This document shows, piece after piece, positions 1 through 64,000 of a stretch of 64,000 nucleotides of DNA. How positions within the stretch are numbered: the first letter of the stretch is position 1; each line of letters opens with the position of its first letter. This DNA is from Cellvibrio sp. UBA7671. Its GTDB lineage: Bacteria > Pseudomonadota > Gammaproteobacteria > Pseudomonadales > Cellvibrionaceae. The notes under the pieces are model-generated. The model was not told the origin of the DNA. It was given only the letters and a program-made list of their open reading frames with translations, and searched no databases. The stretch is from NCBI GenBank assembly GCA_002483145.1, contig DLHJ01000004.1, forward strand, positions 186,001 through 250,000, in the 5' to 3' direction. Made by a program: the position numbers and the translations under genes.

Positions 1-358
1 AATCAAGTTTGGTGCGCTTGATCCAAGGCTCCAGAAATACGGTGACGACCGGGTAGGCGTAGAGCGAAATCATTCCCACCGCAATATTCGCGACCTGCAT
101 GGAGTAGAAGAAGGTCACCCAATGCAGGGCAAGCAGAACGCCAAGCACCAGCATGCGACCATAATCTCGCGTCGTTCTAAGCCCGATACTGCGTTCGCGC
201 CAATAGACCCAGGCGAAAAGTACCACTGCCGCAATCCAGGTGCGGTAGCCGGTGATATCCCATGCAGGCAATTCGATAATTTTTGAGAAGAGCCCTGTCG
301 CGCCCATCAGGAACGCACCCAAATGCAGGGTTAACAAGGCCGATTTAGCAGAGGACAT
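1..358 (-). CDS. EamA/DMT-family permease, N-terminal part
   Basis: This gene runs off the left edge, so only the first 119 residues are present. Translation from the ATG at 358-356 begins MSSAKSALLTLHLGAFLMG and continues with GLFSKIIELP, a YRTWIAAVVLFAWVYWRE helix and an LHWVTFFYSMQVANIAVGM segment. This is the usual start of a ten-helix drug/metabolite transporter, with TFFYSMQ..NIAVGMI..YAYPV typical of the third and fourth helices. It is an inner-membrane carrier; the substrate cannot be read from sequence. The gene follows rhlB on the same strand, about 90 bp away with a GC-rich hairpin between them. The family call is fairly firm; the specific function is unknown. Confidence 0.72.
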   Translation of the reverse strand, partial: MSSAKSALLTLHLGAFLMGATGLFSKIIELPAWDITGYRTWIAAVVLFAWVYWRERSIGLRTTRDYGRMLVLGVLLALHWVTFFYSMQVANIAVGMISLYAYPVVTVFLEPWIKRTKLD

Positions 359-393
359 AACCATTCCAGGCAGCAGGAGCGCCCCGCTAGGCG

Positions 394-413
394 CGCCCGG
401 CGAATGCCGGGCG
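394..413. terminator. GC-rich stem-loop after rhlB
   Basis: CGCCCGGC and GCCGGGCG form a perfect 8-bp stem around a GAAT tetraloop, in the gap between the rhlB stop and the EamA start. Neither strand has a convincing T-tract after the stem, so it may stabilise mRNA or pause transcription rather than act as a classical terminator. Confidence 0.4.
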
Positions 414-446
414 GAATCAAATCAGTGGTTATTGATTTTAAAGAAT

Positions 447-2069
447 TTAATTGCGCGGTCTGCGGCTGCGATTGCCGCCGGGGCGGTTGCCAACGGAGCG
501 ATTGCTAAAACGCTCATTGGTACGCGCACGCGGTGGTGCTGGAGGGCTGTCCGGCGGAGTCAGCAACAGATATTCCGGCGGCTGCTCACATTTAATCGGC
601 TTACCCAACAACTGCGCGATAGGCTCCAGCAACAACGCATCATCCTCACAGGCAAAACTGATCGAGGTACCGTTTTTGCCTGCACGACCGGTGCGGCCAA
701 TGCGATGAACATAATCTTCCGGCTCTTCCGGCAGGGTGAAATTCACTACGTGGCTGATGCCGCTGATATGAATCCCGCGCCCGGCAACATCAGTCGCTAC
801 CAACACTTTTATCTCGCCGGATTTAAACGCATCCAAGGTCGATACACGCTTGTTCTGTGCAATCTCGCCGGAGAGTAAACCTGCTTTGATACCGTGGCGC
901 TGCAGCTTTTCTTGCAGATCGCGGCATTCGTCGCGGCGATTAGCAAACACGATCATGCTCTCGGCATGTTCTTGCTGAATGAGGTTATATAGCAGTGTGT
1001 ATTTCTCTTCCGTCGAAACCAGATACACATGTTGGTCAACACGTTCGTTGGCGACGGATTCAGGTTCGATATCGATGGTGACCGGCTTGTAAGTCCACTG
1101 CTCCACCAGGGTACGCACTTCATCGGTAAAAGTGGCGGAGAAAAAGAGTGTCTGGCGATCTTCGCGCTTGGGAGTCTGGCGTACGATTTGACGCACTTGC
1201 GGGATAAAACCCATATCGAGCATACGGTCAGCCTCGTCGATGACAAGGATTTCCAACTGGTCGAGATACACATCTTTGTTGCCACAGAAATCGAGCAGAC
1301 GGCCGGGAGTCGCCACCAAAATATCGACCAGATCATCATGCAGATGGCGCTGTTGTTTGACGTAATCCATACCGCCCACGAGCGTGTGGATTTTTAAATC
1401 CGTGTATTTGCACAGGCTTTTGGCGTCTTCCGCAATCTGGATAACCAGTTCGCGTGTAGGGGCGATAATCAACGCACGAGCCTCACCGGCATAGCGTTTT
1501 TCAGCGATAGGATTCTTGAGCAGGTCATCGATAATCGCCGTTAAGAACGCGGCCGTTTTACCGGTACCGGTTTGGGCTTTACCAACGACATCCTTACCTT
1601 GCAAAGCGTAGGGCAGCGATTGGGCCTGGATCGGCGAGCAGTATTTAAAGCCGAGATCGGCAATTGCTCGCATGATCGGAGGCTCAAAATCAAAATCGTG
1701 GAAGCGGGTTTTGCCTTCGATCTCCTCAACTTCAAACTGGGAAATATCCCAAGGGCCATGATCCACTTTCACGCTTTTTTTCGGACGCGGCGCGGTCGAG
1801 TGACGCGGGGGTTTGGCTGAGTGGTCACGCTCAACCGCAGGAACTTGCTCACCGGTTTTTTGGGCGGGACGCTGGTCGCGAGAATTGCGGTTGCCACGGA
1901 TATTTTGACTTGATCCACTGCGTTCGCGGGGATGTTTTTTTGCACCAGATCTATCATTGGCAGTTGTTTTGTCACTGGCGGGCTTGGAGGTTGCCTCGTT
2001 CTTTTCAAGCTTATCCGCACCTGAACCTATCAGTTTTTTAAAGAAATTTCCGATCAATCTATTCACCAA
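447..2069 (-). CDS. rhlB: ATP-dependent RNA helicase RhlB
   Basis: DEAD-box RNA helicase expected to unwind structured RNA, in enterobacteria as part of the degradosome. Visible motifs in order: Walker A AQTGTGKT (about residues 165-172), [41 protein letters not shown] and [10 protein letters not shown]. The core closely follows Pseudomonas-type RhlB, including the [18 protein letters not shown] stretch. Residues 20-105 are a basic, Ser/Asn/Arg-rich, probably disordered extension, and the C-terminus is another Arg/Asn-rich tail. The protein is therefore longer (540 residues) than the roughly 400-430 usual for the family. The start is uncertain: TTG at 2069, or GTG one codon later, with no clear Shine-Dalgarno. 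It is transcribed divergently from the amidotransferase gene. Confidence 0.9.
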
Positions 2070-2152
2070 AAGTTATTTCAGCCAACGGCTTAAAGGGGCA
2101 GTCACGCAGACTTGCCGATATAACCACTATCTCGCGTTTATGCAGCAGGGAG

Positions 2153-2204
2153 TTCAAATCTGGCATTTGGGGGATTCAAACCTGATTATGAGGGTTTAAA
2201 CCTG
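2153..2204. repeat. three short direct repeats upstream of rhlB
   Basis: TTCAAATCTG (2153), TTCAAACCTG (2175) and TTTAAACCTG (2195) recur 22 and 20 bp apart, about two helical turns, in the 328-bp gap between rhlB and the divergent amidotransferase gene. The same-face spacing suggests a protein-binding array, but no regulator is assigned. I see no gene in the rest of this gap (2070-2397). Confidence 0.35.
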
Positions 2205-2397
2205 CGGCGAAACAGTAGAAGGAGCGCGCAAAGAGTCTATTAATTGCACGCATGAACTGTGCCCGAGTATACACCAATCATCAGACAATCAGCGGCTTTG
2301 CAGCCAGTTGGACAGAATTAATGCTCCCCAACCAAGGGGATTTCTGCATAATTAGCACCTGCTAACATCCCCCCGACGACATCGACAGGAGCTATCC

Positions 2398-3102
2398 ATG
2401 AGAATTCACAGCCTGCAACATGTTCCATTTGAAGATATCGGCAGCATGGCAAGCGACTTTCGCGCACGCGGTTATGCGCTCTCCACTACCCATTGGTACC
2501 GGGGCGATGCAGTGCCGGCAGTGAGTGATTTTGATGCTTTAGTGGTGATGGGCGGCCCCATGGAGATTTACGATGAAGCAATTTACCCTTGGCTAGCCGA
2601 TGAAAAAATCCTGATTAAAGAGACCATCGCCGCAGGGAAAATCGTGTTGGGAGTTTGTTTGGGCGCGCAGCTGATTGCTGATGTGCTGGGCGGAAAAGTC
2701 ACACGCAATGCGCACAAAGAAATTGGTTGGCTACCCATCAACATTAATCCTGCCGCTGCGACGCATCCCATCGCACAGGTATTCGCACGCAACCCCAATG
2801 TATTTCACTGGCATGGCGATACATTTGCATTACCGCCCGGCGCGATGCACCTCGCCAGCAGCGAGGGCTGCGCTAATCAGGCTTATGTTTTTCAAGATCA
2901 GGTTTACGGTTTCCAATTTCATTTGGAAACCACACCTGCATCCGCGCGGGCGTTAATTGAACATTGTGCGGAAGATATTGATGGTTCGCACTACACACAA
3001 CCGGCGCAAACCATTCTCGCGAGCGATGAAAAGTTTGCGCAGATCAATCGTGCGATGAGTGAAGTAATTGCAGTAATTTTTGGATCAGAGCAACACCCTT
3101 AA
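2398..3102 (+). CDS. class I glutamine amidotransferase-like protein (GMP synthase-like)
   Basis: A 234-residue stand-alone class I amidotransferase domain. VVMGGPMEIYDE marks the oxyanion strand, the nucleophile is Cys87 in GVCLGAQ, and His175 and Glu177 lie in GFQFHLE, so the triad looks intact. Such free-standing domains resemble the GuaA glutaminase half but lack a synthetase domain. Members include gamma-glutamyl hydrolase-like and amine-detoxifying enzymes, so the substrate is open. The start is well supported by AGGAG at the proper distance (acaggagctatccATG). It is followed two bases later by the convergent VIT gene, so their 3' ends nearly touch. Confidence 0.82.
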   Translation: MRIHSLQHVPFEDIGSMASDFRARGYALSTTHWYRGDAVPAVSDFDALVVMGGPMEIYDEAIYPWLADEKILIKETIAAGKIVLGVCLGAQLIADVLGGKVTRNAHKEIGWLPININPAAATHPIAQVFARNPNVFHWHGDTFALPPGAMHLASSEGCANQAYVFQDQVYGFQFHLETTPASARALIEHCAEDIDGSHYTQPAQTILASDEKFAQINRAMSEVIAVIFGSEQHP

Positions 3103-3103
3103 C

Positions 3104-3793
3104 TCAGAGCACCACGCCAAATAAATGCCCTGCTGCTGCAGTTAACGCCATAGCGGCAGCGCCCCAGAAACCAACGCGCGCAGCCCCAACAAACGTATTT
3201 GCCCCACCCACTTTTGCCGCAAGCCCACCTAATAACACCAGCGCGATGAGTGAGAAAGACACAATCGCAAACGAAAGATATTGTGCTGGATGAAATAGCA
3301 CAACCAACAACGGGATCAGCGCACCCACTGCAAAAGTTCCTGCGGATGTCAGCGCCGCTTGCAGTGGCCGCGCACTAAACATATCAGTAATGCCCAACTC
3401 ATCGCGCGCGTGGGCGCCGAGCGCATCATGTGCCGTCAATTGCTTGGCCACTTCATGGGCGAGGCTGCGCTCCAAACCACGCGCGACATATATCTCTTCC
3501 AGCTCGCGCAATTCACCTGCAACATCGTTTTCCAATTCGTGAATTTCGCGCGCAAGATCAGCCGCTTCAGTATCCGCCTGCGAGCGAACAGAAACATATT
3601 CGCCCGCCGCCATACTCATCGCACCCGCCACCAAACCCGCCGCACCAGCCAATAAAATTGCTGAAGTGTCAGCCTCTGCGGCGGCGATTCCCATCATCAA
3701 ACTGGCGGTAGAAATAATGCCGTCGTTCGCGCCCAACACCGCTGCGCGCAACCAACCTGAATGATGGGAGCGGTGACCTTCACGATGGCGCAT
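3104..3793 (-). CDS. VIT/CCC1-family membrane protein
   Basis: A 229-residue protein of the vacuolar iron/manganese transporter-like family. An N-terminal GWLRAAVLGANDGIISTASLMMG helix is followed by GAAGLVAGAMSMAAGEYVSV, the family's signature helices 1-2. A charged cytoplasmic helical stretch comes next (about 75-135: EIHELENDV, RELEEIYVARGL), then three further hydrophobic helices to the C-terminus. Related proteins export Fe2+ or Mn2+ from the cytoplasm; the metal here is inferred, not shown. It starts four bases after the stop of the cytochrome b561 gene, so the two are almost certainly translated from one transcript. Confidence 0.85.
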   Translation of the reverse strand: MRHREGHRSHHSGWLRAAVLGANDGIISTASLMMGIAAAEADTSAILLAGAAGLVAGAMSMAAGEYVSVRSQADTEAADLAREIHELENDVAGELRELEEIYVARGLERSLAHEVAKQLTAHDALGAHARDELGITDMFSARPLQAALTSAGTFAVGALIPLLVVLFHPAQYLSFAIVSFSLIALVLLGGLAAKVGGANTFVGAARVGFWGAAAMALTAAAGHLFGVVL

Positions 3794-3797
3794 AGGC

Positions 3798-4352
3798 TTA
3801 CGACTCTTTATTGATTAATGAAATGCGCTTCAAGGTGTTATCCCGTTTTACGTAGTGATGAAACAAGCCCGCCAACACATGCAAGCCAATCAGGTAGTAA
3901 CCAATTTCCCCAACCAGCCCATGCCAATGCTCGACCTGTTCCGCCAAGTCATGATTTTCACCCACTAACGGCGGCAATTCCAATCCAAAAAAGGGCACAC
4001 CATGACCTTCAGCACTTAACACTACCCAGCCGGCAATTGGCATAAAAACCATAAAAGCGTAGAGCGAGAGATGCACAATTTTTGCGAGCGCATTTTCGAG
4101 CGGTTTAGGCGTGGGCACTATCGCCGGCGTTGGGCTGGATAAGCGCACGCCAAGGCGAACTATCACCAGCAATAACACTACAATCCCAAACATAAAGTGC
4201 AGTGCTTTCATAAACTCACGAGGATCACTGCCTTTGGGAAACATGCCGCGAAATTCCATAGTGACGTAAACAGCAATCAAAAGTACAAACATAAACCAAT
4301 GCAAGCCAATAAGGATTGGGCTATAGCGGCTAACAGTGTTGGGATTATTCAT
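3798..4352 (-). CDS. cybB: cytochrome b561
   Basis: A 184-residue four-helix dihaem cytochrome b of the CybB type. The N-terminal YSPILIGLHWFMFVLLIAVY helix has a haem-ligand His, a second His lies in MKALHFMFGIVVLLLVIVRLGVR, and further His residues occur in HWHGLVGEIGYYLIGLHVLAGLFHHYV. It moves electrons in the inner membrane, probably oxidising quinol, as shown for E. coli CybB. AGAGGAA precedes the ATG. It leads a two-gene unit with the VIT-like gene, which suggests a link between redox chemistry and metal transport, but this is only contextual. Confidence 0.88.
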   Translation of the reverse strand: MNNPNTVSRYSPILIGLHWFMFVLLIAVYVTMEFRGMFPKGSDPREFMKALHFMFGIVVLLLVIVRLGVRLSSPTPAIVPTPKPLENALAKIVHLSLYAFMVFMPIAGWVVLSAEGHGVPFFGLELPPLVGENHDLAEQVEHWHGLVGEIGYYLIGLHVLAGLFHHYVKRDNTLKRISLINKES

Positions 4353-4387
4353 CGTTGTTCCTCTGCAAGTTTTTTATTGTGTTGATG

Positions 4388-4876
4388 TTATTTATACACA
4401 CGGCCCTGGTACTTCAACCATCCTCCAGGGTGCACGCCTTTTGGGTCGTGATGCGTCCAGTGAATCACGCCCCCTTTTTGATTCCACTCATATTCACCAT
4501 AAAATTCCAACTGCTCGCCTTCACGCAAATTTTCCACGCGTGGCGCCAGATCAATATTATGTGCAATGAGCAGGCTATGGCCGGATTCCAATTCCAGTAA
4601 AAATCGTTGATGGCGACTACCTTTATTATCATCGGGAAGAATCCGGGCAACCCTGCCCTCACCTCCCAACTGCACATTGGACCGCCCATTGCGGAATGCC
4701 TCGGCGATTAATACATCTGCACCGACAACACTCTCGCCCTTTACGGCCAGCGCCAGTTGCGCTTGGGCTGCGTCTGACTCCAACAATTGTTGTTTGTTAA
4801 GGTTATTGAGCAGCGCAAGGCCCAGAGCAAAAATCAACAGGGCAAATAGCGGTTTTAGTTTACTGCGCGACTTCAT
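4388..4876 (-). CDS. DUF3465 protein, membrane-anchored
   Basis: A 162-residue protein with one N-terminal membrane helix (PLFALLIFALGLALLNNL) and a periplasmic domain of about 120 residues. The domain contains HQRFLLELESGHSLLIAHNIDLAPR, GEQLEFYGEYEWN and GVIHWTHHDP, which I recognise as the DUF3465 signature. The biochemical role is unknown. It lies divergent from the unknown membrane gene at 5285, with two tandem palindromic operators between them at 5042-5089, so it could share their regulator. The start is the only sensible one before the helix, although the Shine-Dalgarno is weak. Confidence 0.75.
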   Translation of the reverse strand: MKSRSKLKPLFALLIFALGLALLNNLNKQQLLESDAAQAQLALAVKGESVVGADVLIAEAFRNGRSNVQLGGEGRVARILPDDNKGSRHQRFLLELESGHSLLIAHNIDLAPRVENLREGEQLEFYGEYEWNQKGGVIHWTHHDPKGVHPGGWLKYQGRVYK

Positions 4877-5041
4877 GGATGAGTCTCAACAACTGCGGAG
4901 CGCGCAGCATAACCCAGACCAACCGCGCTGTTAACGCCTGCCTTGCCCGCGCCGCACTCTACCCACGCAAACTTAAGCCAAGATTAATTCAGCACTTAAC
5001 ACATCTGGTGAGCCCCACACTTTTTCACAAAAGTCGAATTG

Positions 5042-5089
5042 ACAGACCATTTGGTCTGTTATTTAATGACGACCGACCAAACGGTCGGT
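5042..5089. promoter_or_regulatory. tandem TetR-type operators
   Basis: Two palindromes of the same design lie 30 bp apart centre to centre, three helical turns: ACAGACC-ATTT-GGTCTGT at 5042-5059 and ACCGACC-AAAC-GGTCGGT at 5072-5089. Each has perfect 7-bp arms and a 4-bp centre, and they share the core GACC-N4-GGTC. The size and symmetry suit a TetR-family dimer; a TetR gene lies 1 kb downstream at 6128. They probably control the membrane gene at 5285 and perhaps the divergent DUF3465 gene. The remainder of the 4877-5284 gap shows no supported gene apart from a doubtful 35-codon frame. Confidence 0.7.
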
Positions 5090-5135
5090 TTTTCGGTTAC
5101 CCCACAAACCGCTCAAGATACAACCAGAGTTAATA

Positions 5136-5243
5136 ATGGAGAAAAAGGAACTTCACACCAGAGATGGCAATCGCCCGCTGCTTTCAGTATGGATTCAGCT
5201 CGCCAGCGCCAATCTAGTCGCGGGTATTCAGATTTCAAACTGA
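5136..5243 (+). CDS. possible 35-residue leader peptide
   Basis: An open frame starting MEKKELHTRDGN runs from the ATG at 5136 to the TGA at 5241-5243, just after the tandem operators and before the membrane gene. Its middle (LLSVWIQLASANLVAGIQI) is hydrophobic. There is no good ribosome binding site, and it could be a chance frame. Confidence 0.18.
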   Translation: MEKKELHTRDGNRPLLSVWIQLASANLVAGIQISN

Positions 5244-5284
5244 TGCCACAAGAACCAAAAGATCGCTCAAGGAGCCAAGCCCTA

Positions 5285-6028
5285 ATGAAAAACACACTGA
5301 AATCGTCAGTCCAGCACATGCCGTTACTGCAAAGTTTCCCAACCCTTGAATTACGCTCCCCCTATCATTTAGCTGATTTCCAGCCATTTTCGCTGGAACT
5401 CATGAGTTACACGCGGCATATCCGTGCGATAGCCCTGACTTTTTTTATTGTTGGCCTACTCGCGATTAGCAGTACCCTGAGCTTTGAGGCTTGGCAATTC
5501 AATCCCTCAATCGTAAAAGAAAATGGTCTCCTGGAGTTGGCGCAAGGCGGCTTCTTGCTCCTGGCAGCACTGGTGCAAGGTTGGCGTGCGTTTAATACGC
5601 ATGACTCCGGCTTAAAGCGCGATATTCGCGTGGGACTTGCACTATTTGCGTTAGCACTTTTTTTGCGCGAAGTAGATATCGATAAATTGGGCAGCAGTGC
5701 AGCATGGGATGCACTCGAAAAAATCTTGCGCGTAATCGCCCTGTTAATGATACTCAGCTTTACGTGGCACATATCGCGCAGAGTTAAGTTGGTTTTCCGT
5801 AACCTCGGTAAAGTCCTGTTGGCACCAACGGTTATGCTAACCATGCTAGCCTGTGTGTTCTACGCCTGCGGCTGGCCGTTTGACCGGGAACTCTTCGATA
5901 TGGATAAAGGTCTATCGCAGTGGTTTGAGGAGACCTTTGAACTTAATGCTTGCTTGTTATTTTTCTGCGCAAGCTTATTGGGCAGTATCAAAACTGATGT
6001 AGTAAAAATCCAGGCGCCGTCGTTTTAA
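5285..6028 (+). CDS. uncharacterised multi-pass membrane protein
   Basis: I do not recognise this family. From the ATG at 5285 the product has 247 residues with about six hydrophobic segments (IRAIALTFFIVGLLAISST, LLELAQGGFLLLAALVQGW, VGLALFALALFLREVDI, ILRVIALLMILSFTWHI, VLLAPTVMLTMLACVFYACG, ELNACLLFFCASLLG). Charged motifs such as LFLREVDIDKLG and GWPFDRELFDMDKG lie between them. The frame is open back to 5039, but that start would lie inside the operator pair and encode low-complexity sequence. AAGGAG at 5269-5274, ten bases before 5285, supports the later start. It is followed by a hairpin terminator and the tetR-like gene, and is probably that regulator's target. Confidence 0.7.
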   Translation: MKNTLKSSVQHMPLLQSFPTLELRSPYHLADFQPFSLELMSYTRHIRAIALTFFIVGLLAISSTLSFEAWQFNPSIVKENGLLELAQGGFLLLAALVQGWRAFNTHDSGLKRDIRVGLALFALALFLREVDIDKLGSSAAWDALEKILRVIALLMILSFTWHISRRVKLVFRNLGKVLLAPTVMLTMLACVFYACGWPFDRELFDMDKGLSQWFEETFELNACLLFFCASLLGSIKTDVVKIQAPSF

Positions 6029-6042
6029 CGGCGCCGTGTTTT
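6013..6042 (+). terminator. hairpin terminator after the membrane gene
   Basis: GGCGCCGT (6013-6020) pairs with ACGGCGCC (6028-6035) around a 7-base loop, followed by GTGTTTTAA. The stop codon of the preceding gene lies in the loop and stem. Confidence 0.6.
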
Positions 6043-6127
6043 AATTAGAGTGTTTCTACTGGAATGTTTCACCGGGATGTCATGAAACTCGATAACAATA
6101 ATATGATTGCATACCCAAGAGACAACT

Positions 6128-6745
6128 ATGGCCACTGAACGCAATGCCGAACAAACGCGCACCCGCATACTTGAAGCAGCGCGCGAGGAAATTTTCCAAA
6201 ACGGGTATCAGGGGATGCGCATTGATGCGATCCTGCAAAAAACCAAGCTGGCTAAAGGCGCTCTCTATCACTACTTCCCCAATAAACTAGCCTTGGGTTA
6301 TGCGGTAGTGGACGAGGTATTGATGGGGCATTTCCAGACAGTCTGGGAAGATTTTTTCCAGCAACACAAAAATCCGCTTACTACACTGCAGCAAATGTTT
6401 GTCTATAAAGCCGAGTCGTTCCAAAACGCCGCCTGCTTTAACGGCTGCCCCTTAAACAATTTAAATCAGGAGATGGCCGCTATTGATGACGGCTTTCACC
6501 AGCGCCTGGAAAAAGTATTTGAGAATGCACACATGACGATTGTGCGCGCACTGGAAAAAGGCCAAGTGGATGGACTGGTCAGAAAGGATATTAACCCCGT
6601 GCGAATTTCAATGTTTATCTTCAGCAGTTACCAAGGGATTATGGGCGCTGCAAAATGTATGCAGGCGCCGGAATTGTTGAGCGATTTATTTGGTACGCTC
6701 AATGATTATATTGACACACTGCGCGCATCGGAAAAAACACATTAG
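6128..6745 (+). CDS. TetR-family transcriptional regulator
   Basis: A 205-residue TetR-type repressor. The N-terminal DNA-binding domain is plain: RTRILEAAREEIFQNGYQGMRIDAILQKTKLAKGALYHYFPNK with the family's YHYFPNK helix end. A helical ligand-binding domain follows (CFNGCPLNNLNQEM, a CGCP-like stretch seen in the AcuR/YxaF-like subgroup with a C-terminal TetR_C domain). ATG 6128 (MATERNAEQTRT) is preferred over TTG 6107 because AAGAGA lies just upstream and it fits the family's usual N-terminus. The likely operators are the GACC-N4-GGTC palindromes at 5042-5089. The inducer is unknown. A strong terminator follows. Confidence 0.88.
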   Translation: MATERNAEQTRTRILEAAREEIFQNGYQGMRIDAILQKTKLAKGALYHYFPNKLALGYAVVDEVLMGHFQTVWEDFFQQHKNPLTTLQQMFVYKAESFQNAACFNGCPLNNLNQEMAAIDDGFHQRLEKVFENAHMTIVRALEKGQVDGLVRKDINPVRISMFIFSSYQGIMGAAKCMQAPELLSDLFGTLNDYIDTLRASEKTH

Positions 6746-6770
6746 CGATCCACTTGGTTATCTAAAACTT

Positions 6771-6798
6771 AAAAAGGGCTTCGAATGAAGCCCTTTTT
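6771..6798. terminator. bidirectional intrinsic terminator
   Basis: AAAAAGGGCTTC (6771-6782) pairs perfectly with GAAGCCCTTTTT (6787-6798) around GAAT. It sits between the convergent tetR-like gene and fmdB, with T/A runs suited to both directions. Confidence 0.85.
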
Positions 6799-6816
6799 AT
6801 TTGCTGTAAAAAAACA

Positions 6817-7185
6817 TCAATGGCTAATCATCCATGGCCGCATTGATGGAAACATTTTATTGCCGCCAGCGGTATACATGAGATTCGATTTGCGGATCGG
6901 CTTATCGCCACAACCACAGCCTTTACCATGTTTGTGCTCACGCCGTGCCTGCTGTTCGGCGCGGTAATCCGGCGTAGAAAAAATGGGGGCATTCATCGCA
7001 CTTTCATTGCGTGCATGTGCTGCGCGGTTTTCTTTTTTCATATTCAGAAATTCCGGCGCGACCATAATGACTCGTGCACTCAACTTTGCACAGGTTGGGC
7101 AAGCAGCGGGTTTGCTCGAATCATCCATCGAAGCCAATTCATAAAACAGACCGTGGTCTGCGCATTTGTAGTCGTAAACGGGCAT
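6817..7185 (-). CDS. fmdB: FmdB-family zinc-ribbon protein
   Basis: A 122-residue protein with the FmdB zinc ribbon at its start: MPVYDYKCADHG and ACPTCAKLSARVIMVAPEF, giving C8/H11-like and CPTC ligands. A KGCGCGD motif lies in the second half, and the rest is polar and probably disordered. FmdB was named as a possible regulator of the Methylophilus formamidase operon, though its biochemical role is not settled. It lies directly downstream of fmdA on the same strand, with a long hairpin in between. GAGGAATTCACATG gives a firm start. Confidence 0.85.
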   Translation of the reverse strand: MPVYDYKCADHGLFYELASMDDSSKPAACPTCAKLSARVIMVAPEFLNMKKENRAAHARNESAMNAPIFSTPDYRAEQQARREHKHGKGCGCGDKPIRKSNLMYTAGGNKMFPSMRPWMISH

Positions 7186-7235
7186 GTGAATTCCTCAATA
7201 AAAGCGTTGGAATTTTCGCGGGGATGGACTCCGTC

Positions 7236-7268
7236 ATTTGCTCCGGGACGCGCAGTCCCGGAGCAAAT
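7236..7268 (-). terminator. 14-bp stem-loop between fmdA and fmdB
   Basis: ATTTGCTCCGGGAC (7236-7249) pairs perfectly with GTCCCGGAGCAAAT (7255-7268) around a 5-base loop, 18 bases after the fmdA stop. It lacks a T-tract and may reduce read-through into fmdB or protect the fmdA message. Confidence 0.6.
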
Positions 7269-7285
7269 GCTATTTATCTTTCCCC

Positions 7286-8515
7286 TTACTTATCTTTAGA
7301 TAAAGGCACATCCATTCCCGGCGTTACCTTTTTGGTTGGCCCTTCTGCGGAGGGATTAACATCAAAATCAAAAATATCCGTCGGCAGCCACAAGGTTGCA
7401 CAGGCATTCGGAATATCCACCACACCCGAGATATGCCCTTGCACCGGAGCACAACCGAGAATTGCATAAGCCTGCGCTTTGGAGTAACCAAATTTGGTCA
7501 AATAATTAATCGCATTCAAACAGGCCTGGCGATAGGCGACATGCACATCGAGATAATGTTGCTCGCCGTATTCATCGACTGAAATACCTTCGAAGATTAA
7601 ATAGTCATCGTATTTCGGTGCGATCGGGCTTGGTTTAAAGATCGGATTTTTAATAGCGTATTTCGCCATACCATCTTTAATTAAACTCACCCGCAGATGG
7701 ATCCAACCCGCCATTTCAATGGCACCACAGAAAGTGATTTCACCATCGCCTTGGCTGAAGTGCAAATCGCCAACCGAAAGCCCACCGCCCTTCACATATA
7801 CCGGAAAATAAATTTTAGAGCCGCGCGATAAATCTTTAATGTCGCAGTTACCACCGTGTTCACGCGGTGGCACGGTGCGCGCACCTTCAGCAGCTGCAAT
7901 TTTTGCCGCATCGGGAGCCATTTTGCCCATGTGAGCGGTGTCGGCATAAGGGAGTGTGGCAAGCGCTGGAACGCGATCGGGCTCAGTATCGTAAAGCTCT
8001 TTTTCGCGCTTGTTCCACTCTAACAACATTTCTTTCGATGGCAGACAACCAATCAAACCGGGATGTACCAGTCCGGCAAATTCCACATTAGGCACATGAC
8101 GGGATTTGGTAAACATACCGTTGATATCCCAGATCGATTTCTGCGCTTCCGGGAAATGCTCTGTTAAAAATCCGCCCCCATTTTTCCTGGAGAAAAATCC
8201 ATTGAAGCCCCACAAGCTTTCTTGGAAGGCACCAATGTCGAGAATATCCACCACTAATAAATCACCCGGCTCTGCGCCTTCCACTCCCACCGGGCCAGAG
8301 AGGAAATGTACTTGCGATAAATCTACATCGCGCACGTCATCGGCATTGTCGTTATTCGCAATCTGGCCGCCCGTCCAGTCATAGCATTCAATAATAAAAT
8401 CTTCACCAGGCTTCACGGTTTTGACCATGGGAATATCCGGATGCCAGCGATTGTGGATCATTTCATTTTCATAGGGCGATTTGGTTAAATCTATTTTGAT
8501 AATCGTTTCAGCCAT
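7286..8515 (-). CDS. fmdA: formamidase
   Basis: Formamide amidohydrolase of the FmdA/AmdA family (409 residues, close to the roughly 405 of the Methylophilus enzyme), splitting formamide into formate and ammonia in the cytoplasm. Conserved stretches include HNRWHPDIPMVKTVKPGEDF, FLSGPVGVEGAEPGDLLVVDI, GFFSRKNGGGF, REHGGNCDIKDLSRGSKIYFPV, LSVGDLHFSQGDGEITFCGAIEM and AYAILGCAPVQGHISGVVDIPN. The C-terminal end, IPNACATLWLPTDIFDFDV, is also typical. AGGAG lies eight bases before the ATG. Its promoter region (8564-8637) carries an operator also found before urtA, which ties it to the ABC transporter. The ammonia produced would serve as a nitrogen source. Confidence 0.94.
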   Translation of the reverse strand: MAETIIKIDLTKSPYENEMIHNRWHPDIPMVKTVKPGEDFIIECYDWTGGQIANNDNADDVRDVDLSQVHFLSGPVGVEGAEPGDLLVVDILDIGAFQESLWGFNGFFSRKNGGGFLTEHFPEAQKSIWDINGMFTKSRHVPNVEFAGLVHPGLIGCLPSKEMLLEWNKREKELYDTEPDRVPALATLPYADTAHMGKMAPDAAKIAAAEGARTVPPREHGGNCDIKDLSRGSKIYFPVYVKGGGLSVGDLHFSQGDGEITFCGAIEMAGWIHLRVSLIKDGMAKYAIKNPIFKPSPIAPKYDDYLIFEGISVDEYGEQHYLDVHVAYRQACLNAINYLTKFGYSKAQAYAILGCAPVQGHISGVVDIPNACATLWLPTDIFDFDVNPSAEGPTKKVTPGMDVPLSKDK

Positions 8516-8563
8516 GGTTCTGACTCCTGGTGAGTGTTGGACAATACGTCTCGGAACAGGGTC

Positions 8564-8637
8564 AGTATCTGGCGCAGACTAACGAATCACCATACGACAA
8601 ATAGCGCGCGCACCTACGCTATTTGACGTATGGACAA
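8564..8637 (-). promoter_or_regulatory. fmdA promoter with 44-bp inverted operator shared with urtA
   Basis: Half-sites CCATACGACAAATAGCG (8590-8606) and CGCTATTTGACGTATGG (8617-8633) are inverted, match at 16 of 17 positions, and are separated by 10 bp. The conserved outer half extends to 8614-8637. The same arrangement recurs at 20597-20640 before urtA. A -10-like GATACT (reverse strand, 8564-8569) begins 21 bases from the operator edge, exactly as in urtA. This would place the near half-site against the -35 region, as for class II activators. 17-bp half-sites are usual for AraC-type proteins, and such a gene lies immediately adjacent. Confidence 0.75.
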
Positions 8638-9795
8638 TCAGTTTTTACGGTTGAGTTGATCAACGTAATCTGTTGGCGTCATATGGAGGAATTTTTTAAA
8701 CGCGCGATAAAAGGTCGATTTACTGTTGAAGCCAGCATCGGCCATCACATCCAGCATGGAGGTTTTGCCGTTACGGCTGGCCAATATGTAAGCCGCCTTT
8801 TGCACGCGATGGAAGTTGATGTAATCAAAAAAGTTTTGTCCGGCATCGCGGTTAATGGCAGCGGAAATTTTTCGCACAGGAATCTCGCTAACTTCCGCCA
8901 GTTGCTCCAGCGTGAATTCAGGATCGAGATAGAGCTCCTTGTCTTTCATCAACTGATTGAGTTTTGTCATAATCAGTGGGTCATATTTTTCAGGTTCAGG
9001 TGCGTCAGATTTTTCCTCCTCTGACACTACTCGCCGATATCCGATGGTGGAATGGGCCATGCTATAAAGCACTAATGCATTGACAAACACGAAGCTAAAC
9101 ACGTTGCCGGAAATACCAATCAGATTTCCAATCCATTGGGATGCATTTAGCAGCGTTAGCAAGTAAGAAATAAACACCCACACCCAAATCATCAAAAAAC
9201 CACCTATCAACATTTGCAACCAAAACATATCGATGTTTTCAATGTTGGAGTAGTGCTGCTTTAAACGGTTTTTGTATTGGAAAAGTAGGTAAAAACAACC
9301 GATGCCATAACCTACATATAAGAAATGCCTCATCCATAGATGCATCTGGAATACAGGCTCTTTGTATAACAATCCAAATTGGGTAATACCCAGCACCCGT
9401 TCTTCTGGTGTCAGGCTGGTATAGAGGCCGATGATAAACAAGGGGAATAGCAGCAGCGGCAACAAGTGTACGGCATACCGCCAGTGCAGCTTGAAGTCGG
9501 GATCAATCATCGATTTCACATAAAAAAATAACATAGGTGCCGCAAGGTAAACGCTGAATTTCAACCAATAAAATATGTGTACAGCGCCATCCAGATAGGC
9601 AACTTTGATACTAGGACTCCAGTAGATAAGCGAATCAAACGCATCGAGCCCTATCGCTAGCAGAAACATTGCGAGAAAAAAATTGGCCTGACGCCTTCCC
9701 AGATTCGCCGTCAACAAAAGAATAGAGAAAAGCAACGACTGGAAAATGACCAGAATAAGAGGAATATCATTAAAGCTTAAAACTAATTTATCCAC
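8638..9795 (-). CDS. membrane-bound AraC-family transcriptional regulator (7TM + AraC HTH)
   Basis: A 385-residue protein with an unusual plan. The first 270 residues or so form seven hydrophobic helices, including LILVIFQSLLFSILLLTANLG, FFLAMFLLAIGLDAFDSLIY, YAVHLLPLLLFPLFIIGLY and VFSFVFVNALVLYSM. The last 100 form a full AraC double helix-turn-helix (LEQLAEVSEIPVRKISAAIN...FNSKSTFYRAFKKFLHMTPTDYV). It should bind DNA while anchored in the inner membrane and may sense a ligand through its membrane part. It starts with GTG at 9795. Its stop abuts the shared operator before fmdA, so it reads towards and shares strand with the formamidase gene, making it the first candidate to bind that operator. 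Confidence 0.85.
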   Translation of the reverse strand: MDKLVLSFNDIPLILVIFQSLLFSILLLTANLGRRQANFFLAMFLLAIGLDAFDSLIYWSPSIKVAYLDGAVHIFYWLKFSVYLAAPMLFFYVKSMIDPDFKLHWRYAVHLLPLLLFPLFIIGLYTSLTPEERVLGITQFGLLYKEPVFQMHLWMRHFLYVGYGIGCFYLLFQYKNRLKQHYSNIENIDMFWLQMLIGGFLMIWVWVFISYLLTLLNASQWIGNLIGISGNVFSFVFVNALVLYSMAHSTIGYRRVVSEEEKSDAPEPEKYDPLIMTKLNQLMKDKELYLDPEFTLEQLAEVSEIPVRKISAAINRDAGQNFFDYINFHRVQKAAYILASRNGKTSMLDVMADAGFNSKSTFYRAFKKFLHMTPTDYVDQLNRKN

Positions 9796-9925
9796 CTAAA
9801 GCCCACCGATGTTTGTTTATTTTTATGTCACATCATTCTTCATAAAACCAGCATAGCCCAGGGGTTGAGTGTCAACAAACAAAAGGACGACTTAATACCT
9901 GCGGCATCGCAGGCAAAGGCTGAGC

Positions 9926-9951
9926 TAAAAAACCGGCGCAATTGCGCCGGT
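9926..9951 (-). terminator. intrinsic terminator of the large GH81 gene
   Basis: The perfect palindrome ACCGGCGCAATTGCGCCGGT (9932-9951) is followed, reading on the reverse strand, by TTTTTT. It lies 25 bases after the glucanase stop codon. Confidence 0.85.
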
Positions 9952-9975
9952 GATAATTGCATTGCGGGCAAATTC

Positions 9976-12900
9976 TTATTGCACAGTCCATGTATGGGGT
10001 TGGTTGCTATTATTGGCTTCACCACGGCTGGCGGTGCTGATGGTGAAGTAATAATTCAGCGCAGTGCCTGGGGTGATACCGGGAATGATCACCTCAAAGC
10101 TGTTGCCCTGTAAGCGGGTCATGTTGTTCCAGCCAGGGGTAAATACCCATACCCAGTTCAGGTTTTCAGTGGTGGTGAAGGTGATTTTCACCCCGCCATT
10201 GCTGTAGCTGGCAGTAGTGGTGTAAGCCACGTTCGCGCCATTTGGCATTACTGCACTCGCCGAGTAGCCATTAGTGACCACGGAAGACGAAGAGCTGGAG
10301 CTACTGGATGACAGCGATGAGCTGGAACTGCTCGATGGCACCAATGAACTGGATACGCTGGATACTGACGAAGAACCCGCCCAATAGGTCATTGTTTTCC
10401 AGCTGGTTTCACCTGGACCAGGGTAGAAGGTTTGACCACTACTTGGATTGAAAGTGTAAAACCGCGCTTCAACCACATCCCAGCCCGCATAAACACTATT
10501 GCGGGTGATTTGGTAGGTGTAGGTACCATCGCCATTGTTGATCTCGGCGCCTGCCTGGGCTTGCAGGTCATTCACCACATAGTCCTGCAGGCCGTTGCGA
10601 CGGGCAAACAAATGTACCTGTTGTTTGCGCTCATTCAGGCGGATGCTGAACTGCATACCACCATTGGCCAGCGCGGTCATTTTCACTACCCCCAACTCCA
10701 CGCCCACTGACGAATTGCTGGAGGACAGACTGCTTGAGGATGACGTTGAGCTTGAAATGCTGGTGGACGTGCTGGTTGAAGACGAGCTGGATGAGCTGGG
10801 CACACTGGACGAGGTGCCGCAGTTAGCTGTGCTGTGGCTGTAGCTGTAAGGCCCCAGATCGTGCCCAACGGTATCAAAGTAAGTGAATTCAAAATTCACA
10901 CCGCTGTTGTTGTTCAGGCCGGTCACGTCAAAGTAGGACTTGCCCTCCGCCGTTTTCGGCATGCGATAGCCACCTGCCTGCATGGGTGAAGTGAGGCGGA
11001 TATCAGCCCAAACCGCGCTGCGATTGAGGGTGATACGCACCGCGCTGCAACTGGTGCTTTCTATGCAGTAGGCAGCGGTTGGGTCGCAGGCGGGCGGTGC
11101 TTCACTGGTGACAACGGTAAGTGTTGCCGCGGGCGATAGCGCCGCGTTATTGCTCGCAATCACACTGACTTGGTAGCTGGTTGCGGCATTCAGGCCGGTA
11201 AATGCGCGCTGGACAGCACCGCCAGTGGAGGGAATCGACTGTACCAATGTGCCGTTGCTACGCAGCTCAATGGCATAGTCGGCGTTCAGGTAGGCAGCGG
11301 GAATAGCGCTCCAGCTCACGGTGAAACTCTGGTGATCCACATTAGTGGTGCTAAGGTTTTTCACTGCTGGCACCAGGCTGGTATCTAATGAAGTCTCAAA
11401 GGTGCTGTAGGCCGAGCGGCCGCTTAAACCTTCAAAAACAGAGGTTACGCTCAGGCTGTAGCTGGTGCTGTGGGTCAAACCGGTAATGGCGACTGAGGTG
11501 CCGGTGACCAGCTGGTTAAACACTTCGCTGCCGCTGCTGTCTTTCACCACTGCGCGATAGCTGGCGCCAGTCCACTCGCCAGTCAACGCTGTCCAGCTGG
11601 CATTGGCACCGGTAAAGCTTAGGTTTGCCACACTCAGGTTGCTTACCGCTGGCGCCACAGCGTCGTCACCGCTCATGCTAAAGGGCGCCACACTAATACT
11701 GACTCCATCGCTAAAAGTGATGGTTTTGGGCGTGGCCGTAGGGTTGTAAGCCACATAGGTGCGGGTGCCATTTTTTTCAAACACCGCGTAGTGCGCGGTA
11801 TCGGCGCTAATGCCTTTTACCGGGCGACCTAATTGACGCAGGTTGAAAATCCAGTGATAGGTATGAGTTTTGCTGGCACCGGCTTCACTGCGCACTTCGT
11901 CATTGGGGTACATAGGTGCGAGTGAGGGATCAAACTCGGTTTTGTAGTTGCCGGCGGCATTGAACTTGTCGGCCGCTGTCTGCGGGTTGACCAATGCTTC
12001 GGCCTGCCACATCAAATCGTCCCAGAATTTGGTTTTGCGACGGAAATCGTACTGGGTGTACTCGGCGGGCAGGTCTCTGTGCCAGAGTACAGAGGCAAAG
12101 AAGTTGGTGTCCTCATTCAGACGATCCATCACCAGTTGCAGCGAGGGAATAGTGCTGCCACTACTGAGTTTGCGCTCCATATGGCCCAAGTGCAGGGAGG
12201 CGCCGGTCACGGGCAGGAAGTTGATGCCCGCAATCATACGCGGTGCAGCCGAGAACCAGGTGCCGTAGTCGGCCTTGCTGTGCCATACCAGGCCCACCGA
12301 GGCGCGGTCAAAATCCTTCTGCACAAATTGGCTGCCGTTATCCCAGAATACATTGCGTGGAAATACCGCATTGTCCACATCGAACCAGTATTGGTGAATG
12401 GCCTGGATCTCGCTGGCATAGAGGAAAATCCCCAAGTCGCGAATGGCGCTGTCGCCGGTTTCCGAACCCCAGAGCGCAACCGCTTGGGCGAAGTTAATAC
12501 TCTCGGAGGAGGACTCCTGATTGCCGCCGGCGTCCATGTTCAAATGGCCATTGGCGAGTGAGTAGCCGTTGTAGATGTCAAAGTAGCGCAGGTACTGGAA
12601 GCGGGTATCGCTGCGATCCCAGTTGGCTGAGTCTTTAATCAACAAGTCGACCATTGGCTTCCACTGCTGCGCCCAGCTGTGGTCATAGCGGGCGATGGCG
12701 GCAGCGGCCGAGATCAAATAACCGGCGTGGAAATGGTGATCGTTCAGTTCGGTATCCGAGCCAAAACTGGCGGGGTAGCCGGTGAGCGAGTTCCACTCCT
12801 CGTTGTAGTAGAAGTATTTTTTCTCGTTGGCGAGGCGCAAGTCGCGGTAGCAGTTACTGCGCGCGGGTTCAGCCATGGGGTTGCAATGGCTATTGTTGTA

Positions 12901-14646
12901 GGCCTGGTCTTGCTGCCAGTCGTCGGCACTTAACCAATCTTCCAAATGCGTTTTAATGCGCCCCATCAAGGTGGCGGCAATATCGCTTCTGCCGGTTTGC
13001 TCGGCAATGTGCAGCAGCTGCAGCATCCAGTTCAGTTCTTTGCCGTTGTTGTAGGTATCCAGCACATCGTTTTGGGTAAGGCCGTCGGCCCACTGGCCGT
13101 TTTTGTCCTGCTCCAACAATGTCATCAAACGCTCCAGCTCGGCGCCTTCCAATTTATTGGGCAGGTTGGGCAGCAGGCCAGGGTGGTGAATGCGGGTCTC
13201 AAAGCTATTACCTTTAATCACTTTCATCTCACCGCGCGGGGTGGAGTAGGTGTAGGCGTAATCGAGGTCGCCCGCGTTAATGTATTGGTGGCGATAGAGC
13301 CCCATCATGGTTTGGTTGATGGCATTAGGGTCAGCGTATTGCTCGGTGCCTACCTGATGGGTGGTGACTGTGTAAGTGGATACCACTTCTGCGGTCGCCT
13401 CGTTATAGCGGTAGTCAAAGCGGGTATCGGTGGGCAGAGCATAGGCATGGCGGCGATAGTCAGCAATCAGCGCATCCAGTTCTTCGACTCCGACACCGTC
13501 ACCGGCTTCATCCTCGCGGAAAAAATCCCCAACCAAACGCGATACCACCAGCGGCTGGCGGGTGCCAGCGATATGGGTGGGCAAGTCGCTCACCGCCGTA
13601 CCTGCAGCAATCGCAAAACCCTGCTCGGTATAGCTGGTAGGCGCCTTGAAAATGTCGTTAATTTCGTTGGGCAGAACCGCCACGCTGAAATACTGGTGAC
13701 TGGCGGGCAGGGTCATGGTTATCTGGCCATTGCTGGCCAGCTCTTTCAAGTCAAGATTCGCCAGGTTGTAGCTGAACTGAGTGCCCGGCGGCGCAAAAAT
13801 TCCGTAGCCTGCACGCACGTCGCCCAAGTACAGGGCGAGCACTCCGTCGGACTCGTGCACAATGCGCATACCATTAAAGTAGGTGAAACTCACGCTACTC
13901 AGGCCCGTTTTCTGGAAGTGAATGTAGGGCGAACCATTCACCAGAGTCACCCTTGCAGCCTGAGTGTTTTCATTGGCGTCGGGATTTTTGAGCAGCACGG
14001 TGGCGGCAAAGTCGCTGTAGTTATCCAACTGGGTTTCATCGGCATCCATACCGTCAAAACGAATATTCAGCTCGGTGCCACCCAGCGGGTCAAGGCGTGG
14101 GTCGATGCGCGCCGGATAGGTGTAGGCGGTGAATTTCGGGTTGCTGGTGGATGGCAGTACCCGTTTGTCGGAGTTGGGATCCTCGTAGCGGTAGGGCACC
14201 AGCAGCGGGATTTGCGCATAAGTCAGGTTGACGCCGCGATTAGTGAACTTGAGCGTGTAGGGCGAATTACTCATCCAGTGTGAGTAGGGCACGGTATCCA
14301 CATTAGTTTCGATAATGCCGCCGTTTTCATTGCGGATCAGGTTTTTTACAGCGTGGGGCCAGACCACCGAGGACCAGAACTCGTGCGTGGGAGTGGGTTT
14401 ACCCGAGCTTTGAAAGCGGTTGGTGACCTTGGGGCTCTGCTCCTGGCGTGGCACATAAATACCCCAGGGCTGCCCTTGTGGCACGGTTTGGTCATAACCT
14501 TCAGCGGTGGATGGCGCCCAGCGATGGGCGGGTTTTTCGGTAGTAAAACTACCGGCGCCGGCAGGTACTTCCCCCGCCTGTACAGCGATGGAGGTGGTGA
14601 GCAGGCTGGGCAACAATACCCCGATTAATCGTCTACAGGATTGCAT
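9976..14646 (-). CDS. secreted multimodular GH81 endo-beta-1,3-glucanase
   Basis: A 1556-residue exported enzyme expected to cut beta-1,3-glucans such as laminarin, curdlan or callose. Order: signal peptide (about 1-24, ending SIAVQA); GH81 catalytic domain (about 40-990); two fibronectin III domains (about 995-1088 and 1089-1183); then three small beta-modules (about 1186-1270, 1315-1420, 1461-1556) separated by poly-Ser linkers. Catalytic candidates are Asp636 in LNDHHFHAGY and Glu711/Glu715 in GGNQESSSE. This E-x3-E spacing and the 75-residue gap from the Asp match the family. The first and last beta-modules resemble glucan-binding modules (VWADIRL; WNNMTRLQGNSFEVIIPG), a tentative reading. 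The gene stands alone, with its own terminator. Confidence 0.92.
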   Translation of the reverse strand: MQSCRRLIGVLLPSLLTTSIAVQAGEVPAGAGSFTTEKPAHRWAPSTAEGYDQTVPQGQPWGIYVPRQEQSPKVTNRFQSSGKPTPTHEFWSSVVWPHAVKNLIRNENGGIIETNVDTVPYSHWMSNSPYTLKFTNRGVNLTYAQIPLLVPYRYEDPNSDKRVLPSTSNPKFTAYTYPARIDPRLDPLGGTELNIRFDGMDADETQLDNYSDFAATVLLKNPDANENTQAARVTLVNGSPYIHFQKTGLSSVSFTYFNGMRIVHESDGVLALYLGDVRAGYGIFAPPGTQFSYNLANLDLKELASNGQITMTLPASHQYFSVAVLPNEINDIFKAPTSYTEQGFAIAAGTAVSDLPTHIAGTRQPLVVSRLVGDFFREDEAGDGVGVEELDALIADYRRHAYALPTDTRFDYRYNEATAEVVSTYTVTTHQVGTEQYADPNAINQTMMGLYRHQYINAGDLDYAYTYSTPRGEMKVIKGNSFETRIHHPGLLPNLPNKLEGAELERLMTLLEQDKNGQWADGLTQNDVLDTYNNGKELNWMLQLLHIAEQTGRSDIAATLMGRIKTHLEDWLSADDWQQDQAYNNSHCNPMAEPARSNCYRDLRLANEKKYFYYNEEWNSLTGYPASFGSDTELNDHHFHAGYLISAAAAIARYDHSWAQQWKPMVDLLIKDSANWDRSDTRFQYLRYFDIYNGYSLANGHLNMDAGGNQESSSESINFAQAVALWGSETGDSAIRDLGIFLYASEIQAIHQYWFDVDNAVFPRNVFWDNGSQFVQKDFDRASVGLVWHSKADYGTWFSAAPRMIAGINFLPVTGASLHLGHMERKLSSGSTIPSLQLVMDRLNEDTNFFASVLWHRDLPAEYTQYDFRRKTKFWDDLMWQAEALVNPQTAADKFNAAGNYKTEFDPSLAPMYPNDEVRSEAGASKTHTYHWIFNLRQLGRPVKGISADTAHYAVFEKNGTRTYVAYNPTATPKTITFSDGVSISVAPFSMSGDDAVAPAVSNLSVANLSFTGANASWTALTGEWTGASYRAVVKDSSGSEVFNQLVTGTSVAITGLTHSTSYSLSVTSVFEGLSGRSAYSTFETSLDTSLVPAVKNLSTTNVDHQSFTVSWSAIPAAYLNADYAIELRSNGTLVQSIPSTGGAVQRAFTGLNAATSYQVSVIASNNAALSPAATLTVVTSEAPPACDPTAAYCIESTSCSAVRITLNRSAVWADIRLTSPMQAGGYRMPKTAEGKSYFDVTGLNNNSGVNFEFTYFDTVGHDLGPYSYSHSTANCGTSSSVPSSSSSSSTSTSTSISSSTSSSSSLSSSNSSVGVELGVVKMTALANGGMQFSIRLNERKQQVHLFARRNGLQDYVVNDLQAQAGAEINNGDGTYTYQITRNSVYAGWDVVEARFYTFNPSSGQTFYPGPGETSWKTMTYWAGSSSVSSVSSSLVPSSSSSSSLSSSSSSSSSSVVTNGYSASAVMPNGANVAYTTTASYSNGGVKITFTTTENLNWVWVFTPGWNNMTRLQGNSFEVIIPGITPGTALNYYFTISTASRGEANNSNQPHTWTVQ

Positions 14647-14937
14647 CTCGTATACCTCTTTTATTGATTATTGTGAGCACCGCAATGGCGGTTAACTTAT
14701 CTAATCAAAGTGCGAGGAGGCTGTCGTCCCAGCGGCGGATCGGTGCTCCTTGAGACGCACATTAAAAGTCCCACTAATAAGTCCCAGTTGAGATTCACGC
14801 AGGCAGTACGCGTTGAACCCAGCGTCAAGCGCGTGATTGTGCAAAGACTGTGATAACCAGTAAGAAGCCCGAACTATTATTTTTATTATTTATCTTAGAA
14901 ACGTCTTTTAGCAATTTGACCAATCACGAGGTAAACA

Positions 14938-15258
14938 ATGAAGATATTAATAAAAGCAGCGCAATGCGCAGGTGTTTTGGGCGTTTTACTGCATTCGTTT
15001 GCAATGCCAGTCTACGCCGCTGAACAGCAGCGACCACCGCGCGATGAACATCATTTCGGCCCACCTCAAGAAGCACTGCTTGCCTGCAAAGGATTAACGG
15101 AAAATGATGTCTGTTCGTTTGCAGGGCGCAATGATGAATTGGTGAACGGCGTGTGCAGCACACCTCCGCACCAATCAGATGAGATCACCCTTGCGTGCAA
15201 ACCAGACAATATGCCAGAACCACACAATGGAGAACCGCCTGAAGACCGTCAGGATTAA
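14938..15258 (+). CDS. small secreted Cys-containing protein
   Basis: A 106-residue protein with a clear signal peptide (KILIKAAQCAGVLGVLLHSF...PVYAAE) and a short mature part. The mature region carries four cysteines in two pairs: ALLACKGLTENDVCSF and NGVCSTPPHQSDEITLACKP. The ends are rich in Pro, Glu and Asp. I recall similar short periplasmic proteins with ACxGxxxGDxCSF...GxCxxPP...LACxP patterns, but none has a function I can name. The cysteines suggest disulfides or metal binding. GAGGTAAACAATG gives a firm start. It lies between the large glucanase (divergent) and urtE (convergent); no functional link is evident. Confidence 0.7.
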   Translation: MKILIKAAQCAGVLGVLLHSFAMPVYAAEQQRPPRDEHHFGPPQEALLACKGLTENDVCSFAGRNDELVNGVCSTPPHQSDEITLACKPDNMPEPHNGEPPEDRQD

Positions 15259-15271
15259 CGGCAAATAAAAG

Positions 15272-15307
15272 AGCCAGCAATCGCCCGAGACGTAGCGAAA
15301 GCTGGCT
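15272..15307. terminator. hairpin between the small secreted gene and urtE
   Basis: AGCCAGC...TCGC pairs with GCGA...GCTGGCT in two stacked stems (15272-15284 with 15295-15307). It lies between convergent genes; no strong T-tract follows in the plus direction. Confidence 0.45.
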
Positions 15308-15358
15308 TAAGAAGTAATAACTGAAATCAAAACAACAATGAAAAATTACACTGCCCTT

Positions 15359-16048
15359 TTACACTGATAAGTAGGACGCAACCTTTGCCTCATTAATCGT
15401 CTCGCGTAATTCTTCATGAACTATTTCGCCTTTCTCGATCACCAGAATCCGGTCGGCAATATCCAATGCAAAACTTAATACCTGCTCTGAAACAACAATT
15501 GATAAACCGCGCTGGTCGCGAATCATTTTTAAGGTTCGACCAATTTCGCGAATGATCGACGGCTGAATACCTTCTGTCGGTTCGTCGAGAAATAACATTT
15601 TTGGATCACTCGCCAGTGCGCGGGCAATCGCTAATTGCTGTTGCTGACCACCGGATAAATTACCGCCACGGCGATTGCGCATCTCCAATAGCACCGGAAA
15701 CATATCGTAAAGTTCTTGTGGTACCGAACGTCTTTTTGTAGTGGTTAAACCTGTCTCAATATTTTCCTTTACGGTCATGCTGGAAAATATCATCCGCCCT
15801 TGGGGTACAAAACCAAACCCGCCGGCAACACGCTGGTAACTTTTCAGTTGGCTCACTTCCTTGCCGTCCAGTTTTACACTGCCACCGGAGCTGGGGATCA
15901 CACCCATCAAGGATTTCATCAGTGTGGTTTTGCCCATGCCATTGCGGCCCATCACCGCGACAATTTCACGCGGCTTCACTTCAAAATTTAATCCGTGTAA
16001 CACTTCGCTCTGGCCATAACTGACACGATAATCACTGACAGACAACAT
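15359..16048 (-). CDS. urtE: urea/short-amide ABC transporter ATPase UrtE
   Basis: A 229-residue ABC ATPase of the branched-chain/urea (LivF-like) type. Walker A is GRNGMGKTTL, the signature LSGGQQQQLAIARAL, Walker B MLFLDEPTEG, followed by the IQPSIIREIGRTL switch region. It is the last gene of urtABCDE, 23 bp after urtD, with GAGGAATTTATTATG before the start. Together with UrtD it powers uptake through UrtB/UrtC. The ordered set of five genes is what supports Urt over a LivF assignment. Confidence 0.92.
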   Translation of the reverse strand: MLSVSDYRVSYGQSEVLHGLNFEVKPREIVAVMGRNGMGKTTLMKSLMGVIPSSGGSVKLDGKEVSQLKSYQRVAGGFGFVPQGRMIFSSMTVKENIETGLTTTKRRSVPQELYDMFPVLLEMRNRRGGNLSGGQQQQLAIARALASDPKMLFLDEPTEGIQPSIIREIGRTLKMIRDQRGLSIVVSEQVLSFALDIADRILVIEKGEIVHEELRETINEAKVASYLSV

Positions 16049-16071
16049 AATAAATTCCTCGTGCTATGGGT

Positions 16072-16818
16072 TTAATGGCCCAGGTAGACTTCAATCACTT
16101 TCGGATCATTTTTGACTTTATCGACCGAACCTTCGGCGAGAATTTTGCCTTGGTGCAACACGGTGACCTTATCGGCGATTTGCGCTACAAATTGCATATC
16201 GTGCTCAATCACAATCACCGAACGGTCTTTGATAATGCTGCGCAATAACTCTGCAGTTTGTTGCCTTTCGCCTACTGACATTCCCGCTACAGGCTCATCC
16301 AGCATCAACAAGTCCGGGTCTTGCATCAACAACATGCCGATTTCGAGCCATTGTTTTTGCCCATGGCTGAGCAGTTCCGCTTGTTTATCCAATTGGTCGC
16401 CAAGAAAAATCATATTGGCAACTTCATGGACTTTACTGATCACTTCCTCATCGCGTTTAAATACCAACGCGCCGAATACCGAGCGTCCGCGCGGAAAAGA
16501 AATTTCCAGGTTTTCAAATACACTCAAGTCGCCGTAGATAGAAGGGGTTTGAAACTTGCGGCCAACACCGGCTTTAACGATATCGTGCTCCTTCATTCTG
16601 GTGAGTTCGCGGTTGCGAAATTTAATGGAGCCATCAGTCGCTTTGGTGCGGCCACAAATCAAATCCAACACTGTAGTTTTGCCCGCGCCATTAGGGCCGA
16701 TAATGACGCGGATCTCATTTTCATCCACATAAAAAGTCAAATCATTAACCGCTTTAAAACCATCGAAGGAGACAGTGAGACCTTCCACCGCCAGGACAAA
16801 GTCAGTATTACTGCTCAT
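16072..16818 (-). CDS. urtD: urea/short-amide ABC transporter ATPase UrtD
   Basis: A 248-residue ABC ATPase of the LivG-like type. Walker A is GPNGAGKTTVLDLICG, the signature LSHGQKQWLEIGMLL, Walker B LLMLDEPVAGMS. SHGQKQWLEIG is the usual UrtD version of the signature motif. The ATG at 16818 has AAGGAG six bases upstream and is preferred over the TTG two codons earlier. The gene overlaps the end of urtC by 11 bp, indicating translational coupling. Confidence 0.93.
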   Translation of the reverse strand: MSSNTDFVLAVEGLTVSFDGFKAVNDLTFYVDENEIRVIIGPNGAGKTTVLDLICGRTKATDGSIKFRNRELTRMKEHDIVKAGVGRKFQTPSIYGDLSVFENLEISFPRGRSVFGALVFKRDEEVISKVHEVANMIFLGDQLDKQAELLSHGQKQWLEIGMLLMQDPDLLMLDEPVAGMSVGERQQTAELLRSIIKDRSVIVIEHDMQFVAQIADKVTVLHQGKILAEGSVDKVKNDPKVIEVYLGH

Positions 16819-18013
16819 GGACAACTCCTTGCGGCAAGGTGACAGATTCAGTTTTAGTATTGGTTGGTTTTGATGGCAGAGGTGTTGGTGGTGATGAATG
16901 ACTCACGGGAGTTTTGCCAAATAATTTGGCGAAGAACGCGTCTACTTTCGGTGCAGCGTAGGTGTTGTATAAACCGGCCAGACCGTTAGGAAATGCCATT
17001 ACCACCGCGATAAATAAACCACCCATCGCAAACAACCAAAGCTCCGGAAAACTCTCCGAAAATGAGGTTTTAGCAAAATTCACCAATAGCGCGCCATACA
17101 CTGCGCCGATGATGGATAAACGTCCGCCAACTGCGCAGAAAATTACCATTTCAATCGAAGGTACAATACCGACTAAAGTAGGCGACATGAATCCCACCTG
17201 CAGGGTAAACATGGCACCACCAATCGCTGCGAAAATAGCACCAACGCAGAAGACAAAAATTTTAAAGTTAGAAACGTCGTAACCCGAGAAACGCACACGG
17301 TCTTCTTTATCACGCATTGCCACTAACAATCGGCCCAATTTACTTTTACGAATAAATTGCGCGATAAACAAGCATACAAACAGCAAAAACACGCATACAA
17401 AATAAAACACGTATTTGGCGTTGTCGGTGCGGATATCCCAACCGTGCAAGGTGCGCAAATCGGTCATACCATTTACACCGCCGGTATAACCTTGTTGGCC
17501 GATAATTAAAATCGTCAGAATTGCAGCGAGTGCTTGGGTAATAATCGCAAAGTACACGCCCCCTACCCTGCGCTTAAACATGGCAACGCCGATGATGTAG
17601 CCCAAAATGGTGGGCAGCAAAATAATCGCCAGCAGCGTAAATCCAAAACTGTAGAAGGGCTCCCAAAAGAAAGGCAATTCGGTAATTTGGTTCCAGTCCA
17701 TAAAATCCGGAATGCCGGGTGTGGATTGAATTTTGGTGCTCTCCGGATCAGAGGCTTCCAATTTCAAAAACATCGCCATGGCATAACCGCCTAAACCGAA
17801 AAAAACACCCTGCCCTAAACTTAAAATCCCACCATAACCCCAGCACAGAACCAAACCCACAGCAACAAAAGCATAGGTTAAATATTTACCGACAAGGTTG
17901 AGGCGAAAAATATCCAGCGAGAGCGGCAGCACAACCACCAGAATTAATGCGAGCACCAAAAAACTATAGAGATCTTTTTTCGGCAAGAGTGATCTGAAAC
18001 CTTGATAGGACAT
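16808..18013 (-). CDS. urtC: urea/short-amide ABC transporter permease UrtC
   Basis: A 401-residue LivM-type permease with about ten membrane helices. Typical segments are YAFVAVGLVLCWGYGGILSLGQGVFFGLGGYAM near the start, GYIIGVAMFKRRVGGVYFAIITQALAAI, the coupling-loop region SKLGRLLVAMRDKEDRVRFSGYD, and VGIVPSIEMVIFCAVGGR. The C-terminus after about residue 360 is a Pro/Thr-rich tail with no membrane helix. It lies 15 bp after urtB, with GAGGAG before the ATG, and overlaps urtD. Confidence 0.93.
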   Translation of the reverse strand: MSYQGFRSLLPKKDLYSFLVLALILVVVLPLSLDIFRLNLVGKYLTYAFVAVGLVLCWGYGGILSLGQGVFFGLGGYAMAMFLKLEASDPESTKIQSTPGIPDFMDWNQITELPFFWEPFYSFGFTLLAIILLPTILGYIIGVAMFKRRVGGVYFAIITQALAAILTILIIGQQGYTGGVNGMTDLRTLHGWDIRTDNAKYVFYFVCVFLLFVCLFIAQFIRKSKLGRLLVAMRDKEDRVRFSGYDVSNFKIFVFCVGAIFAAIGGAMFTLQVGFMSPTLVGIVPSIEMVIFCAVGGRLSIIGAVYGALLVNFAKTSFSESFPELWLFAMGGLFIAVVMAFPNGLAGLYNTYAAPKVDAFFAKLFGKTPVSHSSPPTPLPSKPTNTKTESVTLPQGVVHEQ

Positions 18014-18028
18014 AATGAGAGACTCCTC

Positions 18029-18955
18029 TTAACGGCGTACTTTCAGGGTGAACAAACCTTGCGGGCGTAGCATCAGGATCAACACGACAAACAAGAGTGT
18101 TAATACTTTGGACATAGAACCACTCATAAAGAATTCCATGGTCGATTGCGCTTGCGAAATGCTGAATGCTGAAGCAATGGTGCCAAGCAAACTGGATGCG
18201 CCACCAAATACCACCACCAGGAATGTATCGACAATATAAAGTTGGCCAGAGGTTGGGCCGGTAGAACCAATCATCGTAAACGCGCTGCCCGCAACGCCCG
18301 CAATGCCGCAACCCAGCGCGAACGTAACGCGATCCACTTTGCCGGTATTAATGCCCACTGCACCTGCCATAGGGCGATTCTGTACTACAGCGCGCACTTG
18401 AGTGCCCCAACGCGAGCGATACATGAGCAAGGCAACTGCGAGTGAAATCCCGAGTGCGAGGCACATTACAAATAAACCGTTGATTGGTAACTCAATCGAT
18501 TCGGTGAGTTGATAAGAACCCATCAACCAATCCGGTAAGGTGACGCCCACTTCGCGCGGACCAAATACAGTGCGATAGGTTTGTTGCAGAATTAAACTTA
18601 AACCCCAAGTTGCCAAAAGAGTATCCAATGGCCGGTGGTATAGATGTCGAATCATCGCCCATTCGACTAATGCACCTAGTGCGGCGGCGGCGATAAACGC
18701 GAGTATCATCGCGAGAATAAAATAAATACTGAAAAAATCAGGCAGGTAAGTAGAAAAAACATGCGAAGTTAAATAAGTGACGTAAGCGCCGAGAATCATA
18801 AATTCGCCGTGCGCCATATTGATAACGCCCATCTGGCCAAAAATAATCGCCAGCCCCAAGGCCATAAGCACAAATACCGAAAACAAAATCAATCCCGCTA
18901 CACCTTGCATCGCAAAGATCGATAATAATTCCGAGCTACTGTATTCAGCGAACAT
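18029..18955 (-). CDS. urtB: urea/short-amide ABC transporter permease UrtB
   Basis: A 308-residue LivH-type permease. The N-terminal ALGLAIIFGQMGVINMAHGEFMILGAY stretch, the WAMIRHLYHRPLDTLLATWGLSLILQQTYR region and RAVVQNRPMAGAVGINTGKVDRVTFALG loop are all typical of UrtB. It forms the membrane channel with UrtC. GAGG precedes the ATG by a normal distance. It is separated from urtA by a 200-bp gap containing a 26-bp inverted repeat and a hairpin, so it may be expressed at a lower level than urtA. Confidence 0.93.
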   Translation of the reverse strand: MFAEYSSSELLSIFAMQGVAGLILFSVFVLMALGLAIIFGQMGVINMAHGEFMILGAYVTYLTSHVFSTYLPDFFSIYFILAMILAFIAAAALGALVEWAMIRHLYHRPLDTLLATWGLSLILQQTYRTVFGPREVGVTLPDWLMGSYQLTESIELPINGLFVMCLALGISLAVALLMYRSRWGTQVRAVVQNRPMAGAVGINTGKVDRVTFALGCGIAGVAGSAFTMIGSTGPTSGQLYIVDTFLVVVFGGASSLLGTIASAFSISQAQSTMEFFMSGSMSKVLTLLFVVLILMLRPQGLFTLKVRR

Positions 18956-18998
18956 AGCTGCACCTCATCTCGATTTAAAAACAGAGCTTCTATCCAAA

Positions 18999-19101
18999 GT
19001 GAGGAGTAGAGTTCAATTTAAAACACGCCGTAAATACATCCATGTAGGCTAAAATCGGCATCCATGCCTCATATTGTTTTAAATCAAACTCTACTCCTCA
19101 C
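18999..19101. repeat. 103-bp inverted-repeat element in the urtA-urtB gap
   Basis: The left arm at 18999-19024 (starts GTGAGGAGTAGAGTT) and the right arm at 19076-19101 are inverted copies matching at 24 of 26 positions, with a 51-bp interior. The interior has further short symmetry (ACATCCATGTAGG and GGCATCCATGCC). The size and plan suit a REP/BIME- or MITE-like mobile repeat, or a large mRNA fold that lowers expression downstream of urtA. No transposase is present. Confidence 0.65.
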
Positions 19102-19125
19102 TCATCACGATCTTCTCAACACATA

Positions 19126-19153
19126 TCGCAACCAGCCTTGCGGCTGGTTGCGA
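19126..19153 (-). terminator. 12-bp hairpin downstream of urtA
   Basis: TCGCAACCAGCC pairs perfectly with GGCTGGTTGCGA around TTGC, five bases after the urtA stop. There is no T-tract, so it is probably an mRNA-stabilising or attenuating hairpin that favours the binding protein over the permeases. Confidence 0.65.
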
Positions 19154-19158
19154 CTTTA

Positions 19159-20421
19159 TTATTGATAACCTTTCGGGAATGGATCCGGTTCGATCAAATC
19201 TTTGGTTTCGAAGACCACATCGTATTGACCATCAGTGCGTGCATGACCGATACGGGTTTTAGACCAGAGGTGATGATTGGGGTGAACTTTTACATAGCCT
19301 TCAGGCGCCGTCGTCAACTCAATACCGGGTGATGCAGCGCGCACTTTATCGATATCAAATGATCCCGCTTTTTCCACTGCCGCTTTCCACAACCAAGGGC
19401 CGAGGTATGCAGCCTGGGTTACGTCACCGATCACGATATCTTTGCCATACTTCGCTTTGAAATCCGCAACAAATTTCTTGTTGTTTTCGTTCGGCAAACT
19501 TTGGAAATATTTCATCGCTGCATAAGCACCGACCATGTTCTCACCACCGATACCCAGAATTTCGTCTTCGGTTACCGAAATGGTCAACACCAATGGTTTT
19601 TCTTTAGTCATATCAATACCGGCCGCTTTTAATTGCTTGTAGAAGGCAACGTTAGAACCGCCCACCACAATCGCATAAATCACGTCGGGCTTTTTCAATT
19701 TAATTTTGTTGATCACCGAGTTAAATTGGGTATGACCGAGTGGATAATATTCTTCACCCACCACACTCAAGCCTAATTTTTCAATGTGCTTGCGCGCAAT
19801 TTTGTTAGAGGTACGCGGCCAAATATAATCGGAACCGAGCAAGTAGAATGATTTGGCACCCTTGGTTTTAGTTACCCAATCGATACCGGCAATGATTTGT
19901 TGCGTTGCCTCCTGACCGGTATAAATCACGTTAGGCGATTGTTCCAAACCTTCGTAGAAGGTCGGGTAATACAACATACCGTTGTACTGTTCAAAAATTG
20001 GCAACACGGCTTTGCGCGATGCAGATGTCCAGCAACCGAACACTGCAGCAACTTTGTCGTTCACCAATAATTTTTTAGATTTCTCCGCAAAGGTTGGCCA
20101 GTCACTTGCACCGTCTTCCTGGATGTATTCAATTTTGCGACCAAGCACACCACCCATCGCATTGATTTGATCGATCGCCAGCTTTTCTGCTTGCACCGAA
20201 CCTGTCTCACTGATCGACATGGTGCCGGTCACCGAGTGCAGGATACCCACTTTCACAGTCGTATCTGTCACTGCTAGGCCAGTCGTGTTTACATCGGCAG
20301 CTTGAGCATTACCAAACACAAGCGAAGCCGCCAGTGTGAGCAAACATTTTTTCCAGGTTTTCATGCCCGCACCCTGTGTGCGGGGCGAAACATGAAAGGA
20401 AGATAGCAGGGTCTTGTTCAT
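19159..20421 (-). CDS. urtA: urea/short-amide ABC transporter substrate-binding protein UrtA
   Basis: Periplasmic type I binding protein of the Urt/Liv class, about 420 residues. A signal peptide lies around residues 18-41 (KKCLLTLAASLVFGNAQAAD). Family stretches follow: VKVGILHSVTGTMSISE, AVFGCWTSASRKAVLPIFEQYNGMLYYPTFYEGLEQS, NVIYTGQEATQQI, VGEEYYPLGHTQF and NVAFYKQL. FGCWTSASRKAVLP and YYPTFYEGLE are characteristic of UrtA. The ATG at 20421 has TGAGGA at a good distance; an ATG at 20364 would give a more ordinary signal peptide and remains possible. It is first in urtABCDE, and its promoter carries the operator shared with fmdA. The ligand may be formamide or another amide as well as urea. 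Confidence 0.93.
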   Translation of the reverse strand: MNKTLLSSFHVSPRTQGAGMKTWKKCLLTLAASLVFGNAQAADVNTTGLAVTDTTVKVGILHSVTGTMSISETGSVQAEKLAIDQINAMGGVLGRKIEYIQEDGASDWPTFAEKSKKLLVNDKVAAVFGCWTSASRKAVLPIFEQYNGMLYYPTFYEGLEQSPNVIYTGQEATQQIIAGIDWVTKTKGAKSFYLLGSDYIWPRTSNKIARKHIEKLGLSVVGEEYYPLGHTQFNSVINKIKLKKPDVIYAIVVGGSNVAFYKQLKAAGIDMTKEKPLVLTISVTEDEILGIGGENMVGAYAAMKYFQSLPNENNKKFVADFKAKYGKDIVIGDVTQAAYLGPWLWKAAVEKAGSFDIDKVRAASPGIELTTAPEGYVKVHPNHHLWSKTRIGHARTDGQYDVVFETKDLIEPDPFPKGYQ

Positions 20422-20570
20422 GGTCATTCCTCAGGTAATTAAAAATTGTTTAGGTTGCGCACAAGCTGTAATAGGGATTTGCAGATTGTTACCACTGAGT
20501 TTTTTGTCCTTACTGCGACGTTTAATCACTGAGAGGGAGCTTTGAAGCGGAAGCTGTCTCTACGCTTCAC

Positions 20571-20644
20571 AATCTAAGCGCGAGCAGCATTTGAGACCAT
20601 TCGATAAATGACACAGACCACTACGTTATTTGACGCATGGATAA
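20571..20644 (-). promoter_or_regulatory. urtA promoter with operator shared with fmdA
   Basis: CCATTCGATAAATGACA (20597-20613) and CGTTATTTGACGCATGG (20624-20640) are inverted half-sites with a 10-bp spacer. The far arm, extended to 20621-20644, matches the fmdA site at 21 of 24 positions, and all three differences are C/T changes. A -10-like TAGATT (reverse strand, 20571-20576) starts 21 bases from the operator edge, as in fmdA. The near arm is the weaker one in both promoters. It also lies 220 bp before the divergent permease-kinase gene. I see nothing else recognisable in the 445-bp gap. Confidence 0.72.
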
Positions 20645-20866
20645 ATCACAAAGTTGGTACAGCAATTGAGTAGGGATTAATCGTAGATGTTTAAACGCCA
20701 GTGATAGCGGTGTTGATTAATATCGCAGCAACAAAAAATGCACCAAGAAAGAAACAATAAGTGCACAAATGCACACAAATAAAGCGCACAACATAAAGCG
20801 CTGATAAAACCACTCACTTAATCGACGAGACGTTCCCGGACGAACAGACTGTTTAACGGGTAAACC

Positions 20867-23800
20867 ATGACTGCCAAGCAGCATATATTTCGCGTGCGGC
20901 GTAATTACAACCAGTGGGTTGCCAACCAGACACTGGAAGATTACGCGCTGCGCTTCACTGCCAAAAGCGCACGGCGCTGGTCTGCTGCACGGGTAGCAAC
21001 CACAGCGCTGGGCGCTATTTCGTTTCTTGCATTGGAAGCCATAGGCGGTGCAATTACCTTGCACTATGGCTTTAACAATGCAGTCGCCGCGATTATGGCG
21101 GTGAGCTTGATTATTTTTCTCACCGCCATTCCCATCAGCTACTACGCTGCCAAATACGGTGTGGATATCGACCTGCTCACACGCGGCGCAGGTTTTGGTT
21201 ATATCGGTTCAACTATCACTTCGCTGATTTACGCATCCTTCACGTTTATTTTTTTCGCGCTCGAAGCTGCCATTATGGCGATGGCTTTGGATTTATTATT
21301 TGGAATCCCGCTCGCATGGGGATACTTAATCAGTTCATTGGCGATAATCCCACTGGTAACCCACGGCATTACCTTTATCAGCCGGTTCCAATTATGGAGC
21401 CAACCACTGTGGATTATTCTGCAGTTATTGCCGTTTGTTTTTATTATCTATGCCGATGCCAGCGCGGTAGAAAGTTGGACAGAATTTTCGGGCGGGATGC
21501 AAGCACAAGAAGCACAAGATGAAGGCATTAATATTTTATTATTTGGTGCAGCCTCCGCCGTTATTTTTTCGTTGATTGCACAAATCGGCGAGCAGGTGGA
21601 TTTTTTACGCTTTTTGCCCGAACCAAAACCCAATGCGCGCTTGCGCTGGTGGGCTGCACTGATTGCTGGTGGACCTGGCTGGATTGTAATAGGTGCGATA
21701 AAAATTCTCGCCGGTTCGTTTCTCGCCGTACTCACATTAAATCACGGTATTGGTATCGAAGAAGCTGCCGATCCAACACGGATGTATATGGTGGCGTTTA
21801 GTTATATCGCCAGCTCGCCGGAAGTGGCTTTATCGGTCGCGGGTATTTTTGTCATTTTGAGCCAGCTCAAAATTAATGTAACCAATGCCTATGCCGGTTC
21901 AATTGCCTGGTCGAATTTTTTCTCGCGTTTAACCCACAGCCACCCCGGTCGCGTGGTGTGGCTGGTATTTAATGTGGCGATTGCATTGCTGCTGATGGAG
22001 CTTGGCGTTTATCGCGCATTGGAACAAACGCTAGGTTTTTATGGGATAGTCGCCGTGGCTTGGTTGGGTTCGCTGGTGGCCGATCTCGTGATTAACAAAC
22101 CGCTCGGCCTAAGCCCGAAACACATTGAATTCAAACGCGCGCACTTATTCGATATTAATCCTGTGGGCGTGGGTTCAATGTTGATTGCTTCGATTGCCGG
22201 CATTGTTTGCCATACGGGAATCCTCGGTAATATTGCACAGGCGCTTTCACATTTTATCGCGCTGGGCCTTGCACTTATCTGTGCACCACTGATTGCATTT
22301 GCCACTGGTGGGCGATATTACCTTGCCCGTCCGGTCGTTAATGTGATGAAAGATGCCGATCACAGCGAAGGTACTCACGCTACGATTTCCTGCTGTATTT
22401 GCGAACATAAATTTGAAACTGAAGATATCACCTACTGCCCCGCTTACGCTGGACACATCTGCTCGTTATGTTGCTCGCTTGATGCACGCTGTCACGATTA
22501 CTGTAAACCGGGCGCTAATTATTCCACGCAGCTGAGCAATTTCTTTAAGGTATTTTTACCTAAGTCGATTACCACCAATATCAATTCGCGTGTGGGGCAT
22601 TTTGTAGTCCTTGTGCTATTTATTAACGGGCTCTCGGCGATTCTTCTCTCACTCATTTATTTCCAAACGCCGATCGATGCACCAGAGACAGCAGCATTAT
22701 TAGAAGCAACATTGTGGAAAGTATTTTTCCTGTTAGTGATTATTACCGGCGTAGTCAGCTGGTTATTTGTATTGGCCCATGAAAGCCGTGTTGTTGCACA
22801 GGAAGAATCGCAACGGCAGACACGCTTGCTTATGGAAGAAATTGAAGCACATGAACGCACCGACCGCGCACTGCAAACCGCTAAAGAAGAAGCAGAGGCG
22901 GCCAATCAGGCCAAAAGCCGCTACCTCACCGGAATTAGCCATGAACTGCGCTCACCGCTAAATGCCGTACTGGGTTATGCACAATTATTGGAAAAAGATC
23001 CGAGCATGCCAGCGCATCGCAAAGACGCGTTGGGTGTCATCCGCCGCAGCGGCGAACATCTTGCGGATTTGATTGAGGGTCTGTTGGATATTTCCAAAAT
23101 CGAAGCTGGACGATTGGATTTGCATCAAGACCAAGTGCGCATTGCGGTATTAATGGAACAGCTGGTTCATATGTTCCGTTTACAAGCGGAAGCCAAAGGC
23201 TTGATCTTTATTTACGAATGCAAAGACCGACTGCCGGAATTTGTGCGCACCGATGAAAAACGCCTGCGCCAGATTTTAATTAATTTATTATCCAACGCCA
23301 TTAAATACACTGACAAAGGTAGTGTGGTGTTTAAACTGCGCTATCGCAGTCAGGTCGCTGAATTTACGATTACTGATACCGGTGAAGGCATTGCACCGGA
23401 AAACATCGAGCGTATTTTTCGCCCCTTTGAACGCGTGCGCCGCGCAGGTTCTACTGCAACGGGAACCGGATTGGGATTAACGATTACCCGCTTGCTCAGT
23501 GAAATTATGGGTGGCGATATCGCCGTCACCAGCACACCCGGCGTTGGCAGCACCTTTAAAGCGAGCTTAATGCTCGCCAGCATCAGCAAGCCCCACCCCG
23601 AATTTATCACCGCACCGGTGCAAACTATTTACGGTTACAAAGGCACAGTGCGGACTCTCATGCTGGTTGACGATGAAGCATCGCACCGCCAACTGATGCG
23701 CGCCATGTTGGCACCGCTCGGTTTCGAAATTATAGAACTGGATAATCCCCTGCTTGCGCTTGATCGGCTAATGCAGGAAATAGACAACAACCGCAGCCCG

Positions 23801-24325
23801 GATTTAATTATGCTCGACGTCTCCATGCCCGGCATAAATGGTTGGCAGTTGGCAAAACAATTGCGTGAAGCGGGTTACCACTCACCCATTATTATGGTTT
23901 CTGCAGATGCCAGTGAAGGCAAGGATTTACCTGCGCATGATAATACTGAAGTTACACCGCTACATGATGCCTACGTGATTAAACCAGTGCGCATCAATTT
24001 ATTACTGGATCATATTGGCCGTTTATTGAACCTGGTGTGGTGTTACGAAAAACAGGAAAGCGCCGCACCTGCATCACAGCTTATCGGAGCGCTGGAATTA
24101 CCGGCCGATAATCATCTGGACGATATTGCTCATCTCGCAGCTATAGGCCACAAAAAGGGGTTGCAAGACAAAATCCAGGAGCTTGAAAAATCCGGTACAG
24201 CCCATCCGGTATTTATTCAGGAATTAAAAAAGCTCACTGGCAATTTCCAGTTTGAAAAAATTTTAGCTTTAGTAGATGCAGAGATTGCTGAAGAACAAGA
24301 TACAGAAGTGACTCAAGACCAGTAG
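20867..24325 (+). CDS. NCS1-permease/hybrid histidine kinase with receiver domain
   Basis: An 1152-residue fusion. Residues about 35-500 form a twelve-helix NCS1 (purine-cytosine permease-like) transporter domain. A nine-Cys cluster follows (C509, C510, C512, C524, C532, C535, C536, C542, C546; CPAYAGHICSLCC). Then come two more helices (about 575-600, 622-645), a coiled coil to about 685, HisKA with His692 in ISHELRSPLNAVLGYAQLL, and HATPase_c with NLLSNAIKY, DTGEGIAP and GTGLGLTIT. The receiver has Asp984 in IMLDVSMPG, and a helical tail ends the protein. The permease part probably senses or imports a nitrogenous solute and signals to the kinase. It is divergent from urtABCDE and followed 46 bp later by its likely partner response regulator. 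A role in amide sensing is inferred from position. Confidence 0.9.
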   Translation: MTAKQHIFRVRRNYNQWVANQTLEDYALRFTAKSARRWSAARVATTALGAISFLALEAIGGAITLHYGFNNAVAAIMAVSLIIFLTAIPISYYAAKYGVDIDLLTRGAGFGYIGSTITSLIYASFTFIFFALEAAIMAMALDLLFGIPLAWGYLISSLAIIPLVTHGITFISRFQLWSQPLWIILQLLPFVFIIYADASAVESWTEFSGGMQAQEAQDEGINILLFGAASAVIFSLIAQIGEQVDFLRFLPEPKPNARLRWWAALIAGGPGWIVIGAIKILAGSFLAVLTLNHGIGIEEAADPTRMYMVAFSYIASSPEVALSVAGIFVILSQLKINVTNAYAGSIAWSNFFSRLTHSHPGRVVWLVFNVAIALLLMELGVYRALEQTLGFYGIVAVAWLGSLVADLVINKPLGLSPKHIEFKRAHLFDINPVGVGSMLIASIAGIVCHTGILGNIAQALSHFIALGLALICAPLIAFATGGRYYLARPVVNVMKDADHSEGTHATISCCICEHKFETEDITYCPAYAGHICSLCCSLDARCHDYCKPGANYSTQLSNFFKVFLPKSITTNINSRVGHFVVLVLFINGLSAILLSLIYFQTPIDAPETAALLEATLWKVFFLLVIITGVVSWLFVLAHESRVVAQEESQRQTRLLMEEIEAHERTDRALQTAKEEAEAANQAKSRYLTGISHELRSPLNAVLGYAQLLEKDPSMPAHRKDALGVIRRSGEHLADLIEGLLDISKIEAGRLDLHQDQVRIAVLMEQLVHMFRLQAEAKGLIFIYECKDRLPEFVRTDEKRLRQILINLLSNAIKYTDKGSVVFKLRYRSQVAEFTITDTGEGIAPENIERIFRPFERVRRAGSTATGTGLGLTITRLLSEIMGGDIAVTSTPGVGSTFKASLMLASISKPHPEFITAPVQTIYGYKGTVRTLMLVDDEASHRQLMRAMLAPLGFEIIELDNPLLALDRLMQEIDNNRSPDLIMLDVSMPGINGWQLAKQLREAGYHSPIIMVSADASEGKDLPAHDNTEVTPLHDAYVIKPVRINLLLDHIGRLLNLVWCYEKQESAAPASQLIGALELPADNHLDDIAHLAAIGHKKGLQDKIQELEKSGTAHPVFIQELKKLTGNFQFEKILALVDAEIAEEQDTEVTQDQ

Positions 24326-24371
24326 TTATATTTGAAGATCATAAATTCGTTAAAACAAAGAGTAAATTGCA

Positions 24372-25289
24372 ATGAACACTAAGACCCAGTCGCAAGTCGT
24401 ATTGGTGGTAGATGATGCTATCGACAGTATTCATATGCTTAACGATGTATTGGAAGAATCGCACTTCACCGTATTAGTCGCACTGGAAGGCGCGCAGGCA
24501 CTGACCATCACTAAAAATATTCGCCCGGATATTATTTTGCTCGACGCCATAATGCCGAACATGGATGGCTTTGAAACCTGCCGCCAATTAAAACTCAACC
24601 CGCAGCTCGCCGATGTACCGATTATTTTTATGACTGGCCTTAGCGACACTGAGCATGTGGTAATGGGTTTGAATGCAGGCGGTGTGGATTATGTAACTAA
24701 ACCGATTAACCCGGACGAATTGATTGCGCGCATGCGTGTGCACCTCGCCAACGCACGCATCACCCAAAGTGCACGTGCTGCCCTGGATACTGCAGGGCAA
24801 TATTTATTAACCATCGATTTACACGGGCAACTAGTATGGGCCACACCACAGGTTTATCAATTGTTGGACGGTGCCGGCGCCACTGCAGATTCCATCGCCC
24901 TCACCCACACCATTAGCCAGCAGTTGCGCGAGTGGATCAGCCACAAACCCGAAACCGGGCGACAACTGCCACTACAACAAGTGACGCAAGAACTCAGCGT
25001 GGAAATGTTGAATTTAATCGACGGCAAAGAATATTTACTACGCCTGACTAACCCTCACAAACCCGCTGACGACACCCAATCCCTCAAACAACAATTTTCA
25101 GTAACCGGCCGCGAAGCCGACGTATTGTTATGGATCGCCAACGGCAAAACCAACCGAGAAATCGGCCAGATTTTGGAGATGAGTCCGCGTACGGTGAATA
25201 AACATTTGGAACAGATCTTTAAAAAACTGGGCGTGGAAAATCGAACGTCGGCGGCAGCGGTGGCGATTAAGTGTTTGGCGCGAGGATGA
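24372..25289 (+). CDS. response regulator with LuxR-type HTH
   Basis: A 305-residue protein with an N-terminal receiver (VVDDAIDSIHMLNDVLEE, phospho-acceptor Asp58 in IILLDAIMPNMDGF, Lys in DYVTKPINPDEL). A middle stretch of about 90 residues resembles a degenerate PAS-like sensor (GQYLLTIDLHGQLVWATPQVYQLL). The C-terminal LuxR/NarL helix-turn-helix reads TGREADVLLWIANGKTNREIGQILEMSPRTVNKHLEQIF. It immediately follows the permease-kinase and is its likely output. It is the second candidate, after the AraC protein, for the operator shared by fmdA and urtA. Confidence 0.9.
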   Translation: MNTKTQSQVVLVVDDAIDSIHMLNDVLEESHFTVLVALEGAQALTITKNIRPDIILLDAIMPNMDGFETCRQLKLNPQLADVPIIFMTGLSDTEHVVMGLNAGGVDYVTKPINPDELIARMRVHLANARITQSARAALDTAGQYLLTIDLHGQLVWATPQVYQLLDGAGATADSIALTHTISQQLREWISHKPETGRQLPLQQVTQELSVEMLNLIDGKEYLLRLTNPHKPADDTQSLKQQFSVTGREADVLLWIANGKTNREIGQILEMSPRTVNKHLEQIFKKLGVENRTSAAAVAIKCLARG

Positions 25290-25324
25290 CACAAAAGTTA
25301 TGTGGAAACCTATTCTGATGATAG

Positions 25325-25378
25325 AAAATAGAATGTGATGATAACTAAACCCAACACATTCTATTTTTATTCAAATCA
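25325..25378. terminator. 13-bp stem terminator, convergent genes
   Basis: AAAATAGAATGTG (25325-25337) pairs perfectly with CACATTCTATTTT (25365-25377). The loop is 27 bases, and a T-run follows in the plus direction. The right arm overlaps the stop codon of the LGFP gene. Confidence 0.65.
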
Positions 25379-26392
25379 AACAGCAAAGTTACTAATATTG
25401 ATAATGACATTAGCAAAATCGTCACCTTCGTCCTCATTATTTACCACAAAGCTTTTCGCGGTAAATTGGTCGCGCACGACAATAAAACTGAGCGGTTCCT
25501 CACCATCCAGATCGGAAGTTCTATCATCTGTTCCTTCATAAAGGCGTAGTGTGCCAGTCATCATTACATCGCCACTAATCATTGCCTGCGCATTTAATCT
25601 AAGTTCAACTCGCATTTCATCGCCCGCGACAACTTCCATAAAAATTGTTTCTTGTGGCATGTCACTTGTAACAGTCGCTTGGCCCTGCTTATCTCCACTG
25701 CCATGCTCGTTGGCCTCAAAAGTTTCATGATCAGTGAGATCCATATGCGCGCTAACGACAACACGTCGCCTTACGCTGGTAACTCCCGCATGACCATGAT
25801 CCTGAGGTCTGACTCCACCCGCTGGCGCAGACCGAATGAATGACGATACAGCCGCACCCGCTGAAGGAGACCAGGCTATTTGCCCATGCTGAAAATTGCT
25901 TGCACGTCCCTGACTCACGTCAACTTCGTCAGAAATGGGATAGCCTAATCCTGCTTGCTCGGCACCCAGGTCAAACCATTTTTGCCGAATATCACCATGT
26001 ATTTCGTGTGCACCAGTCTCGGGGGTCCAATAAATCGATCCTCCTTCGAAATGATTGAAGCGCCCAACACCATCGTTTGCGCCTAGCTCATCTGTAACAG
26101 GAAACCCTAAAAATCCGTTCTCCCACCCCATTGAAGCCCATTTATCGCGAATAAGGCCATAAATAACACAAGCGCCAGCATCTGAATAATAGATGGAACC
26201 CTTCTCATAGTGCTGGTACCAACCTGCGCGCACTGGTGCAGGCAAGATGGCAGATGTGGCTTGCCCCAACCATGAGTTTTGTTCTCGTTTTTCGTTTATT
26301 TTTTTATGCGACCACAAAATAACACTGCGTGGCTTAAATACATTGAAAGTAGTTTCCGCAATTAACGGTCTAAGTCTGAGTGCAGTTGGCAT
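25376..26392 (-). CDS. LGFP-repeat protein with C-terminal beta domain
   Basis: A 338-residue protein without a recognisable signal peptide. Residues about 40-185 hold three LGFP-type repeats: WLGQATSAILPAP...GWYQHYEKGSIYYS, GFLGFPVTDE...RFNHFEGGSIYWTPETGAHEIHG and AGLGYPISDE...FQHGQIAWSPSAG. The last 140 residues (RRRVVVSAHMDLTDHETFE, MRVELRLNAQAMISGDVMMTGTLRLYEG) look like an all-beta domain that I cannot name. LGFP repeats are best known from actinobacterial cell-envelope proteins, where they are thought to bind the wall; a cytoplasmic or non-classically secreted role here is unknown. AAGGAGAAAGATATG supports the start. It stands alone. Confidence 0.78.
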   Translation of the reverse strand: MPTALRLRPLIAETTFNVFKPRSVILWSHKKINEKREQNSWLGQATSAILPAPVRAGWYQHYEKGSIYYSDAGACVIYGLIRDKWASMGWENGFLGFPVTDELGANDGVGRFNHFEGGSIYWTPETGAHEIHGDIRQKWFDLGAEQAGLGYPISDEVDVSQGRASNFQHGQIAWSPSAGAAVSSFIRSAPAGGVRPQDHGHAGVTSVRRRVVVSAHMDLTDHETFEANEHGSGDKQGQATVTSDMPQETIFMEVVAGDEMRVELRLNAQAMISGDVMMTGTLRLYEGTDDRTSDLDGEEPLSFIVVRDQFTAKSFVVNNEDEGDDFANVIINISNFAV

Positions 26393-26636
26393 ATCTTTCT
26401 CCTTGATTCCTAACGGTTAAGTGAATTCTAGAGACATCTTCTGATCACAAGCGACCTCTAGCCAACATCAACATATCAATCCCGATATTTCACGTATGTG
26501 AGTAAATACGAAACGACCTAGTGATATTTTTACATTTGGCGTATCAATGACCATTGATCATAGAAATCGCGATCAATACAAGAAAATAACAAACATTTTA
26601 AAAAGCAGTCTGTGGCGCAGCGGTAAGATGACCATC

Positions 26637-26708
26637 ACTTTCCGCAACGAAAAAAACAACTTTCCGAAACGGAAAGTCAATGTTATATTAGTTTCCGAAA
26701 CGGAAACT
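26637..26708 (+). promoter_or_regulatory. promoter with repeated TTTCCGAAACGGAAA operators
   Basis: ACTTTCCGAAACGGAAAGT (26659-26677) and AGTTTCCGAAACGGAAACT (26690-26708) are 19-bp palindromes with perfect 8-bp arms, 31 bp apart centre to centre. A degenerate third copy, ACTTTCCGCAACGAAAA, lies at 26637. TATATT at 26684-26689 is a likely -10, placing one operator over the -35 and another just downstream of the -10. This is a classic repression layout for the regulator encoded at 27197. No gene is seen in the 331-bp gap. Confidence 0.8.
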
Positions 26709-26723
26709 AAAGGGAGCTAAACG

Positions 26724-27197
26724 ATGAATACTACCGACCACCCCATTACCGCTGACGATGCAAGAGCAGCACTTGAATCATTAGCAATGGTTAACAAAAT
26801 CGCCGTTAATAGTATGCGGCCGCCGTTATGGTTAATACTTCTGTGCGCAGTCTCTTTGGGCATAAAAACTGCTGCTATGGGACTGATGATTAGCAATGAC
26901 CTGTGGATTAGCATCCAATGGGGCTCCTATATTGTTTGCTGCATCTGTATTGCCTCATGGATTATTACTCTGCACGTAAAAGGCATAGACATAAAGATTG
27001 TTGATGTAAACATAACAAAAACAGGGATTATTTCCGCCATTCTTATTTGCACATTGCTTGTGTCATCCCGCGTGACTTACCTGCAAACAGGCTCCCTCTT
27101 ATTTCCGGTTATAGCGGGTATATTCAATACACTGATTCTTGCTTACGGCCTACATTTTGGTCTGCGATGGAATGTAAAAGAAAGGGAGAAAAATTAA
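26724..27197 (+). CDS. four-helix membrane protein paired with a winged-helix regulator
   Basis: A 157-residue protein with a short polar N-terminus (DDARAALESLAMVNKIA) and four hydrophobic helices (LWLILLCAVSLGIKTAAMG, IQWGSYIVCCICIASWIITL, IISAILICTLLVSSRV, LFPVIAGIFNTLILAYGLHF). I do not recognise a function. Small membrane proteins translationally coupled to a winged-helix regulator of this type are a common arrangement. Its stop overlaps the regulator's start as TAATG. GGGAGC precedes the ATG, just after the second operator. Confidence 0.7.
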   Translation: MNTTDHPITADDARAALESLAMVNKIAVNSMRPPLWLILLCAVSLGIKTAAMGLMISNDLWISIQWGSYIVCCICIASWIITLHVKGIDIKIVDVNITKTGIISAILICTLLVSSRVTYLQTGSLLFPVIAGIFNTLILAYGLHFGLRWNVKEREKN

Positions 27198-27481
27198 TGG
27201 CTACCGCTTGTTTTGATGAATTGATCCACGCGCCCAACCGTTTAAAAATATGCGCGCTTCTCGCACCGGTCGCATCACTGGAATTTGTAACCCTATGCGA
27301 ACAATTGGGCGTGAGCGACTCTGTACTTTCCAAACACATTAAGTCACTTGTCGATGCGGATTATGTGGTTATTAACAAAAAGACCAGCGATGGAAGGCAG
27401 AGAACCTGGTTGTCACTCTCATCTAAAGGACGCAAGGCTTTTGCAGGGCATGTAGAAGCATTGAAGGAAATTGTGGGGTGA
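27197..27481 (+). CDS. winged-helix transcriptional regulator (HTH_27/MarR-like)
   Basis: A 94-residue single-domain regulator: APNRLKICALLAPVASLEFVTLCEQLGVSDSVLSKHIKSLVDADYVVINKKTSDGRQRTWLSLSSKGRKAF is a complete winged helix with recognition helix SDSVLSKHIKSL and a DGRQRTW wing. Such short regulators bind as dimers. The ATG at 27197 overlaps the preceding stop (TAATG), and AAAGGGAG lies upstream; the longer in-frame extension runs inside the membrane gene and is discounted. It probably autoregulates through the operators at 26637-26708. Confidence 0.85.
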   Translation: MATACFDELIHAPNRLKICALLAPVASLEFVTLCEQLGVSDSVLSKHIKSLVDADYVVINKKTSDGRQRTWLSLSSKGRKAFAGHVEALKEIVG

Positions 27482-27496
27482 TAAAATTGATAGTGT

Positions 27497-27539
27497 GTAG
27501 TGTTGGGGATAGCTGCCTACGCGGCCCGACCCAACCTAC
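27497..27539. other. imperfect hairpin between convergent genes
   Basis: GTAGTGTTGGG (27497-27507) can pair with CCCAACCTAC (27529-27538) with one bulge, in the gap between the regulator and the flavoprotein gene. It may be a terminator or a short dispersed repeat; there is no T-tract. Confidence 0.35.
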
Positions 27540-27562
27540 ATACTGACGGCACACCAATGGTG

Positions 27563-28114
27563 TTACGACATTTTCTCCACAATACCCGTCGCCTTCCCAT
27601 CCAAACTCAGCTGATTTTTTTCTTTCCAATAAGCTTTAATTCCCTCCTGGCCTTTATTTATCGCCCAGTTGGTTAATTGCTCGCGTTCAGTGACATAATC
27701 AAAAAAAGGCACTGCCATCCCGCAGGAAGTTTGCACCAAGTCAACTTGCAGATCAAAAATCTGGCGCGCGCCGGGAGTTACTGCAAAGTGACTGTAGAGT
27801 TCATTCCACTCCGCATCGCCATGATGAATCGCCCGCGCATTGCTATATAGACGCAAAATCATAGGCGCACCTTCAAAGGCAGCGAACATAATCGTCATAC
27901 GTGGATGGGTTTGCAGGTGCGCGGCGGTTTCATTGCCGCTGCCGGTGACATTGAGCCAGATAACGCGGTTGCTATCGAGTACGCGCAGTGAATCCATTCC
28001 CTTGGGAGAAATATTGACCCGGCTGTCTTCGGTGGCAGTGCCGACAAAAAATAATTTTTGTCGAGCAATAAATTCCTGAATGTCTGCAGTCATTTCTGAA
28101 TAACGCTTTCCCAT
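27563..28114 (-). CDS. pyridoxamine 5'-phosphate oxidase-like flavoprotein
   Basis: A 183-residue split-barrel protein of the PNPOx-like family. It begins with IQEFIARQKLFFVGTATEDSRVNISPKGMDSLRVLDSNRVIWLNVTGSGNETAAHL, where the SPKG and TGSGNETAAH parts are the usual FMN-phosphate and barrel motifs. HPRMTIMFAAFEGAPMILRLY follows. Relatives bind FMN or F420 and reduce diverse substrates; the substrate is unknown. Residues 130-183 are a helical tail (TNWAINKGQEGIKAYWKEKN). AAGGAGTTGAACAATG is a strong start. It is a single gene. Confidence 0.85.
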   Translation of the reverse strand: MGKRYSEMTADIQEFIARQKLFFVGTATEDSRVNISPKGMDSLRVLDSNRVIWLNVTGSGNETAAHLQTHPRMTIMFAAFEGAPMILRLYSNARAIHHGDAEWNELYSHFAVTPGARQIFDLQVDLVQTSCGMAVPFFDYVTEREQLTNWAINKGQEGIKAYWKEKNQLSLDGKATGIVEKMS

Positions 28115-28176
28115 TGTTCAACTCCTTGTTTATTAATAAGCAGCTGATTGATAAGTCACCAGCCGCGCTATTGTTG

Positions 28177-28638
28177 TCAAAGTGGATCTATCTTCATCAA
28201 CGTCGCCTCGCCACCGCGATACGACTCCTGCGCGATAAACTGCCAACCCAGCTCGCGATAGAATTTGGCTTGGTCTGGAGTAAAGAGATAAAGCGGGCTG
28301 AAACCGAGTGCTTTGGCCTGACTAACAATATGCTTCACCAATGCCGCACCCACCCCGCGCTTGCGGCAATCCGGCCTCACATAGACGCTCGCGAGCCAGG
28401 GCGATAGCTCGGGGTGACTATCCATATCGCTCTCCACCAACGCAGCAGTACCCACCAAGTGTTCGCCATCCACACAGATATACATCGCGGGTATAGGCGC
28501 GCCTTTTAAAAAGCGCTGCATGCGCTCGATGCGTGATTCCAAAGTCCCGCCCGGATTTAAATAGCCCCACTGCGCATGATGCCACGCGGCGATAGTGGGA
28601 ATATGTTCTGGGGCAGAAGCTAGATTGATAATTTTCAT
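28177..28638 (-). CDS. GNAT-family N-acetyltransferase
   Basis: A 153-residue acetyltransferase. ELSPWLASVYVRPDCRKRGVGAALVKHIVSQAKALGFSPLYLFT contains the acetyl-CoA loop RKRGVGAAL and the beta-bulge strand; AKFYRELGWQFIAQE is the usual C-terminal motif. The N-terminal part (AWHHAQWGYLNPGGTLESR) is of the small-molecule GNAT type. The acceptor is unknown. It may share a transcript with the flavoprotein gene 62 bp further on. Confidence 0.85.
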   Translation of the reverse strand: MKIINLASAPEHIPTIAAWHHAQWGYLNPGGTLESRIERMQRFLKGAPIPAMYICVDGEHLVGTAALVESDMDSHPELSPWLASVYVRPDCRKRGVGAALVKHIVSQAKALGFSPLYLFTPDQAKFYRELGWQFIAQESYRGGEATLMKIDPL

Positions 28639-28932
28639 GCAGTTTCATCTTGGTTGCTCAAGAGCCAACATTATCCACCGAATGAGTGCATCTATATAAG
28701 TGGCGACGTGCGCTACAACACGAGTGAATAAGCAAAAATTTTCTCAGTCTTATTTCTTAGATAAAGGTGTTTCACTCTTTATATTCCATAAAGTGAACCC
28801 TCCCACATTGGGTTTATTTTCAACTTGGGACGATTTAACTGACACCTTGGACTAGGGTGGCGCGTCGGACAAGGCTCGCCTGCCGGGCGAGCACCAAGCG
28901 CACCAGAATCTAACAATAAAATGGGACATATC

Positions 28933-31900
28933 ATGAAACAGTTAAAGAATGCCTTACTCATCTGGGGGGCAGTCGCACTCGCACCTGTCTGCTCAGCAAC
29001 AATAACCTCCTACGGTGCCGGTAATATTACCGACGCCGCCAACCCCGCCGGTTACAAATGTGCGGTTGATCATGGTAACTGGATTTACAACGCGGGCATC
29101 GTCAAGCCGGGCGTTAGCAGTTGCAGCCCGATTGGCGCACCCACGGCCATCTATCCACAAAAAGTGGCTCCTGCAACCGCCAAACACACCATGACTCATC
29201 GCTGGTGGGGTTCGATTTCGTTTATGGGCGAAATGAAAGTGGGCGATCCTAACGGCGCCGGCTACATTACGCCCGATCCTATGACTGCGCGCATAACTGA
29301 TCGCGGCGTGCGCATTATGGGCATTCCCGGCGGCCTGCGTACCAATCCCACGGCAACACAGTATTCCATTCCCGATCCATTCAATGAAGTGTTTGATGGT
29401 ATCGCCATTGCCAATACCGATTACACCAACCTCGAAGCCTACCTGAAAGATTACAGCGATGGCTCAGTGACTGTGCAGTGGAACAGCGGCAGTACGCCGG
29501 TGATGGAAGCAACCTTTGTGCACGGTTCGCCCTATGCCTATTTCACTGCACTCAAAGGTAACTTGCAGTTGCGCACCAAGGCCGCTGATGGCGGAGAAAA
29601 AGGGATTTTTTACCAGCAAGGAAACTCTCTGGGTGTATGGACCAGCGTTGCGGGCAACTACAACAATTTCCTGATCACCGGTCACGATGCAACCACCTTT
29701 AGCAATATCAATACGGCGACTATCGGCATCAACAATACCAGCAAACGTATGACAGTCACGTTGCTGCCGCAAGTATCCGGCACGCCGTCTGCAGCAATGA
29801 TTCAGGATTTTGCACAATACGCTGCACAGCGCGTGGATAAAGTGAATATCACTTACGCCGTAAACCGCACCACTAGCAAAGTGACTGTGACCCATAAATT
29901 CCAATTCAATGGCACCCCCGTAACCACTATGGCGGGCATGTTGCCAATGGCATGGAAAAATTCTACGCAAGCGGTAAGCAATTACAAAGTGCGCAGCGCG
30001 CGCGGCGTAACAAAATTTGCAGCAACCAATGGCTTTAGCTACACGATTCCATTCGTGGGTGTGCTGCCTTATTTGCCAGAAAATATTGGTGATTACGATG
30101 CAAACCAATTAAAAGCGTTTGTCACTGAATTTGTAAACCAAGGCCCAGCCGGTTGGAACAATATGACCGATACCTACTGGGCGGGTAAAAATTACGGCAA
30201 GGTTGCCGAACTCGCTGCAATTGCCCGCTCAATTGGCATGACAGCAGAAGCAGATCAACTGATCAATTGGCTCAAAGGTGAATTGCAAGATTGGTTCCGC
30301 GCGAATACCAACGGCAGTGTCGATACCACCAAATATTTTTCCTACGACAGCAACTGGGATACCTTGCTTGGCTACGATGAATCATTCGGTTCACAACAAC
30401 AATTAAACGATCACCACTTCCACTACGGCTATTTTGTCCGCGCCGCTGCAGAAATTTGCCGTGTTGATTCCAACTGGTGTAGCGCAACGAATTACGGCCC
30501 CATGGTGGAATTATTAATTCGCGATTACGCCGCACCGCGCGATGATGCCATGTTCCCTTACCTGCGCAATTTTGATCCGGCTTATGGATTCTCCTGGGCA
30601 TCAGGCCATGCGAACTTTGTATTGGGCAACAATAACGAATCGACTTCTGAAGCAGCCAATGCCTACGGCGCAATGGTGTTGTACGGCCAAATCACCAATA
30701 ACAGAGCACTCACTGAACGCGGCATTTATTTACATGCATCATCCACTGCAGCTTATTGGGAATATTGGAATAACCTGGATCGCTTCCGCGGTTTAGGCGG
30801 TGATTACGATAACTTTGATGCTGCTTATCCAAAAATGACTACCTCCATTATTTGGGGCAATGGCCATGTATTTTCTACCTGGTTCAGCGGTGCTTACGCG
30901 CATATCCTGGGGATTCAAGGCCTGCCGCTGAGCCCATTGGTTTTCCACATTGGCCAACACGCTGATTACCTCGATCAATATGTCGATTTAGGTATGAGCC
31001 AATCAAGCAACGGCAAACCTTCCGGTTTGATCAACGATCAATGGCGCGATGTCTGGTGGAATATTTGGGCAATGGCTGACGGCCAGGCCGCTGTCGATGA
31101 TATGCAAACCTATGGTTTTAACTACGTACCTGAAGCAGGTGAGACCAAAGCGCACACATATCACTGGGTTTACACACTCAAACAATTAGGCCATTTGGCA
31201 ACAGGCACAGGTGCATTGACCGCAAACAGCCCTACTGCTGTCGCATTTAATAAAAATGGTTTGATGACTTACATTGCGTACAACTATGGTTGCAGTTCGC
31301 AGTATGTAGTGTTTTCAGATGGTATGACGTTAAATGTGCCCGCTAAAAGTTTCCGTGTAAAACGCACAGGCGAAACACCGGATTCTTTGCCGACATCTAC
31401 CAGTTGCACACCGGCAACCAGCTCCTCCAAGAGCAGCCTTGCCAGTTCAGTGACCAACAGTGTGACTTCATCCAAAGCGAGCAGCTCGGCAGCGCTAAGC
31501 TCTGTTGCAACCACCAGCGCTGTAGTCGCTAGCAGCTCAACAGCAACCAGCAATGCGGTTGCTTCCAGCAGCGCGACCAGTCAATCACAAGCATCAAGTT
31601 CATCTGTTGCCAACGCAAATTATGGCCACACAGTCATCGCCGCCGACAGTGTGCAATTTTTTGCAAACAACGCGGCATGGGCGGATATCCATTTCACCGT
31701 CAATGGTGGTGGTCAACAAAATATTCGCATGGTGCACAACGCAGACAATTCCAATACCTACGAATTAACCGGCTTACCTGCTGGTGCAACCGTGCGTTAT
31801 TTTATGACGATTGCACAAACCCTCGGCGCAATGGATACCCCCTGGGCTGAATTTGTTGTGAGTGGTTCTGTTGCTTCATCAAGCGCTGCATCCAGCACTC

Positions 31901-32319
31901 CGACAAGCAGCTCATCAAGTGCAAGTTCAATAGCTGCATTCAGCCAACATATAGAAGCAGAAACCTATGCGTTTATGTCTGGCCTTGAATTATTTGGCAC
32001 TGGCGATGTTGGTGGCGGACAAGTGGTTGGTGCAATCGATGCAGGCGATTGGATGGCATTTACCAACATCACATTCCCAACTACCGGAAATTATTTGGTG
32101 GAATATCGTGTAGCCAGCCCAACCGGTTCACTGCTGTCACTCGATCTAAACGGCGGTTCAATTGTGTTGGGTAATGCCAGCATTCCCGCCACGGGTGATT
32201 GGGGTAACTTCACCACCGTAACCCAAACTGTCACCATCAATGCCGGCACTTACAACCTCGGCATTTATGCGCAGCAAGGCGGCTGGAGTATTAACTGGTT
32301 GCGCATTACCAAAATATAA
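28933..32319 (+). CDS. secreted GH81 endo-beta-1,3-glucanase with C-terminal CBM6
   Basis: A second, shorter GH81 enzyme, 1128 residues from ATG 28933 (an ATG four codons earlier is possible; numbering here is from that one). Signal peptide to about residue 26 (LLIWGAVALAPVCSA); GH81 domain about 35-820; Ser/Thr/Ala linker about 826-899; a beta-module about 900-978 (VQFFANNAAWADIHFTVNG, RMVHNADNSNTYELTGL), which looks like a glucan-binding CBM56-type module; a second linker; and CBM6 about 1007-1132 (HIEAETYAFMSG...AIDAGDWMAF...GWSINWLRITKI). Catalytic candidates are Asp497 (LNDHHFHYGY) and Glu573/Glu577 (NNNESTSE). It opens the degradation island with the PEP-CTERM, GH3 and GH26 genes. Confidence 0.93.
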   Translation: MKQLKNALLIWGAVALAPVCSATITSYGAGNITDAANPAGYKCAVDHGNWIYNAGIVKPGVSSCSPIGAPTAIYPQKVAPATAKHTMTHRWWGSISFMGEMKVGDPNGAGYITPDPMTARITDRGVRIMGIPGGLRTNPTATQYSIPDPFNEVFDGIAIANTDYTNLEAYLKDYSDGSVTVQWNSGSTPVMEATFVHGSPYAYFTALKGNLQLRTKAADGGEKGIFYQQGNSLGVWTSVAGNYNNFLITGHDATTFSNINTATIGINNTSKRMTVTLLPQVSGTPSAAMIQDFAQYAAQRVDKVNITYAVNRTTSKVTVTHKFQFNGTPVTTMAGMLPMAWKNSTQAVSNYKVRSARGVTKFAATNGFSYTIPFVGVLPYLPENIGDYDANQLKAFVTEFVNQGPAGWNNMTDTYWAGKNYGKVAELAAIARSIGMTAEADQLINWLKGELQDWFRANTNGSVDTTKYFSYDSNWDTLLGYDESFGSQQQLNDHHFHYGYFVRAAAEICRVDSNWCSATNYGPMVELLIRDYAAPRDDAMFPYLRNFDPAYGFSWASGHANFVLGNNNESTSEAANAYGAMVLYGQITNNRALTERGIYLHASSTAAYWEYWNNLDRFRGLGGDYDNFDAAYPKMTTSIIWGNGHVFSTWFSGAYAHILGIQGLPLSPLVFHIGQHADYLDQYVDLGMSQSSNGKPSGLINDQWRDVWWNIWAMADGQAAVDDMQTYGFNYVPEAGETKAHTYHWVYTLKQLGHLATGTGALTANSPTAVAFNKNGLMTYIAYNYGCSSQYVVFSDGMTLNVPAKSFRVKRTGETPDSLPTSTSCTPATSSSKSSLASSVTNSVTSSKASSSAALSSVATTSAVVASSSTATSNAVASSSATSQSQASSSSVANANYGHTVIAADSVQFFANNAAWADIHFTVNGGGQQNIRMVHNADNSNTYELTGLPAGATVRYFMTIAQTLGAMDTPWAEFVVSGSVASSSAASSTPTSSSSSASSIAAFSQHIEAETYAFMSGLELFGTGDVGGGQVVGAIDAGDWMAFTNITFPTTGNYLVEYRVASPTGSLLSLDLNGGSIVLGNASIPATGDWGNFTTVTQTVTINAGTYNLGIYAQQGGWSINWLRITKI

Positions 32320-32348
32320 AGAGCCAAACGTTAATTTGCATTTTCGTC

Positions 32349-32407
32349 ATACCCACGCATGCGGGTATCCATGAAAAATACCGCAGTTGAATTCTCAGCT
32401 GCGGTAT
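32349..32407. repeat. two adjacent hairpins after the GH81 gene
   Basis: ATACCCACGCATGCGGGTAT (32349-32368) is REP-like. It is followed by a stem of ATACCGCAGTTGA (32378-32390) with TCAGCTGCGGTAT (32395-32407), 13 pairs including one T-G, around ATTC. They fill the gap between the GH81 and PEP-CTERM genes and may act as terminator or mRNA stabiliser; there is no T-tract. Confidence 0.55.
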
Positions 32408-32448
32408 AGCGAAAAATAAATTACAACACTCATACACGGAGATTGACC

Positions 32449-32997
32449 ATGAAAAAAATGATTACCATGCTGACGTTAACTGCTGGCTTGTTGTTCGGAG
32501 CGCAAGCCAACGCTGTTATTATCGATGCATCCACAGTAATTCCCGACGAAAATATTTTGCTGAACTTCAATGGTTTGGATTGGGTTTATGCAGGTCCTAT
32601 CGCTACTGAGGAGTGGGGTCCAGGCAATATTGAAGCTCCTGAATATCGCGCTGCAGAAGGTTGGCGCTATGCCACTCAAGCTGAATGGGACTTACGCCCC
32701 GATTGGACAGATTTTATTATTGGCGGTGCAACGGTAGATGCCGTCGCTGGCTTCAGCGATCACGCAGTTTATCGTTTCGCGCCTGAATACTGGGGCAACT
32801 TTAATCACATCGATTTAAATGATGCTGCAGAGGGCAGACTAACCAACGGTTACGATATAGGTTCACTCTATGACGTCTACGAAACCTGGTACGTCCGCGA
32901 TACAATTATCTCTGACGTACCTGAATCATCGTCAATTATGTTGTTGGGATTGGGATTGTTGGGCTTGGTATTTGCGCGCAAGACACAAAGGAAATAA
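32449..32997 (+). CDS. PEP-CTERM sorting-domain protein
   Basis: A 182-residue exported protein: signal peptide (MLTLTAGLLFGAQANA), a mature region with no domain I can name, and a C-terminal sorting signal VPESSSIMLLGLGLLGLVFARKTQRK-type stretch. That stretch consists of a V-P-E motif, a hydrophobic helix and a basic tail, as in PEP-CTERM proteins. The central part (YRAAEGWRYATQAEWDLRPDWTDFIIGG) resembles a motif often seen in this class. Such proteins are cleaved by an exosortase and usually go to the surface with exopolysaccharide. GGAG seven bases before ATG 32449 supports this start over the TTG at 32443. No exosortase gene is in the window. Confidence 0.82.
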   Translation: MKKMITMLTLTAGLLFGAQANAVIIDASTVIPDENILLNFNGLDWVYAGPIATEEWGPGNIEAPEYRAAEGWRYATQAEWDLRPDWTDFIIGGATVDAVAGFSDHAVYRFAPEYWGNFNHIDLNDAAEGRLTNGYDIGSLYDVYETWYVRDTIISDVPESSSIMLLGLGLLGLVFARKTQRK

Positions 32998-33007
32998 TTG
33001 TATATAA

Positions 33008-33038
33008 AAAATAAGGCGGCTCATTGCCGCCTTATTTT
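33008..33038. terminator. bidirectional intrinsic terminator
   Basis: AAAATAAGGCGGC (33008-33020) pairs perfectly with GCCGCCTTATTTT (33026-33038) around TCATT, between the convergent PEP-CTERM and GH3 genes. Confidence 0.88.
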
Positions 33039-33060
33039 ATAGAAAGTGCAATCAAATAAA

Positions 33061-35304
33061 CTATTTACCATTCACATCCAATTTACGTGCTGGCAATTTC
33101 ACTTTCACGCTAGTTTGTGGTTCAGCGGTGGATTTTGCGAGGATAACCTCGTATTCACCTTTGGCGATCTTCCAGGTTTTATCTTTGCTTTGGTACATAG
33201 CCAATAAACGCGGGTCAACAGTCACTGTTACATTGGAAGACTCACCCGGTTTTAAATCCACCTTTTGGAAAGCCCCCAAACGTTTTGGTGCTTCCCACTT
33301 GGCACTTTTTGGAGCAACGTAAACCTGTGCAACATCTTTACCGGCAATAGCGCCAGTATTTTTTACGCTGAAGCTGACATTTAACTGACCGTTTTTCACA
33401 TCGGCTTTTAAATCGCTGTAGGCAAAATCGGTGTAAGACAAACCGAAACCAAATGGAAACAGTGGTTGATGGTTTTTTAATTCAAACCATTTATAACCCA
33501 CCGCAGCGCCTTCGAAATAATTTACTTCAAAACGCTCCTCAGGTTTTTTCAGACTGCCATCGACAATTGCCCGCGGCAATTGATTTTCCGCTGCGGGGAA
33601 TGTTATCGGTAAATGACCTGATGGATTGACCTCACCGGACAACACCCGTGCAATTGCTTCGCCACCGTTCGTGCCTGGATACCAAGCTTCTACAACCGCA
33701 CCTACATCGTTTAACCAAGGCATTAACACCGCACCACCAGTCTGCAACACCACCACCGTTTTAGCATTGGCTTTTGCAACGCTGGCGATGAGTGCATCCT
33801 GATTATCGGGCAGCGACAAATTAGGTACATCGACCGATTCTGCTGTCCACTGATTTGCAAACACAATGGTCAAATCACTTTCCGCCGCCAATTTTGCAGC
33901 CGCTTGTGGATTGGTGCCTTCATCAAAACTAATACGTGCATTTGGGTAGCGTACCGCAAGGGCTTTCATGGGTGATGAAGGGTAATAGACCATTGGACCG
34001 GGAAACACTTTAGGACCAAGACCTTTAACTGCCATGCCGCCAATTGGATAGACTTGTGAAGAGCCACCACCGGAAAGTACGCCAACATTGGCATGTGAAC
34101 CAATGATGGCAATTTTTTTCAACTCTTTTGCAAGTGGTAAAAGTGTTGCGCCATTTACCTTTTCATTGCGCAGTAGCACCATGCCTTCTTCCGCATCTTT
34201 TTGCGAGATCAAACCGTGTTTTTTGAAATCGATATTATTGCTGGCTTGCGGAACCGGGTTATCCATTACTCCCTGTTCAAATAAAGCGTGTAATACCCGC
34301 CCAGCCATATCATCCAAACGCGCTTGCGTTACCCAGCCATTGGTGACTGCTTCTTTTAGCGGTTCTTTGAAATAAGCAGCATGATCAAAGGGCAAACCGG
34401 ATTGCTGATCCAAACCATTATTGGCAGCGGGAATTGTGCTGTGAGTTGCGCCCCAATCCGACATTACCCAGCCTTTAAAGCCCCAATCTTTTTTCAGCAC
34501 TTCATTTAATAAATACTCACTCTCGCAACCATATACACCATAAACGCGATTGTATGAACACATCACCGATCCGGGGTTGCCAATTTCGTAAGCAAACTGC
34601 AATGCGAGCAAATCCGACATGCGGCCTGCCGCTTCATCGATAGTGACATTTAAATGAAAGCGACCGGATTCCTGATCGTTATAGGCAAAATGTTTTAACG
34701 TAGAAACAATTTTATTTGATTGCACACCTTTGATCTGTGTTCCCACCATTACGCCTGCGAGTAGTGGATCTTCACCGCCGTATTCAAAGTTGCGGCCGTT
34801 GCGCGGTTCACGCACAAGATTGACGCCACCGGCAAGTAACACATTAAACCCCGAAGTACGCGCTTCGGAGCCGATCATTGCACCACCTTCAAAGCCCACT
34901 TGTGGATTCCAGGTGGCCGCGGTGTTCATTCCCGATGGCAATGCAGTGCGTTCACGCACATTGGGTCCACCTTGTGATGCCACACCAACACCGGCATCTG
35001 CTTGCCAAATATGAGGAATTCCCAAACGTGGAACACCATAGACAAAACCTGCAGATTGTGGATGGGACTCCACTGGACGGGTAAAATTTTTCCAGGGTGC
35101 ATCAGTGCCAAAATAACCGACAACCAATGATAATTTTTCATCCAGCGTCATTTCTTTGAGCACTAATTGCGTACGCTCGGCGGCACTGAGATCGGTCTTC
35201 ATCCAGGGCTGGGCACTGGAGCTGGCATCTTGTGCAGTGACAAATGGAATAGCGCCCAGAGCGTATGCAATCGCGATGACACTGAGTTTTTTGGAGAATT
35301 TCAT
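33061..35304 (-). CDS. exported GH3 beta-glucosidase
   Basis: A 747-residue family 3 glycoside hydrolase with signal peptide (KKLSVIAIAYALGAIPFVTA). N-terminal TIM barrel: QADAGVGVASQGG, GFNVLLAGGVNLVREPRNGRNFEYGGEDP, VMCSYNRVYG, and nucleophile Asp283 in WVMSDWGATH. Second alpha/beta domain: GMVLLRNE, IAIIGSHANVGVLSGGGSSQV, EAWYPGTNGGEAIARVL. The C-terminal fibronectin-like domain contains FPFGFGLSYTDFAYSDL. It probably removes glucose from oligosaccharides in the periplasm, including those made by the neighbouring beta-1,3-glucanases; linkage preference cannot be read from sequence. It is convergent with the PEP-CTERM gene and lies after GH26 on the same strand. Confidence 0.93.
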   Translation of the reverse strand: MKFSKKLSVIAIAYALGAIPFVTAQDASSSAQPWMKTDLSAAERTQLVLKEMTLDEKLSLVVGYFGTDAPWKNFTRPVESHPQSAGFVYGVPRLGIPHIWQADAGVGVASQGGPNVRERTALPSGMNTAATWNPQVGFEGGAMIGSEARTSGFNVLLAGGVNLVREPRNGRNFEYGGEDPLLAGVMVGTQIKGVQSNKIVSTLKHFAYNDQESGRFHLNVTIDEAAGRMSDLLALQFAYEIGNPGSVMCSYNRVYGVYGCESEYLLNEVLKKDWGFKGWVMSDWGATHSTIPAANNGLDQQSGLPFDHAAYFKEPLKEAVTNGWVTQARLDDMAGRVLHALFEQGVMDNPVPQASNNIDFKKHGLISQKDAEEGMVLLRNEKVNGATLLPLAKELKKIAIIGSHANVGVLSGGGSSQVYPIGGMAVKGLGPKVFPGPMVYYPSSPMKALAVRYPNARISFDEGTNPQAAAKLAAESDLTIVFANQWTAESVDVPNLSLPDNQDALIASVAKANAKTVVVLQTGGAVLMPWLNDVGAVVEAWYPGTNGGEAIARVLSGEVNPSGHLPITFPAAENQLPRAIVDGSLKKPEERFEVNYFEGAAVGYKWFELKNHQPLFPFGFGLSYTDFAYSDLKADVKNGQLNVSFSVKNTGAIAGKDVAQVYVAPKSAKWEAPKRLGAFQKVDLKPGESSNVTVTVDPRLLAMYQSKDKTWKIAKGEYEVILAKSTAEPQTSVKVKLPARKLDVNGK

Positions 35305-35475
35305 GCTTGAGCCTCTTGCTGTGTTTACCCGGGAGAGCGGTTTTAATTGTTATGTTGATAGCCTGGCGGCAAGTTTGTAGTGGAGTTGGAAAAAGAGCAT
35401 CATTTTAACGCGCAGATACTAACCATCTAACAAAATAGCCGCTGGAAATTAACCGAATTTTACCCTGCTACAAAC

Positions 35476-35504
35476 AAAAACGGCCTGCTATGAAGGCCGT
35501 TTTT
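35476..35504 (-). terminator. intrinsic terminator of the GH26 gene
   Basis: AAAAACGGCCT (35476-35486) pairs with AGGCCGTTTTT (35494-35504). It lies 20 bases after the GH26 stop and separates it from the GH3 promoter region. Confidence 0.82.
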
Positions 35505-35523
35505 ACTATTAAAAAGCGATCAG

Positions 35524-37198
<1,675 letters not shown>

Positions 37199-37316
37199 GG
37201 CGGGCTCCATTTGGCTGGCTAGTAGTTGCAACAATATGCACAGGGCATTATTAGTTTTGACTATAGCCCAGGAACGCAGATTTGCTTAACCGATTTCAGC
37301 ACCGCCAGCATTATAC

Positions 37317-37330
37317 TGTAAACGGTTACA
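37317..37330. promoter_or_regulatory. LacI-type operator candidate
   Basis: TGTAAACGGTTACA is a 14-bp near-palindrome with a central CG, the plan of LacI/GalR-family operators. It lies 119 bp before the pentapeptide/GH26 pair and 350 bp before uxaC, so it could control either. The 485-bp gap 37199-37683 shows no coding sequence; a TATGCT -10-like stretch occurs near 37585. Confidence 0.45.
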
Positions 37331-37683
37331 TTCGGGTTTAAGAAGTGTAATTAGAGTGTTAAAAGCGTAGTTCGTCCAGTTGGTATTTTAAGTGGCGCAG
37401 GTTACACTTGCGTACAAGCTGCAACATAGCAGCACGCCCAATTTTTACGGTTATTGTTGTTTATCAATCTAGCCTTTGGGCAGGCAATCCTCGGTCAAAC
37501 TTATCCCATCAGGTATAGCGCCTGTTGGAATAACAATCTTCAGCCAGTCTCCCTTTCATAAGGTTTAGTTGCTCATTTTTCGGGCTATGCTAAAGACATG
37601 CGTTGAGCGTAAAAAATTATCTTGCCATCGCACAGCCTCACGCGGGTTCGCTGTCGCTTCGGCATTATTGAGGAATTGTGAGA

Positions 37684-39099
37684 ATGAGCTTTATCCACGA
37701 CGACTTTTTGCTCGACACTGAGCAGGCGAAAATACTCTTTCATGAGTATGCCAAACACATGCCCATTATTGATTACCACTGCCATCTCCCCCCCGAACAA
37801 GTAGGCCAGAATAAGCAATTCAAAAACCTTACTGAAGTGTGGTTGGCAGGCGACCATTACAAGTGGCGCGCCATGCGCTCCAACGGAGTGAATGAACGTT
37901 TCTGTACTGGCGATGCCAGTGATTGGGAAAAGTTTGAGCAATGGGCTGCGACTGTGCCTTATACCCTGCGCAACCCGCTCTACCATTGGACCCATCTGGA
38001 ACTGCGTAAACCCTTCGGTATTACCGACCGTTTACTCGACAGCAGTAATGCCAAACGCACCTGGGATGAATGTAACGAGTTGCTCGCCACTCCAGAATTC
38101 AGCGCGCGCGGTTTGATGACCCAAGCTAATGTGAAAATGGTGTGTACTACCGATGATCCGATTCACGATCTCGAACATCACAAAACAGTGGCGGCTGACA
38201 AATCTTTTAAATCCGCGATGCTACCTACCTGGCGCCCAGACCGCGCGATGATGGTAGAAAACACTGAAGCCTTTAATAAATATATGGATCGCCTGGCGAT
38301 TGCGGCTGACGTGAACATCAATACCTTTGACGATTTGATGAAAGCGCTCAATATCCGCCACGATTATTTCCACGCAAATGGCTGCCGTTTGTCAGACCAT
38401 GGTTTGGAAACTGTGTATGCAGCCGATTACACGCAAGAAGAAATCAAAACGATTTTCCTGAAAATTCGCAGCCATAAAGATCTGGATGCAGAGGAAATTG
38501 AAAAATTCCAGTCGGCGATGATGGTGGAGTTTGCACTGCAGGATCACGCCAAAGGCTGGGTGCAACAATTCCATATCGGTGCGATCCGCAATAATAATCC
38601 GCGCCTGTTCCGTACTCTGGGCGCTGACACAGGTTTTGATTCCATTGGCGATCACAACTACGCCAAACCCTTGGCCAAGTTTTTAGGCCGTTTGGATGAC
38701 CAGAACAAACTCGCCAAAACCATTATTTACAACCTGAACCCACGCGATAACGAAGTGATCGGCACTATGATCGGCAACTTCCAAGACGGTTCATCGGCAG
38801 GCAAAATCCAATTTGGTAGCGGCTGGTGGTTCCTCGACCAAATGGAAGGCATGACTCGCCAGATCGAAGCCTTGAGCCAATTGGGATTGCTAAGTCGTTT
38901 TGTTGGTATGTTGACTGACAGCCGCAGCTTCCTGAGCTATTCACGCCACGAATATTTCCGCCGCATTTTGTGTGGAATTTTAGGGCGCGATATGGCCAAG
39001 GGTTTAGTGCCTAACGACACTAAAATGGTTGGCAAGATGATTCAGGATATTAGCTTCAATAACGCAAAAAAATATTTTCCGTTTGTAGTGCCGGATTAA
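37684..39099 (+). CDS. uxaC: uronate isomerase
   Basis: A 471-residue glucuronate/galacturonate isomerase converting D-glucuronate to D-fructuronate or D-galacturonate to D-tagaturonate in the cytoplasm, the first step of the isomerase pathway. DYHCHLPPE supplies the metal-binding His pair near the start. KMVCTTDDPIHDLEHH, HDYFHANGCRLSDHGLETVYA, QFHIGAIRNNNPRLF and GSGWWFLDQMEGM...FVGMLTDSRSFLSYSRHEYFRRI are all family stretches. AGGA nine bases before ATG 37684 favours it over GTG 37678. No other hexuronate gene is adjacent. A terminator follows. Confidence 0.95.
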   Translation: MSFIHDDFLLDTEQAKILFHEYAKHMPIIDYHCHLPPEQVGQNKQFKNLTEVWLAGDHYKWRAMRSNGVNERFCTGDASDWEKFEQWAATVPYTLRNPLYHWTHLELRKPFGITDRLLDSSNAKRTWDECNELLATPEFSARGLMTQANVKMVCTTDDPIHDLEHHKTVAADKSFKSAMLPTWRPDRAMMVENTEAFNKYMDRLAIAADVNINTFDDLMKALNIRHDYFHANGCRLSDHGLETVYAADYTQEEIKTIFLKIRSHKDLDAEEIEKFQSAMMVEFALQDHAKGWVQQFHIGAIRNNNPRLFRTLGADTGFDSIGDHNYAKPLAKFLGRLDDQNKLAKTIIYNLNPRDNEVIGTMIGNFQDGSSAGKIQFGSGWWFLDQMEGMTRQIEALSQLGLLSRFVGMLTDSRSFLSYSRHEYFRRILCGILGRDMAKGLVPNDTKMVGKMIQDISFNNAKKYFPFVVPD

Positions 39100-39130
39100 G
39101 CACCGCGTTATTATCTGCACGAGTTTAAAT

Positions 39131-39158
39131 AGCCCGGTTCGCCGGGCTTTTATTTTTT
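39131..39158 (+). terminator. intrinsic terminator of uxaC
   Basis: AGCCCGG-TTCG-CCGGGCT (39131-39148) is followed by TTTATTTTTT. It is a canonical hairpin plus T-run, with a UUCG loop. Confidence 0.9.
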
Positions 39159-39181
39159 CTACTTTAGACTGAGAAGCAGAA

Positions 39182-40138
39182 TTGCTGCACAACGCACTCG
39201 ATACATTCTTATTCGCTTTCAACATCACTGCACCCATTTTTGTGATGCTTTTTCTCGGCATATGGCTGAAAAAACGCAACATGGTCAACGACGATTTTAT
39301 TAAAACTGCCTCGCAGCTGGTGTACAACATTGGCTTGCCGGTGATGTTATTTATCACCAGTGCAACAACCAATATTTCCCAGGTTACCGATTGGAATTTA
39401 CTGATTGCATTTTGTGTGATGACCGCGCTGGTATTTATCGGCAGCTTGCTGACTGCCCATTGGCACTGCAAAGATGCGCGCGACCAGGGGGTTTTTATCC
39501 AAGGGGCTTTTCGCGGGAATTTGGTGATTCTGGGTTTGGCCTTTTGCGCCAATGCCTACGGCGAAAAGGGCTTAGCGTTAGCATCACTACCCGTCGCTAT
39601 GACGGTAGTATTTTATAATGTACTTTCGGTTTATGTGTTGAATCGCAGTTTACATCACACCAGCAATTCATTCATGCCGACATTGATTGGCGTAGCGAAA
39701 AACCCGTTAATTATTGCGATTTTTGTGGGCTTCGCCGTGAATGCTCTCCACATCACACTACCCGGCGTAATAATGGATAGCGGTGAATATTTGAGCCAAA
39801 TGGTTTTGCCACTCGCGTTAATTTGCATCGGCGGTTCATTGAGTATTGAGCGATTAACCCGACTGGATGTGACGGCGGTAAGCGCCTGCGTATGGAAATT
39901 GATTTTATCCCCATTGATTGCCTGCGCAATCGCTATTGGCTTAGGACTAAGAGGCGATGCACTTGCGGTATTATTTTTATTGGCCGCATCTCCCACCGCA
40001 ACGATCAGTTTTGTGATGGTACAAGCAATGAAAGGAAACGGGGAATTAGCGGCTAATATAATTGCCCAAAGCACACTGTGGTCACTAATAACGGTGACAT
40101 TAGGCCTATGGATGCTACAAATAATGCATTGGGTTTGA
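39182..40138 (+). CDS. AEC-family carrier
   Basis: A 318-residue membrane protein of the auxin efflux carrier family with about ten helices: ITAPIFVMLFLGIWLKKRNMV, ASQLVYNIGLPVMLFI, GAFRGNLVILGLAF, KNPLIIAIFVGFAV, LSQMVLPLALICIGGSLS and LLAASPTATISFVMVQAMKGN. The paired helix repeats with NIGLPVML and ASPTATISFVM are typical. Bacterial members carry organic anions such as malonate or malate; the substrate here is unknown. The start is a TTG at 39182 preceded by GAGAAG; the next ATG would remove the first helix. Confidence 0.85.
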   Translation: MLHNALDTFLFAFNITAPIFVMLFLGIWLKKRNMVNDDFIKTASQLVYNIGLPVMLFITSATTNISQVTDWNLLIAFCVMTALVFIGSLLTAHWHCKDARDQGVFIQGAFRGNLVILGLAFCANAYGEKGLALASLPVAMTVVFYNVLSVYVLNRSLHHTSNSFMPTLIGVAKNPLIIAIFVGFAVNALHITLPGVIMDSGEYLSQMVLPLALICIGGSLSIERLTRLDVTAVSACVWKLILSPLIACAIAIGLGLRGDALAVLFLLAASPTATISFVMVQAMKGNGELAANIIAQSTLWSLITVTLGLWMLQIMHWV

Positions 40139-40154
40139 TGTTGCGCAGAAAAAA

Positions 40155-40649
40155 TTAGAGTAATTTTTTCTGCCAAAACATCGCTTTTCCCATTTGTGGA
40201 TCCAACTCATAACCCGCAAATCCAGATTTTTGATAAGCCTGCTGGGCAATCACATTCCCTTCCAACACTTCCAGCGTAATTTTGCAGCAGCCTTTATCGC
40301 GTGCGATTTTTTCAAGCTCTTGCAATAATAATTGGCTCAACTGCAAGCCGCGAAATGCCTCCAGCACAACAATATCGTGAACGTTGAATAATGGTTTGCA
40401 TGCAAATGTCGAAAAGCCTTCGAATGCATTTAGCAATCCAGCAGGTTGATTATCAACATAGGCGATTAGCGACAATCCAAAATCGCGTTTTGATAGTTCA
40501 GCAACCAGATTATCTTTTACAAATTGGCTGAGTGGTTCACCACCGCCCATAGGATCGCGAGCATAACTGTCGAGCAACAATACCAAATCACTGCCATGCT
40601 GCGGATTACCGTAATCGACACGAACAATATTGATTTGTCGCTGACCCAT
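40155..40649 (-). CDS. GNAT-family N-acetyltransferase
   Basis: A 164-residue acetyltransferase. NVHDIVVLEAFRGLQLSQLLLQELEKIARDKGCCKITLEVLEGNVIAQQAYQKSGFAGYEL contains the acetyl-CoA-binding RGLQLSQLL helix start and the AQQAYQKSGF motif. A DYGNPQHGSDLVLLLDSYARDPMGGGEPL start is typical of a GNAT subgroup that acts on small molecules. It lies 17 bp after the lactonase gene on the same strand with its own GGAG, probably the last gene of that unit. Confidence 0.86.
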   Translation of the reverse strand: MGQRQINIVRVDYGNPQHGSDLVLLLDSYARDPMGGGEPLSQFVKDNLVAELSKRDFGLSLIAYVDNQPAGLLNAFEGFSTFACKPLFNVHDIVVLEAFRGLQLSQLLLQELEKIARDKGCCKITLEVLEGNVIAQQAYQKSGFAGYELDPQMGKAMFWQKKLL

Positions 40650-40666
40650 TATGAATCTCCGCTAAC

Positions 40667-41548
40667 TCAACCAAACCAGGCTTCAGGTAAACCAGTAAAA
40701 TCGGTTTGGAAAATAAACAAATTACCCGCCTGCGGCTGCTGGGTGATAGCCGCATCACTTAAACCAATTCGCGCGCTGGTCACGGCTAACAAATTAAAAT
40801 CGTTCCCACCGAATGCGACGCAAGTTGCTTGCGAGACAGGCATATCCAACACCAAATTTTTAGTGCCATCCGGCGCATAACGAACTACACGGCTACCGCC
40901 CCACTGCGCATTCCATACAAATCCTTCAGCATCGACACAAGCACCATCCGGTTCCACACCAATTTCTGTGTGTGCAAAAATTTCCGGATTAGAGAGTTCG
41001 CCAGTCTGCGCATCAAAATCATAAACGCGAATACTATGGGTGGGTGAATCGGCGTGATATAACTTGCGTGAATCGGGGCTCCAGCAGAGCGCATTGGAAA
41101 TCATCAACCCGCTAAAATGTTTGCTCACAGAAAATTGTTGATCCAAACAATAAAGCGCGGCACTTTGCTCAGGAGTATTTTTTTGCTCCACAGTAGTACC
41201 CATCCAGAAACGCCCCTGGCGATCACAACGGCCATCGTTCGAACGGTTGCCAGCAACTCCCTCTTCCGGTTTTGCGATCCACTCAACTGCACCGCTTGCG
41301 ATATCAAACCACGCAAATCCCGATTCAAATGCAGCAAGAATACGTGCATCATTTTTAGCAAAGGTAAAACAGCAAAGACGCTCGGGCATATCCCAAGTAC
41401 TTAATTGTTTATCGCTGATACGGTACCGATAGAGTCTGGAGGATGGAATATCCGTCCACCAAAAACAGCCATCATGATGATTCCACTGCACACCTTCACC
41501 GAGTAAGTTTGCACAGGGAACTGTATCGATAAGCGTCAATGTAGCCAT
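40667..41548 (-). CDS. SMP-30/gluconolactonase-family sugar lactonase
   Basis: A 293-residue six-bladed beta-propeller lactonase. LLGEGVQWNHHDGCFWWTDIPSSRLYRY has the first metal-binding Glu. NRSNDGRCDRQGRFWMGT, SNALCWSPDSRKLYHADSPTHSIRVYDFD and VEPDGACVDAEGFVWNAQWGGSRVVRY supply the Asn and Asp ligands. It should open an aldono-lactone made by the nearby SDR dehydrogenase. ATG 41548 is used; a GTG three codons earlier is possible. The neighbours (SDR, symporter, GntR) suggest an oxidative sugar pathway. The exact sugar is unknown. Confidence 0.88.
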   Translation of the reverse strand: MATLTLIDTVPCANLLGEGVQWNHHDGCFWWTDIPSSRLYRYRISDKQLSTWDMPERLCCFTFAKNDARILAAFESGFAWFDIASGAVEWIAKPEEGVAGNRSNDGRCDRQGRFWMGTTVEQKNTPEQSAALYCLDQQFSVSKHFSGLMISNALCWSPDSRKLYHADSPTHSIRVYDFDAQTGELSNPEIFAHTEIGVEPDGACVDAEGFVWNAQWGGSRVVRYAPDGTKNLVLDMPVSQATCVAFGGNDFNLLAVTSARIGLSDAAITQQPQAGNLFIFQTDFTGLPEAWFG

Positions 41549-41595
41549 AGCGTTCACTTTTCAAATGTTGGATAACGAAATAATTTCATTAGCAA

Positions 41596-41625
41596 AAAAA
41601 ACGCCCCTGAATAGGGGCGTTTTTT
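41596..41625 (-). terminator. intrinsic terminator after the symporter gene
   Basis: AAAAAACGCCCC (41596-41607) pairs with GGGGCGTTTTTT (41614-41625). It lies 25 bp after the symporter stop, ahead of the lactonase gene. Confidence 0.85.
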
Positions 41626-41649
41626 AACCGTTTTCAGTGGTCGCGCAGC

Positions 41650-43215
41650 TTACCACCAGGTGGCATAGATTGCGATGAGGATGAGCACAACACCGACAGC
41701 ACCGATATTAAAACCTGACGTAGTTTTGAAACTCACATCATTAAGGTCAACCGCATTTGGTTGATCTTTTGCACCGCCCAAATAGGTCACTATTACCGCT
41801 AATAGACAGCAGAGAATAAAGACTAAACCAACACGGTCCATAAACGGAACTTCGGGAATGTAAATTTTAAACAACCAGGAGAAAGTGACCGATGCAATCG
41901 CCGCCGTTAATGCTGAACTTGCGGTTGCTTTTTTCCAGAAGAAACCAAACAAGAAAATCACAACAATACCCGGGGTAAAGAAGCCAGTAAATTCCTGAAT
42001 AAACTGGAATGCCTGCTCTGATTTACCCACTAAAGGTTTTGCCAATAGCACTGCAATTATCATCGCGACAAATGCTGTAGCGCGCCCGATAAATACCAAT
42101 TTATGTTCAGATGCTGCAGGGTTAATGGACTTTTTATAAATGTCCATAGTGAAGATAGTGGAGACGCTGTTGCTCATGGAGCTGAGTGAAGATGCAATTG
42201 CAGCGACCAGTGCAGCAAAGGCAACTCCCAATAAACCATGTGGCAACAATTTCATCATTTCCGGGTAAGCCTGATCCGCCTTACTCAAATCCGGTGCAAG
42301 CACTACCGCGCAAATTCCAGGCAATACTACAATCAATGGAACAAATAATTTAATGTAGGCCGCAAAGGTCATACCTTTTTGCGCTTCTTGCAAACTTTTT
42401 GCAGCGAGCGCACGCTGAATGATGTATTGGTTAAAACCCCAGTAGCTGATATTCATAATCCACAAGCCACCGATCAACACCGAAATACCAGGGAGGTTTG
42501 CATAGCTGGGGTTGTCTTTAGACAGAATCATGTCAAATTTTTCCGGCGCTTTTTCTAACAGTGTAGAGAAACCCGACAGTACGCCGGTTCCACCTGAAAT
42601 TTGATTCAGTGCCAAATAACTCACCAAGATGCCGCCTAATACCAACAAAGCCACTTGAATAATATCAGTCATGGCCACGGCTTTAAGGCCGCCATAAATT
42701 GAATAGGTCATGGAGAAAATGGCGAGGAAGATCATGCCGTAAAGCATATCCACACCGAGGAATTGTGAAATCGCCAGCGAGCCTAAGTAAAGTACTGACG
42801 TTAAATTTACAAAGGTATAAAGCGCGAGCCAGAAAATGGCCATGACTGTGCGCACGCGGCCATCGTAACGATTCTCCAAAAACTGCGGCATAGTGTAGAT
42901 GCCTTTGGCGAGGAAAATCGGTAGGAAATATTTGGCGATAATAATCAGCGTAATCGCTGCCATTAACTCATAGGCCGCAATACCCATACCGATCACATAA
43001 CCGGAGCCGGACATACCGATGATTTGTTCAGCGGAAATATTAGCGGCAATTAAGGATGCACCTATCGCCCACCAAGGCAGGGATTTGCTCGCGAGAAAAT
43101 AATCATTGGCATTTTTCTCGTGACCTTTTTCGTCACGCGATACCCAGTAAGCAACAAACAGCAGGATCAGGGTATAAGCAATCAATACCCCAATATCGAG
43201 TCCATTTAAAATCAT
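41650..43215 (-). CDS. sodium/sugar symporter (SSS family)
   Basis: A 521-residue Na+/solute symporter resembling the Vibrio Na+/galactose transporter. It has about 14 helices, among them LPWWAIGASLIAANISAEQIIGMSGSGYVIGM (helix 1 with the Na+ site), YTMPQFLENRYDGRVRTVMA, IYGGLKAVAMTDIIQVALLVLGGI, WGFNQYIIQRALAAKSLQEAQKGM and AALVAAIASSLSSMSNSVSTIFTMDIY. It imports a sugar into the cytoplasm. GAGG precedes the ATG. It lies between the SDR dehydrogenase and the lactonase, which points to galactose, arabinose or a similar aldose. Confidence 0.9.
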   Translation of the reverse strand: MILNGLDIGVLIAYTLILLFVAYWVSRDEKGHEKNANDYFLASKSLPWWAIGASLIAANISAEQIIGMSGSGYVIGMGIAAYELMAAITLIIIAKYFLPIFLAKGIYTMPQFLENRYDGRVRTVMAIFWLALYTFVNLTSVLYLGSLAISQFLGVDMLYGMIFLAIFSMTYSIYGGLKAVAMTDIIQVALLVLGGILVSYLALNQISGGTGVLSGFSTLLEKAPEKFDMILSKDNPSYANLPGISVLIGGLWIMNISYWGFNQYIIQRALAAKSLQEAQKGMTFAAYIKLFVPLIVVLPGICAVVLAPDLSKADQAYPEMMKLLPHGLLGVAFAALVAAIASSLSSMSNSVSTIFTMDIYKKSINPAASEHKLVFIGRATAFVAMIIAVLLAKPLVGKSEQAFQFIQEFTGFFTPGIVVIFLFGFFWKKATASSALTAAIASVTFSWLFKIYIPEVPFMDRVGLVFILCCLLAVIVTYLGGAKDQPNAVDLNDVSFKTTSGFNIGAVGVVLILIAIYATWW

Positions 43216-43325
43216 GATTGACCTCTATGTAGTAGTGCGTATGGGGAGCGCACTTTGTTATTAAAAAATTTTCTTTTTATGGCGGCAAACCAAATTACTC
43301 GCAATTCTGTTTGCCCTTTAAACAA

Positions 43326-43358
43326 GAAGCATTCATTAGGGTGACTAATGAATGCTTC
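43326..43358 (-). terminator. 14-bp perfect hairpin between the SDR and symporter genes
   Basis: GAAGCATTCATTAG (43326-43339) and CTAATGAATGCTTC (43345-43358) are perfect inverted arms around GGTGA. On the reverse strand TTGTTTAAA follows, so it is a terminator or attenuator between these co-oriented genes. Confidence 0.65.
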
Positions 43359-43402
43359 CGGGTTAACGCTTGTAGCAATTCTTCTATAACTAATCTCGCT
43401 AC

Positions 43403-44188
43403 TTAAATTCTCCCACCATCGACAACAAATTCTTGTGAGGTGATCATGGCAGAATCATCCGCTGCCAAAAACAGAGCCAAATTCGCTACATCGTGTGCGC
43501 CTAAACGTTTTTTGAGGCACACTCGTTTCATCAACTCTTCTTCCTCTTCCGCACTCAACCATTTTTCCAGTTGCTTGGGGGTTGCTACCCAACCAGGCAA
43601 AATAGAATTCACGCGAATATTATCCACGCCATAATCCGTCGCCAGCGCTTTGGAAATTCCCAAAATTCCCGCTTTGGCGGTGATATAACTCGCCAAACGC
43701 GGTGGCCCGAACTGCACATTGATCGAGCTGATATTAATAATTGATCCACCGCCCTGCGCGGCCATCATCGGCTGCACCGCTTGCGCCGCAAAAAAAGCTG
43801 GGTGGAGATTAATCGCCAAACCGCGATACCAGTCCGCTTCGGTAATACTGCGTGTATCAAAGCGTTGGTCATTGGCGGCATTGTTGACCAGTACAGTTAT
43901 ATCTCCCTGCGCCTGCTGGGCATCACTAATACTGCGCTGCAATGCGGCTATGTCACTCACATCACACACTTCAAACCAGGGCCGGGCGTAGCCTTTTGCC
44001 ACCATCCCATCGCACAACTCAATTGCGCTCTGCTCATCAATATCGACAAAAGCCACCTTTGAGCCCTGCGCAGCAAAAGCTTCGACTAATGCCGCGCCTA
44101 TACCAGTGGCGCCGCCAGTAATAAATACACTGCGCCCCTGCAAACTGGGGTAAGCGGTATATCTTTTATGGGCTGAGTAGCTATACAT
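43403..44188 (-). CDS. SDR-family dehydrogenase, probable aldose 1-dehydrogenase
   Basis: A 261-residue short-chain dehydrogenase. The cofactor loop is TGGATGIG, Asp in FVDIDE suggests NAD(H), VLVNNAAND is the NNAG-like strand, and the catalytic Ser lies in ISSINVQFG. The Tyr/Lys pair is in ASYITAKAG, and PGWVATPKQLEKWL follows. The KRVCLKKRLGAHDVANLALFLAADDSAMITSQEFVVDGG end matches SDRs I know as galactose- or arabinose 1-dehydrogenases. It would oxidise an aldose to its lactone, the substrate for the SMP-30 lactonase nearby. Confidence 0.86.
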   Translation of the reverse strand: MYSYSAHKRYTAYPSLQGRSVFITGGATGIGAALVEAFAAQGSKVAFVDIDEQSAIELCDGMVAKGYARPWFEVCDVSDIAALQRSISDAQQAQGDITVLVNNAANDQRFDTRSITEADWYRGLAINLHPAFFAAQAVQPMMAAQGGGSIINISSINVQFGPPRLASYITAKAGILGISKALATDYGVDNIRVNSILPGWVATPKQLEKWLSAEEEEELMKRVCLKKRLGAHDVANLALFLAADDSAMITSQEFVVDGGRI

Positions 44189-44271
44189 GTTGATTTCTCT
44201 CTGGGTTCAGGTGCTATTCGTGAAGACACAGGCACTCATAAGCATAGGCAGTTGTATGAGACCTGCTTTAG

Positions 44272-44982
44272 CTATTTAGGTTTAACCAGAGATACATTAA
44301 TCAACTGCATAACTTCCTGCAGCAGTGTTTTTACCGCCTTACTCGCACCTTCCTGATCGCCCGCACAAATGGCGTCATAGATGCGCTTGTGGTCGTCATA
44401 ATCCGCCGTCAGTACGCCTTTCAGCTGGTTGGTGCTGGCGATACTGACCCGCAGGGCAACCTGGATAAACTCGCGCAACTGAAAAAAGAAGCGGTTGTTG
44501 CCCGCCGCCAGAATCGCGCAATGGAACTCTATATCAGCCGAAAGCGGATCATCGTGGCCTTCATCGGCGCGCTTCATCCGCGCCAGCGCATCACCGATGG
44601 CTTTAATTTTTACCGTGTCCTGATTGTTTTCCGCCGCCAAAACAGCAGCTTCAGGTTCTATTGCCATGCGCAGTTGGGTGAACTCGCGCAGCAGCTCCAG
44701 TGAAGGGCGCGCGTTTAGTGTCCAACTGAGCACATCAGCATCAAACATATTCCAGTGGGTACTCGGCATCACCCGAATCCCCTGCCGCGGGCGAGATGCA
44801 ATCAGCCCCTTGGCGGTCAGCATTTTTACCGCTTCACGGGTAACACTGCGGCTGATATTGAATTGCTGCGATAGCTCCGCCTCAGTGGGAAAGGATTTAT
44901 CGATCGCATATTGACCCTGAACAATTGCCGCACCCAGTTGATGGGTTAACTGGTGAGTAAGATTACGCCCTGTATCCAGCAT
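44272..44982 (-). CDS. GntR-family regulator with FCD domain
   Basis: A 236-residue FadR-subfamily regulator. The winged helix reads LGAAIVQGQYAIDKSFPTEAELSQQFNISRSVTREAVKMLTAKGLIASRPRQGIRV. The FCD ligand domain has the LRMAIEPEAAVLAAEN start and DIEFHCAILAAGNNRFFFQL metal-site stretch. It lies upstream of the SDR-symporter-lactonase genes on the same strand and is their likely local repressor, responding to a sugar acid as usual for the subfamily. No clear Shine-Dalgarno is visible. Confidence 0.9.
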   Translation of the reverse strand: MLDTGRNLTHQLTHQLGAAIVQGQYAIDKSFPTEAELSQQFNISRSVTREAVKMLTAKGLIASRPRQGIRVMPSTHWNMFDADVLSWTLNARPSLELLREFTQLRMAIEPEAAVLAAENNQDTVKIKAIGDALARMKRADEGHDDPLSADIEFHCAILAAGNNRFFFQLREFIQVALRVSIASTNQLKGVLTADYDDHKRIYDAICAGDQEGASKAVKTLLQEVMQLINVSLVKPK

Positions 44983-45109
44983 AGTTATTTAGCCTATTTA
45001 TATTATATATTTATGAGGTATCCGACAAGACTTAATTTGTCGTCGCTGTCACCGCTAAAGCCTTGGGAGAATGACGGATACCACTGGTATTTGACCCCGA
45101 AAACGAAAA

Positions 45110-45137
45110 AACCCGCGCCTGCTAGCAGACGCGGGTT
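45110..45137 (-). terminator. terminator of the pst-phoU operon
   Basis: AACCCGCG (45110-45117) pairs with CGCGGGTT (45130-45137), with an inner CTGCTAGCAG fold. On the reverse strand TTTTTTCGTTTT follows. It lies 60 bp after the phoU stop. Confidence 0.8.
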
Positions 45138-45198
45138 ATTTAACAAGAGGAAGCTGCTTTAGTCACGCAAAAAATACGTAACTGAGGCAATCACAGGC

Positions 45199-45924
45199 CT
45201 ATTCTTTGCTATTAACGTTTTCTTCGATCTCTTCAATATTGGAATGACGAACATCCTCGCCATTGACCAGATAAATCACGTACTGCGCCAGGTTACGAGC
45301 ATGGTCGCCAATCCGCTCCAAGGCGCGCAGCGACCACATGATATTCAGCACGCGCGTGATGCTGCGCGGATCTTCGATCATAAAGGTCACCAGCTCGCGC
45401 ATCGCGGTGCTGTATTCCATATCGACCTGTTTATCGGTCTGAACTACGTTAAGTGCCAAGTCCATATCCAGACGCGCAAATGCATCGAGTGCATCCTGCA
45501 ACATACGCGCTACATTGTTACCGATATGGCGCACTTCGATATAACCACGCGGTGCGAGGCCATCTTTATTCATGGCAATCGCCTGACGGGCAATTTTGGT
45601 CGCTTCATCGCCAATACGCTCCAGATCGGTAATGGCTTTAGTCACCGCAATAACCAAACGCAAATCGCTGGCAGCTGGTTGGCGACGCGCAAGAATGCGC
45701 ACGCACTCCTCGTCAATAGTCATTTCCATGGTGTTGACTTTAATATCCGCGCGAACAACTTGCTCAGCGCGCTCAACATCAGCATCGATCAACGACTGAA
45801 TTGCATCATTTACCTGGCGCTGCGCCATACCGCCCATTTCGGACAAATGGGTGCGGATCGTTTCCAATTCGAGATTGTATTGCTGCGAGATATGATGAGT
45901 GTGACTCGTAATATCCATAACCAT
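45199..45924 (-). CDS. phoU: phosphate-signalling protein PhoU
   Basis: A 241-residue PhoU: two copies of the three-helix PhoU motif, with QVNDAIQSLIDADVERAEQVVRADIKVNTMEMTIDEECVRILARRQPAASDLRLVIAVTKAITDLERIGDEATKIAR in the first, and MWSLRALERIGDHARNLAQYVIY in the second, including the metal-binding ERIGD/H motifs. It links the Pst transporter to the PhoR kinase and represses the Pho response when phosphate is plentiful. GGAGG lies eight bases before ATG 45924. It is the last gene, 15 bp after pstB. Confidence 0.96.
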   Translation of the reverse strand: MVMDITSHTHHISQQYNLELETIRTHLSEMGGMAQRQVNDAIQSLIDADVERAEQVVRADIKVNTMEMTIDEECVRILARRQPAASDLRLVIAVTKAITDLERIGDEATKIARQAIAMNKDGLAPRGYIEVRHIGNNVARMLQDALDAFARLDMDLALNVVQTDKQVDMEYSTAMRELVTFMIEDPRSITRVLNIMWSLRALERIGDHARNLAQYVIYLVNGEDVRHSNIEEIEENVNSKE

Positions 45925-45939
45925 GATGCGACCTCCGCA

Positions 45940-46716
45940 TTAACCGTAACGGCCGGTGATGTAATCTTCAGTTTGTTTTTTGCTGGGATTAGTAAAGAGC
46001 GTGTCCGTTAAATCATGCTCAATCAAATCGCCCATGTACATAAACGCGGTGTAATCGGAGACGCGTGCGGCCTGCTGCATATTGTGCGTCACAATCACAA
46101 TCGTGTATTGGTGTTTTAATTCGTTAATCAACTCTTCAATTTTCAAGGTTGAAATAGGATCGAGTGCCGAAGCGGGCTCATCAAGTAAAATCACTTCCGG
46201 CTCAATCGCAATCGCACGCGCAATCACCAAACGCTGTTGCTGTCCACCCGACAAACCAAATGCGTTATCGTGCAAGCGATCTTTTACTTCGTCCCAGAGC
46301 GCAGCACCGCGCAATGACTTTTCAACCACTTCATCCAACACGCGTTTGGATTTCACGCCTTGTAAGCGTAGACCATAGGCAACGTTTTCATAAATAGATT
46401 TTGGAAATGGATTGGGTTTTTGGAACACCATTCCCACTTGGCGGCGCAACTCGGCCACATCGACACCCTTGTCGTAAATATTATTGCCATCGAGAATGAT
46501 TTCACCTTCAACGCGGCAAGCATCAACCAAATCATTCATACGATTAAAGCAGCGCAAAAGCGTTGATTTCCCACAACCGGATGGACCGATAAATGCAGTC
46601 ACCTTTTTTTCCGGTATTTTCATGCTCACACCATTGAGTGCGCGCTTTTGATCGTAATACAAGTTGAGGTTTTTCACTTCAAGCTTGATCGGTTCCACTA
46701 ATGCTGTCGGGCTCAT
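45940..46716 (-). CDS. pstB: phosphate ABC transporter ATPase PstB
   Basis: A 258-residue ABC ATPase. Walker A is [20 protein letters not shown], the PstB-specific [20 protein letters not shown] is present, the signature is [16 protein letters not shown], Walker [13 protein letters not shown], and [20 protein letters not shown] closes the domain. It drives phosphate uptake. It lies 74 bp after pstA and 15 bp before phoU. Confidence 0.97.
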
Positions 46717-46790
46717 AGAGTATGCCTGTTTAAAATTTTTACCAATATATTGCAGTTTAATGACAAAATTATTACAACCGATTGATGAAC

Positions 46791-48479
46791 TTAATCCGAT
46801 GCACTGCGATATTTTTCACGCAAGTTGTTACGAATTTTTATCGCCGTAATGTTCAGCGTGATAATGAGCAATACCAATGTCAATGAAGTTGCATATACCA
46901 GAGGGCGCGCTGCTTCTACGTTCGGGCTTTGGAAGCCCACATCATAAATATGGAAACCCAAGTGCATAATTTTTTGATCAAGATGCAAATAGGGATAATT
47001 GCCATCCACCGGCAGCGCAGGTGCCAACTTCACTACACCCACCAACATCAGCGGCGCCACCTCACCGGCTGCGCGTGCAATCGCTAGAATCAAACCGGTC
47101 ATCATCGCTGGAGTCGCCAAAGGCACAACCACTTTCCACAATGTTTCTGCTTTGGTTGCACCCAGCGCTAAACTGCCTTGGCGAATAGTGCTTGGAATGC
47201 GTGACAAGCCTTCTTCAGTAGACACAATCACAATTGGCAAAGTAAGCAGTGCCAGTGTAAGCGATGCCCAGAACAATCCCGGTGTACCAAAGGTGGGCGA
47301 CGGCAGCGATTCGGCGTAAAACAATTCATCCAGATTGCCGCCGAGGGTGTACACAAAAAAGCCCAAACCAAATACACCGTATACAATTGACGGAACACCT
47401 GCGAGGTTGTAAACCGAGATACGAATAATTTTCAGGAAGGTGCCCTGCTTGGCATATTCGCGTAAATAAATTGCTGCGAGCACACCAAAAGGCGTAACCA
47501 TAATTGACATCACAATTACCATGGTCAGGGTGCCGAAAATCGCCGGGAAAATACCGCCTTCCGTATTAGCTTCACGTGGCTCGTCGCTCATAAATTCCCA
47601 AAAACGTTCCGCGTATTGACCGAGCTTGGCAAAGACACCCATTTCATTCGGGCGAGTAACGCGCACTATATGATCAAATGCGATGACAACTTCTTTACCG
47701 TCAGCAGTGCGCGCAATCAATTTATCGCGCGTAGCCTGCGCGAGCAGATCGTCGCGTGTTTTTTTGATCACGCTATATTCTGCTTCTAACTCGGCGCGGC
47801 GCGCAGCAAACTCAGCATCGGCTGCAGTAAGTTGCGCCCCATTAACCCCATCCAACTCCAGACGGCGACGCTCCAAGCGTAAATCATCCATACGTTTGTT
47901 AATGCGGCCAATATCAGATTTCTCTATGCGATGAATTTGTCCGTGTAAATCCAGAGCGCGATTCAAACGCTGGCCAAGCTGCTGCCAAAAATCTGCGCTG
48001 CTCAACTCACTAATCAGCTTGTCCTGCTCTTTAATCGCCACGGGGTAACCGTAGAAATTACCCCATTCGCGACGCTCAATCGAAATCGCATCGGCCGGGT
48101 ATTCCCACTTCTCCATGCCGGTTTCAAGGAACCAGGAAAAATCACGGCCATTAACATCGCGATTGCCCATCTTGAATAAATAACGGGTAATCAGTTCCAC
48201 GTCTTGTTCAACGATGTAACCACCGTCGCGCGCAACGGCGGCGGGAATAATTTCTGAGCGAACTTCTTCGCCCATAATAATGTGACGCGCGCCCTCGCGA
48301 TCGACAATCGAGGTTTGCAGGATATCCGCAGGCCAAAAGTGACCAAAACCACGAACGGCAATCAGGCCGAGCAAACCCACCACCATCACCATACAAATGG
48401 CAACCGCACCTCCATTTAACCAAATCCAGGGCGACCCACTTTTAAACCAGTCGGCTTGTGCTTTTACAAGATTTTTCAT
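46791..48479 (-). CDS. pstA: phosphate ABC transporter permease PstA (long form)
   Basis: A 562-residue permease, much longer than the roughly 300-residue E. coli protein. After the first helix ([27 protein letters not shown]) there is a periplasmic insert of about 250 residues, including a charged coiled-coil-like region (about 195-245: [43 protein letters not shown]). The permease core follows ([71 protein letters not shown]). This long form is usual in Pseudomonas-like gammaproteobacteria. ATG 48479 is chosen over GTG 48488. Confidence 0.92.
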
Positions 48480-48494
48480 TGCATTCACCAGGAA

Positions 48495-50786
48495 TTAAAG
48501 ATTGCTGTAGCGTTGGCGCAGACGCTGACGAATAACTTCAGCGAGCGTATTCACTACAAAGGTCAGTGCGAGCAATACCAACGCCGCGAGGAACAACACG
48601 CGGAAATGAGTACTGGCCACTGCCGTTTCCGGTAACTCCACCGCAATATTTGCAGAGAGCGTACGCATACCTTCAAAGATATTGAAATTCACTACCGGGC
48701 TGTTACCCGTTGCCATCAACACAATCATGGTTTCACCAACAGCGCGACCAAAGCCCATCATCACCGCCGAAAAAATACCGGGGCTGGCGGTGGGCAACAC
48801 CACTCCCACCATGGTTTGCCAGCGCGTCGCACCGAGCGCAAGTGAACCTTGTGTGAGATGCCGCGGCACACTGAATACCGCATCTTCAGCGATAGAAAAA
48901 ATACTCGGGATTACCGCAAAGCCCATCACTATGCCGACCACCAAAGCATTACGCTGGTCGTAGTTGATACCGTTATCGGTAAACCATTGGCGCATGCTGC
49001 CATCAAAAAACCAGACCTCAGTGAAAGGACTAACTGCAACGCAAGCCCACACAGTTAAAATAATGGGCAACACCAGAATCACAGCTTCCCAACCTTCTGG
49101 AACACGGTTGCGAATCGATTCCGGGAAGCGGCTCCAAATAAATCCGGTCACCAACATAATCACGGGCAACAAAATTAAAATACTGAAAATCGCGGGCAAA
49201 TGATTTTCCATAAAAGGAGCCAACCACAATCCGGCGAGGAAACCGAGAATTACTGTCGGCAGTGCCGCCATAATTTCAATCGTGGGTTTTACAATGCCGC
49301 GCAATTTGGGTGTCATAAAATACGCGGTGTAAATCGCGCCCATCACACCGAGCGGTACCGCAAATAAAATGGCAAAGAATGCTGCTTTTAATGTACCCAG
49401 GGTGAGCGGGATGAAGCTCATCTTGGCTTCAAAGTTATCGCTACCGGAAGAGGCCTGCCAAATATATTCCGGCGCTTCACGACCTTCGTACCAAACTTTC
49501 TCCCAAAGCGAATGAAATGAGACTTCCGGATGTTTATTCCACACATCGGCGACTGCTACTTTTTTGCCACCATCAATTAACAATGCGCGATTGTTGATGG
49601 GAGAAATGGCAATATTTTGGATGGGTTTGTCACTGATGGATTGAATCAGCAGAGTGCGTTCGGAGGTGCCGAAATAAATCCCGATGTTGCCTTGATTATC
49701 GCCCGCCCAAAAACCGCGCCGAGCAAATTCTGGTGCGACACTGGTAATTGCGCCCGGCAAGGATTCAAACGCACGCACAAATTCGACGTGGTATTCGTTG
49801 CTTTCATCGCGCACTAAAAACCATTGGCTGACTTCCCCCTTATCGGTACCCACGATCAGAGAACCTGTACCCACTAAAAATTGCAACACGGTAATTTTTC
49901 CACCGCCAACACTTACAGGCTCTTTGCGCTCTGCAGCGGCGGGGTTAATAATTTTGTAGAGAATGATTTGCGCGGTATCGGTTGCAATCACCAAATGTTG
50001 CGCACCTTCATCAATTTGCATTGCGATGGCATTCATACCGGCAGGGAGTGGCGGAAGGGTAAACACTTCTTGTGAGAGGCTGGATTCACCGGTAATCATA
50101 TTGGTGCTTTCGCTGAACACCCCGAGCAATAAACGGTTGTCGGCAGTGATGGAGCCAATCAAGGTGCCGCCAGAGGTTTCTTGAATTGCCAATACTTTTA
50201 ATGCAGTGCCCTGCTCATCCAAACGCACCAGTGATTCGCCGAGCGGAAATAATAAGGTAGGAGTAATCAAACGCTTATCTTGCGGATAACTGAGTGAGTA
50301 GTTGGTTTTTGTCACAACTACTTCACCGTTATTAAAACCGTAAGCAACCAGTCCGTGATCGGCTGTACTGGTCGCCAAACTGGCAAACTCGGCCCCTTCG
50401 GTTCTAGGCAGTTGGGCCTCAAGAATAGTTTTGCCGTCGTTGACGTTAAAAAAGCTCACCGCACCACTGCGTTTAAAACTGCCGCCGATTTCTTCGTAGC
50501 GCTCAAGGGTTAAAAATTCAGTGGAGTCTTGTTCAATTTGATGTAATTCGGCCTGGTCGAAGGTCTTCACCACATCGACCGAGGCACCGCGAAACAGAGG
50601 CGCCACTTCGGAAAAGAGATAGAAAAATATCAAACCCAAGGAAAATACCACGGCAATTCCCGCCGACATAACGCCGTAGCGGGAGATATTATCTTTGAGC
50701 TTGCGAATGCGACGCAGGCGACTGCGCTGTTCGGTGGTCGGCATCAAACTGAGCGTTTGTTTTACCGAAATGCTGGGTTCTGACAT
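48495..50786 (-). CDS. pstC: phosphate ABC transporter permease PstC (long form)
   Basis: A 763-residue permease. One helix near residue 40 (GVMSAGIAVVFSLGLIFFYLF) is followed by a large periplasmic beta-rich domain of about 370 residues (EVFTLPPLPAGMNAIAMQIDEGAQHLVIATDTAQIILYK, NIAISPINNRALLIDGGKKVAVADVWNK). The latter repeats resemble beta-propeller blades. The core permease lies at about 460-763: TLKAAFFAILFAVPLGVMGAIYTAYFM, EIMAALPTVILGFLAGLWLAP, SLALGATRWQTMVGVVLPTASPGIFSAVMMGFGRAVGETM. A Pho-box pair and terminator separate it from pstS. Confidence 0.93.
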   Translation of the reverse strand: MSEPSISVKQTLSLMPTTEQRSRLRRIRKLKDNISRYGVMSAGIAVVFSLGLIFFYLFSEVAPLFRGASVDVVKTFDQAELHQIEQDSTEFLTLERYEEIGGSFKRSGAVSFFNVNDGKTILEAQLPRTEGAEFASLATSTADHGLVAYGFNNGEVVVTKTNYSLSYPQDKRLITPTLLFPLGESLVRLDEQGTALKVLAIQETSGGTLIGSITADNRLLLGVFSESTNMITGESSLSQEVFTLPPLPAGMNAIAMQIDEGAQHLVIATDTAQIILYKIINPAAAERKEPVSVGGGKITVLQFLVGTGSLIVGTDKGEVSQWFLVRDESNEYHVEFVRAFESLPGAITSVAPEFARRGFWAGDNQGNIGIYFGTSERTLLIQSISDKPIQNIAISPINNRALLIDGGKKVAVADVWNKHPEVSFHSLWEKVWYEGREAPEYIWQASSGSDNFEAKMSFIPLTLGTLKAAFFAILFAVPLGVMGAIYTAYFMTPKLRGIVKPTIEIMAALPTVILGFLAGLWLAPFMENHLPAIFSILILLPVIMLVTGFIWSRFPESIRNRVPEGWEAVILVLPIILTVWACVAVSPFTEVWFFDGSMRQWFTDNGINYDQRNALVVGIVMGFAVIPSIFSIAEDAVFSVPRHLTQGSLALGATRWQTMVGVVLPTASPGIFSAVMMGFGRAVGETMIVLMATGNSPVVNFNIFEGMRTLSANIAVELPETAVASTHFRVLFLAALVLLALTFVVNTLAEVIRQRLRQRYSNL

Positions 50787-50836
50787 GGTCTAGTCACCTG
50801 ATTAAACTGCTGGCACGAGAATCCTAACAAGCAAAA

Positions 50837-50884
50837 ATGACACTTTTGTTACAAAGCGGGGATTACCTGTCATTTATCTGTCAT
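50837..50884. promoter_or_regulatory. Pho boxes in the pstS-pstC gap
   Basis: CTGTCAT-TTAT-CTGTCAT at 50867-50884 is an almost perfect PhoB box, but it reads on the plus strand. A second box, TTGTAACAAAAGTGTCAT on the reverse strand (50837-50854), points toward pstC. Together with the terminator after pstS they suggest an internal PhoB-dependent promoter for pstCAB-phoU. Confidence 0.65.
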
Positions 50885-50902
50885 ATTTCTTTTTGCGCGC
50901 AT

Positions 50903-50933
50903 AAAAAAGCCGCCGAACAAGTCGGCGGCTTTT
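50903..50933 (-). terminator. terminator/attenuator after pstS
   Basis: AAAAGCCGCCGA (50905-50916) pairs with TCGGCGGCTTTT (50922-50933), and the reverse strand continues in T's. It lies 22 bp after the pstS stop and would let pstS be made in excess of the downstream genes. Confidence 0.85.
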
Positions 50934-50954
50934 GCTGTAGCACTTACGCAGTAA

Positions 50955-51926
50955 TTACTTTTGCAACTCAGCCAATGCTTTGGTGACCATAGTCGCGGGC
51001 AGTGGGATATAACCATCACGCACCACAGTCTCTTGGCCTTGCTTGGAGAGGATCATCTTCGCAAACTCCAGTTGCAATGTATCCAGCGGGCGGTTCGGGT
51101 GCTTATTGATGTAGACATAAAGCACGCGTGCCAGCGGGTAGGTACCATCTAAAGCATGCGATGCTTCAGCAGTCACAAAGGGTTGACCATCCTTTTTGGA
51201 CAGCGGCAGTGCGCGCACGCCAGAAGTCACATATCCGATACCTGAGTAACCAATACCATTGATCGATTCAGATACACCTTGAACCACAGATGCTGAACCT
51301 GGTTGCTCATTGATGCCGGCTTTAAAGTCGCCTTTGCACAAAGCTTCATCTTTAAAGTAACCGTAAGTACCTGATACAGCGTTGCGGCTGTAAAGGGTGA
51401 AATCGCGACCAGCCCATTTATCGGTCAAACCTACATCGCCCCAACGGGTAATATCTTTGGCTGCGCCACACTTGCGGGTTGCAGAGAAAATCGCATCCAC
51501 TTGTTGCAAGCTCAGGCCTTTGATCGGGTTATCTTTGTTTACATACACGGCAAGAACGTCAATCGCTACAGGTACCGCGGTAGGCTTGTAACCATGTTTG
51601 GCTTCGAAAGCCTGGATCTCTTCCGCTTTCATCGCACGGCTCATAGGGCCGAAGTTGGCAGTACCTTCAGTCAAGGCTGGTGGTGCAGTTGAAGAACCAG
51701 CTCCCTGAATTTGGATATTGACGTTAGGGTAGGATTTTTTGAAATCTTCAGCCCACAAGGTCATCAGATTGTTGAGCGTATCCGAACCAATTGAGTTCAC
51801 ATTACCCGACACACCCGTTACCACTTTATATTCTGGCAACTTGGGATCAACTGCCGCTTGCAGCGCAGCTGCACACACCATAGAGCCGGCCAGTGCCAAC
51901 CCTTTAATAATTTTCATAGCGTTCAT
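50955..51926 (-). CDS. pstS: phosphate-binding protein PstS
   Basis: A 323-residue periplasmic phosphate-binding protein with signal peptide ([22 protein letters not shown]). [57 protein letters not shown] has the family's first phosphate loop, and [25 protein letters not shown] and [17 protein letters not shown] complete the site. It delivers phosphate to PstCA. GGAG lies before ATG 51926. Transcription is probably PhoB-dependent through the box at 52020-52037. Confidence 0.95.
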
Positions 51927-52019
51927 AGAGCGCTCCGTTTAGTCATTCGTGAGTAATGAATTCTTGCTTGTTGATGAAGAGATCTGTCTCTCCATTGACG
52001 ATCACTTTAGCCAGCGAAT

Positions 52020-52037
52020 ATGACAGTAATATGACCA
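52020..52037 (-). promoter_or_regulatory. Pho box of pstS
   Basis: On the reverse strand TGGTCAT-ATTA-CTGTCAT fits the two 7-bp repeats and 4-bp spacer of the PhoB box. It is followed about 12 bases later by TAAAGT as a possible -10, and lies 94 bp before the pstS start. Confidence 0.72.
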
Positions 52038-52100
52038 ACAAGAATTTTTGTCACAAATATGTCGCACAAGCGTCACATTTATTCTGAGCTTACAAACAAA

Positions 52101-52122
52101 AACACCAGCCGCAGCTGGTGTT
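52101..52122 (-). terminator. intrinsic terminator of sspB
   Basis: AACACCAGC (52101-52109) pairs with GCTGGTGTT (52114-52122). On the reverse strand TTTTTGTTTG follows, ten bases after the sspB stop. Confidence 0.82.
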
Positions 52123-52132
52123 AGAGAGAGCT

Positions 52133-52564
52133 TTATTTTACGACGCGCAATCCGGGTCGTTTAGGGGCTGACCCAGAGGGAGAGATCGGCTCAGGTCGTG
52201 GAGATGGAGGCGGGGTTGTCGGAGCTGGTTCTGGCGGCTGCGGATTTTGCTCCGGCTCAAACATCATTCCCTGGCCATTTTCACGGGCGTAGATTCCGAG
52301 AATCGCGCCGCAGGGAACATAGAGATTATTCACCACACCACTAAAGCGCGCATTAAACGACACTGCAGTGTTATCCATAAAAAAATCTTTAATCGCCGAG
52401 GGGGAAATATTCAGAATGATCTGCCCGTCTTTGTTGACGTGTTGCTGCGGCACTTGGGTGCCCTGCACATGGGCATCTACCAGAATATGCGGAGTGCAAT
52501 TGTTGTCCAATATCCATTCGTAGATGGCGCGTAGAAAATACGGACGGCTGGATGTCATGGACAT
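52133..52564 (-). CDS. sspB: ClpXP adaptor SspB
   Basis: A 143-residue stringent starvation protein B. SSRPYFLRAIYEWILDNNCTPHILVDAHVQGTQVPQQHVNKDGQIILNISPSAI and FNARFSGVVNNLYVPCGAILGIYARENGQGMMFE form the conserved domain that binds ssrA tags. A Pro-rich linker follows, and the conserved tail RPGLRVVK is the ClpX-docking peptide. It delivers tagged proteins to ClpXP. ATG 52564 is chosen because AAAGGA lies seven bases upstream. Unlike the usual arrangement, sspA is not next to it. Confidence 0.94.
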   Translation of the reverse strand: MSMTSSRPYFLRAIYEWILDNNCTPHILVDAHVQGTQVPQQHVNKDGQIILNISPSAIKDFFMDNTAVSFNARFSGVVNNLYVPCGAILGIYARENGQGMMFEPEQNPQPPEPAPTTPPPSPRPEPISPSGSAPKRPGLRVVK

Positions 52565-52649
52565 ATACATTTCCTTTAACTGAACAGATGAATACCAGTG
52601 ACAAATTACAGGTATTTTAACGCAGGCTCAATTTAATCAAGACACAAGC

Positions 52650-52677
52650 AAAACGGGCGACCTAAGTCGCCCGTTTT
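52650..52677 (-). terminator. terminator after the cytochrome b/c1 gene
   Basis: AAAACGGGCGAC (52650-52661) pairs perfectly with GTCGCCCGTTTT (52666-52677) around CTAA, four bases from the stop codon. Confidence 0.85.
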
Positions 52678-52681
52678 ATTA

Positions 52682-54916
52682 TCAGTGTATCTCTCTCCAG
52701 AATTCGCGGTTCAGGAAGTAGACAAAGACAAACAGGATCAACAGGAAGCCTAGCACGTAATAGCCCATTGCCTGACGTTTCACAGCAATAGGTTCGGCAA
52801 CATACTCAAGGAAGTTAACCAAATCGTAAACCGCTTGGTCAAATTCAGCGGCAGATAAACTGCCCTTGATTTTGCCTTCCTTAAGTGCACCGCAGTGTTC
52901 GTCCATTTCAATCTGACCCACATCATTGCGCAATGCTCCGCCGTGGTGATTGAGTTTTGGACCAGCGCCACACTCCAATAAACCCTGCTGGCCAATCAAC
53001 ACGTGCGGCATACCTACGTTGGGGAATACACGGTTGTTGACCCCCCAAGGACGGGTTTCATCCTTGTAGAAATTGCGCAGGTAGGTGTACAACCACTCCG
53101 GCGAACGCGCGCGCGCCACCAACGTCAAATCAGGCGGAACTACACCAAACCAGACTTTGGCTTGTTGTGGTTTCATCGCAATTTCCATCAATTGGCCGAT
53201 ACGTTGATCGCCAAAAATCAGGTTTTGCTCCATCAGGTTATGCGGGATATCCAGGTCGTCGGCAACACGCTCAAAACGTGAGTACTTGGCCGAGTGACAG
53301 CCCATGCAATAGTTGACGAAGTATTTGGCACCGCGCTGCAGCGATTCTTTGTCATTGAGATCCGGCTCCATATGATCACAGGGAACCGCACCGCAATTAA
53401 AAGCACCTTCAGCGGCGACAGCTTTAATAGGCACTACCGCAAGGATAATAAACAGCGCTAAACCACCAAGCACAACCAGTGTCGGCAAGCCTTTAGCTTG
53501 GGTGCGAGTCGGCTCAACCAAATCTTTGTCACGCGCTGCCAAAATTGGCATCACTGCAAAAATCGCCGCCAACAGGAAGCAGAGGATTAACAACAACATC
53601 GGAACTTCGCCACCGACGTATTCGAATCCCATCCAACCGAACACAACAGTAAACAGCAAACAAACTATCCAAGATGCTTTCGATTTGGCTTTTTCAGGGC
53701 TAGTGGTCGTCCACACCGGCATAGTCACAAAGTAGGCGAAGTAGAAAGCCGTTGCGATTTGCGACAGCAAGGTTCTGCCTTCGGTCGGCGCCTTAACACC
53801 TAGATAGCCGAGAATCACAAACATTGCCGCAAACGCGATCAACATCACTCGCGGGATATGGCCGCGGTAGCGCATGGATTTGACTTTACTGCGATCCAGC
53901 CAAGGCAACACAAACAGTATGGCAATCGCTGCCGCCATCGCAATAAAACCGAGGAACTTGGCGGTTAATACCATTGGGCCAAGCTCGATTGGCATAGTTA
54001 CAGCACGCAACACCGCATAGAAAGGCGTGAAATACCAAACGGGAGCGATGTGCAGCGGGGTTTTCAGGTTATTAGCTTCTTCAAAGTTAGCGTATTCGAG
54101 GAAGAATCCGCCCATCTCCGGCATAAAGAACATGATGAAGCAGAAGGCAAACAGGAACACAGTGATACCGACCAAATCGTGTACGGTATAGAAAGGATGG
54201 AAAGGAACACCGTCGCGCGGGATGCCGTTTTCATCTTTGTTCTTTTTGATCTCAACACCGTCAGGGTTGTTAGAACCCACTTCGTGCAGCGCCAGGATGT
54301 GCATCACAACCAAAGCGAGCAATACAATCGGCAAGGCCACAACGTGCAACGCGAAGAAGCGATTCAAGGTAATACCGGAGATCAGGTAATCACCGCGAAT
54401 CCACTGTACCAAGTCTTCACCAATACCGGGGATAGCACCAAACAGGGATACGATTACTTGCGCGCCCCAATAGGACATCTGACCCCAAGGCAGTACATAG
54501 CCCATAAAGGCTTCCGCCATAAGTACCAGATAAATGGTCATACCAAAAATCCATACCAACTCACGCGGGGCTTTGTAAGAGCCGTACATCATTCCGCGGA
54601 ACATATGGAGGTAAACCACAATGAAGAACGCGGATGCGCCGGTGGAGTGCATATAGCGCAGCAACCAACCGTAATCCACATCACGCATAATGTACTCAAC
54701 GGATGCGAAGGCGCCCTCTGCAGATGGGGTATAGCTCATGGTCAACCAGATACCGGTCACCAGTTGATTCACCAATACCAGCAGCGAAAGTACGCCAAAA
54801 AAATACCAGAAGTTAAAGTTTTTGGGCGCATAGTACTTGGCCATGTGCGTATCCCAGGCACGTTGTACCGGGAGGCGCTTATCAACCCACTGCCACAAAC
54901 CAACTAACCAATTCAT
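52682..54916 (-). CDS. petB: cytochrome b/c1 fusion of the bc1 complex (FbcH-like)
   Basis: A single 744-residue frame holding both cytochrome subunits of ubiquinol:cytochrome c reductase. Residues 1-410 or so are cytochrome b: RYMHSTGASAFFIVVYLHMFRG and FFALHVVALPIVLLALVVMHILALHEVG supply the four haem His residues, and PVWYFTPFYAVLRA is the gammaproteobacterial Qo motif. A linker with extra helices follows, then a signal-peptide-like segment (LPTLVVLGGLALFIILAV...AVAA, about 477-502), and cytochrome c1 with CMGCH (C537, C540, H541), PPDLTLVARAR and a C-terminal anchor helix. Fused genes cleaved after translation are known from Bradyrhizobium fbcH. ATG 54916 follows the petA stop by one base with AGGGGG upstream. 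Confidence 0.92.
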   Translation of the reverse strand: MNWLVGLWQWVDKRLPVQRAWDTHMAKYYAPKNFNFWYFFGVLSLLVLVNQLVTGIWLTMSYTPSAEGAFASVEYIMRDVDYGWLLRYMHSTGASAFFIVVYLHMFRGMMYGSYKAPRELVWIFGMTIYLVLMAEAFMGYVLPWGQMSYWGAQVIVSLFGAIPGIGEDLVQWIRGDYLISGITLNRFFALHVVALPIVLLALVVMHILALHEVGSNNPDGVEIKKNKDENGIPRDGVPFHPFYTVHDLVGITVFLFAFCFIMFFMPEMGGFFLEYANFEEANNLKTPLHIAPVWYFTPFYAVLRAVTMPIELGPMVLTAKFLGFIAMAAAIAILFVLPWLDRSKVKSMRYRGHIPRVMLIAFAAMFVILGYLGVKAPTEGRTLLSQIATAFYFAYFVTMPVWTTTSPEKAKSKASWIVCLLFTVVFGWMGFEYVGGEVPMLLLILCFLLAAIFAVMPILAARDKDLVEPTRTQAKGLPTLVVLGGLALFIILAVVPIKAVAAEGAFNCGAVPCDHMEPDLNDKESLQRGAKYFVNYCMGCHSAKYSRFERVADDLDIPHNLMEQNLIFGDQRIGQLMEIAMKPQQAKVWFGVVPPDLTLVARARSPEWLYTYLRNFYKDETRPWGVNNRVFPNVGMPHVLIGQQGLLECGAGPKLNHHGGALRNDVGQIEMDEHCGALKEGKIKGSLSAAEFDQAVYDLVNFLEYVAEPIAVKRQAMGYYVLGFLLILFVFVYFLNREFWREIH

Positions 54917-54917
54917 A

Positions 54918-55517
54918 TCAAGCCCCCTGATCTTCGCCAATCACAATTACAGAATCGCTTTCATAACGATGCGGAGGCACTTCCAGATTCAAAGGTGCAG
55001 GTACAGCCTTGTACACACGGCCCGCCAAGTCATACTTGGAACCATGGCATGGACAAAAGAAGCCGCCCTGCCATTTATCGCCACCCAAATCTGCAGCGCC
55101 TACATCTGGACGAAATGCAGGTGCACAACCCAGATGGGTACAAATGCCCAACAAGATCGCAAACTCTTTGTTAATCGCACGCTCAGCATTTTGCGCGTAG
55201 GCAGGCTGCATGGTTTCTTTGGATTCAGGGTCAAGCAATACACCTTGCTCTTCCACTTTTTTCAAGCTATCCAAAGCTGCCTGGGTGCGGCGCACGATAA
55301 ACACCGGCTTGCCGCGCCACTCAACGGTGACCATAGCACCCGGCTCTATTTTGCTGATGTTGTATTTTACTGGCGCACCGGCAGCTTTTGCCTTGGCACT
55401 CGGATTCCAGGAACCCACGAATGGAACGGCGGCACCCACAACACCAACCGCACCCACTGCACAAGTGGCTCCGATTAATACGCGGCGGCGCGTTTGATTT
55501 ACTGCGTCATTACTCAT
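54918..55517 (-). CDS. petA: Rieske iron-sulfur protein of the bc1 complex
   Basis: A 199-residue ubiquinol-cytochrome c reductase iron-sulfur subunit. A Tat-like start (NQTRRRVLIGATCAVGAVGVVGAAVPFVGSW) anchors it in the membrane. The [2Fe-2S] ligands are in CTHLGC and CPCHGSKYD, and PAPLNLEVPPHRYESD ends the domain. It passes electrons from quinol to cytochrome c1. It starts the two-gene bc1 operon and ends one base before the cytochrome b/c1 start. Confidence 0.96.
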   Translation of the reverse strand: MSNDAVNQTRRRVLIGATCAVGAVGVVGAAVPFVGSWNPSAKAKAAGAPVKYNISKIEPGAMVTVEWRGKPVFIVRRTQAALDSLKKVEEQGVLLDPESKETMQPAYAQNAERAINKEFAILLGICTHLGCAPAFRPDVGAADLGGDKWQGGFFCPCHGSKYDLAGRVYKAVPAPLNLEVPPHRYESDSVIVIGEDQGA

Positions 55518-55725
55518 GACGAATTTCTCCCCTAAACAGCTTTAACGGCTAGCAAATTGCCTAAAATCATCCTACGACTTGGTATGTGTTACTGATACGA
55601 AGTCAGGCGAAAAAAGGAATATTGGGTGACTCAAGAAAAGGCGGGCAATGTTAATGAATTAACGCACTGCTTACAAGAATAACCACACATAAACAGTGGG
55701 TTATAAGCTGCTAATTTTAGACGTA

Positions 55726-55762
55726 AAAAAACGCCCAAGCCAGTAAAGACTTGGGCGTTTTT
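55726..55762 (-). terminator. terminator of rplM-rpsI
   Basis: AAAAACGCCCAAG (55727-55739) pairs with CTTGGGCGTTTTT (55750-55762), 45 bases after the rpsI stop. The 55518-55725 gap before petA shows nothing further. Confidence 0.85.
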
Positions 55763-55806
55763 GATGATCATCAACCAGTTGGCATAAATCCAACTGGAGA
55801 AAACCA

Positions 55807-56199
55807 TTAACGCTTGGAGAATTGTGGCTTCTTACGTGCTTTACGCAGGCCAACCTTCTTACGTTCAACTTCGCGAGAATCGCGGGTAACGTAACCGGCT
55901 TTACGCAAATCGCTACGCAGAGACTCGTCATATTCCATCAGAGCGCGAGTCAGACCATGGCGAATAGCGCCTGCCTGACCAAAGCTACCGCCACCAGAGA
56001 CAGTAACGTTCACGTCAAATTTTTCTACCAAACCAACCAGTTCGAGTGGCTGACGAACAACCATGCGCGCAACTGGACGACCGAAGTACTCGTCCAACGG
56101 ACGATCATTAACGATGATTGCACCAGTACCAGCGGTGATGAACACGCGCGCGGTAGAGGTTTTGCGACGGCCGGTGCCGTAAAATTGTGTAGCAGACAT
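55807..56199 (-). CDS. rpsI: 30S ribosomal protein S9
   Basis: A 130-residue S9: [16 protein letters not shown] at the start, [23 protein letters not shown] in the middle, and the invariant C-terminal [12 protein letters not shown]-type tail ([12 protein letters not shown]). GGAG precedes the ATG. It follows rplM by 11 bp. Confidence 0.98.
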
Positions 56200-56210
56200 G
56201 TCAGCTCCCC

Positions 56211-56639
56211 TTAGATGTTCAGTTCTTTAGGTTGCTGAGCAGCATGTGGATGCTCATTACCTGCATAAACTTTCAGTTTTTTGAACATAGCACGACCGAG
56301 TGGCCCCTTCGGCAACATACCTTTAACGGCAGTTTCGATGGTGCGCTCTGGCGCTTTTTCAATCAACTTCTGGAAGCTGATAGATTTAATGCCACCCACA
56401 AAACCAGTGTGTGAGTAGTAAATCTTGTCAGTTGCTTTACGGCCAGTCACGCGCACTTGAGCGGCATTGATTACAACAATGTAATCGCCGGTATCAACGT
56501 GTGGAGTGAATTCTGGCTTGTGCTTGCCACGCAAACGCGAGGCGATTTCCGCAGATAAACGGCCGAGTGTTTTTCCCGCCGCATCCACGACGAACCAGTC
56601 ATTAACGACAGATTCTGCTTTGGCAATATAGGTCTTCAT
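56211..56639 (-). CDS. rplM: 50S ribosomal protein L13
   Basis: A 142-residue L13: [45 protein letters not shown] near the start and [32 protein letters not shown] at the end are invariant family stretches. It is the first gene of the rplM-rpsI pair. Confidence 0.98.
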
Positions 56640-56740
56640 GTTATTCCTGCCTAAATCGGATGTGGATAATAGCCCCTAAAATAGGGAGGCGGCATACTAC
56701 ACAGCCAACGCCTGTTTTTCAATCATAATTTTCGCCTGAA

Positions 56741-57874
56741 TTATTCAGGTCGATGCGGGCGTGCCAGATACTCGTGGCTCTGCATTTCCAACAGGCGACT
56801 CACAGTGCGCTGAAACTCAAAATCCAACTTGCCAGTGGAGTAAATCTCGGCCAAAGGGCGCTCGGCCGATATGACCAACTTGACCTGGCGATCGTAAAAC
56901 TCATCCACCAGATTCACAAACCGGCGCGCTTGGTCATCTGTTGTACGCCCTAAACCTGGCACATTACTCAGGATTATTGAGTGATACTCGCGCGCCAATT
57001 CGATGTAATCATTCTGCGAGCGCGGACCGTCACACAATTCGACAAAGTCAAACCAAGCGATACCTTCACTCAGGTAGCGCGCCCGAATAAAGCGCCCTTC
57101 CACTTCCAGATCACGATTCTCATGAACCTCAGCGGTAGTTGATAACAGGCTTTTGAAGCTGCACATCAAGCTCTGGTCAGCAGCTTCATCCAGCGGCGAA
57201 TGATAGAGCTCAGCCTGCTCCAGCGCACGCAAGCGGTAATCGACCCCACCATCCACATTGACAACCAATGTATGTTCATTGAGCAAGGCGATGGCAGGCA
57301 AAAAGCGCGCGCGCTGTAACCCGTCTTTATATAAGCCATCGGGGACTATATTGGAGGTCGCCACCAGCGTCACGCCGCGCGCAAACAGCTCTTCCATCAG
57401 GGTACCGAGAATCATCGCATCGGTGATGTCGGATACAAAAAACTCATCGAAACAAATCACTCGCGCTTCACTGGCAATAATATCGGCCACTTTTTTCAGC
57501 GGATTTTTCTGGCCATCGAGTTTTTTAAGCTCAGCGTGCACACGACGCATAAAGCGGTGAAAGTGCGCGCGCAGCTTTTGCTCAAACGGCAAGCTCTCAA
57601 AAAAATTATCCATCAGGTAGGTTTTACCGCGCCCTACCCCACCCCAAAAATACAGTCCACGCACTAATTCTCGCTGCTTGGCGCCGGTCAAGCGCTTGAA
57701 AAACCCACTCAACCCGGATTGCTCTTGCTCAGCCTGCCAAGCTGCAACAAGTTGCTCATAGAGATATTGCAGATGATTTACCGCAGCAGCTTGTGCTGCA
57801 TCGCGGCGAAAATCCGGGCGCCCAAGATCGCGCTGGTAACGGTCAACAGGAGAGAGGGAGATAGAAGTCATCAT
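56741..57874 (-). CDS. zapE: cell division ATPase ZapE (AFG1-like)
   Basis: A 377-residue AFG1/LACE1-type ATPase. Walker A is GLYFWGGVGRGKTYLMDNFF, then FHRFMRRVHAELKKL, Walker B VICFDEFFVSDITDAMILG, and VATSNIVPDGLYKDGLQRARFLPAI as the sensor region; NVDGGVDYRLR follows. In E. coli ZapE acts on the Z-ring under stress. ATG 57874 is preferred to the TTG at 57883; no strong Shine-Dalgarno is seen. It lies upstream of rplM-rpsI, as in Pseudomonas. Confidence 0.94.
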   Translation of the reverse strand: MMTSISLSPVDRYQRDLGRPDFRRDAAQAAAVNHLQYLYEQLVAAWQAEQEQSGLSGFFKRLTGAKQRELVRGLYFWGGVGRGKTYLMDNFFESLPFEQKLRAHFHRFMRRVHAELKKLDGQKNPLKKVADIIASEARVICFDEFFVSDITDAMILGTLMEELFARGVTLVATSNIVPDGLYKDGLQRARFLPAIALLNEHTLVVNVDGGVDYRLRALEQAELYHSPLDEAADQSLMCSFKSLLSTTAEVHENRDLEVEGRFIRARYLSEGIAWFDFVELCDGPRSQNDYIELAREYHSIILSNVPGLGRTTDDQARRFVNLVDEFYDRQVKLVISAERPLAEIYSTGKLDFEFQRTVSRLLEMQSHEYLARPHRPE

Positions 57875-57962
57875 AGATATCAAGCAGGCTCACTAAAACT
57901 GGGCGCCACTGTAGCGATAAGCCTGCTGCAGTGCCAATAGATTTTGCACCAGCAGCAACAGC

Positions 57963-58628
57963 TTAAGTCGCCGGGATTTGCCGCAACAAAACCTGGGTCA
58001 AATCGGTTTTCATTTGGGTTAAATAGCCATGAAAAAAATGTCCTGCGTCCGGATAGCGTAAAAGCTCAGCCGGGCTCTGCAAAGTCGCGACCCACTGATA
58101 AACCCCCTCGGCGATAACACGCTCATCTTTATCACCCTGAATAACCGCAAGCGGACTGGGAAACTGACCGTCGCGATCATAGGGATAGCGCTCCACCGGT
58201 GGTGCCACCAGCGTCAAATGTTGCAAACCATCAACCTGATAACTGGCTTGCGCTGCAATAGAGGAGCCGAATGAAAAACCAGCCAATAATAACGGGGATT
58301 GCGGCAATTGCTGTTTTGCCCAAGCAATAACCGCTAACAAATCATCCACTTCGCCCACCGCATTATCAAAACTGCCCTCGCTTTTGCCCACGCCGCGAAA
58401 ATTAAAACGCAGCACATGAATCCCCAGATCGCGGTAGGTCCGCATGAGCGTAGTGACAACCTTATTATCCATAGTGCCACCGTGCACAGGATGCGGATGG
58501 CAGACAATCACTAACAAATGACGCGCTGCAAACAGGCCCTCCCCATCCCCCTGATGAATTGCGGCCTGTAGCTGGCCAACAGGGCCGGAAATAAAAATTT
58601 CCTGTTCTTTGGCAAAGGGAAAATTCAT
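57963..58628 (-). CDS. alpha/beta hydrolase
   Basis: A 221-residue cytoplasmic hydrolase of the YsgA/dienelactone-like group. CHPHPVHGGTMDNKVVTTLMRTYRDLGIHVLRFNFRGVGKSEGSFD is the oxyanion and first strand region. The nucleophile Ser is in GFSFGS, QGDKDERV gives the acidic residue, and the His is in DAGHFFHG. It probably cleaves a carboxylic ester or peptide; the substrate is unknown. ATG 58628 has GAGG at a proper distance and is preferred to 58640. Confidence 0.88.
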   Translation of the reverse strand: MNFPFAKEQEIFISGPVGQLQAAIHQGDGEGLFAARHLLVIVCHPHPVHGGTMDNKVVTTLMRTYRDLGIHVLRFNFRGVGKSEGSFDNAVGEVDDLLAVIAWAKQQLPQSPLLLAGFSFGSSIAAQASYQVDGLQHLTLVAPPVERYPYDRDGQFPSPLAVIQGDKDERVIAEGVYQWVATLQSPAELLRYPDAGHFFHGYLTQMKTDLTQVLLRQIPAT

Positions 58629-58772
58629 GATGAACCTCATCGATTAAGCACAAGCGCGCACATACGCGATAATTTTTGCCCATTTTAATGAGAAAATGGA
58701 CTTATAATAGAGTTATCAACGTCCTTGGCCGAATATCCACCAGATCACGGTCATGTCTAGCAGGAGATTTTC

Positions 58773-59279
58773 GTGTATTCATTCAGTGCATTAGTTGTTA
58801 CCGGTTTGATTTGTTTGCTCGCTGGCGCCGGCCTTGGGGTAGCGATTACCTATGTATTCCGCGCAAAAATTCTCGGCCGCGACCTTGAACAGCGCCTGCA
58901 TGAGGCCGAAAGTTCACTGCAAGGCTACCAGCGCGATGTCGCCGAACACTTTGCGCAAACATCACAGTTAGTGAACAACCTTACTCACGCCTACCGCGAT
59001 GTGCATGAGCATTTGGCAAGCGGTGCATTGAAGTTGGCCACTCCGGCAATCAGCCGCCAGATACTGGACTCGGCCAACAGCAATCTCGGTGGCGATACCA
59101 AAGCTTACATCGCTGAGCAGCGTATTGAACCACCGCGCGACTGGGCGCCCAAAGCGCCCGGAGCCAAGGGCGCCTTGAGTGAAGATTACGATTTGCGCGA
59201 TGACCATCACACCAATGCGCGCATGCCGACCGAATCGGCAGATGACTATGATTTTGACGGCAAAGCCAATCGCTATTGA
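58773..59279 (+). CDS. zapG: ZapG/YhcB-family protein (DUF1043)
   Basis: A 168-residue protein with one N-terminal helix (ALVVTGLICLLAGAGLGVAITYVF), then a long amphipathic/coiled region (RDLEQRLHEAESSLQGYQRDVAEHFAQTSQLVNNLTHAYRDVHEHLASGALKL) and an acidic disordered tail. The YQRDVAEHFAQTSQLVNNLT stretch is the family signature. E. coli YhcB/ZapG links division and envelope growth. It starts with GTG, preceded by AGGAG. A terminator follows, then degS/algW. Confidence 0.9.
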   Translation: MYSFSALVVTGLICLLAGAGLGVAITYVFRAKILGRDLEQRLHEAESSLQGYQRDVAEHFAQTSQLVNNLTHAYRDVHEHLASGALKLATPAISRQILDSANSNLGGDTKAYIAEQRIEPPRDWAPKAPGAKGALSEDYDLRDDHHTNARMPTESADDYDFDGKANRY

Positions 59280-59337
59280 TTAACGAGTGAAGCAGCTATC
59301 GCTGGCTTGATTGCGTACAGGACGTCGAAAAAAGTAT

Positions 59338-59359
59338 AACCCCGCACTGCGGGGTTTTT
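59338..59359 (+). terminator. intrinsic terminator of zapG
   Basis: AACCCCGC (59338-59345) pairs with GCGGGGTT (59349-59356) around ACT, followed by TTTG. Confidence 0.85.
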
Positions 59360-59394
59360 GTTGGCTGATAAAAGTATCGACGGAGACGCTTTGC

Positions 59395-60519
59395 ATGTTC
59401 CTACAACGCTTGCTGCAGTTTGTTGGCTGGCCCATTACCGCAGGCGTTATCATTGCGTTGCTCGCACTACTACTCTTTCCCCAATTGCGCGGAAGCCAGC
59501 AACCAACGCCACTAAACACCAATAACAACCTCAATACTGGTGTTGTCTCCTATGCGGATGCGGTCAATCGCGCTGCGCCTGCAGTGGTAAATGTGTACAC
59601 CGAAAAACGGGTAGTACAACGCAACCAAAACCTTTCCAACAATCCATTTTTTCGCCACCTTTACAATAACTCCAACATTCCGCAACAAGAGCGTATGCAA
59701 AAAACGCTCGGATCAGGAGTTATTGTTGATAATTCCGGTTTAATTCTCACCAATAATCACGTCATTAACGGCGCTGACCGGATTGCGGTGTTGCTTTACG
59801 ATGGTCGAGTAACTTCAGCCGAACTTATCGGCGTAGATCAAACCAATGATTTAGCAGTGTTAAAAATTCAAATCGACAACATCTCTGCCATCACACTCGG
59901 CAATTCCGACAATATTCGAGTGGGCGATGTGGTGTTAGCCATTGGCAACCCTTTTGGTGTTGGTCAAAGCGTAAGCCAAGGCATAGTAAGCGCGACAGGC
60001 CGCTGGAATCTCGGTATAAATAGCGCAGAAAATTTTATTCAAACCGATGCGGCGATTAATCCCGGAAATTCTGGCGGAGCATTAATTGACGCGCACGGGA
60101 ATTTAATTGGAATCAATACCGCCATGCTGGATGAAACCGGGGCTTCATTCGGGATCAGTTTTGCCGTGCCGGTTGATAAAGCGATGAATTCGCTAAAACA
60201 AATTGTGGAATTCGGCAGTGTCCGCCGTGGCTGGCTTGGGATTGGCGTAACGCAACCCACACTCGAATTTGCACAAAAAATGGGAGCCGAAGGTCTCCTA
60301 ATTAGTGAAATTGATCGCGACAGCCCCGCTGAAAAAGCGGGCTTTCACATTAATGATTACATTACCCATATCGACAATACGCCACTCCTTAACAATCATT
60401 CGGTAACTAATTCTCTTTTAAATATTCAACCTAACGCCGAAATTACCTTTAGAATTATTCGCGATGGAAAAGCATTAGAAATAAAAGCAATAGCCGCCTT
60501 CCCGCCAACAAAAACCTAG
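59395..60519 (+). CDS. degS: membrane-anchored serine protease DegS/AlgW
   Basis: A 374-residue trypsin-like protease with one N-terminal anchor helix (ITAGVIIALLALLLFP), a protease domain and one PDZ domain (about 270-365: RGWLGIGV...GLLISEIDRDSPAEKAGFHINDYI). The triad is His122 in TNNHVING, Asp152 in TNDLAVL and Ser226 in NPGNSGGAL. It initiates cleavage of the anti-sigma factor RseA/MucA to release sigma-E/AlgU. ATG 59395 has GGAG nine bases before it; earlier in-frame codons lie in the zapG terminator. The homologue is called AlgW in Pseudomonas. Confidence 0.93.
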   Translation: MFLQRLLQFVGWPITAGVIIALLALLLFPQLRGSQQPTPLNTNNNLNTGVVSYADAVNRAAPAVVNVYTEKRVVQRNQNLSNNPFFRHLYNNSNIPQQERMQKTLGSGVIVDNSGLILTNNHVINGADRIAVLLYDGRVTSAELIGVDQTNDLAVLKIQIDNISAITLGNSDNIRVGDVVLAIGNPFGVGQSVSQGIVSATGRWNLGINSAENFIQTDAAINPGNSGGALIDAHGNLIGINTAMLDETGASFGISFAVPVDKAMNSLKQIVEFGSVRRGWLGIGVTQPTLEFAQKMGAEGLLISEIDRDSPAEKAGFHINDYITHIDNTPLLNNHSVTNSLLNIQPNAEITFRIIRDGKALEIKAIAAFPPTKT

Positions 60520-60540
60520 TCTTCTTCAATTTTTATGCAA

Positions 60541-60569
60541 AAAAATGGGCGCAACCCGCGCCCATTTTT
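60541..60569. terminator. bidirectional terminator, degS/hisD
   Basis: AAAAATGGGCGC (60541-60552) pairs perfectly with GCGCCCATTTTT (60558-60569), between convergent genes. Confidence 0.9.
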
Positions 60570-60591
60570 ATTTCAATATTGCCGATAAAAA

Positions 60592-61899
60592 TTAATCGAG
60601 AATCCGGTATTCCGCTGAGCGTGCATGCGCCTCAAGATATTCACTGCGCGCCAACACCGATGCAGTTTTAGATAATACCGACGCACCCGCTGCCGAACAC
60701 ATAATCACCGAGCTACGCTTTTGAAAATCGTAAACTCCCAGTGGCGATGAAAAGCGCGCAGTACCCGAGGTAGGTAATACGTGATTGGGGCCAGCACAAT
60801 AATCGCCAAGTGCTTCCGGGGTAAAACGTCCCATGAAAATAGCACCGGCGTGACGCACCTGCGGCAATAGCGATTCGGGATCGGCAACTGACAATTCCAA
60901 ATGCTCGGGCGCTATGCGATTACTTACCGTGATTGCCTGCTCCATATCGGCAACTTTAATTAGCGCGCCACGATTTTTTAATGACACGCTTGCAATACTT
61001 TCACGCGCAAGTGTTGGCAATAAACGCTTGATCGACTCCTCGACCTTATCCAAATAATCAGCATCAGGGCACAGCAAAATCGACTGAGCCTGCTCATCGT
61101 GTTCCGCTTGGCTAAACAAATCCATCGCGATCCAATCCGGATCAGTCAAACCGTCGCACACCACTAAAATTTCTGATGGGCCTGCAATCATGTCAATCGC
61201 CACCTGACCAAATACCGCGCGCTTGGCAGTAGCGACATAAATATTGCCGGGGCCGACAATTTTATCGACCTTGGTAATGGTTTCAGTTCCGTAAGCAAGT
61301 GCCGCAACTGCTTGCGCACCGCCGATAGTAATTACACGATCCACACCGGCGATTGCCGCAGCTGCCAATACCATCGGGCTGATTTCACCATCGGGTGCAG
61401 GCACCACCATGATTAATTCATCAACACCGGCAACCTTCGCAGGAATTGCATTCATCAATACCGATGATGGATAAGACGCTTTGCCGCCAGGCACATACAA
61501 ACCCACACGCTCCATCGCCGAAATTTGTTGGCCGAGCACAGTGCCATCGACTTCGGTATAGCGCCAGGAACTTTGCAATTGATGCTGGTGATAATTGCGA
61601 ATACGCTCAGCAGCAATTTCCAATGCCGCACGTTGCTCGGCACTGATTTGCGTCAGCGCATGCTGTAACTGCGCAGAAGTAACCACAAATTCGCTAATAC
61701 TCTGCGCTGTGCGGCGATCAAATCTATTAGTGAATTCCACTACGGCTGCATCACCGCGCGTTTTTACTTGATGCAAAATATCATCGACCACTGCGGCAAC
61801 GCGGGTATCGCTTACCGACTCCCACGCAAGCAACTGATCAAGGCGCTGATTAAAATCGCTTTGGCTGGCATCCAAACGGGTGATGATAGATTCAGACAT
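60592..61899 (-). CDS. hisD: histidinol dehydrogenase
   Basis: A 435-residue zinc enzyme oxidising L-histidinol to L-histidine in two NAD-dependent steps. [77 protein letters not shown] and [12 protein letters not shown] (with zinc-site Gln/His) are invariant. [27 protein letters not shown] is the other zinc/active-site stretch. It follows hisG on the same strand, with a 16-bp inverted repeat between them. No hisC follows; degS is convergent. Confidence 0.97.
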
Positions 61900-61965
61900 G
61901 GAATTCTCTTTTAAAAAAACAATAACAATATGAACTGAAAAAATAACAGGTTGATCATGCAGCCT

Positions 61966-62001
61966 ATCGATTGCAAATACCTATTGGTATTTGCAATCGA
62001 T
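61966..62001. repeat. 16-bp perfect inverted repeat between hisG and hisD
   Basis: ATCGATTGCAAATACC (61966-61981) and GGTATTTGCAATCGAT (61986-62001) are perfect inverted arms around TATT. There is no T-tract. It may be an operator or a strong mRNA hairpin separating hisG from hisD. Confidence 0.75.
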
Positions 62002-62012
62002 GGTATAGAAAA

Positions 62013-62648
62013 TTAATCGGCCGCTACTGCGGTAGCGATATGATCGATGATGGTTTGGATTTGCACGTGCTTCATTTTCATCGAGGCTTTATTCACGATC
62101 AAACGGGAACTGATATCTGCGATAAATTCACGCGGTTCCAAACCATTTGCGCGCAGGGTATTGCCGGTATCGACAATATCCACAATTTCATCGGCCAAAT
62201 TCATAATCGGCGCGAGTTCCATAGCACCGTAGAGTTTAATGATGTCCGTTTGCCGACCTTGCGAGGCGTAATATTGTTTGGCGATATTCACATACTTGGT
62301 GGCGACGCGAATGCGACCAGCAGGTAGTGACTCGCCTTTTACACCGGCGGTCATTAATTTGCAGCGCGCGATATTTAAATCGAGCGGCTCGTACAAACCT
62401 TCAGCGCCATTTTCCATCAAGGTATCTTTGCCGGAAATACCCATATCCGCCGCACCAAATTGCACGTAAGTGGGAACATCCGCACCGCGCAACAATAATA
62501 AGCGCACGCCCGGTTGGGTAGTTTCAAATACCAGCTTGCGGCTTTTTTCCATATCTTCCAGCGGTTCAATACCTGCTGCTGCAAGCAGCGGTAATGTCTC
62601 TTCCAGAATGCGCCCTTTGGTAAGTGCAATGGTCAGGGTTTGGCTCAT
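62013..62648 (-). CDS. hisG: ATP phosphoribosyltransferase, short form
   Basis: A 211-residue HisG_S enzyme joining ATP and PRPP in the first step of histidine synthesis. [90 protein letters not shown] are conserved. The short form lacks the C-terminal regulatory domain and needs a HisZ partner, not found in this window. It lies 13 bp after murA on the same strand. Confidence 0.97.
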
Positions 62649-62661
62649 GGCATATACCTTC

Positions 62662-63969
<1,308 letters not shown>

Positions 63970-64000
63970 TTATGCCAGTGCCTGCGAAATGAAGTTATTA
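63970..64000 (-). CDS. possible 3' end of the gene upstream of murA
   Basis: On the reverse strand the last bases read NNFISQALA followed by TAA (complement of 63970-63972). In related genomes the gene upstream of murA is usually a BolA/IbaG protein, but ten codons are too few to identify it. A CCGG-rich fold follows the stop. Confidence 0.25.
   Translation of the reverse strand, partial: NNFISQALA

Follow-up and report, generated by a model that had tools for sequence, protein, structure and literature searches.

A putative operator of a NarL-type response regulator before amide and urea utilization genes in Cellvibrio and other Proteobacteria

In a Cellvibrio genome, the promoters of the formamidase gene fmdA and of the transporter gene urtA, 12 kb apart, carry closely similar 44-bp elements, which raises the question of which protein reads them and which genes are switched together. 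The window analyzed is a 64,000-nucleotide stretch of Cellvibrio sp. UBA7671 (contig DLHJ01000004.1). In it, fmdA (7286 to 8515, minus strand; NF045496, 783.7 bits against a cut-off of 500) lies upstream of a gene for an FmdB-like zinc-ribbon protein (6817 to 7185, minus strand; PF09723). The substrate-binding protein gene urtA (19159 to 20427, minus strand; TIGR03407, 557.2 bits against a cut-off of 492.75), which we read as a short-chain amide/urea type because of the link to fmdA, is accompanied by the permease and ATPase genes urtBCDE (15359 to 18955, minus strand). Divergent from urtA are the genes for a hybrid sensor histidine kinase (20867 to 24325, plus strand) and a LuxR/NarL-type response regulator (24372 to 25289, plus strand). 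An earlier note on this DNA had ascribed the elements to an AraC-type protein and mentioned the response regulator in passing.

Two related operators at the fmdA and urtA promoters

The fmdA operator (8590 to 8633, minus strand) and the urtA operator (20597 to 20640, minus strand; delimited from sequence, conservation in relatives, and a site model) each consist of two inverted 17-bp elements with a 10-bp spacer, as the earlier note had described. The halves lie at 8590 to 8606 and 8617 to 8633 for fmdA and at 20597 to 20613 and 20624 to 20640 for urtA, with an inverted-half identity of 16/17 and 12/17, respectively. The near-invariance claimed for the promoter-distal half was also borne out: positions 8614 to 8637 and 20621 to 20644 are identical at 21 of 24 positions, and all three differences are C/T. 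Over the full 44-mers, 32 of 44 positions agree, a value that none of 1,000 shuffles of the 400 bp upstream of each gene attained (first-order Markov, best 44-mer match; shuffle maximum, 29). The proposed layout of a strong far half and a weak near half held at 8 of the 13 urtA sites in Cellvibrio but failed at fmdA, where in 13 of 15 cases the near half scored at least as well as the far one (half-consensus scoring).

At its core, the operator has the 7-2-7 dyad TRCGTYA-WW-TRACGYA; a second, weaker copy is centered 22 bp nearer the gene. At fmdA, the conserved promoter-distal dyad (8615 to 8630, minus strand) reads TACGTCA-AA-TAGCGTA, with one mismatch to this pattern; at urtA (20622 to 20637, minus strand) it reads TGCGTCA-AA-TAACGTA, and its core is kept across Proteobacteria. 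The promoter-proximal copies, placed from the Cellvibrio alignment, would lie at 8593 to 8608 (fmdA, minus strand; asymmetric) and 20600 to 20615 (urtA, minus strand; weaker). Symmetry of the near dyad is poor (three of seven heptamer positions, counted by hand), and in the fmdA copy, whose center is 22 bp from that of the distal dyad, the outer heptamer TGTCGTA is the better-kept half. Operators of NarL/LuxR-type response regulators pair two heptamers across a 2-bp gap. Because one 17-bp half already holds a complete dyad of this kind, as expected of NarL-type dimers, two dimer sites describe the 44-bp operator better than a pair of AraC half-sites does.

Occurrence in the source genome

In the 5.04-Mb genome of origin, a 20-bp half consensus with zero or one mismatch matched the fmdA and urtA loci only; with up to three mismatches, it matched 11 places, versus 14 for the reversed control pattern. 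A 48-column site model likewise returned only these two sites at an E value of ≤10, each also weakly on the opposite strand. A dispersed repeat, which the earlier note had named as a way for its reading to fail, was therefore rejected on the basis of these two scans. The shorter dyad pattern was rarer than its reversed control at up to two mismatches (49 versus 113 per strand). It occurred at five places with zero or one mismatch, two of which, a perfect dyad (C1:5373) and a one-mismatch dyad (C3:109714), were set aside as chance matches because both lie inside open reading frames.

The dyad also precedes the operon for urea carboxylase, at a distance of 64 kb from the response-regulator gene, and the allophanate hydrolase-urea carboxylase-urt2 operon is probably a third target in Cellvibrio. 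Outside Cellvibrio, none of the four regulator-bearing genomes having the urea carboxylase gene showed the dyad before it. In another genome (G048), an fmdA preceded by the dyad is 120 kb from the response-regulator gene. The shared operator and a regulon joining amide hydrolysis to ABC uptake are thus supported, while the earlier description of this regulon as local is too narrow.

Co-occurrence with the response regulator

The site precedes fmdA in all 18 Cellvibrio genomes having this gene, and it is kept before both fmdA and urtA in relatives, in line with what the earlier note had anticipated. A search of 144 genomes of the family with a single 17-bp half and one mismatch was too noisy (82 genomes matched, many by chance, with a similar reversed control), and a paired model (R1) was therefore adopted for relatives. 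With this model, 67 genomes had both regulator and site, 15 the regulator only, 6 the site only, and 56 neither (Fisher P = 6e-19, with shared ancestry ignored). Strong sites (E ≤ 1e-5) were present in 33 genomes, 32 of which encode the response regulator; the remaining one (G023) is a fragmented assembly that is 85% complete. Moreover, of the 52 strong sites, 45 are no more than 25 kb from the response-regulator gene, the distance for G137 being a manual entry.

No site at E ≤ 0.05 was retrieved by the filtered scan in 15 of the 82 regulator-bearing genomes. A closer look, which covered all of these except G049, G125, and G142, found the dyad in G036, G040, G068, G069, G087, G090, G094, G111, G113, G124, and G141; in G134, it was absent at zero or one mismatch. 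The site, which carries a 7-2-7 dyad in Cellvibrio, in the family, and in other Proteobacteria, is thus found together with a gene for a NarL-type regulator and with the target promoters.

The same genomes bear on the AraC-type protein (8638 to 9795), which the earlier note had proposed to bind the inverted 17-bp half-sites in class II activation. In the window, its gene is located directly upstream of the operator of fmdA, and half-site length and proximity to the −35 element fit AraC proteins, for which RhaS/RhaR provide a precedent of inverted half-sites. The near half-site is indeed next to or over the −35 element, a position common to other class II activators and hence not diagnostic. 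Against this reading, the AraC gene adjoins the site in just 5 of the 18 Cellvibrio genomes having fmdA. An ortholog (at least 46% identity) occurs in 7 of the 144 family genomes and is missing from 27 of the 33 strong-site genomes, and one genome (G031) has an ortholog (46%) without the site. As judged from its sequence, the protein is of a membrane type with a hydrophobic N-terminal region of ∼250 residues, and it has 12 further relatives in its own genome at E ≤ 1e-20. Given its absence from most strong-site genomes, we rejected the AraC protein as the binder and regard this assignment as highly improbable.

The dyad across urtA types and across Proteobacteria

Amide-type and urea-type urtA promoters were compared at a preset dyad score threshold of 14 of 25.3, with one regulator-free locus (G031, 220 bp) left out. 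The dyad was found at 28 of 28 amide-type urtA genes beside the regulator, a partly circular result, as some of these genes contributed to the Cellvibrionaceae sites used to train the score matrix; the comparisons for urea-type genes, other genera, and Alphaproteobacteria are free of this circularity. Urea-type urtA genes showed the dyad in 0 of 7 cases in genomes without the regulator, in 2 of 32 when the regulator is at the other urtA, and in 7 of 20 in regulator-bearing genomes without the other urtA. The remaining 13 of these 20 share one dyad scoring 13.8, and the highest reversed control in the group scored 12.9; a single genus (g22) accounts for 13 of the 20 cases. Presence of the dyad is tied to the regulator rather than to the transporter.

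This association extends to other Gamma- and Alphaproteobacteria. In a sample of 80 named regulator-holding loci (Marinobacter, Halomonas, Alcanivorax, Rhizobium, Agrobacterium, Roseibium, and others), the dyad was within 700 bp of urtA in 58 of 62 matches beside the regulator (56 of 60 genes, as two were matched twice), compared with 0 of 62 for reversed controls, and in most loci it was 97 to 275 bp from the urtA match. It was missing at four matches (L180, L227, L231, and L233), and several regulator loci of Marinomonas and Oceanospirillum had neither urt genes nor a nearby dyad. Because site and regulator are conserved together across so many bacteria, the mirror-image site is probably the binding site of this response regulator, the candidate that the earlier note had raised only as an aside.

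In principle, the binder could be another co-inherited regulator. Candidates are the FmdB zinc ribbon, whose gene accompanies fmdA in the loci inspected, a GntR protein encoded with the urea carboxylase operon, and a global regulator of nitrogen use. A putative positive regulator is also mentioned for the Methylophilus fmd cluster (PMC10781810). We consider this improbable: an FmdB match is absent from loci with the dyad before a urea-type urtA, the GntR gene sits in the separate urea carboxylase cluster, and more sites than the two strong ones of the source genome would be expected for a global regulator. The partner common to dyad-bearing loci is the kinase/regulator pair.

Two registers relative to the −10 hexamer

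The earlier claim that a −10-like hexamer begins at the 21st base past the operator in both promoters is correct for GATACT (8564 to 8569, minus strand, beginning at 8569) and TAGATT (20571 to 20576, minus strand, beginning at 20576; from the sequence and the Cellvibrio alignment). GATACT is present in all 15 Cellvibrio fmdA promoters examined, after 20 bases in 14 of them and 21 in the other. In the wider sample, with alpha and gamma labels assigned manually from record titles, the −10-like motif [CG]ATA[CG]T lies exactly +23 after the dyad at 19 of 26 distinct alphaproteobacterial sites (1 hit in reversed controls) and exactly +45 at 8 of 29 distinct gamma/betaproteobacterial sites (0 hits). 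It was found at no other offset. The registers differ by 22 bp, the same distance that separates the two dyad centers of the Cellvibrio operator.

A regulator bound here might instead repress, or the site might mainly serve autoregulation of the divergent kinase and regulator genes, given that the urtA operator lies between two divergent genes, at 227 bp from the start of the kinase gene. The sites at fmdA and at the urea carboxylase operon, however, are not divergent with the kinase, and both the constant distance to a weak −10 element and registers of about −43 and −65 relative to the presumed transcription starts suit activation; repression or mere autoregulation therefore appears unlikely. 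We consider it probable (roughly 85%), from sequence comparison, that the 44-bp site is an operator through which the response regulator encoded at 24372 to 25289 activates transcription.

Kinase, regulator, and proposed mechanism

The regulator combines a phosphorylatable receiver with a GerE helix-turn-helix domain, as in NarL/LuxR-type proteins. Among 16 aligned response regulators, receiver residues D14, D15, D58, T88, and K110 and the helix-turn-helix segment SPRTVNKHLE are invariant. The kinase comprises a predicted NCS1-transporter-like N-terminal part, a Cys-rich segment, HisKA and HATPase domains, and a receiver. Its N-terminal part had no Pfam match, including none to SLC5 up to an E value of 10; a STAC match was likewise absent, although Pfam may hold no STAC model. 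A structure model of the N-terminal 560 residues (pLDDT, 79; pTM, 0.82) gave CodB (E = 3.2e-9) and Mhp1 (E = 1.7e-8) as best Foldseek matches, with SLC5 structures ranking below these NCS1 proteins. The sensor part is thus predicted to adopt a nucleobase-transporter (NCS1) fold, of the LeuT type, fused to a histidine kinase, and it may represent a transporter-type sensor outside the SLC5 group.

In the mechanism that we propose, the kinase would sense through this part, plausibly amide/urea availability or flux, and phosphorylate the response regulator, a dimer of which would read the dyad. The Cellvibrio operator would offer two dimer sites: near −65, an almost perfect dyad, and near −43, next to or overlapping the −35 element, a weaker and asymmetric one. 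The strong dyad of the sampled Alphaproteobacteria would itself occupy the −43 register. As the dyad centers are 22 bp apart, about two helical turns, both sites would lie on one face of the DNA. Contact with RNA polymerase from one or both sites would then switch on fmdA and urtABCDE and probably also the allophanate hydrolase-urea carboxylase-urt2 operon.

With somewhat less assurance than for the operator itself, we favor a broader reading: an apparently undescribed proteobacterial urea/short-chain-amide regulon, run by an NCS1-like kinase and a NarL-type regulator, with a dyad in two interchangeable registers two DNA turns apart (−43 and −65) and an operator that switches transporter operon along with the regulator.

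Relation to known systems

The fmdCABDEF amide/urea cluster is reported from Methylophilus methylotrophus, where the available excerpt names no two-component system or operator (PMC10781810). The same neighborhood, urtABCDE with LuxR-family two-component genes and fmdA at an adjoining locus number, appears in Ectopseudomonas guguanensis G3, in the excerpted account as annotation without a site or regulon (PMC13296017). A regulon for a urea/amide-linked two-component pair was not found in the literature searched, most subscription journals being outside its scope. The present analysis would supply a concrete putative operator, regulator, and target list for a pair that adjoins urea/amide transport genes in numerous Alpha- and Gammaproteobacteria, and it would account for the joint switching-on of amide uptake, amide hydrolysis, and urea use. 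If the broader reading is correct, the same regulator would run formamidase and amide uptake in some lineages, and in others urea uptake together with urease or urea carboxylase, making the system a general sensor of small-amide nitrogen.

A close parallel is the CrbS/CrbR (MxtR/ErdR) acetate system, which also pairs a hybrid kinase bearing a transporter-like domain with a LuxR-type response regulator (PMC5715377). CrbR requires an imperfect inverted repeat at −52 to −36, and its ACTU motif, found by comparative genomics, lies beside the −35 element of uptake and catabolic genes (PMC5715377). The likeness to the ACTU motif noted here concerns layout. CrbS contains an SLC5 symporter and a STAC domain (PMC5715377), whereas the kinase described here has a predicted NCS1-like part followed by the Cys-rich segment; the targets here are amide/urea genes, and the dyad is single or paired 22 bp apart. 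The RpuS/RpuR pyruvate system of Sinorhizobium fredii similarly has a transporter-fused kinase (SLC5/STAC in RpuS) and a conserved promoter motif required for RpuR activation (PMC9100948). That motif, however, is an imperfect direct repeat and its target a pyruvate symporter, in contrast to the inverted dyad and amide/urea genes found here (PMC9100948). In placement, the dyads resemble the 7-2-7 sites of NarL at Escherichia coli ogt, where NarL activates from −44.5 and is also able to work from −67.5 (PMC7419079). Sequence and signal differ, and the two NarL targets are 33 bp apart rather than 22 (PMC7419079). The registers described here thus offer a natural test of an activator working from −43 and −65.

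Two operators with a common architecture

The 44-bp operators reported in the earlier note, each consisting of two inverted 17-bp halves with a 10-bp spacer, lie exactly as claimed at the promoters of fmdA (8590-8633) and urtA (20597-20640). The halves are identical at 16/17 positions in the fmdA operator and 12/17 in the urtA operator. The two 44-mers agree at 32/44 positions; in 1,000 Markov shuffles of the 400 bp upstream of each gene, agreement never exceeded 29. The claimed spacing is likewise correct, as the -10-like hexamers GATACT (fmdA) and TAGATT (urtA) each start at the 21st base past the operator. In the source genome (G000; 5.04 Mb, 19 contigs), matches to the operator half with zero or one mismatch occur only at these two loci, as do sites retrieved at E ≤ 10 by a 48-column model built on 30 sites. 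The associated genes encode a formamidase (fmdA; NF045496, 783.7 bits versus a cutoff of 500) and UrtA (TIGR03407 passed, 557.2 bits versus 492.75), with fmdB and urtBCDE in the usual order. A hybrid kinase (1,152 aa; 20867-24325) and a receiver-GerE response regulator (305 aa; 24372-25289) are divergent from urtA. No description of the operator or regulon was found in the literature searched, most subscription journals being outside its scope; the accessible part of PMC13296017 mentions only that, in one strain, genes for a LuxR-family two-component system neighbor a urt operon.

Each 17-bp "half" contains a complete 7-2-7 dyad (TRCGTYA-WW-TRACGYA), and the 44-bp operator therefore comprises two dyads, with centers 22 bp apart and an asymmetric near (promoter-proximal) dyad, as worked out by hand. 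The strong-far, weak-near layout proposed earlier is not general: the far half is stronger at 8/13 urtA sites, and the near half equals or exceeds the far half at 13/15 fmdA sites. Among distinct sequences, [CG]ATA[CG]T begins exactly +23 after the dyad in 19/26 alpha sites and exactly +45 in 8/29 gamma/beta sites; none was found at other offsets, and reversed controls gave 1 and 0. Because these offsets differ by 22, the strong dyad occupies either a far (about -65) or a near (about -43) register. At the ogt promoter, NarL works from -44.5 and is able to act from -67.5 (PMC7419079); the CrbR motif spans -52 to -36 (PMC5715377).

The site follows the response regulator

The AraC-type activation suggested earlier would make the product of 8638-9795 the operator-binding protein. 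This gene adjoins the site in 5/18 fmdA-bearing Cellvibrio genomes (G000, G017, G019, G023, and G032), and its ortholog (≥46% identity) occurs in 7/144 Cellvibrionaceae genomes. The ortholog is absent from 27/33 genomes with a strong site (E ≤ 1e-5), while G031 has the ortholog and no site; we therefore rejected AraC as the binder. The protein is a membrane-type regulator from a family of 13 members in G000 (E ≤ 1e-20), and its gene adjoins a GH81 gene (9976-14646) in G000, G019, G023, and G032.

Among the same 144 genomes, a response regulator ortholog (E ≤ 1e-30) was found in 82 and the site (E ≤ 0.05) in 73: 67 contain both, 15 the regulator alone, 6 the site alone, and 56 neither (Fisher p = 6e-19, with genomes counted as independent and no ancestry correction). 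Most strong sites (45/52) are separated from the regulator gene by no more than 25 kb. The seven exceptions lie on separate contigs of fragmented assemblies (G023, G026, G030, and G032), at the far end of a contig (two, G020), or, in G048, upstream of an fmdA that is not linked to the regulator gene, at a distance of 120 kb. Only one of the 49 fmdA-bearing genomes lacks a detected regulator (G023, an incomplete assembly). We consider the neighboring response regulator the likely binder of the operator (probability, about 0.85). The shared operator and regulon are upheld and enlarged, and the AraC mechanism is set aside.

Many genomes contain a second, urea-type urtA, ∼40% identical to the first, amide-type copy and neighbored by urease genes in several genera and by urea carboxylase in Cellvibrio. 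With a symmetric dyad matrix (score threshold, 14), the dyad was detected at 28/28 amide-type urtA genes adjoining the regulator. Among urea-type genes, it was detected at 0/7 in regulator-free genomes (one of eight loci skipped), 2/32 where the regulator is beside the other urtA (15.1 and 14.9, both genus g20), and 7/20 where the genome has the regulator but not the other urtA. The remaining 13/20 share one dyad (ACCGTCAAATGACGTA or its complement) scoring 13.8, below threshold; the highest reversed control in this group of 20 was 12.9. This distribution over four classes indicates that the operator goes with the regulator. The dyad also precedes ureD in several genera (G063, G098; Microbulbifer locus L180). 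In genus g13, urtE and fmdA are separated by a gene for a nitrilase-family amidase (PF00795; L145, 12696-13739; L155, 14985-15992), which fits a short-chain amide function; in L155 this gene adjoins an extra dyad.

A probable third target in Cellvibrio

In G000, a 1-mismatch dyad 64 kb away from the regulator gene lies 160 bp upstream of an operon comprising, in order, the genes for allophanate hydrolase, urea carboxylase, and a GntR protein and the urt2 genes. Regulator-bearing Cellvibrio genomes have a dyad scoring ≥13.3 at this position in 11/14 cases (weak in G024 and G025; none at this score in G016, G017, and G020). It was found in 0/2 regulator-free Cellvibrio genomes and 0/4 regulator-bearing genomes of other genera.

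Conservation and spread

Conservation before fmdA was borne out in 18/18 Cellvibrio genomes with this gene (15 from the alignment, plus G014, G016, and G021 inspected separately). The urtA site is present in 16, a count that leaves out G023 and G030 because their contigs end. In the Cellvibrio alignment the site is conserved and the flanks are variable; GATACT follows the fmdA operator at 20 bases in 14/15 promoters and at 21 in 1/15. No separate strong fmdA site was seen where fmdA is part of the urt operon (G001, G130, and G141; urtE-fmdA, 30 to 70 bp). Conservation at Cellvibrio fmdA continues past the -10 (GATACTGA-CC-G--CCG-GAC; window 8540-8569 and relatives), perhaps as a start-site or leader element. 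In G020, the entire urt-fmdA region occurs twice, with nearly identical sequence, near the two ends of one 4.7-Mb contig (L075 and L076), probably because the overlapping ends of a circular assembly were left unjoined.

On a wider scale, a regulator alignment scan yielded at least 80 named loci. Among those listed, a matrix trained solely on Cellvibrionaceae sites scored ≥18 in 57/80 (reversed control, 0/80), and a dyad lies within 700 bp of 58/62 urtA matches (reversed, 0/62), or 56/60 urtA genes, because two matched twice. The four lacking it are L180, where the dyad is farther upstream, L227, L231, and L233. The regulator was retrieved at E ≤ 1e-60 from 15/369 evenly sampled Gammaproteobacteria, G000 included. 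Six Marinomonas/Oceanospirillum loci (L174, L176, L177, L179, L187, and L192) have the kinase/regulator pair with neither urtA nor a strong dyad nearby; thus, their targets may be unlinked or the site changed. One Rhizobium MAG contig carries the regulator-urtA2 region twice, in opposite orientations (L214/L215).

The kinase sensor region

The N-terminal 560 aa of the kinase were aligned with 29 relatives (57 to 86% identity) for structure modeling (pLDDT 79, pTM 0.82). The top PDB matches were CodB (Foldseek E = 3.2e-9) and Mhp1 (1.7e-8), both NCS1 transporters; no Pfam family covers this part. The region is predicted to resemble NCS1 transporters, a fold match without bearing on the ligand. 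Between it and the kinase core lies a conserved Cys-rich segment (residues ∼505 to 545, CCICEHKF...CSLCCSLDARCHDYC; C509, C512, C524, and C532), possibly metal binding, in which several cysteines are nearly invariant among 30 relatives.
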